Assembly: GCA_025964675.1 (NCBI GenBank)
Contig: JAOPYI010000041.1
Location: 1 to 32,720, forward strand
Length of the DNA stretch: 32,720 nt
Direction of reading: 5' to 3'
Source: Sphaerisporangium sp.
Lineage (GTDB): Bacteria > Actinomycetota > Actinomycetes > Streptosporangiales > Streptosporangiaceae
Shown: piece after piece, positions 1 through 32,720 of the stretch
How the letters are laid out: every line of letters starts with the position of its first letter
Numbering within the stretch: the stretch's first letter is position 1
Made by a program: the position numbers and the translations under genes
The notes under the pieces: generated by a model
Told to the model about the DNA's origin: nothing
The model's database searches: none
What the model saw: the letters and a program-made list of their open reading frames with translations, nothing else

Positions 1-2
1 GG

Positions 3-75
3 CGCGGCCGACAGGAGTTGAACCCGTAACCTTCTGATCCGTAGTCAGATGCTCTATCCATTGAGCTACGGCCGC
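3..75 (-). tRNA. tRNA-Arg (anticodon ACG)
   Basis: The minus strand folds as a 73-nt cloverleaf. The 7-bp acceptor stem GCGGCCG/CGGCCGC is at 69-75 and 4-10, with discriminator G at position 3. The anticodon stem TCTGA/TCAGA encloses the loop CTACGGA, giving anticodon ACG (arginine CGU/CGC, with A34 expected to become inosine). The T-arm carries GGTTCAACTCC. CCA is not encoded. Confidence 0.96.
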
Positions 76-270
76 CTGCTTGCCTGGATAAGCATAGCGG
101 GTCTTGGGCGGTGTGCCGAACCGGTTGTCGGAAGCGGTCGGTGCCGAGCCCGGAGCGGGCGAAGGATGTAAGCGTAGACCGGTTCCAGAGCTTGGGGAGA
201 GGGTCCGACGTGCCTGGCTCTCAGGGGGCAGGCCGCGCAGTGGTCGTCAGGAGGCGGCTACGTAAGGGGA

Positions 271-537
271 TCAGGGGCGGCTGACGTGAGGGTCAGGGGC
301 GGCTACTACGTGGATCTCGAAGTCGAGGCCGCTGACCACCTGTCCGGCTCTGATCTTGCAGGTCTTGCGCAGCTCGACATCACCGTCGACCATGACATTG
401 CCTTCAGCGATGAAGTGCTTGGCCTCGCCGCCACTCTCGGTCACGGAGCAGTACTTCAACAGGTCACACAGCGGTATGTACTCAGTGCGTAGCTGGAAGG
501 TGTCCTCCAGGAAGTTCTCGTCCACGCCCCTCAGCAT
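271..537 (-). CDS. S4-domain RNA-binding protein, YbcJ-like
   Basis: An 88-residue protein made up almost entirely of one S4 RNA-binding fold. Residues 24-80 follow the YbcJ/YaaA pattern: LCDLLK, then SGGEAK, IAEGNVMVDG, ELRKTCKI and AGQVV. Small proteins of this family are thought to bind structured RNA; no enzyme activity is expected. The ATG at 537 was chosen because the reading frame further upstream loses all family resemblance. No good Shine-Dalgarno precedes it, so the start is less certain than the identity. The 3' end lies in a short tandem duplication: TCAGGGGCGGCT occurs at 271-282 and 293-304, so the last residues (PDPHVSRP) and the stop codon are probably recent sequence. The gene stands alone. 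Confidence 0.87.
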   Translation of the reverse strand: MLRGVDENFLEDTFQLRTEYIPLCDLLKYCSVTESGGEAKHFIAEGNVMVDGDVELRKTCKIRAGQVVSGLDFEIHVVAAPDPHVSRP

Positions 538-840
538 AGGCAGACCCGCCCAAGGGAGAGGAATGTCAGGTTGCCTCGGCAGGAGGACGGTGCGGCGCGT
601 GGACCCACCTGCGCAGGAGCCCGTCCTGCGATCACATTTCGAGCGGTTCAAGGATGGTTCGGCGGCGGGTGTGTCTGGACGGCAGGGGGTACCAGGCGAA
701 ATTGAGGGTGAAAGTCGTCCGAATCGGACAATACCTCCGTAAACTTTCTCGGTTGCGGGCGTGGCGTGATCTGGCGACGGCAATGAACCACGTCGGGTTA
801 CACATAGTGGTTGTCGGGCCAGCACCTGCGGATTGAAGGC
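538..840. other. Gene-free stretch between divergent genes
   Basis: About 300 bases lie between the S4 gene (minus) and the HATPase gene (plus). Reading frames here on either strand have no recognisable domain and look like chance frames in GC-rich DNA. The stretch should hold the promoters of both flanking genes, but I see no convincing -35/-10 pair. Confidence 0.5.
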
Positions 841-1413
841 ATGAAGCAGCAGCCATCGTTGTACGGCATAGGCGGTCTCTCGACGCAGGTCGTCGTAGCG
901 ATCGCACTGACCTGCCTCGGAGCCGCGGTCGTCATGGCGGCGCTCCTTCTCAGGCGGCGCCACAGGGCGGTCGCCGCGTACGCTCATTCGCAGCACGTCA
1001 CGCATCTCACCCGGCTGCTGCTCCGCACCCAGTACGACTATCCGCGGCCGACACTGGCCGACCTGGTGCAGTCTTCCCGCCATGGAGGCCTGACCATACG
1101 TCTCCATGTGGCCGGATCACCCCTGGAACTGCCCGATCCCGTGGACCTGGCCGGCATGCGGATCATCCAGGAGGCGCTGACCAACGCGCTCAAGCATGGT
1201 ACGGCGAACGCCACGGTGGTCCTGGCCTACCGCCCAGACGCGGTCACCCTCACCGTGGACAGCCAGATGAAGGGTAAGATCGCGGCCTCCCGAGGCCCGC
1301 ACGAAGGGCTGGCCATCATGCGGCGCCGTGCGAACAAGATCGGCGGATCGGTGACGGCCGGGCCGTACCAGGGCGGCTGGCGCGTTCACGCCGAACTGCC
1401 GTTCCAGCACTGA
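841..1413 (+). CDS. Orphan membrane-anchored HATPase-domain protein (kinase-like, no phosphoacceptor domain)
   Basis: A 190-residue protein. Residues 15-37 form one transmembrane helix followed by an RRRHR stop-transfer cluster. Residues 100-188 resemble the C-terminal ATPase domain of NarL-type sensor kinases: the N-box IIQEALTNALKHG is at 108-120 and a G2-like GLAIMRRRANKIGG at 156-169. A dimerisation/phosphoacceptor helix with a histidine, as in HisKA_3, is not evident in the short segment between membrane and ATPase. The G1 box, normally D-x-G-x-G, reads VDSQMKGK, so ATP binding is doubtful. No response regulator is adjacent. It may be a kinase remnant or a protein that uses the GHKL fold for another purpose. 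ATG 841 is the simplest start; an in-frame TTG lies at 811. Confidence 0.72.
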   Translation: MKQQPSLYGIGGLSTQVVVAIALTCLGAAVVMAALLLRRRHRAVAAYAHSQHVTHLTRLLLRTQYDYPRPTLADLVQSSRHGGLTIRLHVAGSPLELPDPVDLAGMRIIQEALTNALKHGTANATVVLAYRPDAVTLTVDSQMKGKIAASRGPHEGLAIMRRRANKIGGSVTAGPYQGGWRVHAELPFQH

Positions 1414-1564
1414 ACATCCTGCGAAGGGCGACCGGGACGTAGCCTGCACGCCTGTGGATAGAGAAGGCGCGGCTCGAGATCAAGCAAATAATGCCGATCT
1501 CGGTTCCAGCCAGCCGCGCGGCGAAAGACATCAGGACATCGCCGCGTTGCGATGAAGCCAATGA

Positions 1565-2020
1565 CTAATCGCTGATGAAAAGCGAGAGGGTTTCCGCGAC
1601 GCAGGCCGGCTTGGTCTGACCCTCAAGCTCGACGGTGATCCGGAGGCTGGACAGCGTGCCTGCCGGAGTGTCCTTCACTTCGAGAAGCTCGGCACCCGCA
1701 CGGATCTTCGCTCCAACGGGCACCGGCGCTGGGAACCTGACCTTGTTGAGCCCGTAGTTGATGCCCATCTTCAGGCCGTCCACCCGGAAGAGCTGCGTCA
1801 TGAAAGAAGGCAGCAGGGCAAGGCTGAGGAAGCCATGGGCTATCGGCCCGCCGAACGGGCCGTCCTTGGCCCGCTCAACGTCGACGTGTATCCACTGGTG
1901 GTCGTCGGTCGCGTCGGCGAAGAGGTCGACCTGTTCCTGGGTTATCTGGCGCCACTCGGTGTAGCCGAGGTGCTCGCCCGTGGCCGCCTTGAGCTCGTTC
2001 AGGTTCACGAAGATCCGCAT
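1565..2020 (-). CDS. MaoC-family (R)-enoyl-CoA hydratase
   Basis: A 151-residue single hot-dog-fold protein, the usual length for stand-alone MaoC/PhaJ dehydratases. These hydrate trans-2-enoyl-CoA to (R)-3-hydroxyacyl-CoA in fatty-acid metabolism. The hydratase-2 motif is clear at residues 34-65: FADATDDHQWIHVD carries the catalytic Asp and His, and GPIAHGFLSLALLP follows. The N-terminus (MRIFVNLNELKAATGEHLGY) matches how these proteins usually begin, supporting the ATG at 2018-2020. The start codon is one base from a perfect 19-bp palindrome, so the mRNA is either leaderless or has the palindrome in its 5' leader. No other beta-oxidation gene is adjacent; an acyl-CoA ligase lies 7 kb away. 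Confidence 0.93.
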   Translation of the reverse strand: MRIFVNLNELKAATGEHLGYTEWRQITQEQVDLFADATDDHQWIHVDVERAKDGPFGGPIAHGFLSLALLPSFMTQLFRVDGLKMGINYGLNKVRFPAPVPVGAKIRAGAELLEVKDTPAGTLSSLRITVELEGQTKPACVAETLSLFISD

Positions 2021-2021
2021 A

Positions 2022-2040
2022 GGCAGAATCTTATTCTGCC
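2022..2040. promoter_or_regulatory. Perfect palindrome next to the MaoC start codon (candidate operator)
   Basis: GGCAGAAT, spacer ctt, ATTCTGCC: 8-bp perfect arms around 3 bases. It lies one base upstream of the MaoC start codon and about 30 bp from the stop of the PPOX gene. The size and symmetry suit a TetR- or GntR-type repressor site. The regulator is not identifiable from the window. Confidence 0.6.
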
Positions 2041-2071
2041 GGGGACGCTACGGCCAGCCGCTTGATCCTCG

Positions 2072-2563
2072 CTAGAAGGTCCCGGAGTACGACCAGCTCG
2101 CGTACCGGGTGACCTTGATGAGGATGACCGGTCCCTCGGGGACGTGATCAGCATATTGGGGATATTTCGCGATAAGCGATGTGAGGGCAGGGGCCCGCTC
2201 CTCCTCCTGCTCCACGATGGTGGCGAGGCCGTCCGCCCGTACCCACCACAGGTGTGTCCAGTCCTCCTCGTAGTGGTCCACCAGGACCGACACCTTCGGG
2301 TTGCCCCGGATGTTACGCAGACGTCGCAGCTTGGTGGTCGTCTTGGGCTTGTGATCGACGGCGGTCACGATGCGATCATCCTGGAGGGAGAACGTCACAG
2401 GGACGAGGTGGGGTGTCCCGTCCTCGCTGACGGTGGCCAGCCGGGCCACCCGCGCGTCTCCCAGCCTGGCTCGCGCCTGATCATCGCCACTGGGCTCGCT
2501 CGCACCGGCTCCGGCACGTCCGGCGCCCCTGTTTTCCGTTGAACCGTCTCCGACCTGAGCCAC
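2072..2563 (-). CDS. PPOX-class F420-dependent oxidoreductase, Rv0121c-like (TIGR03668 type)
   Basis: A 163-residue split-barrel flavin/deazaflavin-binding protein. The core runs from ARLGDARVARLATVSEDG through PHLVPVTFSL, the KPKTTTKLRRLRNI segment (basic residues that contact cofactor phosphate in this superfamily), VLVDHYEEDWTHLWWVRADG, to VTRYASWSYSGTF at the C-terminus. This order matches the Rv0121c-like subfamily, which uses cofactor F420. The physiological substrate is unknown. The first ~28 residues are Gly/Ala/Ser-rich and not part of the fold, so the true start may lie downstream of the ATG at 2563. It lies upstream of the MaoC gene on the same strand, but the palindrome between them suggests separate control. 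Confidence 0.88.
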   Translation of the reverse strand: MAQVGDGSTENRGAGRAGAGASEPSGDDQARARLGDARVARLATVSEDGTPHLVPVTFSLQDDRIVTAVDHKPKTTTKLRRLRNIRGNPKVSVLVDHYEEDWTHLWWVRADGLATIVEQEEERAPALTSLIAKYPQYADHVPEGPVILIKVTRYASWSYSGTF

Positions 2564-2686
2564 TCACATATCCAAGCATGGAGTGGACGCGTCAGCCGGT
2601 GGCTCTGCAGGTGAGTCGTGACCGCGTCTACCCGCCGGCCCCTGAAATGGTTTGCGGCTCGGTGGTGCTGCGGGAATCATGCTGGG

Positions 2687-3688
2687 ATGGGCACACCGGC
2701 GAAGAGCGGGCGACGGCACGACCAGCAGGATCCGCCGCCTGCGGCCGAGGGGAAGCGCCTGCCGTGGTCGTCGGTGCCGGCCGAGCTGCGCGACGCGGTC
2801 GAAGAGTGTCTAGGCGGTCGGGTGGTCGAGGCGGTCACCCAACCGGGTGGTTTCTCCCCTGGTGTGGCGGCTCGTCTGCGGTTGATGAGTGGGGAGCGGG
2901 CCTTCGTCAAGGCGGTGGGGCCGACACCGAACGCTGAGAGCCCAGGCATCCATCGGGCTGAGGCACGCATCGCCGCGTCACTGCCCCATGGAACGCCGGC
3001 GCCGCGGCTGCTCGGGTCCTTCGATCAAGATGGCTGGGTGGTCCTGCTGTTCGAGGACGTGGAAGGCACGATGCCGGCCCAGCCGTGGAATCCCGGGGAA
3101 CTGAGCCGGGTTCTTGACGCTCTGGATGACCTGGCGGAGAGTCTGACGCCGACACCCGTGGACGCGCCACCCGTCGCCATCCGGTTCGGCGATCAATTCC
3201 AAGGGTGGCGTCGCCTCGCCGACGCGTACCGCCACGGCGAGGACACGCTGGCGGGTCTGGATCCGTGGGCACGCCGTCACTTGACGGACTTGGCGGCGTT
3301 GGAGGCCGGTTGGACCACCGCCGCCGAGGGCACGACTCTCGTTCACGCCGACCTGCGGGCGGACAACCTTCTACTCACGCACGACCGGGTGTTCTTCGTC
3401 GACTGGCCGTGGGCCTGTGTCGCCGCGCCGTGGTTCGACCTGCTCGCGATGCTGCCGAGCGTGCGCATGCAGGGTGGTCCACCCTCCGAGACGGTGTTCG
3501 ACGACCATCCCCTCGCCAAGGCCGCGGATCCGGAGGCGGTGACGAAGGTCTTGGTAGCGCTGACCGGGTTCTTCGTGCAAAAGGCCCGTCAGCCGGCGCC
3601 TCCCGGCCTGCCGACGCTGCGCGAGTTCCAGCGCGCCCAGGGCCAGGCGGGCCTCGAATGGCTCCAGACCCGCATTGGCCGGCAGTAG
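2687..3688 (+). CDS. Aminoglycoside-phosphotransferase-fold kinase
   Basis: A 333-residue APH/choline-kinase-fold protein. The N-lobe has FVKAV (likely ATP-binding Lys near residue 75) and a Glu in IHRAEARIA. The C-lobe has the Brenner motif LVHADLRADN at about 218-227 (catalytic Asp, metal-binding Asn) and VFFVDWPWA near 236-244 in place of DFG/IDW. All catalytic elements look intact, so it should phosphorylate a small hydroxylated substrate; which one cannot be told. Resistance should not be assumed, as this fold is common in actinomycete housekeeping kinases. The ATG at 2687 gives a start at MGTPAKSGRR; the frame is open upstream but shows no domain there. No strong ribosome site is visible. 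Confidence 0.85.
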   Translation: MGTPAKSGRRHDQQDPPPAAEGKRLPWSSVPAELRDAVEECLGGRVVEAVTQPGGFSPGVAARLRLMSGERAFVKAVGPTPNAESPGIHRAEARIAASLPHGTPAPRLLGSFDQDGWVVLLFEDVEGTMPAQPWNPGELSRVLDALDDLAESLTPTPVDAPPVAIRFGDQFQGWRRLADAYRHGEDTLAGLDPWARRHLTDLAALEAGWTTAAEGTTLVHADLRADNLLLTHDRVFFVDWPWACVAAPWFDLLAMLPSVRMQGGPPSETVFDDHPLAKAADPEAVTKVLVALTGFFVQKARQPAPPGLPTLREFQRAQGQAGLEWLQTRIGRQ

Positions 3689-3877
3689 CGGTCCTGTACC
3701 CGTTGACAAGGGTTGCCCGACGTATCCCGTTCCCCAACATCGCGTTATGGTCCGCGACACCACGATGTTGAGCATGGAAGCCGCCCGTGGGACGAGCAAG
3801 GATGGACGTACGCGGGTGGCCTTGCCTGACGCCGCGACCGCGGCAACGGCCATGAGATCACGTGAGGTAGGGCCAGG

Positions 3878-4624
3878 ATGGCATCCAGGATCCAAGCGCT
3901 GCTTTTCGACCTCGACGGCACCTTGGTCGACCACGACACGGCCGCGGGGGCCGCGGTGGCCGAAGCGCTCCAAGGCACTCCCGACCTTCCGGACCTCGAC
4001 CAGGAGCACATCCGACGGCGATGGGCCGAGCTGGAGCAGCATGCCATGGAGCGCTACCTCGCGGGCGAGCTCACCTTCACCGGGCAGCGCCGCCTCCGCA
4101 GCGTCTCCCTCGCCGCCGAGCTGGGCCTCGGCGCCTGGGACGACGCCAAGGCCGACACCTGGTTCGCCGAATATCTCCGTCATTACGAGTCGGCGTGGCG
4201 GGCCTATCCCGACGCGCAGCCCACCCTCGACGCGCTGGCCGACCAGCATCCGCACCTGCGGCTGGGAGTTCTGACCAACGGTGACGCGGAGCAGCAGCGC
4301 CGCAAGCTCCACGAGGTCGGGCTCGCCACCGTCCTTTCCGAGGTGATCGTCTCCAGTGAGGTCAGCACCGCCAAACCCGACCCATTGATCTTCGAACACG
4401 CCTGCGACCTCCTCGGCCTCGATCCGGACCAGATCGCCTACGTCGGAGACAGACTTCACACAGACGCGGCGGCCGCCGCGAAGGCAGGAATGCACGGCAT
4501 CTGGCTGAACCGCACCGGCGATCCCACGCCCTCAGAACTGCCCACCATCCAAACCCTCCACGACATCCCCGCACTACTGACCAGCCTCAACGGAACCGCC
4601 TCAAGCCTTGGCAATGAGCTGTGA
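3878..4624 (+). CDS. HAD-superfamily hydrolase (subfamily IA)
   Basis: A 248-residue HAD phosphatase. Motif I is DLDGT with nucleophile Asp11 and Asp13; motif II is LTNGD near 157-161; the motif III lysine lies in TAKPDPLIFE; motif IV is YVGDRLHTD. The helical cap between motifs I and II marks subfamily IA (phosphoglycolate phosphatase/haloacid dehalogenase-like). The substrate cannot be deduced. GAGGTAGGG a few bases upstream is a good ribosome site for the ATG at 3878. The final ~15 residues are not part of the fold. The gene is single, with gaps of about 190-200 bp on both sides. Confidence 0.93.
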   Translation: MASRIQALLFDLDGTLVDHDTAAGAAVAEALQGTPDLPDLDQEHIRRRWAELEQHAMERYLAGELTFTGQRRLRSVSLAAELGLGAWDDAKADTWFAEYLRHYESAWRAYPDAQPTLDALADQHPHLRLGVLTNGDAEQQRRKLHEVGLATVLSEVIVSSEVSTAKPDPLIFEHACDLLGLDPDQIAYVGDRLHTDAAAAAKAGMHGIWLNRTGDPTPSELPTIQTLHDIPALLTSLNGTASSLGNEL

Positions 4625-4823
4625 GCCCCGGGCCGAGATAGCCGGCTTTGGGGGCCAGCGACCGAAGCGATGGCTACGCTTAACAACTGTGGCCGTACGA
4701 CCGTGATGCACAACTGACCCATGACGTGGACTTTCGCCTGATGGCTAACGCGTCTGTGACTCTATTCCGGCGTCCGGCCATCCTTAAAGTGGGTACTTTG
4801 CACACGGTTACGACATAGTCCGT

Positions 4824-5207
4824 GTGGACGCCTCACGATGGACGGCAGAGACTGATCTCCGCCGTGACATGGCGACAGCCCTCGACTTTCCGGACTACTA
4901 CGGCAGCAACCTGGCCGCGCTCAACGACTGCATGAACGACGTCGCATACTACGAGTACGGAACCTCTCCTGAGGCGACCGGGCTGGTCCTGGTGTTCATC
5001 GGCTACGACAAGTTCGCGGCGCACTGCGCACACGCTGCTCAAAGAACCCTCGACATCGTCGAGGATAATGCCCGGTCAGCGATTTTGATCGGACACCGCA
5101 TGCTCTGCTTGGTTCAGTCCGACAGCCCGGACATTCACTTCGCCCCTGTAGGAGCGACACCTGTCCTGTGGAACGACGCAGAAGCACCACTGACTTCTGT
5201 TCCGTAG
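4824..5207 (+). CDS. Barstar-family protein (barnase-inhibitor fold), orphan
   Basis: A 127-residue protein with the barstar core LRRDMATALDFPDYYG, SNLAALNDC, then alternating strands and helices. Barstar inhibits the extracellular RNase barnase. Relative to Bacillus barstar, Asp35 and Trp38 of the toxin-binding helix are replaced (NLAALND against NLDALWD), while Asp39 and Cys40 are kept, so the partner may not be a classic barnase. No RNase toxin gene is in the window. The only in-frame start is GTG 4824, which would omit the first barstar strand. The codons just upstream (4806-4823) read GYDIVR, a plausible first strand, but no start codon exists before the stop at 4785. The 5' end may therefore be degraded, or begin at an unusual codon. 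Confidence 0.75.
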   Translation: MDASRWTAETDLRRDMATALDFPDYYGSNLAALNDCMNDVAYYEYGTSPEATGLVLVFIGYDKFAAHCAHAAQRTLDIVEDNARSAILIGHRMLCLVQSDSPDIHFAPVGATPVLWNDAEAPLTSVP

Positions 5208-5214
5208 GGCCCCA

Positions 5215-5233
5215 AACGATCTCCAATATCGTT
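5215..5233 (+). terminator. Weak hairpin after the barstar gene
   Basis: AACGAT and ATCGTT form a 6-bp stem around 7 bases shortly after the barstar stop codon. The direct repeat TCGTTCAG (5230-5237 and 5240-5247) follows. There is no T-tract, so terminator function is tentative. Confidence 0.3.
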
Positions 5234-5331
5234 CAGGGTCGTTCAGTGCGCAGGTCAATGAAGATTCCGGCGGTTCAGATCACTTCGACGTACTGACATC
5301 ATCGGATCGCCGATGCAATCGAGGAGGACCT

Positions 5332-5922
5332 ATGGGCAGAGTAATCCTGGAAATGACCATGTCGCTGGACGGCTTCATCGCGGCGCCGAATGTCGGCGTG
5401 GACCAACCCCTGGGTGAGGACGGTGAGCGCCTGCACGGCTGGCTCGGCATCGACGGCAGCCCGGTAAGCGAGATCGACCGCGAGATCTCCGCCGAGATGT
5501 TCGCGGAGACGGGCGCGTTCATCCTCGGCAGACGGACCTTCGACGGCGGTGAAGGCCCGTGGGGAGACGACGGCGCCTTCGGCATGCCCTGCTTCGTACT
5601 CACCAGCCGTGCCCGGGAGAAGCTGGTCAAGGGCCCCACAACCTTCACCTTCGTCACCGACGGCGTCGAAAGCGCCCTCAAGCAGGCCAGGGCGGTAGCG
5701 GGTGACAAGGACGTCGTCGTGATGGGCGGGGCGGAGGTCGCCCAGCAGTATCTTGGGGCCGGGCTCGTCGACGAGGTGCGCATCCACCTGGTGCCGATGC
5801 TGCTCGGCGCGGGCACCCGGCTCTTCGACGGAAGCCGTGTCGAGCTGGAGCGGACCAGGCTGGTCGAGTCGCCAGCCGCCACCCACCTGACCTTTCGGAT
5901 CGCAGGGTCCGCGATTTCGTGA
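5332..5922 (+). CDS. Dihydrofolate-reductase-fold protein (RibD C-terminal domain family)
   Basis: A 196-residue protein of the RibD-C/DHFR-like family. It opens with ILEMTMSLDGFIA, has FILGRRTFDGG near 62-72, VVVMGGAEVAQQYL near 134-147, VDEVRIHLVPMLLGAG near 151-166, and ends with a short strand as usual. Such stand-alone proteins probably bind NADPH and reduce an unknown small molecule; this does not look like the folate enzyme FolA. GGAGG lies 6 bases upstream of the ATG. An inverted repeat CATCGG/CCGATG (5300-5305, 5310-5315) sits just before the ribosome site and could be an operator or a leader hairpin. Confidence 0.91.
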   Translation: MGRVILEMTMSLDGFIAAPNVGVDQPLGEDGERLHGWLGIDGSPVSEIDREISAEMFAETGAFILGRRTFDGGEGPWGDDGAFGMPCFVLTSRAREKLVKGPTTFTFVTDGVESALKQARAVAGDKDVVVMGGAEVAQQYLGAGLVDEVRIHLVPMLLGAGTRLFDGSRVELERTRLVESPAATHLTFRIAGSAIS

Positions 5923-6025
5923 GCAGTGCTCGATGCAGGCTCGTGATCACTCAGATCTAGCCACCGCGTGACCATAGGCACGAACCCCACCCGCAACACT
6001 TCAGATAAAGATCTTCAGTGGAGCC

Positions 6026-6637
6026 CTAGCCGGCGTGCGGGCAGGGGGACGGACCGAGCAGCCTGGTGGCCAGGTCGCGAAGGCAGACCGCCAGGCGCTC
6101 CGGCTCGCCCCGCCGCAGCAGGCCCATGACAAGTTCGGTGTGCAGCGACCCGAGCACGATGTGGCCGAGGAGCTCGGCGTCCAGCTCGGGTCGTGCCTCG
6201 GCGATGAGCCCCGCGACATGGCCGTGCCAGAACACGTAGACCGGGCTGGTGTGGCGGCTCTCCGTCGAGTGCCTCTGGGTGGCGATGGCGTGCTCGTTGG
6301 CGGCCATCAGGCCCACATTGCGGGTAGTGAGATCTACCACGGCCTCCAGGAAGGCGATCAGCCGAGTCTCGGGGGGTGCGCCGGGGCCCAGAGGCGGCGG
6401 GCCGCTTGCGACGGCCTCGTGCAGGGCGTTCGCGCGCTCCTCCATCAGGGCTCGCATGAGGCCCATGCGGTTGCCGAAACGATGGAACACCGTGCCCTTG
6501 CCGACCCCCGCGGCGGCCGCGACCCGCTCGACCGAGACGTGGTCGGGTCCGTGCTCGGCCAGCAGTGCCTCGGCCGCACGCAGGATCGCACGACGGTTGC
6601 GTGCGGCGTCGGCGCGTTCCTGGCGCTGCTCGGCCAT
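6026..6637 (-). CDS. TetR-family transcriptional repressor
   Basis: A 203-residue TetR regulator. The helix-turn-helix is at about 27-60: ILRAAEALLAEHG, VSVERVAAAAGVGKGTVFHRF. The C-terminal ligand domain is all-helical. It is divergent from an oxidoreductase gene 123 bp away, and two operator-like sites lie between them, so it very probably represses that gene and itself. Repressors in this arrangement often respond to quinones or electrophiles, but the ligand here is not known. The ATG at 6637 matches the usual domain start; the same frame stays open upstream through the operator region, which is unlikely to be coding. Confidence 0.93.
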   Translation of the reverse strand: MAEQRQERADAARNRRAILRAAEALLAEHGPDHVSVERVAAAAGVGKGTVFHRFGNRMGLMRALMEERANALHEAVASGPPPLGPGAPPETRLIAFLEAVVDLTTRNVGLMAANEHAIATQRHSTESRHTSPVYVFWHGHVAGLIAEARPELDAELLGHIVLGSLHTELVMGLLRRGEPERLAVCLRDLATRLLGPSPCPHAG

Positions 6638-6676
6638 CGGCCACCCTCATGTGAAACGGATTGAGTATGGACAAAC

Positions 6677-6691
6677 TTGACCGCTGGTCCA
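6677..6691. promoter_or_regulatory. TetR operator-like site 1
   Basis: TTGACCGCTGGTCCA, an imperfect 15-bp palindrome centred on 6684. It lies in a longer match AACTTGACCGnnGGTCCA shared with site 2. It is flanked by the inverted repeat TATGGAC (6666-6672) and GTCCATA (6687-6693). It is nearer the tetR gene, so it probably controls that promoter. Confidence 0.65.
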
Positions 6692-6712
6692 TATCGTACT
6701 CTCCATACGAAC

Positions 6713-6727
6713 TTGACCGACGGTCCA
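6713..6727. promoter_or_regulatory. TetR operator-like site 2
   Basis: TTGACCGACGGTCCA, nearly perfectly palindromic (core GACCG-A-CGGTC) and centred on 6720, 36 bp from site 1. It lies 34 bp before the oxidoreductase start codon, a suitable place to block that promoter. Confidence 0.7.
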
Positions 6728-6760
6728 CTTTATGGATGCCGCGACGAGAGGAATCCAACC

Positions 6761-7630
6761 ATGCGCGCTGTGGTCATGCACAAGACGGGCGGCCCGGAGG
6801 TTCTGGGCTTGGAAGAGATTCCCACCCCGGTGCCCGGTCCGGGCGAGCTGCTCCTGCGAACCGAGGCCGTCGGTATCCCGTTCGGCGACCTCGGGATGAG
6901 GGCCGGCGCCTACCTTCCCGTGATGCCGGCCTCCTTGCCCACCGTGCCCGGGAGCGAGGCCGCCGGGACGGTCATGGAGGTCGGCGAGGGAGTGGACACG
7001 GGGCTGGCGGGATCCCGGGTCGCCGTCATGATGATGACCGGCGTCGGCACCTACGCCGAGTACGTAGCCGTGCCCGTGGAGATGAGCACACCCATCCCGG
7101 AGGGCGTGAGCGCGGAGGACGCGGTAGCGGTGGCGGTGCAGGGAGCCACCGCGCTCACCCTGCTCCGCACGGCGGGCGCGAAGGTGAAGAGAGAACGTGC
7201 CCGGGAACTGGGGGCCGACATCGTCGTGGACCACCGCGATCCCTCCTGGCCCGGCCAGGTGCGGGATGCACTCCAGGGTGCCACGCTCGACATCGTCTTC
7301 GAATCCGTCGCCGGCGCGAGCGCCCGGGAGCTGCTGGACCTGATGACGCCTGGCACCGGGCGCATGCTCTACTACGGCCGCCTCGGCGGCGAGCCCGCCG
7401 CCGTCACCCCGGACGACCTGCTCTACCGCGGCCTGACCCTCATCGGCTGTGGCGGCCTGGCCGCCTGGGCCAAGCGGGTCGCCGCCGCCCGTACCGACGT
7501 TCTCTGCCTGCTTGCCGAGGGCCGTCTGCATCCTTTGGTGGACAGCGTCCTCCCGCTCGCCGACGCCGCGACCGCGCACCGGCGCATCGAGAACCGCGAG
7601 ACCATGGGGAAGATCGTTCTCACCCCTTGA
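6761..7630 (+). CDS. Quinone oxidoreductase-like (zinc-type ADH family) protein with internal deletion
   Basis: A 289-residue member of the medium-chain dehydrogenase family. Residues 1-115 are a complete GroES-like domain (MRAVVMHKTGGPEVLGLEEI onward). Residues 145-289 match the second half of the Rossmann domain (ARELGADIVVDHRD, DIVFESVAG, GRMLYYGRLGG, MGKIVLTP). Between them, the segment that should hold strand 1 and the glycine motif is absent: TLLRTAGAKV (133-142) runs straight into KRERARELGAD. About 35 residues are missing compared with the intact homologue at 22871, which has VHGGASGIGTFAIQLAK there. The frame is kept. It probably cannot bind NADPH normally, so it is either an inactive relic or a protein with a changed role. 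GAGAGGAA is the ribosome site. Confidence 0.85.
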   Translation: MRAVVMHKTGGPEVLGLEEIPTPVPGPGELLLRTEAVGIPFGDLGMRAGAYLPVMPASLPTVPGSEAAGTVMEVGEGVDTGLAGSRVAVMMMTGVGTYAEYVAVPVEMSTPIPEGVSAEDAVAVAVQGATALTLLRTAGAKVKRERARELGADIVVDHRDPSWPGQVRDALQGATLDIVFESVAGASARELLDLMTPGTGRMLYYGRLGGEPAAVTPDDLLYRGLTLIGCGGLAAWAKRVAAARTDVLCLLAEGRLHPLVDSVLPLADAATAHRRIENRETMGKIVLTP

Positions 7631-7743
7631 TCTAGCGACACACCCACGTGGCGACCCTCCAAGTGCAGGACGCGAGTGAGCGCATGGGCGCCGCTCTCTG
7701 GGGCGATGACGGATAACTGCAACCCTGATGCATTGAGAGACAA

Positions 7744-7778
7744 AAAGCCCCTCTCGCGAAATTCACGAGAGGGGCTTT
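7744..7778 (-). terminator. Strong intrinsic terminator downstream of tRNA-Ser(GCU)
   Basis: Perfect 13-bp inverted repeat AAAGCCCCTCTCG/CGAGAGGGGCTTT around 9 bases. On the minus strand the stem runs into TTTTTG, a classic intrinsic terminator for the tRNA gene just upstream in that direction. Because the stem is symmetrical it may also stop plus-strand transcripts from the oxidoreductase gene. Confidence 0.9.
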
Positions 7779-7784
7779 GAGGTG

Positions 7785-7874
7785 CGGAGGCTCGGGGATT
7801 TGAACCCCGGATGGGCTGTAGACCCAAACCGCATTAGCAGTGCGGCGCCATAGACCTGACTAGGCGAAGCCTCC
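7785..7874 (-). tRNA. tRNA-Ser (anticodon GCU)
   Basis: A 90-nt class II tRNA on the minus strand. Acceptor GGAGGCT/AGCCTCC (7868-7874, 7786-7792) with discriminator G. Anticodon stem CCGCA/TGCGG encloses CTGCTAA, giving GCU for serine AGC/AGU codons. The long variable arm TTTGGGTCTACAGCCCA is typical of tRNA-Ser. CCA is not encoded. Confidence 0.97.
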
Positions 7875-8057
7875 TGATAGCCCGATCGGCTCGCTCAGAG
7901 CCCGACTGGCTCAGCACAGAGTACCGGCCTTGATGCTAGGCGGCAAAGTGGATTCGCCGTGGCGGCCAAACATGTCGCGCAAGGAACGCTTCGTCCTGGC
8001 CGTCGAGCAGCGAAGGTCTTGGTCGTCCCTTGGTTCAGGGTCTGGCAGAGAGGTTTC

Positions 8058-8096
8058 CCACACTCTGTATCCACAGGCTGTGGACACAGAGTGTGG
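8058..8096. repeat. 39-bp near-perfect palindrome with DnaA-box-like cores
   Basis: Two 19-bp arms (8058-8076, 8078-8096) around a single base, with one mismatch (A8069 against C8085). The inner parts read GTATCCACA and TGTGGACAC, each one base away from DnaA-box consensus forms in opposite orientation. It lies 38 bp beyond the yceI-like stop codon and could be a terminator for that gene, though no T-tract follows. Otherwise it could be a protein-binding site. Confidence 0.75.
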
Positions 8097-8133
8097 ACTA
8101 CGGGATCAGGCGCACCGCATGGCCTCTGAAGGG

Positions 8134-8697
8134 TCAGGCGCGGCGCGTGGCCTCGCCCTCGACCTCGATCTTGATCTTCTTGCCGACCAGGACGCCGCCG
8201 GTCTCCAGGGCGACGTTCCAGGTCAGGCCGAACTCCTCGCGCTCGATCTCCGTCTCAAGGGAGAAGCCGAAAAGCTCCTGGCCCCACGGGTTGTTGCCGG
8301 CGCCGCCGTACTCGACCTTGAGCGTGACTTCCTTGGTGACGTCACGGATCGTGAGGTCACCGGCGACCACGAGCTCGTCGCCAGAGTGGCTGAGGACGCG
8401 GGTGCTGCGGAAGCTGATCTCCGGGAACTTCTCCACCGACAGGAAGTCTTCGCTGCGCAGGTGGGTGTCACGGTCAGCGCTGCCCGTGTCGATGCTGGCG
8501 GTGTGGATGGTGAGCTCGGCAGAGGACTCGAGCGGGTTCTCGGCGATCGTGACGCTTCCGGAGAACTCTCCGAACCGGCCGCGGACCTTGCTCACCATCA
8601 TGTGCTTGGCGCTGAAGCCGATGCGGGTGTGCGCGACATCCAGGTCAAAGGTGCCGGGCTCGGGGATCGTGATGCCTTCCCAGGCGCGAGTGCTCAT
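8134..8697 (-). CDS. YceI-family protein
   Basis: A 187-residue YceI lipocalin-like protein. It begins GTFDLDVAHTRIGFSAKHMM, continues through VRGRFGEFSGSVTI, the SADRDTHLRSEDFLSVEKFPEI block and LTIRDVTKEVTL, and ends in VGKKIKIEVEGEA. The family forms a beta-barrel that binds polyprenoid or amphiphilic lipids. There is no signal peptide, so this is the cytoplasmic form common in actinomycetes. The ATG at 8697 has GGGAGA about 8 bases upstream and matches the usual family start. It is divergent from a MarR gene 100 bp away, a pairing that suggests MarR control. Confidence 0.93.
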   Translation of the reverse strand: MSTRAWEGITIPEPGTFDLDVAHTRIGFSAKHMMVSKVRGRFGEFSGSVTIAENPLESSAELTIHTASIDTGSADRDTHLRSEDFLSVEKFPEISFRSTRVLSHSGDELVVAGDLTIRDVTKEVTLKVEYGGAGNNPWGQELFGFSLETEIEREEFGLTWNVALETGGVLVGKKIKIEVEGEATRRA

Positions 8698-8757
8698 GTT
8701 CCGTCTCCCGTGAATGATGTAGTTGCCATGCGGATGTCTTCTGCAACAGATGTCTAC

Positions 8758-8777
8758 ACGAGGAATATTCCACTCGT
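8758..8777. promoter_or_regulatory. Candidate MarR operator between yceI-like and marR genes
   Basis: ACGAG (8758-8762) and CTCGT (8773-8777) bracket the perfect palindrome GGAATATTCC (8762-8771); the two centres differ by one base. It is AT-rich against the surroundings and lies in the shared promoter region, as MarR sites do. Confidence 0.5.
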
Positions 8778-8797
8778 CAACTAACGTCATCTAGACT

Positions 8798-9278
8798 ATG
8801 AGTGTGACTCCATCTGACGACCCCAGGCTCACTGCGATAGGACTGCTCAGCGAGGTCCACGCGGGTCTGGCGGCCAAGCTGAACCCCGTTTTCGCGGAGG
8901 CAGGGCTGTCCGATGTCGACTTCGAGACCCTCATCCGCCTGGCCCGCTCCCCCGCGCGCAGGCTGCGCATGAGCGACCTGGCGGCGCAGACGTCGCTGTC
9001 CACTAGCGGGGTCACGCGGGTCGTCGACAGGCTGGAGCGCGAGGGCCTGGTCGAGCGCGTGGCCTGCCCCAGCGACCGGCGCGCGTCCTACGCCACGTTG
9101 ACCGACGCCGGCCTTGCCCGGTTCGAGGCCGTCATCCCGAAGCATGTGGAAGACATCGAGAAGTGGTTCACGGGCCTGCTGAGCCCCGACGAGCTCGAGA
9201 CATTGCTGAGCGCCCTGCGCACCATCCGCGACGTCGTACGCCCCTGCGCCACGGCCGGCGCGATCGAGCCCGGCAAGG

Positions 9279-9298
<20 letters not shown>
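8798..9298 (+). CDS. MarR-family transcriptional regulator
   Basis: A 166-residue winged-helix MarR protein. The recognition region is RLRMSDLAAQTSLSTSGVTRVVDRLEREGLVER at about 50-82, followed by the wing DRRASYATLTDAGLARFE. MarR dimers usually repress a divergent gene and release on binding phenolic or oxidising ligands; here the target is probably the yceI-like gene. No ribosome site precedes ATG 8798, and an in-frame GTG lies at 8804, so the message may be leaderless. The gene ends inside the 3' end of the convergent acyl-CoA ligase, with a 20-bp overlap. Confidence 0.93.
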
Positions 9299-10874
<1,576 letters not shown>

Positions 10875-10947
10875 CAGTGCCACCTCCGATCTCCGAGTCT
10901 GACCCCGCGCCGGGCCCGAGACAAGCGCTAGGTCACGAGCGAAGAGG

Positions 10948-11445
10948 TCATGACCGCGGCTCGACGACCACCAGATCGCCCCGCAGCTTCGCCATCGCCC
11001 GCGACACGGTGCTCTTCACGGTGCCGATGCTGATCCCGAGGGCCTTGGCGATCTCCGGCTCGCTCATGTCCTCGTAGTAGCGCAGCACGATCGCCGTACG
11101 CTGCCGGGCGGGCAGCCGGTTGATCGCCTCCTCCAGCAGCTCGTGGATCTCCCCGGGGCTGGGGAGGTCCCTGACCGGCGTCTCCGGCAGCTCCTCCGAG
11201 GGGTACTCCTCGAGCTTCCTGCGCCGCCACCACGAGATGTTGATGTTGACCATGGCACGGCGCACGTAACCGTCGAGCGAGGCCCGGTCGTTGACGCGGT
11301 CCCAGGCGAGGTAGGTCTTGGCCAGGGCGGCCTGAAGCAGATCTTCGGCGTCGGCGGGCTGGCCGGTCAGTTGATAGGCCACGCGCAACAGTGCCGGGCC
11401 GCGAGAAGCCACGTACTCGCGGAACTCCTCCTCTTTACCGCTCAT
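10948..11445 (-). CDS. SigE-family ECF RNA polymerase sigma factor (TIGR02983 type)
   Basis: A 165-residue group 4 sigma factor. Region 2 is FREYVASRGPALLRVAYQLTGQPADAEDLLQ at about 8-38, with DGYVRRAMVNINISWWRRRK completing it. Region 4 is at 105-155 (LPARQRTAIVLRYYEDMSEPEIAKALGISIGTVKSTVSRAMAKLR). This matches the actinomycete SigE-like family. No anti-sigma factor gene is adjacent on either side, so control is not evident. It is divergent from a two-gene unit encoding a cysteine-rich protein and a MauE-like membrane protein, 279 bp away, which is a possible target. ATG 11445 was chosen because the open frame upstream shows no domain. Confidence 0.94.
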   Translation of the reverse strand: MSGKEEEFREYVASRGPALLRVAYQLTGQPADAEDLLQAALAKTYLAWDRVNDRASLDGYVRRAMVNINISWWRRRKLEEYPSEELPETPVRDLPSPGEIHELLEEAINRLPARQRTAIVLRYYEDMSEPEIAKALGISIGTVKSTVSRAMAKLRGDLVVVEPRS

Positions 11446-11724
11446 GCGATCACCGGTGCCGTGACGAAGATTGGTTCGGATCTCGTGGTCAGAATCGCAG
11501 CCGGACGCCATAAGGCGGCTGAACCTCAGTCCAGGTTTCGCCCCGCCCAAAGCAAAGATCGTTACAGTCGGGCAGCACGCTGGGGCGGTGACTAGTTCAT
11601 CCTGGAGTGGGTAATTTGCTACCGGCAGCGAAAGATTCGCCCCGCAGGAGACGGCGTCGGCGACGGATCGTGTGACGCTAGCGGACGACCGAGGAAACTC
11701 GCGGCGGCGACCTGGGAGGGGCCG

Positions 11725-12666
11725 ATGGGAGTTGAGCGCCGCTCCACGTTGGCGTCCGCCGCACTCGGCCGAAGCGCCGTCCCGCCGCAGGCAGCGGTGG
11801 AGGAACGTCCGGTACTCAGCGGCGTCACCGGCGAGATCCTCGACATCAGCCCGCACCTCGTCATCCTCGAGAACCCCGACGGGGTCGAGGAGCGCCTGGT
11901 CATCGCTCCATGGGCCACGGCCTGGCACGGGCAGCCCGCCGTTCCCGCCGACCTGCCCATAGGTGCCCACGTCACCATCCGCGCCCGGCAGTCAGGACGC
12001 GTGGCCGAGCGTCTGTGGGGCGACATCACCCGCGTCACCGGCGTGATCACCTCCCTCGGCACGGACCGCAGGGACCTCACGATCGAACTGCACTGCGGGC
12101 CCCACCGGGGCAAGCGCACGGTCGTGATCCCCTACGGCGCCTCGGGACGCATCCGGGTGCGGCATCCCCAGCTCGAACCGGGATACCTCTTCGACGCCAT
12201 CGGAACGCGGATGGCAGGCGTGACCTTCGCGCATCTCCCCGCGACCTCACAGCCCGCCTACCGGGCGACGGCCGTCCCGCCTCCCCCGCCCGCGTACGGC
12301 GGCGTGCAGTCGAGGATCTCCGGGGCCGCGTCCTGGTCGGACGCCTTCGACGACGGGGAGGCCGGGGCGGCATACCCGATGTTGGAACGTGCCGACTCCG
12401 GCTGCGAGGACGCCGGGGTATCGTGCACCGGTCTTCCCTATCTCGCGCTCGGGTCGATGCTCTACGTCGGCAACGTGTGCGAAGGCCGTGCCTCGGTGCT
12501 GCCGATCGTCGCCTGCGGGTGCATGGCGGGACGGTTCTGCGACCGGTGCGTGCAATGCGGCACCTCACCACGGGGACGGATCGTCGAGTTGTCACCGGTC
12601 TCCTTCGTCGAGCTCGGCGGAGACCTCACCAAGGGATGCTTCAACGCCCGCGTCGGATTGGGGTGA
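11725..12666 (+). CDS. Cysteine-rich protein with MauA-like (methylamine dehydrogenase light-chain-like) C-terminal domain
   Basis: A 313-residue protein with no close match that I recognise. Residues 30-165 are beta-rich and look internally duplicated: VTGEI...LVIAP at 34-62 and VTGVI...VVIPY at 104-137. A Pro-rich linker follows (184-190). Residues 220-313 hold nine of its ten cysteines: C227, C234, C252, C264, C266, C272, C275, C278 and C305. The order (YVGNVC, CGCx5CxxCxxC, Cx4VGL at the end) resembles the disulfide-rich light chain of methylamine dehydrogenase (PF02975). The two tryptophans that form the TTQ cofactor there are not evident. No signal peptide is visible, unlike MauA. It has GGGAGGGG as ribosome site and is translationally coupled to a MauE-like gene. 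The MauA link rests on alignment by eye. Confidence 0.6.
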   Translation: MGVERRSTLASAALGRSAVPPQAAVEERPVLSGVTGEILDISPHLVILENPDGVEERLVIAPWATAWHGQPAVPADLPIGAHVTIRARQSGRVAERLWGDITRVTGVITSLGTDRRDLTIELHCGPHRGKRTVVIPYGASGRIRVRHPQLEPGYLFDAIGTRMAGVTFAHLPATSQPAYRATAVPPPPPAYGGVQSRISGAASWSDAFDDGEAGAAYPMLERADSGCEDAGVSCTGLPYLALGSMLYVGNVCEGRASVLPIVACGCMAGRFCDRCVQCGTSPRGRIVELSPVSFVELGGDLTKGCFNARVGLG

Positions 12667-13505
12667 CCGTGGAGGTCGCAACACTCGCCACCGCCGCACT
12701 CGTGCTGCTGGTACTGCTCCTGCTCCTCGGAGGCGTGGCCAAGTTCGCCACCGCCGGGACGGACGCCGCGCCCGGCGGGCTCTCCCGCCTGGGACCGGGC
12801 GTCCTGGTCCCCGAACGTTGGCGCAAACCCGCGATGATCTTCTGTGCCATGGTGGAGGTCGTGCTGGCGGCAGGACTGCTCTTCACCCGCCACCCGGTGC
12901 CGAGATGGGCGACGATCGCGTTCTTCTCCGTGGCCACCTACGTCCTCTGGGAGCTGCGCCGGCGGCGGCCGGACGTGGGCTGCGGCTGCTTCGGTGAGGC
13001 GAGCGGCTCGCCGGTGGGCCTCCGCTCGATCGGTCGGGCCGTCGCCCTGGCCGGGATGGCGGTGTTCGTCACGCTGGTCCCGGTGTCGGGGGCGGACCTG
13101 CTGTCCGGCTTCTCGTCCGGTCTGGTGATCGCGCTCGGCGCCGGCCTCGCGCTCATTGCCTTCCTCTCCCCGGAGACGGAGGAGGCGATCTCGCGCGTCA
13201 GATATCGCGCGCCGTGTGAGCAGCGGCCCGCACCGGCTCCCAAGGCCCTCTCCCGCCTGCGGTCGAGCGTCGAGTGGCGTTCCCACCAGAACCTTCTGGT
13301 GTCCGGCGAGCCGTCGGACACGTGGCGCGAGCTGTGCTGGCGGTTCTTCGTCTACCCCGGGCGCAGCACCGCGGGGACCGAGGCGGACGTGGTCTTCGCG
13401 GTGTACCTCAGCGGGAGGCGGGCGGCCGTACGGGTCGCCGTAGTGGACGCCGAGGGGTCCGGCCGGACTCTGCGGGAATCTATCGGCGTATCCGCTGCAC
13501 GCTAG
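12663..13505 (+). CDS. MauE/DoxX-like redox-associated membrane protein
   Basis: A 280-residue protein with hydrophobic helices at about 4-24, 56-75, 81-97, 123-141 and 148-168. The cytosolic C-terminus (170-280) does not belong to any family I recognise. Before the fourth helix is the motif VGCGCFG (C107-x-C109), a hallmark of the MauE/DoxX redox-associated group. MauE is needed for disulfide formation in the methylamine dehydrogenase light chain. The GTG start at 12663 overlaps the upstream stop codon (GTGA), so the pair is translationally coupled; another in-frame GTG is at 12669. No thioredoxin-like MauD gene is adjacent. The stop codon lies inside a CTAGAAAG-type repeat shared with the next locus. 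Confidence 0.8.
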   Translation: MTVEVATLATAALVLLVLLLLLGGVAKFATAGTDAAPGGLSRLGPGVLVPERWRKPAMIFCAMVEVVLAAGLLFTRHPVPRWATIAFFSVATYVLWELRRRRPDVGCGCFGEASGSPVGLRSIGRAVALAGMAVFVTLVPVSGADLLSGFSSGLVIALGAGLALIAFLSPETEEAISRVRYRAPCEQRPAPAPKALSRLRSSVEWRSHQNLLVSGEPSDTWRELCWRFFVYPGRSTAGTEADVVFAVYLSGRRAAVRVAVVDAEGSGRTLRESIGVSAAR

Positions 13506-13520
13506 AAAGCCCTAGAAAAA
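13502..13520 (+). repeat. CTAGARAG repeat, copy 1
   Basis: CTAGAAAGCCCTAGAAAAA contains the stop codon of the MauE-like gene. It matches the family consensus CTAGARAGCCGTAGARAG, in which TAGARAG occurs twice with a 10-bp period. Confidence 0.65.
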
Positions 13521-13551
13521 GCAATCAAAGCTGCCCGGCACCGCGAATACA

Positions 13552-13570
13552 ACTCTCTACGGCTCTCTAG
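13552..13570 (-). repeat. CTAGARAG repeat, copy 2 (inverted)
   Basis: On the minus strand this reads CTAGAGAGCCGTAGAGAGT. It is the inverted partner of copy 3, and together they form a long hairpin. Confidence 0.7.
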
Positions 13571-13596
13571 CTTCCCCTCTAGAAAGCCGTAGAGAG
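13553..13596. terminator. Long hairpin between convergent genes, built from two inverted repeats
   Basis: Arms 13553-13564 and 13585-13596 pair perfectly over 12 bp. After one mismatch, TCTAG/CTAGA adds 5 bp around an 8-base loop. It lies between the convergent MauE-like and AAA ATPase genes and could act as a bidirectional terminator, although no T-tract follows. Confidence 0.6.
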
Positions 13597-13597
13597 G
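13579..13597 (+). repeat. CTAGARAG repeat, copy 3
   Basis: CTAGAAAGCCGTAGAGAGG; it differs from inverted copy 2 at one position over the first 18 bases. It lies 37 bp from the stop codon of the AAA ATPase gene. Confidence 0.7.
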
Positions 13598-13633
13598 TCA
13601 ATGGGAGCGCGGGATCGTCGCGCTCGTATCTGC

Positions 13634-14815
13634 CTACAGCGGCTGCGCCCGGAGGAACCTGCCGAAGTGGGGCACCGTGAAGGCGATCAGGCCGCGCTCG
13701 GCACTGAAGATGAGTCCTTTCTTGATGAGGCTGTCGCGGGCCGGAGACAGGCTGGACGGCTTGCGCCCGAGCAGGTCGGCCACGTCGGCGGTCGGCACGG
13801 GCTCGTCGCCGACGGAGGCCATGGCGTGCATGTAATCGCGCTCGGCGGGGGTGGCGCGCTCGTAGCGGCTTCCGAAGAACCCGACCGCGAGCTCCTCCTC
13901 GGCCTCGGGGGCCGCGACCCTGATGTCATCGGCCGTGATGGGACTGCCTGGCGCGAGATCCCAGGCGACCTTGCCATAGGCCTGGACGAAATAGGGGTAA
14001 CCGTCGGCCGCTTCGTACAGCGCGTCGAGCGCCTCGGAGGTGAACTGCACCTGCTCCCGCTCGGCGGGGGCGATCAGGGCGAGGTCGGCGGCCTCTCGGT
14101 CGAGCCGGTCGATGCGGGCATAACGGAACAGGCGCTCGGAATAGCTCTTGCTGGCGCTCAGCACGCCGGGGAGGTGAGGCAGGCCGGCGCCTACGACGAT
14201 GAGCGGGCCGCCGCTCTGGGACAGCTCGTGGCAGGCGGCGCACAGGGCGGAGATATCGGGCGCCTGCACGTCCTGCATCTCGTCGATGAACAGGGCGATG
14301 CCGACACCCAGGTCGGTCGCAACCGAGGCGGCGTCGACGAAAAGCTCAGTGAGGTCGATCTCGAGGTCACCGGAGTCGGCCCGGCCCCGGCTCGCCGGGA
14401 CGTCGATCGCCGGCGACCAGTGTGTCGTGCCCTTGGCCGCTGACGGGTCGCGCATGGCGAAGGCCTTGAGCACGCCGAGGAACTCCTCGATGCGCTCGGG
14501 CGCGCGGTGGCGGGGGGCCAGCTCGCGGATCGCCATGTGGAGCGCGGCGGCGACCGGACGGCGGATCGACTGCTCGGGACGAGCCTCGATCTTGCCGGTG
14601 CCCCACAGCCGTTGCATGGCCATCGACTTGAAGGTGTTGAGCAGCACGGTCTTACCGACACCGCGCAGCCCGGTGAGGACCATGCTCCGCTCGGGCCGGC
14701 CACGGGCCACCCGCTCCAGCACAACCTCGAACTGCTGCAGCTCACGATCACGCCCGGCCAGCTCTGGTGGGCGCTGCCCCGCACCGGGGGCATAGGGATT
14801 GCGCACGGGGTCCAC
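13634..14815 (-). CDS. AAA-type ATPase with C-terminal winged helix (ORC1/Cdc6-like architecture)
   Basis: A 393-residue cytosolic ATPase. Walker A is GLRGVGKT at 49-56 and Walker B IALFIDEMQ at 173-181. Sensor 1 probably lies in PLIVVGAGLPHLPG, and an arginine-rich segment (SERLFRYARIDRLDR) follows. The C-terminal ~80 residues (ATPAERDYMHAMASVG, VADLLGRKPSSLSPARDSLIKKGLI) form a winged helix that probably binds DNA. The architecture resembles archaeal Orc1/Cdc6 and STAND-like ATPases; the cellular role is unknown. The GTG at 14815 begins VDPVRNPYAPGAG; a second GTG three codons on (VRNPYAP) is also plausible. A repeat family (CTAGARAG) lies just beyond both ends of the gene, suggesting self-binding or a unit inherited together. 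Confidence 0.85.
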   Translation of the reverse strand: MDPVRNPYAPGAGQRPPELAGRDRELQQFEVVLERVARGRPERSMVLTGLRGVGKTVLLNTFKSMAMQRLWGTGKIEARPEQSIRRPVAAALHMAIRELAPRHRAPERIEEFLGVLKAFAMRDPSAAKGTTHWSPAIDVPASRGRADSGDLEIDLTELFVDAASVATDLGVGIALFIDEMQDVQAPDISALCAACHELSQSGGPLIVVGAGLPHLPGVLSASKSYSERLFRYARIDRLDREAADLALIAPAEREQVQFTSEALDALYEAADGYPYFVQAYGKVAWDLAPGSPITADDIRVAAPEAEEELAVGFFGSRYERATPAERDYMHAMASVGDEPVPTADVADLLGRKPSSLSPARDSLIKKGLIFSAERGLIAFTVPHFGRFLRAQPL

Positions 14816-15134
14816 GCTCTCGGACTTTATGGCCGGATATAGCGGCCGTCCTAGATTTCCGTAGAAAGGGCTACGGCGTGTCGTCGATCGGCGGGGGACG
14901 CGAGCCTGCCCCGGCGGCTGCGGCACCGGTGGCGAGAGCAACGCCATGGCACACCACCCCTCACCTGGACCTCTCGGCCCGAACCCCTGTTCGACCCGAT
15001 GGCCAAGACTGTAGCGCCCCCTCGAACAGGTGCGCGAGGACTTTCGAGTAAAACCTGGGACAGAGATCTCGCATACCCCTGTCCCACCGACACAGACGGA
15101 CCGACGTCACAATTGCGTCACGAGCGGAGTCAGG
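14816..15134. other. Gene-free stretch between divergent AAA ATPase and M15 peptidase genes
   Basis: About 320 bases. The ATPase side holds repeat copy 4 and the hairpin CCGTAG/CTACGG (14859-14864, 14871-14876). The rest contains no frame with a recognisable domain. The promoters of both flanking genes should lie here, but I cannot place them with confidence. Confidence 0.5.
14851..14869 (+). repeat. CTAGARAG repeat, copy 4 (upstream of the AAA ATPase)
   Basis: CTAGATTTCCGTAGAAAGG matches copy 3 at 15 of 19 positions and keeps the 10-bp spacing of TAGA. It lies 36 bp upstream of the ATPase start codon, in its promoter region. It overlaps the hairpin CCGTAG-aaaggg-CTACGG (14859-14876). Confidence 0.6.
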
Positions 15135-15938
15135 ATGGCCTTACCCTGGCGTATGTCCGAGATACGAAAGCTTCGCCACCTGGGCGTTCTCGCCCTGGCT
15201 TGCGTGTCGGCCACCGTCACCGCATGCGGTGGCACCGGTGTCGTCGCAGAACCGGCGCCGTCCTCGGTGACGTCGCCATCCGGCCAAGGCTCCACCTCGC
15301 CGTCCGGCGAAGCCTCCTTTATGCCGTCCGCTTCCTCATCGGAGACGCCGAGCGCCGCTCCGTCGCAGCCACCGGCCTTCAGGTCGAAGATCTCCGACGT
15401 CACGGCCGGCCAGCTCAACCATTCGTGGCGGCCCGGCTGCCCGGTCTCGCCGGACAGCCTGCGGAAGGTCACGATGACGTACTGGGGCTTCGACAAGAAG
15501 GCCCACACCGGGGAGCTGATCGTCAACCGAGGTGTCACCGGCGACGTGGTCGCGCAGTTCAAGCAGCTGTACGAGTGGCGGTTCCCGATCGCCCGCATGG
15601 TGCCGATCGACGTCTACAAGGGGAGCGACTTCGATTCCATCGAGGCCGACAACACATCTGCGTTCAACTGCCGCAGGACCACGGGCTCGAGTAGCTGGTC
15701 CAAGCATTCGTACGGCAGGGCCGTCGACATCAACCCCCGGGAGAACCCCTGGGTCGAGCCCGACGGTTCCGTCGCCCACGACAACGCCAGGCAGTTCGCC
15801 ACGCGTCCGCTGCACAAGCCCGGTGTCATCAACCCGGACGACCGCGTGGTCCGGCTGTTCGAGAAGTACGGCTGGCAGTGGGGCGGCTACTTCAACGGCG
15901 CCAAGGACTACCAGCACTTCGCCAAGGGCGGCGGGTAG
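15135..15938 (+). CDS. M15-family D-alanyl-D-alanine carboxypeptidase-like lipoprotein
   Basis: A 267-residue exported protein. A basic n-region and hydrophobic core (LGVLALACVSA) end in the lipobox VTAC, so it should be lipid-anchored outside the membrane. A Ser/Pro/Thr-rich linker of about 50 residues follows. The catalytic domain has the M15 zinc-binding pattern: SKHSYGRAVDINP (His and Asp ligands) and DYQHF near the C-terminus (third ligand His). Such enzymes trim the peptide stems of peptidoglycan. ATG 15135 has GGAG five bases upstream; ATG 15153 would give a shorter n-region and is also possible. It faces the LacI gene convergently. Confidence 0.9.
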   Translation: MALPWRMSEIRKLRHLGVLALACVSATVTACGGTGVVAEPAPSSVTSPSGQGSTSPSGEASFMPSASSSETPSAAPSQPPAFRSKISDVTAGQLNHSWRPGCPVSPDSLRKVTMTYWGFDKKAHTGELIVNRGVTGDVVAQFKQLYEWRFPIARMVPIDVYKGSDFDSIEADNTSAFNCRRTTGSSSWSKHSYGRAVDINPRENPWVEPDGSVAHDNARQFATRPLHKPGVINPDDRVVRLFEKYGWQWGGYFNGAKDYQHFAKGGG

Positions 15939-15956
15939 GACCTGCGTACTCGAGGA

Positions 15957-15975
15957 GGCCGGCGCCTTGCCGGCC
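15957..15975 (+). terminator. Hairpin after the M15 peptidase gene
   Basis: GGCCGGC and GCCGGCC form a perfect 7-bp GC stem around 5 bases, 18 bp after the stop codon. It lies between convergent genes and has no T-tract. Confidence 0.5.
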
Positions 15976-16023
15976 GGCACCCCGTGGCGGCCTGCTGGTA
16001 GTCCCTGGCCGTGAGCGGCCCTT

Positions 16024-17049
16024 CTATACAAGGTCCGATGATGCGCCGGTCAGGTCGCTGACGCTTTCGCGGAGCACCACCTCGCCCGGTACGGGCTCCA
16101 CGCGCGGCACGTCCTCATGCGACAGGGCGAGCTCCAGTGCCAGCGCCCCCATACGGGCGAGCGGCAGCCGTACCGTGGTCAACGCGGGGACCACGTCGCG
16201 CAGCGGGGGGATGTCTTCGAATCCGGCCAACGACAGGTCGCGCGGCACCTGGACGCCTCGCTCCCGGAAGGCGGCGAGAGCTCCCACCGCCATCGCGTCG
16301 GTGACCGCGAACACGCACGTCACGTCGGTGTTCATGTCGAGCAGCTCCAGCGCCGAGTCGTGGCCGCCATTCCGGTCCAAGCGGCTGTGCAGGAGCACCG
16401 GCGCCGGGAACCCGAGATCGGAGAGCCCGTCGAGGAATCCCGCCGTCCGCTCGACGGCGGTGAGCATCAGGACCGGGCCGGCGAGCACGGCGAATCTCTG
16501 GTGCCCCCGACCCGCCAGGGCGCGAGCAAGCTGATAGGCGCCCTCGTGGTTCAGCGGGGACACGGTGTCGACGCCGAAAGCCGGCTCCCCGATGATGGCC
16601 ACCTGGCCCCCGGTGGCGCGGTAAACGTCCAGCTCGGCGCGGAACCGCCGGAGCATGACGTCGTCCGCGTCCCGGGAGCCGGCGATCAGGACCACCCGGG
16701 TGCGCTGAGCGGTCAGCGAGGCGACGTGGGCGATCTCGCGCTCGGGATCGCGGCGCGTGGTGCCGATCGTCACCACCATGTCGTGCAGGTCAGCGGCGCG
16801 CATGACCCCGTCGGCGATCGCGGCGAAGTACGGGTCGGTCAGGTCCTGGACGATCAGGCCGACCACGTTGCTCATCCCTCGTGCCAGGGTCTGAGCGGTC
16901 GAGTCCACCCGGTACCTCAGCTTGGCCGCAGCCGACTCCACCCTTGTCCGTGTGAGCGCGCCTACCTGGCGGGTGCTGCCGTTGAGTACCCGCGACGCCG
17001 TCGCCAGGGACACCCCTGCTTCCTTGGCGACCGCTTCCAGCGTCACCAT
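16024..17049 (-). CDS. LacI-family transcriptional regulator
   Basis: A 341-residue LacI/GalR regulator of normal length. The N-terminal helix-turn-helix with hinge is TLEAVAKEAGVSLATASRVLNGS at 3-25 and onward to about 60. The periplasmic-binding-protein-like effector domain follows (NVVGLIVQDLTDPYFAAIADGV, then VTDAMAVGALAAFRERGVQVPRDLSLAGFEDI). No sugar transporter or catabolic gene is adjacent, so the effector and targets are unknown. GGGGAGG lies 5 bases before ATG 17049. The frame stays open upstream but shows no domain. Confidence 0.94.
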   Translation of the reverse strand: MVTLEAVAKEAGVSLATASRVLNGSTRQVGALTRTRVESAAAKLRYRVDSTAQTLARGMSNVVGLIVQDLTDPYFAAIADGVMRAADLHDMVVTIGTTRRDPEREIAHVASLTAQRTRVVLIAGSRDADDVMLRRFRAELDVYRATGGQVAIIGEPAFGVDTVSPLNHEGAYQLARALAGRGHQRFAVLAGPVLMLTAVERTAGFLDGLSDLGFPAPVLLHSRLDRNGGHDSALELLDMNTDVTCVFAVTDAMAVGALAAFRERGVQVPRDLSLAGFEDIPPLRDVVPALTTVRLPLARMGALALELALSHEDVPRVEPVPGEVVLRESVSDLTGASSDLV

Positions 17050-17188
17050 GGTCGTCCTCCCCACCTGCTCCTCTCCCATTGTGCGCTGGCCGCTGTCGAT
17101 CGGCGCGGCGGCGGGCCTGATGCGCGGCCTGACAGCTCGGGATGCCGCAGAAGCGGGTGGTGCCGGCCGCGCTGTAGCCTGAGCGGCC

Positions 17189-17506
17189 ATGGACGCCGAC
17201 ACCTGGGAGACCGTCGACCGGCTCGTAGCCTGGCTCGACGCCGAAAGCACACTGGCACCCGATGTCGAGCTGCTCTTGCGGTTGATGAAGGTCTCGGAAG
17301 AGACGGGTGAGGTCGCCCAAGCCGTCATCGGCGTGCTCGGGCAGAACCCTCGCAAGGGCTTCACCCATACCTGGGATGACGTCGACAGCGAGCTGTGCGA
17401 CGTCATCCTCACCGCCATGGTCGCCCTGAGAACACGGAACGCCGACGCGGCGAAGGTCCTCAACACGCGTCTGGCAGCGGTGGCAAGCCGGTCGCGCGCA
17501 AGCTGA
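17189..17506 (+). CDS. MazG-like nucleotide pyrophosphohydrolase-family protein
   Basis: A 105-residue all-alpha protein of the MazG-like group, which hydrolyses nucleoside triphosphates to the monophosphate and pyrophosphate. The metal-binding pattern is present: LMKVSEETGEVAQAV (E-E-x-x-E) at about 33-47 and SELCDVILTAMVAL (E-x-x-D) at 69-82. One such domain per chain implies a dimer or tetramer. It is divergent from lacI with a 139-bp gap and precedes the Nudix-NYN gene on the same strand. Two neighbouring genes for nucleotide-cleaning folds may be functionally related. Confidence 0.88.
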   Translation: MDADTWETVDRLVAWLDAESTLAPDVELLLRLMKVSEETGEVAQAVIGVLGQNPRKGFTHTWDDVDSELCDVILTAMVALRTRNADAAKVLNTRLAAVASRSRAS

Positions 17507-17627
17507 ACACGGTCCCCCGAGAGATCACCGATGTGCCGCATCGGGATCCGCACAGCGAACTCTCAGGGCTTCGAGGGCTGGCGAGGCCAGCGGGCCTGCG
17601 CCAAGGCGGGTGAGGCAGGATAGAAAG

Positions 17628-18515
17628 ATGGCCGTTATGGACGGTAACGGGTGGGCGGTGTGCGGGCGGGGGCACCGGCACTGGGGGTTGCACGGGGCGT
17701 CGGGGCTGCTGGCCGTTCACTACGACGCCGAAGGCACGCCGCACGTTCTCATGCAGAAGCGGTCTTTGTGGAGCCATCACGGCGGCACCTGGGGTGTTCC
17801 AGGTGGAGCGCTCGACAGCCATGAGGACGCCGTCACGGGCGCGATGCGGGAGGCCCTCGAGGAGGCGGCCCTGCGGGGCGACGGCCTGCGTGTCCTCGGC
17901 GTCTACACCGACGACCACGGCGGCTGGTCGTTCCAGACCGTGATCGCGGAGGCGGACGCTCTCTTTCCCGCCTCACCGGCCAACAGCGAGAGCACCGAGA
18001 TGCGGTGGCTACCCGCTGACGAGGTGTCGGACGAGACGCTGCATCCGGGCTTCGCCGAGACCTGGCCGGAGATCAGGTCGACCCTTCCATCGTCCGTGGT
18101 CGTCCTCGACGCGGCCAACATCGTCGGCGCGCGGGCCGAGCACGGCTGGTGGCGCGACAGGGCCGGTGCGACGAAACGCCTGCTGGACGATGTCGAGAGC
18201 CTTGCAGAGCACGGCCTGCGCCCTCCGGAGGGGTTCCCCGCCCCGGAGAAGTGGTTCCCCAGGATCGTCATGATCGTCGAAGGTGCCGCCAGAGGGGTCC
18301 GCTCGGATGGGTCCGTGGCCGTGGTCGACGCGCCTGGCAGCGGGGACGACGCGATCGTGGAAACGGTCCGCGAGATCAGGCAGACAAGACCGTGGGAGCG
18401 GGTGCTGGTCGTGACCGCCGACCGGGAGCTGCGCCGTCGGGTCAAGGAGCTGGGCGCCGAGGTTGCCGGCCCGGGTTGGCTACTTGGGCAGCTGCGACCA
18501 AGGGGACGGGTGTAG
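17628..18515 (+). CDS. Nudix hydrolase fused to a NYN/PIN-like nuclease domain
   Basis: A 295-residue two-domain protein. Residues ~20-150 form a Nudix fold with the box GALDSHEDAVTGAMREALEEAAL; the usual Gly of REUXEEXGU is Ala. Residues ~155-290 resemble NYN/PIN-like RNases: VVVLDAANIVGA with acidic Asp, WWRDRAGATKRLLDDVESL, RIVMIVEGAARGV, GSGDDAIVETVREI and VVTADRELRRRVKELGA, which supply the acidic residues of the metal site. The fusion suggests a role in nucleotide or RNA end processing; the substrate is unknown. AGGA lies 7 bases before ATG 17628; a nearby in-frame GTG at 17610 is less likely. Confidence 0.85.
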   Translation: MAVMDGNGWAVCGRGHRHWGLHGASGLLAVHYDAEGTPHVLMQKRSLWSHHGGTWGVPGGALDSHEDAVTGAMREALEEAALRGDGLRVLGVYTDDHGGWSFQTVIAEADALFPASPANSESTEMRWLPADEVSDETLHPGFAETWPEIRSTLPSSVVVLDAANIVGARAEHGWWRDRAGATKRLLDDVESLAEHGLRPPEGFPAPEKWFPRIVMIVEGAARGVRSDGSVAVVDAPGSGDDAIVETVREIRQTRPWERVLVVTADRELRRRVKELGAEVAGPGWLLGQLRPRGRV

Positions 18516-18580
18516 CGTCATAACCCTCAAATCGATCTGGATGTGGACTCGTCACCGCACAGACCCCCAATGTCCAAAAA

Positions 18581-18597
18581 TACCCTTAAATCATTTA
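18581..18597 (+). promoter_or_regulatory. AT-rich promoter with Zur-like palindrome before the permease gene
   Basis: TACCCT (18581-18586) fits a -10 element. It is followed by the perfect palindrome TAAATCATTTA (18587-18597), which overlaps the ATG. The stretch 18573-18598 is strongly AT-rich in a GC-rich genome. Its core AAATnATTT is shared with Zur boxes of actinobacteria, but the outer positions differ. Confidence 0.45.
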
Positions 18598-19625
18598 TGA
18601 GCGACCGAACCGTACTCGACTGGACCGCTGAGCCCGATAGTCCGGTCCCCCCGCCGACGTGGGGACGGCGAGCTCCGGAAGCGCAGGTTCTCCCCTGGGT
18701 GTTCGCGGCCCTGGTCGGGTTCCTGCTGCTCGGCAACCTCCTCCTCTCACCCCACCTCACCGCACCGGCCCTTCGGATGTGGTCCACGATCTTCGTGGCG
18801 ATCTGCGTGCAGGCCATCCCCTTCCTCGTGTTCGGGGTGGCGCTGTCAGCGGCGATCACCGTTTTCGTGCCCCCGTCCCTCTGGACCCGCGTGCTGCCAC
18901 GCCGTCCGTACGCCGCGGTGCCCGTCGCGGGCGTGGCCGGCCTCGTGCTGCCCGGATGCGAGTGCGCGTCGGTACCGGTGGCGTCGGGGCTGATGTCCCG
19001 TGGAGTGACCCCGGCCGCGGCGCTCGCCTTCCTGCTGGCGTCCCCCGCCATCAACCCCGTCGTGCTCGTGTCGACAGCCGTGGCGTTCCCCGGGCAACCG
19101 CTCATGGTCGTCGCCCGGTTCGCCGCCTCCCTCGCGGTGGCCGTGCTGGCCGGCTGGGTCTGGCAGTTGCTCGGCCGCCCCGGCTGGCTGCGCGTCCCAC
19201 CACGTACGGCACGTGACGGCGAGTCGCGGTGGGCGTCGTTCCTGTCGGCGATGCGGCATGACTTCCTGCACGCGGGCGGGTTCCTGGTCGTGGGCGGCCT
19301 GACGGCGGCGACGCTGAATGTGGTCGTCCCCCGGTCCTGGCTGTCCTCCGTGGGCGGCGTCCCCTGGCTGTCGGTGCTGGTCCTCGCGGTGCTGGCGGTC
19401 ATCCTTTCGATCTGTTCCGAGGCGGACGCCTTCGTGGCCGCGTCGCTCACGGCCTTCTCCCCGACCGCCAAGCTGGCCTTTCTCGTGGTCGGGCCCATGG
19501 TCGACCTGAAGTTGATCGCGCTGCAGGCGGGCACGTTCGGCCGGGCGTTCGCGGCGCGGTTCGTCCCGCTGACGTTCACGCTGGCCATCCTGGTGAGCGT
19601 TCTGGTGGGATGGATGATCTTTTGA
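18597..19625 (+). CDS. Permease, COG0701/DUF318 (ArsP-like) family
   Basis: A 342-residue polytopic membrane protein with about eight hydrophobic helices. The family signature is visible as LVLPGCECASVPVASGLMSRGVTPAAALAFLLASPAINPVV in the first half and ILSICSEADAFVAASL plus FLVVGPMVDLKLI in the second. The cargo of this pair (with TIGR03943) is not established; metals and small organic compounds have been proposed for relatives. Start ATG 18597 was chosen over ATG 18570 because the codons between them (AAA, AAT, CTT, AAA, TCA, TTT) are rare in this GC-rich genome and look like promoter DNA. It is followed directly by its overlapping partner gene. Confidence 0.9.
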   Translation: MSDRTVLDWTAEPDSPVPPPTWGRRAPEAQVLPWVFAALVGFLLLGNLLLSPHLTAPALRMWSTIFVAICVQAIPFLVFGVALSAAITVFVPPSLWTRVLPRRPYAAVPVAGVAGLVLPGCECASVPVASGLMSRGVTPAAALAFLLASPAINPVVLVSTAVAFPGQPLMVVARFAASLAVAVLAGWVWQLLGRPGWLRVPPRTARDGESRWASFLSAMRHDFLHAGGFLVVGGLTAATLNVVVPRSWLSSVGGVPWLSVLVLAVLAVILSICSEADAFVAASLTAFSPTAKLAFLVVGPMVDLKLIALQAGTFGRAFAARFVPLTFTLAILVSVLVGWMIF

Positions 19626-20350
19626 ACCGCATGGCGCAGAGCCTCGTGATGACCTTGGTAGGCGGGGCGATCCTGCGCGTCTCCGCCCTGTCGGCCATCT
19701 ACCTGAACTACGTCAAGCCCGGCTTCCGGCCGTTGCTGGTCGCGGCCGGTCTGGTCGTCTTCGCGCTGGGCGTGCTCGGCCTGATCCAGGAGTGGCGCAA
19801 ACCGTACGTCTCCCCGAGCGAGACCGGCCCCGCCGCGAAGCCGAAGCACGATCACGGGCCCCGGGTCGCCTGGCTGCTCTGCCTTCCCGTGATCGCCATC
19901 TTCCTGATCGCCCCGCCCGCCCTCGGATCGTTCGCCGCCGAGCGTGATGAGGCGCCGCAGCCGCGCCCGACGGCCCTCGACGCCTACGGCGCCCTCGCAC
20001 CGGACAAGCCCACCGTCATGCCGCTCGGCGAGTTCATCGGCCGGGCATGGGGCGACGCGAACCGCTCGCTCACCGGCAGGCCGGTCACGCTTACCGGCTT
20101 CGCGGTCCACTCCAAGAAGAAGGGCCAGTGGTACCTCACCCGCATGCAGCTCCGGTGCTGCGCGGCCGACGCGTTCCCGCTGAAGGTGACCGTGCTCGGG
20201 GTGCCCGCGCCTCGTGACGACACGTGGGTCGAGGTCACGGGCGCCTGGGTGCCCACACCGTACGACGAGCTCCCCAAGGGCACGGTGGCTCCCGAGATGA
20301 AAGCCACCGCCCTGACCAAGGTGGACCAGCCGGCCGAGCCGTACGAGTGA
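19610..20350 (+). CDS. TIGR03943-family putative permease subunit (DUF1980, YcgQ-like)
   Basis: A 246-residue protein with two or three N-terminal helices (about 10-60 and 84-104) and a C-terminal globular domain. That domain carries VTLTGFAVHSKKKGQWYLTRMQLRCCAADAFPL and VTVLGVPAPRDDTWVEVTGAW, the typical TIGR03943 core with its CCAAD motif. The family is almost always encoded next to a COG0701 permease, as here. ATG 19610 gives a 16-bp overlap with the permease; TTG 19622, which forms a TTGA overlap with the permease stop, is an alternative start. Either way the pair is translationally coupled. Confidence 0.92.
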   Translation: MDDLLNRMAQSLVMTLVGGAILRVSALSAIYLNYVKPGFRPLLVAAGLVVFALGVLGLIQEWRKPYVSPSETGPAAKPKHDHGPRVAWLLCLPVIAIFLIAPPALGSFAAERDEAPQPRPTALDAYGALAPDKPTVMPLGEFIGRAWGDANRSLTGRPVTLTGFAVHSKKKGQWYLTRMQLRCCAADAFPLKVTVLGVPAPRDDTWVEVTGAWVPTPYDELPKGTVAPEMKATALTKVDQPAEPYE

Positions 20351-20415
20351 AGCTCAGACGGCGGGCCATAGGCGCGCGAGCGGGCGCCGGGCACCGCTAA
20401 AGTTGGTTTCGCACT

Positions 20416-20505
20416 GGAGGGTTCGCATAGTGGACGAGTGCAGCCGCCTTGAAAGCGGCCAGGTCGGCGACGGCCTCGTGGGTTCGAATCCCACACCCTC
20501 CGCCA
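20416..20505 (+). tRNA. tRNA-Ser (anticodon UGA)
   Basis: A class II tRNA. Acceptor GGAGGGT/ACCCTCC (20416-20422, 20495-20501), discriminator G at 20502, and CCA encoded at 20503-20505. Anticodon stem GCCGC/GCGGC encloses CTTGAAA, giving UGA for serine UCA and other UCN codons. The long variable arm is present and the T-arm reads GGTTCGAATCC. The other two tRNA genes in the window lack encoded CCA. Confidence 0.97.
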
Positions 20506-20527
20506 CCGCGCCGGCGTCCATACGGGG

Positions 20528-22756
20528 TCAGGCGCGCGTGCCTCCGAAACCGTCGCCCACAGAGGCGGCCAGGAGCAGGTAGGACTCACGCGTGGCGGGC
20601 TGCAGGAGGTCGAGGTCGATCTCGGCGCCCTCCTCCAGGTGAGGGTCGTAGGGCACGCGGATCACGGCGCGGCAGCGGGCGGCGAAGTGCGCCTCCAGCC
20701 GGTCTAGGTCGACGGTCGACTTGGAGCGCGGTCGTACGCTGCACAGCACCACGGTCGCGGCCTTCACCAGGTGGGCGTAGTGATGCGCCTCGAGCCAGTC
20801 GAGGGTCGCCGACGCGGCCCTGGCGCCGTCCACCGACGGCGAGCTGACCAGCACGAGCTGGTCGGCCAGGCCGAGGACTCCCGACATGGCGGAGTGGAGC
20901 AGGCCGGTGCCGCAGTCGGTCAGGCAGATCGAGTAGAAGTTCTCCAGGACCTGGGAGACCGCCTGGTAGTCGGCGGCGCTGAACGCCTCGGACACCGAAG
21001 GGTCACGGTCGGAGGCAAGGATCTCCAGCCGCGAGGGCGCCTGCGAGGTGAACGCCCGGATGTCGACATATCGCTTGATCTGCAGCCGCTCGTTCAGCAG
21101 GTCGCGTACGGTCGCCGACGTCTCGAGCTCGACCTTGTCCGACAGCGTTCCCCGGTCGGGGTTGGCGTCGACGGCGATCACCCGGTCTCCGCGTACCGAG
21201 GCCAGCGTCGCGCCGAGGCCGACGGTCGTGGTGGTCTTGCCCACACCGCCCTTGAGGCTGAGCACGGCCACCCGGTGATGCCCGGTGGCCACGGGCGTGC
21301 GCGCCCGCGTGACCAGCTCACGGCGCCGCCGTACCTCCGTGGACTCCCCCGGCTTGATGAAACCGGCGGACGCCTTGAAGACGAGCTTGCGCCAGCCGCC
21401 CACGGGGGCGTTCCTGCGCCCGCGGAGCAGGGACACCGGGTCGAGGCTGTCAGCCGTCTGCCTGACGCCGACCGCCGCCTTGGCGTTCCCCTGGCGGCTG
21501 GAGACACCGAAGGCCGGCTGCGGGGACTGCGCGGGCTGCGGCGTCTGCCTGCGGCGCGGCCGGTACGGCTCGCGCTCCTCGGGGGCCTTCTCCTGGACCG
21601 CGGGCTCGGCGGCCGGCACGGGAGCAACGGCAGCGGCCGCGGCTTCCGGCCCGACGGCGGGTGGCGCCGCGAGTCGCCTCGCGGACGCGGCCGACGGGGG
21701 GACCTTCTCGGTCACCGGCTCGTACAGCGGGTGCTCCACGCGGGGGACGACGACGTCATCGGTCTCAGGGCCCCCGGCGAAAGCGTTGAAGCGCTCCTGT
21801 TCGGGGTCCACCTCGGACTCCAACGCCGGTAGCGCCGCCTCCAGCCAGCCGCGTACGGGCTGGTCGCCGGTCGTGTCGGGCTCCGGCTCCTTGTACGGCT
21901 TGAGCGAGTCACCCTTGGCGGAGGTGAGGGGGTCGGCGGGGATCCAGCCGGAGCCGATGTTGCGCGGGGGCTCCTCTGTGAGCGAGCCGAAGGTGAAGCT
22001 GTCGGTGTCCTCTCCGACGGACTGCTCCGCGGAGGACGAGGCCGGACGCTCACCGAAGGCACCACCCCCAGAGGAGGGCGGGCGCTCACCGAAGGCCCCG
22101 CCCCCCGTGGAAGAAGAAGGCTCGCCGAAGGCGCCGCTCCCTGAGGAAGGGGGACGCTCGCCGAAGGCGCCGCTCCCTGACGGAGAGGGAGGCTCAGGGA
22201 ACGAACCGCCGGTTCCCGGCGGAGACGGGCGCTCAGCGAAAACACCGCTGCTTCCCGAGGGAGACGGACGCTCAGTCAGCGGGCCCCCCGCGGAGGCCGG
22301 CGCGGGGCGTTCCCCGAAAGCACTGCCTCCTGACGCGGAGGCGTCGGAGCGGGAGAGCGGCTCGGACGGCCCCGTGATGGGCGCGGAGAAGGCGGCGTTC
22401 TCACGGCCACCGGGCGGCGAGGACAGCGGCAGGTCGCCGGGACCGCCCCAGCCGCCGATGCTTTCCCTCGCGGCCGGGTTGACCTCGGTCGTATCACTCT
22501 TGGCGCGCTCGGCCGCGGTGTCGTCAGGCTGCGTGGTGCCGTGCACGGGATCGCCCGCGGCACGGAACAACGGCGACGAAGGCGCGGGGGCCTCCGTCGG
22601 CACCATGGCCCAGGGGTCTTTGGGATATGGCGAGACGACGGTGTCGTCCGCGGTGACGGTCACCGGGACGGGCGCCTCCTCGTTCTCCTTGATGGCGTCA
22701 AGCCAGGCGAGTTGCTCTTCAAGGGAATGAGGATCCTCACGATCGTGTCTTGCCAC
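20528..22756 (-). CDS. EspI-like MinD/ParA-family ATPase with long repetitive N-terminal tail
   Basis: A 742-residue protein. The C-terminal third is a MinD/ParA ATPase: the deviant Walker A KGGVGKT is at 502-508, followed by VIAVDANPDRGTLSDKV and VRDLL. The block before it (VGGWRKLVFKASAGFIKPG) resembles the linker of EspI-like proteins of type VII (ESX) secretion loci. The N-terminal ~470 residues are disordered and Pro/Ser/Glu-rich. Residues ~142-243 are tandem 12-13-residue repeats of the type SGGGAFGERPPS. No other ESX gene is in the window, so this may be a stand-alone paralogue or a regulator. The GTG at 22756 has GAGGGGGA about 5 bases upstream; the frame upstream of it shows no domain. 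Confidence 0.87.
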   Translation of the reverse strand: MARHDREDPHSLEEQLAWLDAIKENEEAPVPVTVTADDTVVSPYPKDPWAMVPTEAPAPSSPLFRAAGDPVHGTTQPDDTAAERAKSDTTEVNPAARESIGGWGGPGDLPLSSPPGGRENAAFSAPITGPSEPLSRSDASASGGSAFGERPAPASAGGPLTERPSPSGSSGVFAERPSPPGTGGSFPEPPSPSGSGAFGERPPSSGSGAFGEPSSSTGGGAFGERPPSSGGGAFGERPASSSAEQSVGEDTDSFTFGSLTEEPPRNIGSGWIPADPLTSAKGDSLKPYKEPEPDTTGDQPVRGWLEAALPALESEVDPEQERFNAFAGGPETDDVVVPRVEHPLYEPVTEKVPPSAASARRLAAPPAVGPEAAAAAVAPVPAAEPAVQEKAPEEREPYRPRRRQTPQPAQSPQPAFGVSSRQGNAKAAVGVRQTADSLDPVSLLRGRRNAPVGGWRKLVFKASAGFIKPGESTEVRRRRELVTRARTPVATGHHRVAVLSLKGGVGKTTTTVGLGATLASVRGDRVIAVDANPDRGTLSDKVELETSATVRDLLNERLQIKRYVDIRAFTSQAPSRLEILASDRDPSVSEAFSAADYQAVSQVLENFYSICLTDCGTGLLHSAMSGVLGLADQLVLVSSPSVDGARAASATLDWLEAHHYAHLVKAATVVLCSVRPRSKSTVDLDRLEAHFAARCRAVIRVPYDPHLEEGAEIDLDLLQPATRESYLLLAASVGDGFGGTRA
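22028..22333 (-). repeat. Tandem coding repeats (36-39 bp) in the EspI-like gene
   Basis: About seven to eight units of 12 or 13 codons, consensus GAFGERPPSSGG, code for part of the disordered tail. The units nearest the ATPase domain are the most alike (12 codons); those nearer the N-terminus are 13 codons and more diverged. Confidence 0.8.
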
Positions 22757-22858
22757 CGTGTTCCCCCTCGGGACTGGGCTAAAGGGGCAGCAAATAGAAT
22801 GAAGATTACCGCCCACCACCACGAGCAACGCAGTCAACCGCCGACTTGGCTACCCGGA

Positions 22859-22864
22859 TAGTTT
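22859..22864 (+). promoter_or_regulatory. Candidate -10 element of a leaderless promoter (quinone oxidoreductase)
   Basis: TAGTTT lies 6 bases before ATG 22871 and no ribosome site is present, as in actinomycete leaderless genes. No clear -35 is visible. Confidence 0.35.
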
Positions 22865-22870
22865 GGTCAC

Positions 22871-23827
22871 ATGCACGCGATCGTTATTTCTCAGCCCGGT
22901 GGACCCGAGGTGCTGCAGTGGCGGGAGGTTCCAGATCCCCGCCCCGCACCTGGAGAAGTGCTGATCGAGGTGAGCGCGGCGGGAGTCAACCGCGCCGACC
23001 TCATGCAACGCCAGGGTTTCTACCCGCCCCCGCCCGGCGCCTCCGAAATACCCGGCCTGGAGTGCTCCGGAGTGATCACCGAGGTCGGCGAGGACGTCGA
23101 GGGGTTCGCCCCCGGCGACGAGGTGTGCGCGCTGCTGGCCGGCGGCGGCTACGCCGAGAAGGTGGCCGTGCCCTGGGAGCAGGTGCTCCGCGCTCCCACC
23201 GGGATCACGCCCGTCGAGGCGGCCTCGCTGCCCGAGGTCGCGTGCACCGTGTGGTCGAACGTCTTCATGGAGGCGCGGCTGCGGCGGGGCGAAACGCTTC
23301 TCGTCCACGGCGGCGCGAGCGGAATCGGCACCTTCGCCATTCAACTGGCCAAGGCGTTCGGCTCCCGGGTGATCGCCACGGCAGGCACGGCGCAGAAAGT
23401 CGCCAGCTGTCTCGAGCTTGGAGCCGACGAAGTGATCAATTACCGCGAGGAGGACTTCGCCGAGAAGGCCAAGGCGGACGTGGTCCTCGACATCATCGGC
23501 GCGAAGTACCTCCAGAAGAACATCGCCGTGCTGAACACCGGCGGGCGGCTGGCGATCATCGGGCTCCAGGGCGGCGCCAAGGGAGAGCTCGACCTCGGGG
23601 CGCTGCTTGCGAAGCGGGCCTCGATCCACGCCACCGGGCTGCGCAGCCGGCCGGTGGCGGAGAAGGGCGCGATCGTACGCGGCGTCGGCGAGAACGTGTG
23701 GCCCTTGGTGGAGGCGGGCGCGGTCCGGCCGATCGTCCACGCGGTGGTCCCGATGGCCGAGGCCGCTGAAGCCCACCGGATCCTCGAATCCGGTGACCAC
23801 ATCGGGAAAGTCCTGTTGGCCAGGTGA
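22871..23827 (+). CDS. NAD(P)H-quinone oxidoreductase (zeta-crystallin/QOR type)
   Basis: A 318-residue medium-chain dehydrogenase of full length without zinc ligands. The GroES-like half includes AAGVNRADLMQRQGFYPPPPGAS, typical of the PIG3-like quinone oxidoreductases. The Rossmann half has LLVHGGASGIGTFAIQLAKAFG, with the A-S-G-I-G nucleotide-binding motif intact, and then VIATAGTAQKVASCLELGADEVINYREEDF. It should transfer hydride from NADPH to quinones or related electrophiles in the cytosol. It lies 15 bp upstream of bpa on the same strand, so the two are probably cotranscribed. It is a useful internal comparison for the shortened homologue at 6761. Confidence 0.94.
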   Translation: MHAIVISQPGGPEVLQWREVPDPRPAPGEVLIEVSAAGVNRADLMQRQGFYPPPPGASEIPGLECSGVITEVGEDVEGFAPGDEVCALLAGGGYAEKVAVPWEQVLRAPTGITPVEAASLPEVACTVWSNVFMEARLRRGETLLVHGGASGIGTFAIQLAKAFGSRVIATAGTAQKVASCLELGADEVINYREEDFAEKAKADVVLDIIGAKYLQKNIAVLNTGGRLAIIGLQGGAKGELDLGALLAKRASIHATGLRSRPVAEKGAIVRGVGENVWPLVEAGAVRPIVHAVVPMAEAAEAHRILESGDHIGKVLLAR

Positions 23828-23842
23828 GCTAGGTTGAATGAC

Positions 23843-24364
23843 ATGAATGCTGAGGAGAGCACCCCGCATATCGTGGTCGTGGGCCCGGACGGCCTCACGG
23901 TCGATGGGGAAAACGGCGAGCATGAGGAGCGCTCGGTCGCCGAGCTGGTGGAGCAGCCTGCCAAGGTGATGCGGATCGGCAGCATGATCCGCCAGCTCCT
24001 CGAAGAGGTCCGCGCGGCGCCTCTCGACGACGCCAGCCGCAAGCGCCTCAAGGACATCCACCAGAGCTCGATCAAGGAGCTGGAGAGCGGCCTCGCGCCC
24101 GAGCTCGTGGACGAGCTGGAGCGGCTGTCCCTGCCGTTCACCGGTGGCGACGACAGCCCTCCGCCCAGTGACGCCGAGCTGCGGGTGGCCCACGCCCAGC
24201 TCGTGGGCTGGCTGGAAGGCCTGTTCCACGGCATACAGACCACGTTGTTCGCCCAGCAGATGGCCGCCCGCGCGCAGCTTGAGCAGATGCGGCGCGCCCT
24301 GCCCGGCGGCATGTCACAGGAGGAGCAGCCCCAGCCCCACCGGGCCTCCGGTCCCTACCTGTAG
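23843..24364 (+). CDS. bpa: Bacterial proteasome activator Bpa (PafE)
   Basis: A 173-residue homologue of mycobacterial Rv3780. The core VEQPAKVMRIGSMIRQLLEEVRAAPLD, IHQSSIKELESGLAPEL and LVGWLEGLFHGIQTTLFAQQMAARAQLEQMRR is nearly identical to the mycobacterial protein. Bpa forms a dodecameric ring that opens the 20S proteasome gate without ATP, admitting unfolded or heat-damaged proteins. The C-terminal tail that inserts into the proteasome pockets reads GPYL, against GQYL in mycobacteria; the penultimate Tyr is kept. ATG 23843 is preferred; an in-frame TTG at 23834 is possible. It follows the quinone oxidoreductase gene and ends 7 bp from a convergent phosphatase gene. Its presence implies a 20S proteasome elsewhere in the genome. 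Confidence 0.96.
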   Translation: MNAEESTPHIVVVGPDGLTVDGENGEHEERSVAELVEQPAKVMRIGSMIRQLLEEVRAAPLDDASRKRLKDIHQSSIKELESGLAPELVDELERLSLPFTGGDDSPPPSDAELRVAHAQLVGWLEGLFHGIQTTLFAQQMAARAQLEQMRRALPGGMSQEEQPQPHRASGPYL

Positions 24365-24371
24365 CAGTTAA

Positions 24372-25169
24372 TCAGCCGTAGAGCTTCTCGAGGATCTGGG
24401 CGACCCCGTCATCGTCGTTGGCCGCCGTCACGTGCGTGACGGCGGCAAGCACGTCCGGGTGGGCGTTGGCCACCGCGTAAGAGGTGCCGGCCCAGTTGAG
24501 CATCGGCAGATCGTTCGGCATGTCCCCGAACGCCACGACCTGCCCCGCGCCGATGAGGTGATGTCTGGCGAGGGCGGCCAGCGCGGTCGCCTTCGTCACC
24601 CCCTGGGCGCTCATCTCGATCAGCGCTCTGCCGCTGGAGTGGGTGGCCGTCACGAGATCTCCGACGACCTCTTCGACGACGAGGTGCAGCACGTCGGGCT
24701 CCATGCTGTGGTGGAACGCCAGGAGCTTGGCGCAGGGCTGGGAGGTCAGCGTGGAGGGCCCCACGTGGGGCCCTGAGACCTCCCTGCTGTCCCAGCCGCC
24801 GAGCCTGAACCCGCTCTCGTGGGCGAACCCGCCTTCGTACTCCACCGAGAAGCTGAGCTCGGGTAGCCGGTCGCGCAGGCGGCTCACCGCCTCGGAGAGC
24901 ACCTTCGGCTCGATGAGGTGAGACTCGACGATCTGCTCGGTGTGAAGGTCGTAGACGAGCGCTCCGTTGGCACAGATGGCGAGCCCTCTGTGCCGTACGG
25001 CTCCGGCCACGTTGCTCATCCACCGGGGCGGCCTGCCGGTGACGAACACGAGGATCGCGCCCGCCTGCTCGACGAGCGCGAAGGCGGCCGCCGTGCGCGG
25101 TGAGACGGTGCCGTCCGAGCGGAGGGCGGTGCCGTCCAGGTCAGTGGCGACGAGTCTGGGGTTGACCAT
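24372..25169 (-). CDS. Cof-type HAD phosphatase (subfamily IIB)
   Basis: A 265-residue phosphatase. Motif I is LVATDLDGTAL, with nucleophile Asp and acid Asp near residues 9 and 11; motif II is FVTGRPP; the motif III lysine lies in GVTKATALAAL; motif IV is VVAFGDMPNDLPML. The large C2B cap between motifs II and III marks the Cof/YbjI group, which dephosphorylates sugar phosphates and related metabolites. The actual substrate is not evident. ATG 25169 gives the standard start two residues before the first strand; upstream in-frame sequence shows no domain. It is a single gene. Confidence 0.93.
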   Translation of the reverse strand: MVNPRLVATDLDGTALRSDGTVSPRTAAAFALVEQAGAILVFVTGRPPRWMSNVAGAVRHRGLAICANGALVYDLHTEQIVESHLIEPKVLSEAVSRLRDRLPELSFSVEYEGGFAHESGFRLGGWDSREVSGPHVGPSTLTSQPCAKLLAFHHSMEPDVLHLVVEEVVGDLVTATHSSGRALIEMSAQGVTKATALAALARHHLIGAGQVVAFGDMPNDLPMLNWAGTSYAVANAHPDVLAAVTHVTAANDDDGVAQILEKLYG

Positions 25170-25331
25170 AACAAGCTCTAGTTTGCCCTGTGCCGGACAC
25201 CGCCCCGCGTCAGCCCTGGGAGTAAAAGAATCTCGCCAGGAAAGGGAACAAAGGCCCTCTGATGGTGTTAGATGTGGTGGCGTTGTATTAGCTGAACCCG
25301 ATGTGCAGAACCAGCTTGACTGTCTGAGCGG

Positions 25332-25380
25332 CCCCGGGAAGCTGTGCGACACAACCCGGGGTTCGCGAGGTGTGAGCCCC
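25332..25380 (+). promoter_or_regulatory. Structured leader of the cold-shock gene with two mutually exclusive hairpins
   Basis: Hairpin A pairs CCCCGGG (25332-25338) with CCCGGGG (25355-25361) and has an inner TGTG/CACA stem (25343-25346, 25350-25353). Hairpin B pairs GGGGTTC (25358-25364) with GAGCCCC (25374-25380), including one G-U pair. Both need bases 25358-25361, so only one can form. The ribosome site of the cold-shock gene begins about 15 bases after hairpin B. Confidence 0.5.
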
Positions 25381-25405
25381 AAGATCAATCGCAGGGAGAG
25401 CTTTA

Positions 25406-25609
25406 ATGGCTCAGGGAACCGTCAAGTGGTTCAATGCCGAAAAGGGCTACGGATTCATCGCCCCGGACGGCGACGCTCCGGATGTCTTCGTGCACTTCTC
25501 CGAGATCGTCGGCAACGGCTACCGCAGCCTCGAAGACGGCCAGCGGGTGGAGTTCGAGGTCACGCAGGGACAGAAGGGCCCGCAGGCCTCGCAGGTCCGC
25601 GCCGTCTGA
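25406..25609 (+). CDS. Cold-shock domain protein (CspA family)
   Basis: A 67-residue single cold-shock domain. RNP1 is KGYGFIA and RNP2 is DVFVHFS, both intact, after the standard opening [14 protein letters not shown]. These proteins bind single-stranded RNA and DNA and act as RNA chaperones in cold or during growth. GGGAGAG lies 6 bases before the ATG. The ~235 bp upstream without a gene includes a foldable leader, and a strong terminator follows 13 bp after the stop codon. The gene is therefore a single unit, as usual for csp genes. Confidence 0.97.
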
Positions 25610-25622
25610 CCACTGACACACA

Positions 25623-25657
25623 GAAGGCGGGGTTCGCGTCAGGCGAACCCCGCCTTC
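25623..25657 (+). terminator. Strong intrinsic terminator of the cold-shock gene
   Basis: Perfect 15-bp inverted repeat GAAGGCGGGGTTCGC/GCGAACCCCGCCTTC around 5 bases, starting 13 bp after the stop codon. Only a weak T-run follows (GTGTCATTTA). Confidence 0.9.
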
Positions 25658-25722
25658 GTGTCATTTACCGGCCTATCGTCCCGACAAAGCGGACATACGT
25701 CACAGACGGGGCGGGAGTAAGC

Positions 25723-25748
25723 CGCTTATCCCCAACTTGGGATAAGCG
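25723..25748 (-). terminator. Hairpin downstream of serS
   Basis: CGCTTATCCC and GGGATAAGCG pair perfectly over 10 bp around 6 bases, 21 bp beyond the serS stop codon. This is the expected place for its terminator; there is no clear T-tract on the minus strand. Confidence 0.65.
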
Positions 25749-25769
25749 CCTACTTAACGGGAAATGCCA

Positions 25770-27032
25770 CTACTTGACTGGCTCGAGTACGTCCAGTCCG
25801 ACATATGGACGCAGGGCCTTGGGCACCACGACCGAGCCGTCGGCCTGCTGGTGGTTCTCCAGGATGGCCACGATCCACCGTGTGGTCGCCAGGGTGCCGT
25901 TGAGGGTGGCGACATGCCTGGGCTTCTCCTCGGCGTCCCTGTAGCGCACAGCGAGCCGCCTGGCCTGGAACTCGGTGCAGTTGGACGTCGACGTCAGCTC
26001 GAGATAGCGGTTCTGCGTTGGGAGCCACGCCTCGCAGTCGAACTTCCTGGCCGCGCTCGACCCGAGGTCTCCCGCGGCGACGTCGATCACGCGGTACGGC
26101 AGCTCGACCTTGGCCAGCATCTCCTTCTCCCACTCGAGAAGGCGGGCGTGCTCCTCCCTGGCGTCCTCAGGACGGCAGTAGGAGAACATCTCGACCTTGT
26201 CGAACTGGTGGACCCGGATGATGCCACGCGTGTCCTTGCCGTAGGACCCGGCCTCGCGCCGGAAGCACGACGACCACCCGGCGTACCTCAGCGGGAGCGA
26301 CCTGCCGTCGAGGATCTCGTCGGAGTGGTAGGCCGCCATGGGCGCCTCGGAGGTGCCGACGAGGTAGAGATCGTCCGCCTCGAGACGGTAGACCTCCGAC
26401 GCGTGGGACCCGAGGAAGCCCGTGCCGGCCATCGCCTCGGGCTTGAGCAGCACCGGAGTGATCATCGGGATGAAGCCGGCCTCGATCGCCTGCTGCATGG
26501 CCATGTTGAGCAGGCCCAGCTGGAGCCGGGCGCCGGCGCCCGTCAGGAAGAAGAACCGGGCCCCGGACACCTTGGCGCCGCGCTCGGTGTCGATGGCCCC
26601 GAGCTTCTCTCCGAGCTCGAGGTGATCTCGTGGGGTGAAGTCGAACCGGGGCTTCTCGCCGACCTCCTCGAGCACGACGTAGTCGTCCTCGCCGCCGGCA
26701 GGAGCGCCCTCCTCGATGATGTTGGGGACGGCCATCAGCAGCCCGTCGAGCTCCTTGGCGAGCTTCTCGGCCTCGGCCTCGGCGCCCTTCACGGTGGCGG
26801 AGAGCTCCTTGGCCCGCGCGAGAAGCACGGCCCGCTCGTCGCCGGAGGACCTGGAGACCGACTTGCCGACGCTCTTCTGCTCGGCGCGCAGCGACTCGTA
26901 GCCGCTCAGCGCGCTTCGGCGGCGCTCATCCAGGTCGAGCAGCGTGTCGACGACGGAGTCGTCCTCGCCGCGGGCACGCTGCGACGCTCGCAGCCGGTCG
27001 GGGTCCTCACGAAGGGTACGCAGGTCAATCAC
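25770..27032 (-). CDS. serS: Seryl-tRNA synthetase
   Basis: A 420-residue class II aminoacyl-tRNA synthetase of normal length that charges tRNA-Ser with serine. The N-terminal coiled-coil arm (about 25-105: [41 protein letters not shown]) reaches the long variable arm of tRNA-Ser. The catalytic core has the TSEAPMAA serine-binding segment, motif 2 ([22 protein letters not shown]), [15 protein letters not shown], and motif 3 ([16 protein letters not shown]). The start is GTG at 27032. No ribosome site precedes it, and TAGCCT lies 7 bases upstream, so the message may be leaderless. It is 62 bp downstream of pheA on the same strand. Two tRNA-Ser genes are also in this window. Confidence 0.98.
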
Positions 27033-27039
27033 GTAACAA

Positions 27040-27045
27040 AGGCTA
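27040..27045 (-). promoter_or_regulatory. Candidate -10 element of a leaderless serS promoter
   Basis: On the minus strand TAGCCT ends 7 bases before the serS GTG, the right distance for transcription to begin at the start codon. No ribosome site is present. A clear -35 is lacking. Confidence 0.35.
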
Positions 27046-27094
27046 CCGATGTCCGACCGGCACTCGCGCGCCTATCGGGCCCCGATGTGATCTG

Positions 27095-28015
27095 TTACAC
27101 CCGACCTGTGCGGATCCTGGTGAGCCAGCCGGCGGCCTTGGCGAAGTCGGAGCCGGTCGTGCCGCTCCTGAGCTGCGGCGAGAGGCGGTCGGCCCGGGGG
27201 TAGCTGCCGAGGAAGCGCACCTCTGCCGAGAGCCTGTGCAGGCCGGAAAGCGCCTCGCCCACGCGAGGCTCGCTGACGTGCCCCTCGGCGTCGAAGTGGA
27301 AGAAATAGCGCCCGATGCCGTCTCCGGTGGGCCGCGACTCGATGCGCGTGAGGTTGACCCCGCGCACCGCGAACTCGCTCAGCATCTCGAGCAGGGCGCC
27401 GGGGTGGTCGTCGCGGAGGAAGGCCACCAGCGAGGTGCGGTCGGCTCCGGTGGGCACGGGCAGCGGCCCGGGCCGGGAGACCTGCACGAACCTCGTGACG
27501 GTGTCGTCGCGGTCCCCCATGCGCGAAGCCAGCTCGACCAGCCCGTAGTGCTCACCCGCGATGGCGGGCCCGATGGCCGCGTCGTACGGCGAGCCGGGCA
27601 TGGAGACCTCCATCGCGGCGGCCGCGGTGGAGGGCGCGGCGACGACCACGGCGTCGGGGATCTCGCGTGCCAGGTAGTTGCGGCACTGGGTGATCGCCGC
27701 CGGGTGGGTGTAGACGCGCTTGATATGGGGCAGCTCGGTGCCGGGCCGTACGAGCAGCGAGAACTCGACGGGCAGCAGGACCTCGGCCACGATCAGGAGC
27801 GGGTCGCCCCAGGCCAGCTCGTCCAGCGTGACGGTGATCGCGCCCTCGACGGAGTTCTCCAGGGGGACGACGGCGCCGTCCGCCTCGCCACGCCGCGCTG
27901 CCTCCAGCGCCACCGTGACGTTGGCGCAGGGCAGGCGCTCGGCATCCGGTGCGAGGATCCGCACGGCAGCTTCACAGAAGGTGCCCTCGGGACCGAGGTA
28001 GGCGAGTTTCGGCAT
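27095..28015 (-). CDS. pheA: Prephenate dehydratase
   Basis: A 306-residue monofunctional enzyme that converts prephenate to phenylpyruvate in phenylalanine synthesis. The catalytic part (1-185) opens LAYLGPEGTFCEAA and has VPLENSVEGAI and the catalytic TRF in DDTVTRFV. The ACT domain (about 195-275: TSLVAFLRDDHPGALLEMLSEFAVRGVNLTRIESRP) includes the ESRP element that binds phenylalanine for feedback control. A Ser/Arg-rich tail of ~25 residues follows. The order DUF4446 gene, pheA, serS is common in actinomycetes. A promoter-like sequence lies 41-71 bp upstream. Confidence 0.97.
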   Translation of the reverse strand: MPKLAYLGPEGTFCEAAVRILAPDAERLPCANVTVALEAARRGEADGAVVPLENSVEGAITVTLDELAWGDPLLIVAEVLLPVEFSLLVRPGTELPHIKRVYTHPAAITQCRNYLAREIPDAVVVAAPSTAAAAMEVSMPGSPYDAAIGPAIAGEHYGLVELASRMGDRDDTVTRFVQVSRPGPLPVPTGADRTSLVAFLRDDHPGALLEMLSEFAVRGVNLTRIESRPTGDGIGRYFFHFDAEGHVSEPRVGEALSGLHRLSAEVRFLGSYPRADRLSPQLRSGTTGSDFAKAAGWLTRIRTGRV

Positions 28016-28055
28016 ACCAGCAGGCTACCGGCCCTCGGGCATCGACCACCTTGCA

Positions 28056-28086
28056 TATTTACGGCTTGTGCGGAAATCGACGTCAA
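28056..28086 (-). promoter_or_regulatory. Candidate pheA promoter
   Basis: On the minus strand TTGACG (28081-28086) serves as -35 and TAAATA (28056-28061) as -10, with a 19-bp spacer (18 if the -10 is read as GTAAAT). This is the only AT-rich patch upstream of pheA. Confidence 0.4.
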
Positions 28087-28156
28087 CCGAGTAAAGAATC
28101 CCGTCGTCACGCACGCACACCCCTGTTCCCGCGCCCGTGCCCCCGAGTACGCCGGT

Positions 28157-28594
28157 CTATCGCCAGTGGCTTTGCGGGACGACGTCGGGGCCGATGCCGA
28201 GCCGTGCGGCGCGGACGGCCTGCTCCTCCTCAGGCGACAGCGGATGGATGCCCCGGCCACCGCGCACGGGCCGGATGTATGTGCGCGTCTCGGTGCGGCC
28301 GTTGATCGATGTCAGCACGATGCCGTCGCCCAGGCTGTTGATCATGGCCACCGAGAACGAGAGCCTGCCGCTCATCTCGGCCAGGGCGTCGTAGCGGAAC
28401 ACCGCCACGTCGCGGATGGCCTTGACGTCGACCAAGCCGCCGGGGAGGCGCTGCCGCCCGAGCATGTCCAGGCATTCCTCCACGGCGCTCCGGGCGCTGC
28501 GCAGCGCCAGCAGGCCGATCGCCACACCGGTCATCCCGGCGATTACTCCCACCAAAGCGATCACGGTCCCCAGCACATGACCGAGGGTAATCAA
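28157..28594 (-). CDS. DUF4446-family membrane-anchored protein
   Basis: A 145-residue protein with one N-terminal transmembrane helix (about 5-30, GTVIALVGVIAGMTGVAIGLLAL). The DUF4446 domain follows: VKAIRDVAVFRYDALAEMSGRLSFSVAMINSLGDGIVLTSINGRTETRTYIRPV. A short segment SPEEEQAVRAAR ends the protein. The family is widespread in Gram-positive bacteria, with no known function. It lies upstream of pheA and serS on the same strand, a common conserved neighbourhood. The 141-bp gap before pheA, with its own promoter-like element, suggests separate transcription. Confidence 0.92.
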   Translation of the reverse strand: MITLGHVLGTVIALVGVIAGMTGVAIGLLALRSARSAVEECLDMLGRQRLPGGLVDVKAIRDVAVFRYDALAEMSGRLSFSVAMINSLGDGIVLTSINGRTETRTYIRPVRGGRGIHPLSPEEEQAVRAARLGIGPDVVPQSHWR

Positions 28595-28681
28595 TCGATC
28601 ACGATGGCGCGGGTGAATTCATGCTCTACCCACGGCTTCGTATCCAGGGTTCCTTGCCGGGGCCATTCGGGCCAGGAGATA

Positions 28682-29971
28682 TCAAGCGACGGGTTCGGCG
28701 GTGACCGTACGGCCCGTCGTGGCGCGGGCCGCGCTCGATCTCCGGGCCAGCAGCCACACGAGCCCGATCGCTCCCAGCCCGAAGGCGTCCTGGACGACCC
28801 GTCCGATGACCGGGCTGAGCACCGGGATCCCGGCCGCGCGTAGCGAGACGCCCCACCAGGGGATCGGCAGCACGTAGTAGAGCCAGAGGCCCGCGGGGAC
28901 CCAGAGCCACGCGCGGCGCTCCCGACCTACCGGAGGGTCTTCACCTGCGTAAGGAGAAGCGAGCCGGGATCCAGCGAGCGCGGCGATGGCCACGACCGTC
29001 CAGGTGAGGTGGTGGATCCAGGCGACGGGCGAGATCAGCACGGCCATCAGGCCCGTCAGCGCCACCGCGGTCATCCGGTCGCCTTGGAGCAGGGCACGGC
29101 GGGCGTGGCGGAAGCCGTACCAGGCGACGACGGCCACCAAAGCGAGCCAGAGCACCGAGGTGAGCCATCCGGGCAGGTAGAGGCGGAGCAGCATTCCACG
29201 GATCGACTGATTGGTGGTGGCGGTGTTGGACCCCAGGCGCTCGGAGTCGAGCAGGGCTGAGAACCAGTAGCCGGAGGCGTCGTGCGGGATCACCAGGAAA
29301 GGCAGCACCGTCAGCAGGCCGGCGGTGAAGGCCGCCATGAAGAAGGCTCTCCGCTGCTCCGGGAGGGCGCCCCTCCCGAACCCGGTGATCAGTAGGAATA
29401 TCAGGAAAACGCCGGGGGTGAGCTTGACCGCCGTGGCGAGCCCGATCAGCAGGCCGCGCGGCCACCAGGGCCTGCGCGCCACGCAGTCGACCAGGCAGAG
29501 CATCACCAGAAGGATGTCCACCTGGCCGAACCGGACCTGGTCTCTCATCGGCATGACGTACATGCACGCCGCCGTCAGCACACCGAACAGCACGGGCATG
29601 GCCCACACCGGCCGCTGGACGCGCGCGAGAAGCTCCCGGAAACCGTGCCAGACCGTCACGGTGAGACAGGCCAGGATCCCGGCCGTCCACACCCACTGGG
29701 CCGTCGGCCAGGACATCACCGCCAGCGGCACGGCCAGCAGCGCGGCGATCGGCGGGTAGGTGAACGGCAGCAGTTGCGGCGCGGGAGTGATCACGTCGTA
29801 CACCGGGAGTCCGAGGAGGATGCTCTCGCCGCCGGTGCGGTAGACGTCCAGGTCGACCAGACGCTGATCGGAGGGGTTGGTCAGCCAGTAGGACACCAGC
29901 GGGACGGCCGCCACGCAGATGATCGACAAGGCGAGCGGCCACATCCACCACCGCCGCCCGACCACGGACAT
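28682..29971 (-). CDS. GT87-family (DUF2029) polyprenol-phosphate mannosyltransferase-like membrane protein
   Basis: A 429-residue GT-C-type membrane protein with about ten helices. The first loop carries VDLDVYRTGGESILLGLPVYD and LPFTYPPIAALLAVPLAVM, the signature of GT87 enzymes such as PimE, with the conserved Asp in the first extracytoplasmic loop. Such enzymes transfer mannose from polyprenyl-phosphate-mannose to lipid or glycan acceptors outside the membrane. The acceptor here is unknown. ATG 29971 has GAGG nine bases upstream and begins just before the first helix; the longer frame upstream is hydrophilic and probably not coding. It is divergent from the large membrane protein at 30141. 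Confidence 0.9.
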   Translation of the reverse strand: MSVVGRRWWMWPLALSIICVAAVPLVSYWLTNPSDQRLVDLDVYRTGGESILLGLPVYDVITPAPQLLPFTYPPIAALLAVPLAVMSWPTAQWVWTAGILACLTVTVWHGFRELLARVQRPVWAMPVLFGVLTAACMYVMPMRDQVRFGQVDILLVMLCLVDCVARRPWWPRGLLIGLATAVKLTPGVFLIFLLITGFGRGALPEQRRAFFMAAFTAGLLTVLPFLVIPHDASGYWFSALLDSERLGSNTATTNQSIRGMLLRLYLPGWLTSVLWLALVAVVAWYGFRHARRALLQGDRMTAVALTGLMAVLISPVAWIHHLTWTVVAIAALAGSRLASPYAGEDPPVGRERRAWLWVPAGLWLYYVLPIPWWGVSLRAAGIPVLSPVIGRVVQDAFGLGAIGLVWLLARRSSAARATTGRTVTAEPVA

Positions 29972-30140
29972 CTCACCAGTCCTCACGACGTGGCAGGCTA
30001 CCGTCTCCTCGCTGAACCGCTCCGCTACCGAATCGCAGCCGTCATCCACAGAATGATCTTCGACCTGCGAAGAGGTCCCGGGTTCTGGCTATGGTTTCCA
30101 GGGCGAAGTCGTCGTCAGAGGGTGGAAGCGAGGGTTCCCG

Positions 30141-32549
30141 TTGGACAAGCGAGCCGCCGTCCGGCAGTTCCGGTCCTGGTCCAAGGCGGGGCGGAGGCAT
30201 TGGCCTACGTCTCGGCTCCAGGGGTGGTTCAGGCCCCGGCTCCGGCTCTCGCTTCGGGCCTGGTCGGCGCTGGTGTGCGCGCTCGGGCTGGTCGTCCTCT
30301 GCGGCGGGACGGCCAATGCGGCCTCGTACGGCGGTTCCAGCCCAGGGACACCCGACCGTTCCGGTCTCGGGACTGCCAGCCGTCCGGGTTCAGGCACACT
30401 CGGCCGTTCAGCTATGGGAACCCCTGAGATGGCCCGTAGCGCGCCCTCGACGCATGTGGTGATGGTCGGGGTGCCGGGGCTTCAGTGGGCGGATCTCAGC
30501 GAAGCCGGTACGCCCAACCTGTGGGCGCTCACCGGGAAGAGCGGGGCCGCGTCGATGTCGACCCGGGCCTACCCCCGGCCGAACCGCGCGAGCACATGCC
30601 CCGTCGCCGGCTGGCTGACGGTCTCGGCGGGGCAGCGGGCGGGGTCGGCGGCCGGCGAGTGCACTCTCCCGCCTGCTCCCCAGGTCGCCCCCGACGGCTC
30701 GGCCAGCGTGCCAGGCTGGGCCGAGCTGGCGTCGTTCAACGCCGCCACGTCCTACCGTGCCACGATCGGCCTGCTCGGCCAGGCCGTACGGGACGCCGGA
30801 GGGACGGTGGCCGCCGTCGGCCCGGGTGCCGCCCTCGTCGCAGCCGACAAATCCGGAAAAGTTCAGAAATACGCGGAGAGCGTCGGCGCCCTCGGTGACC
30901 TGAGCCGGTACAACCTCGTCGTCGCCGACGTCGACGACCTCGCCCGTGCGTGGATCACCCAGCCCTCGGCCACCACGACCGCCCCGGCGCCCGAGCTGAC
31001 CCGCGAGGCCCGCGGACAGGCCGTTGCGAGCGCCGATCGCCGGGCCGGCGAGATCCTGCGGCTGCTGCCCACCGGTGCCACCGCCCTTGTCGCCGGCCTG
31101 TCCGACGCGTCCGCCACGGCGCACCTCCACGTGGCGACCGCCGTCGGGCCGTCCACGACCGGGCAGCCGTACCGACACGGCTTCCTCACCGCCACCTCCA
31201 CCCGCCAGGACGCCCTGGTCACCATCACGGACCTGACGACCACGGTCCTGGACCTCCTCGGTGCCCGCGTGCCCGAGGGAGCCGTCGGACGTCCCTGGAT
31301 GTCCGACGGCCCCGCGCCCGCGTCCGTCGCGGAAACCGTCAAGGAACTGTCCGACGCCGATCTGGCCAGCCGCGTCCTCGTCGAGGTGCGGGCGCCGTTC
31401 TTCGCGGTCTTCGTGGCCGTCCAGCTGCTCTTCTACGGGGTGGCGGCCTTCGCCGTCCGCCGCCGCTGGGGTGGTCCCCGGGTCCTGGCCGCCACGCAGG
31501 TGCTGGCTGTGGCCAGCGGCGCCGTCGCGGTGTCGACCTTCCTGGCGCAGCTCGTCCCGTGGTGGAATTTGGCCCACCCGATGGCCGCCCTGATCGGCAC
31601 GATCATGGGCTTCGCCGGGCTGCTGGCGGCGCTCGCGTTCGCCGGGCCGTGGCGCACGCACGTGCTGGGCCCGCTCACCGTGGTGGCGGGCGTGACCTCG
31701 CTGGCTCTCATGATCGACGTGATGACCGGGTCGCGCCTCCAGGTGAACGCCGTCACCGGCTACGAGCCCGTCACCGGCGGCCGGTTCTACGGCTTCAGCA
31801 ACATCGCCTTCGCCGTGTACGCGACCGGCACGATCCTCGCCCTCGCCGGAGTGGCGCAGGCCCTCATGGAGCGCGGGCGGCGCGTGACCGCCCTGGCCGC
31901 CTGCCTCGCGTACGGCCTGCTGGCGATCTTCGCGGACGGGTGGCCGGGATGGGGGGCCGATTTCGGCGGGGTTCCCGCGTTCGTCCTCGGGTTCGCCGTG
32001 TTCATGCTCATGGTGTCCGGCCGCCGGGTCACGTTGGGCAAGCTGGTCATCGTCGCCGCGGCCGGAGCCGCGCTGATCGGCGCGATCGCGTTCGCCGACT
32101 GGCTCCGGCCGAGCGACCAGCGCACCCACCTCGGGGCGTTCGTCCAGCAGGTGATCGAGGGCGAGGCGCTGCCGGTGATCGGGCGCAAGCTCGGCGCGAT
32201 GCTGGGCACGCTCGGGAACTGGCAGCTCACCGGGCTCTCACTCGCGGCCCTGGCCTTCCTCTACCTCGTGCTCGCCCGTCCCTCGCAGTGGGGCGCCTCC
32301 GCGCTCAGCCTCGCCTACACGCGGGCCCCGACGCTGCGGGCCGGGCTGTTCGGCGTGCTCACCAGCGCGCTCGTCGGCTTCCTGATCAACGACTCCGGCA
32401 TCGCGATCCCGGCCATGGCCCTCACGGTCGCGGTGCCGCTGACCCTCGCCGCGTCGATCCGCGCGCTCCAGCGGTCAGGGCCCACCACACCAGGGCGACC
32501 GTCAGCGCCAGCAGGATCCACGGCACCACCTGGCCCCGCCACACCATGA
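30141..32549 (+). CDS. Large membrane protein with alkaline-phosphatase-like ectodomain
   Basis: An 802-residue protein. A basic N-terminus leads into a hydrophobic segment at about 38-60 ending in ANA, a signal peptide or anchor. After a Gly/Ser/Pro-rich linker, residues ~103-400 resemble a degenerate alkaline-phosphatase/sulfatase-like domain (THVVMVGVPGLQWADL, GTPNLWALTGKSGAASMSTR, ATALVAGLSD, ITDLTTTVLDLLGARVPEG). Seven or more membrane helices follow (about 415-760), with RFYGFSNIAFAVYATGTIL and DGWPGWGADFGGVPAF between them. The function is unknown; a role in envelope assembly is a guess. The start is TTG at 30141, with GAGGG 6 bases upstream. The last ~40 residues (Pro/Ala-rich) overlap a convergent gene. 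Confidence 0.82.
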   Translation: MDKRAAVRQFRSWSKAGRRHWPTSRLQGWFRPRLRLSLRAWSALVCALGLVVLCGGTANAASYGGSSPGTPDRSGLGTASRPGSGTLGRSAMGTPEMARSAPSTHVVMVGVPGLQWADLSEAGTPNLWALTGKSGAASMSTRAYPRPNRASTCPVAGWLTVSAGQRAGSAAGECTLPPAPQVAPDGSASVPGWAELASFNAATSYRATIGLLGQAVRDAGGTVAAVGPGAALVAADKSGKVQKYAESVGALGDLSRYNLVVADVDDLARAWITQPSATTTAPAPELTREARGQAVASADRRAGEILRLLPTGATALVAGLSDASATAHLHVATAVGPSTTGQPYRHGFLTATSTRQDALVTITDLTTTVLDLLGARVPEGAVGRPWMSDGPAPASVAETVKELSDADLASRVLVEVRAPFFAVFVAVQLLFYGVAAFAVRRRWGGPRVLAATQVLAVASGAVAVSTFLAQLVPWWNLAHPMAALIGTIMGFAGLLAALAFAGPWRTHVLGPLTVVAGVTSLALMIDVMTGSRLQVNAVTGYEPVTGGRFYGFSNIAFAVYATGTILALAGVAQALMERGRRVTALAACLAYGLLAIFADGWPGWGADFGGVPAFVLGFAVFMLMVSGRRVTLGKLVIVAAAGAALIGAIAFADWLRPSDQRTHLGAFVQQVIEGEALPVIGRKLGAMLGTLGNWQLTGLSLAALAFLYLVLARPSQWGASALSLAYTRAPTLRAGLFGVLTSALVGFLINDSGIAIPAMALTVAVPLTLAASIRALQRSGPTTPGRPSAPAGSTAPPGPATP

Positions 32550-32720
32550 CCAGCCAACGCAGGTCGAGCGGTTGATCGGCCTGGCGGGCCGGGAGGTACG
32601 CCAGCGAGAGCACGGCGAGGCGCGCGACCACGAAACCGTCGAGAGCCGTGGCCGGCGCCATCGTGAGCAGCGCGAAGGCCAGCCCGTCGTACCACGGCAG
32701 GGCGTACGGGGTGGCGAACA
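32422..32720 (-). CDS. C-terminal part of a polytopic membrane protein (possible GT-C glycosyltransferase), cut by window end
   Basis: An open frame runs from beyond the window to a stop at 32422-32424, covering 98 residues. It reads ATPYALPWYDGLAFALL, a second hydrophobic stretch (LDGFVVARLAVLSLAYLP) and a third (QVVPWILLALTVALVWWALTAG), then a basic tail (RGSTRRGSAAPRP). PYALPWYD followed by short helices resembles the end of actinomycete GT87/MptB-like mannosyltransferases, but the fragment is too short to be sure. It overlaps the 3' end of the plus-strand gene by 128 bp; each gene's hydrophilic tail lies over the other's last helix region. Confidence 0.7.
   Translation of the reverse strand, partial: FATPYALPWYDGLAFALLTMAPATALDGFVVARLAVLSLAYLPARQADQPLDLRWLVMVWRGQVVPWILLALTVALVWWALTAGARGSTRRGSAAPRP

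Follow-up and report, generated by a model that had tools for sequence, protein, structure and literature searches.

A near-obligate gene pair encoding a cysteine-rich, double-psi beta-barrel-like protein and a MauE-family membrane protein: a possible thiol-redox module

The window analysed here, a stretch of 32,720 nucleotides from Sphaerisporangium sp., carries two overlapping genes on its forward strand. ORF1 (11725-12666, +) encodes a protein of 313 residues in which an OB-like N-terminal region is joined to a cysteine-rich domain resembling the double-psi beta-barrel (DPBB), and its ATG start is preceded by the purine-rich stretch GGGAGGGG. ORF2 (12663-13505, +), which starts with GTG, encodes a MauE-family protein of 280 residues with a C-terminal extension. 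The stop of the first gene and the start of the second overlap in a GTGA (12663-12666, +), which couples both genes. The pair is flanked by a divergent ECF sigma factor gene (10948-11442, −), assigned by Pfam and labelled SigE-family in an earlier, sequence-only reading of the locus, and by a convergent AAA ATPase gene (13634-14947, −; PF13191). As that reading had remarked, other mau genes are missing nearby: among the nine neighbour proteins scanned (5280-18515), two of which match nothing, no MauB, MauD or MauG family was found at E ≤ 0.001.

Homologues of ORF1 and ORF2 were adjacent and on the same strand at 74 of 74 loci, comprising 64 distinct ORF1 sequences; all of these loci had been picked by their ORF1 match and the window is counted twice among them. 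Because of this constancy, the pair is not a chance arrangement. The gaps between the two genes elsewhere range from −154 to +175, values that depend on the start choice of this analysis. A survey of co-occurrence, as proposed in the sequence-only reading, bore out the coupling: in a sample of 250 genomes of the GTDB family, ORF1 was present in 238 and ORF2 in 241 at E ≤ 0.001, no genome had ORF1 without ORF2, nine lacked both and three had ORF2 alone. Two of these three (G153 and G014) break at a contig end, and in the third (G238) an open stretch of 80 residues matching ORF1 remains. Within the GTDB family, the two genes form a core unit and a near-obligate couple. Outside the family, the ORF1 profile gave two weak partial matches in a class sample of 296 genomes, and the ORF2 extension gave one good match (G843, E 1.9e-11) plus two marginal ones among 335 genomes.

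The sigma factor gene is a conserved neighbour and a non-obligate partner. ORF1 and ORF2 might be pictured as a membrane redox sensor controlling it, in keeping with the presence of the sigma gene in the examined flanks of 37 of the 43 loci and with a conserved block in the intergenic region common to both. However, in five Herbidospora loci (L047-L051) the pair is kept and the flanks examined yield no sigma match, and one genome (G007) has lost the pair while the sigma factor and ATPase genes remain. Moreover, the ATPase gene is kept even more often (40 of 43 loci), so plain conservation of gene order is possible. Several blocks are conserved upstream of ORF1, none of them identifiable as a sigma recognition site. 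We regard such a sensor as improbable; of the link suggested earlier, the neighbourhood stands and nothing further.

The MauE-like character of ORF2, already noticed from the letters, is confirmed by Pfam. Residues 8-136 (12684-13070, +) match the MauE domain PF07291 with an E-value of 2.5e-11 and 44.4 bits against a cut-off of 27, and 26 of 26 ORF2 members match it at E ≤ 0.1; on these profile matches ORF2 is assigned to the MauE family. Within its VGCGCFG stretch, the segment GCGCFG (12978-12995, +) provides, in the loop that follows TM3, the cysteines C107 and C109 of the MauE CxC motif. CxC after the third helix, in the form CGC, is found in all 64 ORF2 sequences and in five of five comparison MauE proteins, and the MauE of Paracoccus has IDCGCF at the equivalent position. 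The C-terminal extension (residues 168-262; 13164-13448, +) contains three residues, C185, W221 and C225, that never vary across 64 rows. The topology was addressed by counting K and R: in every one of the 64 ORF2 sequences, loop 1 together with the CxC loop carries more of them than the opposite side does, and four cassette MauE proteins (see below) as well as the Paracoccus MauE have the same charge layout. By the positive-inside rule the CxC of MauE is placed on the cytoplasmic side, and this charge count moderately supports a cytoplasmic-facing CxC and C-terminal domain in ORF2. The same rule predicts a cytoplasmic CxC for the Paracoccus MauE, the client of which, MauA, has a Tat-type signal. 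No relative was found when viral contigs were searched with the MauE profile.

The sequence of ORF1 has no match in Pfam and NCBIfam. It contains ten cysteines, nine of them within residues 227-305 of the C-terminal domain (residues 198-313; 12316-12663, +), which was delimited by profile comparison and cysteine statistics. The spacing described previously, C264-G-C266-x5-C272-x2-C275-x2-C278 with C305-x4-VGL at the end, was verified. Among 108 C-terminal rows the losses number 1 for C227, 8 for C234, 4 for C252, 1 for C264, 38 for C266, 8 for C272, 2 for C275, 5 for C278 and 1 for C305. The conservation of the cysteines is strong and incomplete: most are kept, and invariance fails, foremost at C266.

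In profile comparisons by hhalign, the C-terminal domain of ORF1 matched the joint RlpA/expansin DPBB profile at 94.7% and the RlpA profile alone at 92.2%, each as good in 0 of 100 permutations, while an expansin-only profile gave just 5.3%, matched by 3 of 100. In these tests the query columns were permuted after gap-rich columns had been removed. As controls, RlpA against expansin gave 98.1%, RlpA against MauA 3.7% and the ORF1 N-terminus against DPBB 0.65%. An earlier hhalign comparison with small profiles and realignment on (RlpA 1.5%, MauA 0.1%) was not used for significance. Another early run, left unused, had decoy outliers up to 257, presumed to be artefacts (e.g., of gap-rich permuted columns). 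The Pfam family of the fold, PF03330, matched 2 of 31 ORF1 members at E ≤ 1, the better one covering positions 3-81 of the 83 in the profile at E 0.0064, and its cut-off was reached by no member (17.2 bits at best vs 28.8). PDB sequence searches with ORF1 and the profiles A1, A5 and A7 returned no DPBB and one chance-level match (E 1.6). As the AF2 models are poor, with a mean pLDDT of about 39 for the C-terminal domain (23 close rows) and a full-length model in which only residues 31-100 attain block means of 64-87, the fold assignment rests on profile statistics, by which the C-terminus of ORF1 appears to be a divergent DPBB of the RlpA/expansin superfamily.

The same domain had earlier been taken for a MauA-like fold in which the TTQ tryptophans are lost, in view of a superficial cysteine spacing and the adjacent MauE gene. 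In hhalign against eight MauA sequences it reached 0.19%, which was equalled by 50 of 100 column-permuted queries and is at chance level, and PF02975, the MauA family, matched none of 31 ORF1 members at E ≤ 1; it had no match across the whole genome, but the 14 control genomes of that search gave none either. With DPBB as a strong alternative, the MauA-like fold is very improbable and was rejected, and the lost tryptophans become baseless as the domain is not MauA-like. What survives, as an analogy of working, is the idea of a disulfide-rich protein depending on MauE.

By following weak DPBB matches, a related three-gene cassette was found at four loci (L137, L185, L187 and L217), in the order of a signal-less cysteine-rich DPBB protein, an OB protein bearing a complete Tat signal (4/4), and a MauE with an extension of the ORF2 type. 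L187 belongs to Nonomuraea gerenzanensis, which has the cassette and the ORF1/ORF2 pair together. A further candidate, L186, matched the cassette DPBB (E 2.4e-4) but had no cassette among its ORFs and was dismissed as spurious; L101, L102 and L175 were weak and left unused. In profile-profile comparison, ORF2 matches the cassette MauE at 99.0%, and the extensions match at 94.1%. The cassette DPBB also forms a bridge, which links it to ORF1 at 89.6% and to RlpA/expansin at 96.5%, each as good in 0 of 50 permutations. The first part of the ORF1 N-terminus matched the Tat-signal protein of the cassette by hhalign (94.1%, 97 columns). The OB-like region (residues ~30-185; 11812-12279, +) was delineated from hhalign, AF2 and Foldseek; the top Foldseek matches were OB folds of the PAN N-domain, weak at E 2.2e-3 and with none at E ≤ 0.001. 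These profile similarities indicate that ORF1 is the counterpart of the DPBB and OB proteins of the cassette, joined. If aligned through the cassette DPBB, the Asp of the DRGP/DCGP motif pairs with residue 263, which is A in 58, E in 16, D in 11, G in 9, T in 7, S in 4, Q in 1 and R in 1 of the 107 rows given (108 in total), although this alignment is uncertain; hhalign against RlpA sets the same Asp at D273, invariant in 108/108.

The start of ORF1 resembles the signal of the cassette OB protein. Residues 5-14, RRSTLASAAL (11737-11766, +), form a twin-arginine-like motif that is spaced as in the cassette Tat signals but lacks a hydrophobic core. The pattern RRxxLxxAxL is found in 50 and absent in 14 of 64 ORF1 sequences (0.37% of shuffled N-termini), and RR lies within the first 35 residues in 63 of 64. 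The longest uncharged run has a median of 8 and a maximum of 11 residues, compared with 21 in four cassette proteins; the best 15-mer after RR has a median hydropathy of 0.54 and a maximum of 1.29 in 63 ORF1 sequences vs 1.55-1.79 in the four cassette proteins. Hydropathy thus gives no signal peptide in ORF1, as the sequence-only reading had it, and RRSTLASAAL is apparently a remnant of a Tat signal. Because the signal is reduced to this twin-arginine start, the most probable location of ORF1 is the cytoplasm. Export is nevertheless typical of DPBB relatives, and one may consider that ORF1 is exported by a short Tat signal or by hitchhiking on an unknown Tat protein and serves outside as a disulfide-bonded wall binder of expansin/RlpA type, with MauE aiding its folding before export. 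The frequencies of the arginine motif, the pairwise losses of cysteines described below and the complete Tat signal on the OB partner in all four cassettes speak for this proposal, and for hitchhiking there is a precedent in the export of PaoABC, as described in the part of PMC4273604 cited here. Against it stand the absent hydrophobic core, with uncharged runs of at most 11 residues, and the charged residues that follow RR immediately in several ORF1 clades; we consider export unlikely.

The losses of cysteines were examined for pairing. C234 loss is accompanied by C272 loss in 7 of 8 rows, and C252 loss by C278 loss in 4 of 4. Counted by branches, C252/C278 were lost on one branch in 2 of (2, 3) cases (random 0.0005) and C234/C272 in 2 of (3, 4) (random 0.004); with 36 possible pairs, a simple Bonferroni correction is passed by C252/C278 only, and a sign test of independent pairs, with just 3 and 1 of them on starred branches, had too small a number to reach significance. 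One sequence (L064) retains only C234, C252, C272 and C278 of the nine. Exceptions are the loss of C272 alone (L060), of C234 alone (L054) and of C275 with C278 (L119). An apparent C227-C266 pairing and an isolated C305 loss were discarded as products of rows cut at 135 residues and of ambiguous alignment near C227. Since cysteine pairs tend to vanish together, C234-C272 and C252-C278 may be read as disulfides, the best supported ones, with moderate support; nine cysteines leave one or more unpaired. Stabilising disulfides are generally unused in the bacterial cytosol, according to the cited part of PMC3177088, which disfavours stable disulfides in ORF1 if it is cytoplasmic. The cysteines could instead, without forming disulfides, bind zinc or an iron-sulfur cluster, with ORF2 supplying or exchanging electrons, and both the compact CGC-x5-CxxCxxC, with its metal-binding look, and the apparent cytoplasmic location of ORF1 fit such a site. 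Nevertheless, some cysteines vanish pairwise and not all together, C266 is absent in 38 of 108 rows and scans of ORF1 members against Pfam and NCBIfam at E ≤ 1 gave no clear metal-protein family, which leaves metal binding a doubtful explanation.

Computation shows that ORF2 belongs to the MauE family, that the two genes occur together, that ORF1 is homologous by profile to DPBB and OB proteins, that the pair is related to the cassette and that ORF1 lacks a hydrophobic signal core. All this can be combined in a membrane-bound thiol-redox module, a tentative reading to which we give slightly less than an even chance. ORF1 would be a fusion of an OB-like region and a cysteine-rich DPBB, its Tat signal cut down to the twin-arginine start, while ORF2, with about five helices and its CxC and C-terminal domain predicted to face the cytoplasm, would make or exchange disulfides in the DPBB domain of the probably cytoplasmic ORF1, presumably C234-C272 and C252-C278, and probably hand the electrons to the membrane quinone pool. 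MauE would thereby set the thiol state of a cysteine-rich partner at the cytoplasmic face. We infer the physical contact of ORF1 and ORF2, the direction of electron flow, the quinone and the cytoplasmic location. The role of the barrel may be to bind a ligand, of the cell wall or another, or to signal the redox state.

A wider proposition, which we hold to be rather unlikely, is that the MauE family are disulfide enzymes of the cytoplasmic face which oxidise or isomerise Tat clients before export, MauA and the cassette proteins being exported clients and the ORF1/ORF2 pair a derived core version, the client of which keeps the twin-arginine start without the hydrophobic core and remains a membrane-linked, intracellular redox protein. 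If true, the Tat translocase would receive a folded, disulfide-bonded client. As Tat exports folded proteins, pre-export oxidation of its clients is a question of practical interest. A two-gene unit that is near-universal in a large sample of one actinobacterial family, joins MauE to one defined cysteine-rich protein and has a relative in the cassette with its Tat-signal protein offers a simple test bed for the role of MauE in disulfide formation and for the membrane side of its action, and ORF1 gains a structural assignment despite the missing Pfam and NCBIfam match. In the cited part of PMC7794033, the role of MauE in disulfide formation is merely speculated, even for MauA. Among the literature matches listed, no report was found on an ORF1-like protein, the three-gene cassette or MauE with DPBB.

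Several known systems invite comparison. With RlpA and the bacterial expansins (PF03330), ORF1 shares the profile similarity, a GxAxW start and a GRIxxLS-like strand-helix, but it stays under the Pfam cut-off, has an additional cysteine loop, lacks a signal peptide and has possibly lost the motif Asp, if residue 263 is its variable equivalent in an uncertain alignment. MauA (PF02975) is likewise cysteine-rich, with MauE in the same operon and a twin-arginine motif on the precursor, whereas profile similarity to ORF1 is absent. The candidate RiPP clusters of Streptomyces, as far as the cited part of PMC7794033 describes them, are alike in having MauE without other mau genes and a predicted product with at least 8 cysteines, and unlike in that their products are predicted peptide precursors; they were compared with the cassette by description only. 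The three-gene cassette has modules homologous to the C-terminus of ORF1, its N-terminus and ORF2, but as three separate genes, with a full Tat signal on the OB protein, a DPBB richer in cysteines and a MauE without C185 and C225 (three aligned). Finally, the MauE of mau clusters, e.g., of Paracoccus denitrificans (L140), resembles ORF2 in exceeding the PF07291 cut-off, in the place of CGCF, in the loop charges and in lying beside the gene of a disulfide-rich client that has, or once had, a twin-arginine motif. In contrast, ORF2 carries an extra domain of ~100 residues with two invariant cysteines, its client is not MauA, and its nine neighbours hold no match to MauB, MauD or MauG.

Re-reading both ORFs bore out the arrangement first described: ORF1 (11725-12666, nine of its ten cysteines at residues 227-305) and ORF2 (12663-13505) are coupled by a GTGA overlap. 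Co-occurrence was surveyed at E<=0.001 across the window's GTDB family, in a sample of 250 genomes that included the source of the window. ORF1 was matched in 238 and ORF2 in 241; ORF1 without ORF2 was found in none of the 250. Both genes were absent from nine, several of which are fragmented assemblies, although two of the nine (G007 and G030) have a stated completeness of 99%. G007 has lost the pair with retention of the sigma factor and ATPase genes. ORF2 stood alone in three genomes: G153 and G014, where the contig breaks off at the gene, and G238, a natural loss of ORF1, where the MauE gene is kept (locus L179, about 2991-4250) and ORF1 survives upstream only as an open stretch of 80 aa that the profile matches at E 5e-5. 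Homologues of the two genes were same-strand neighbours in 74/74 loci, all retrieved via an ORF1 match and holding 64 distinct ORF1. Among 296 genomes of the class, the ORF1 profile picked out 27 that belong to the family, and outside it gave two weak, partial matches. Near-universal in the family and scarcely present beyond it in the class sample, the pair is thus a lineage-specific core unit. It is a real, conserved two-gene redox module, of which no description was found among the literature matches listed.

The divergent ECF sigma factor gene (10948-11442, minus strand), to which the sequence-only reading had linked the pair, lies beside it in 37 of 43 loci. The remaining loci, five from Herbidospora plus L059, whose contig starts just ahead of ORF1, gave no sigma match. 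Each of sigma factor and pair can be retained without the other, so that the link is one of neighbourhood rather than a demonstrated functional one. In genome G002, AMP-ligase and ATPase genes lie near each other, the pair and the sigma gene both being absent from the 3-kb locus. Between the sigma gene and ORF1 (11490-11525), near relatives share a conserved block, CAGAATCGCAGCC...GGCTGAACC, possibly the 5' region of the sigma gene itself; more distant genera carry another conserved block in its place. The AAA ATPase gene convergent to ORF2 (13634-14947) was found in 40/43 loci at 79-94% identity and is more conserved than the pair, and an M15-type D-alanyl-D-alanine carboxypeptidase-like protein (15030-15938) is a neighbour in 29/43.

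A MauA-like fold lacking TTQ had been proposed for the C-terminal domain of ORF1. This was rejected. The profile of the ORF1 C-terminus (108 rows) matched a profile of eight MauA sequences from plasmid records at 0.19%, against 0.22% for the reversed profile; 50 of 100 column-permuted profiles did as well or better, and PF02975 was absent at E<=1 from all 31 members searched. PF03330 was touched by two of the 31, at best with E 0.0064 and over positions 3-81 of its 83. When RlpA- and expansin-like domains of actinobacteria were combined in one profile for comparison, the ORF1 C-terminus scored 47.4 (94.7%; permutations as good 0/100), the positive control of RlpA versus expansin giving 98.1%. 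The RlpA-only profile gave 92.2% (0/100) and the expansin-only profile 5.3% (3/100), which counts against a specific expansin link. AF2 gave no usable model of the Cys-rich domain. As judged from these comparisons, the domain is a predicted double-psi beta-barrel (DPBB). A lytic or expansin-like enzyme is not assumed, as retention of the DRGP-type Asp depends on the alignment (residue 263 is variable, D273 invariant).

Some cysteine losses in the 108 rows tend to be paired. C234 and C272 were lost jointly in seven rows and each singly in one; C252 and C278 jointly in four, with C278 alone in one. The exceptions are L060, L054 and L119, and row L064 keeps just these four cysteines. On a tree built without the Cys columns, each pair was lost twice on a common branch (random placement 0.004 for C234/C272 and 0.0005 for C252/C278); among the 36 possible pairs, C252/C278 alone passed Bonferroni correction, and other shared loss branches were due to the single rows L064 and L119. 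For a sign test, the independent pairs were too few for a decision. The paired losses moderately favour disulfides over a metal site.

Weak PF03330 matches led to loci L136 and L137. On one strand, L137 (1303-3145) encodes a 149-aa Cys-rich DPBB protein with no signal (PF03330 E 0.00044, under the cut-off), an OB-like protein of 198 aa that bears a typical Tat signal, and a MauE with a C-terminal extension (PF07291 E 1.5e-16). This three-gene cassette recurs in the same order in L185 (106-1944, genome of L136), L187 (5001-6812, Nonomuraea gerenzanensis) and L217 (6171-8257, genome G843 of another family). By eye, a cytochrome P450-like ORF lies upstream in L185. In hhalign, the Tat protein matched the ORF1 N-terminus at 94.1% over 97 columns, the DPBB protein the C-terminus at 89.6% (permutations as good 0/50; 33% as a single sequence), and MauE matched ORF2 at 99.0%, its extension at 94.1%. 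These matches indicate that ORF1 corresponds to the two soluble proteins of the cassette, joined as OB-DPBB. The cassette DPBB profile itself matched RlpA/expansin at 96.5% and MauA at 1.6%. Pair and cassette can coexist in one genome. The cassette looks rare: its DPBB as single query found it in 1/296 class genomes, a second match (L186) being taken as spurious, and the G843 cassette surfaced only in a later sample of 335 class genomes with the ORF2 extension profile, which gave outside the family this one good match (E 1.9e-11) and two marginal ones. An earlier extension profile, with cassette rows left out, matched, in 346 phylum genomes, nothing beyond the window's genome apart from a single marginal hit.

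The four cassette OB proteins all start with RRxxLxxAxL followed by 21 consecutive uncharged residues. The motif, with cassette spacing, is kept in 50/64 ORF1 (0.37% in shuffled N-termini) and altered in 14; the longest uncharged run after it is at most 11 residues (median 8). This is what a twin-arginine signal minus its hydrophobic core would look like, and cytoplasmic nitrate reductase is a known case of a remnant Tat signal. In MauA, motif and core were both present in all four rows reaching the N-terminus (L140, L141, L142, L145), the other four of the eight being truncated short of it.

ORF2 was correctly read as MauE: Pfam assigns residues 8-136, and 26/26 members matched. Paracoccus MauE has IDCGCF at the position of VGCGCFG, which makes the motif a family trait. 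The extension (residues 168-262) holds C185 and C225, invariant in 64/64 rows. Average hydropathy gives about five hydrophobic segments. To predict the side on which the cysteines lie, K+R were counted: means are 4.8 in loop 1 and 5.9 in the CxC loop (C107/C109), versus 0.3, 1.1 and 0.3 in the opposite-side stretches, with the same inequality in 64/64. By the positive-inside rule, CxC and the C-terminus are predicted to be cytoplasmic.

MauE has a wider kinship to DoxX, from which quinone would be the final electron acceptor. Most likely, thiol exchange between ORF2 and ORF1 would take place at the inner face of the membrane, and ORF1 disulfides would thereby be made or reshuffled. For MauA disulfides, such a role of MauE has been a matter of speculation (PMC7794033). 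The pair draws its interest from its relation to the cassette and from the predicted action of MauE, at the cytoplasmic face, on Cys-rich clients of Tat type. By eye, Paracoccus MauD (L140:5185-5787) has a hydrophobic helix at its N-terminus, preceded by no positive charge and followed by R28/R36, and by the same rule its CPVC thioredoxin-like domain would also be cytoplasmic. The charge layout of the ORF2 loops is that of Paracoccus MauE and of the four cassette MauE.
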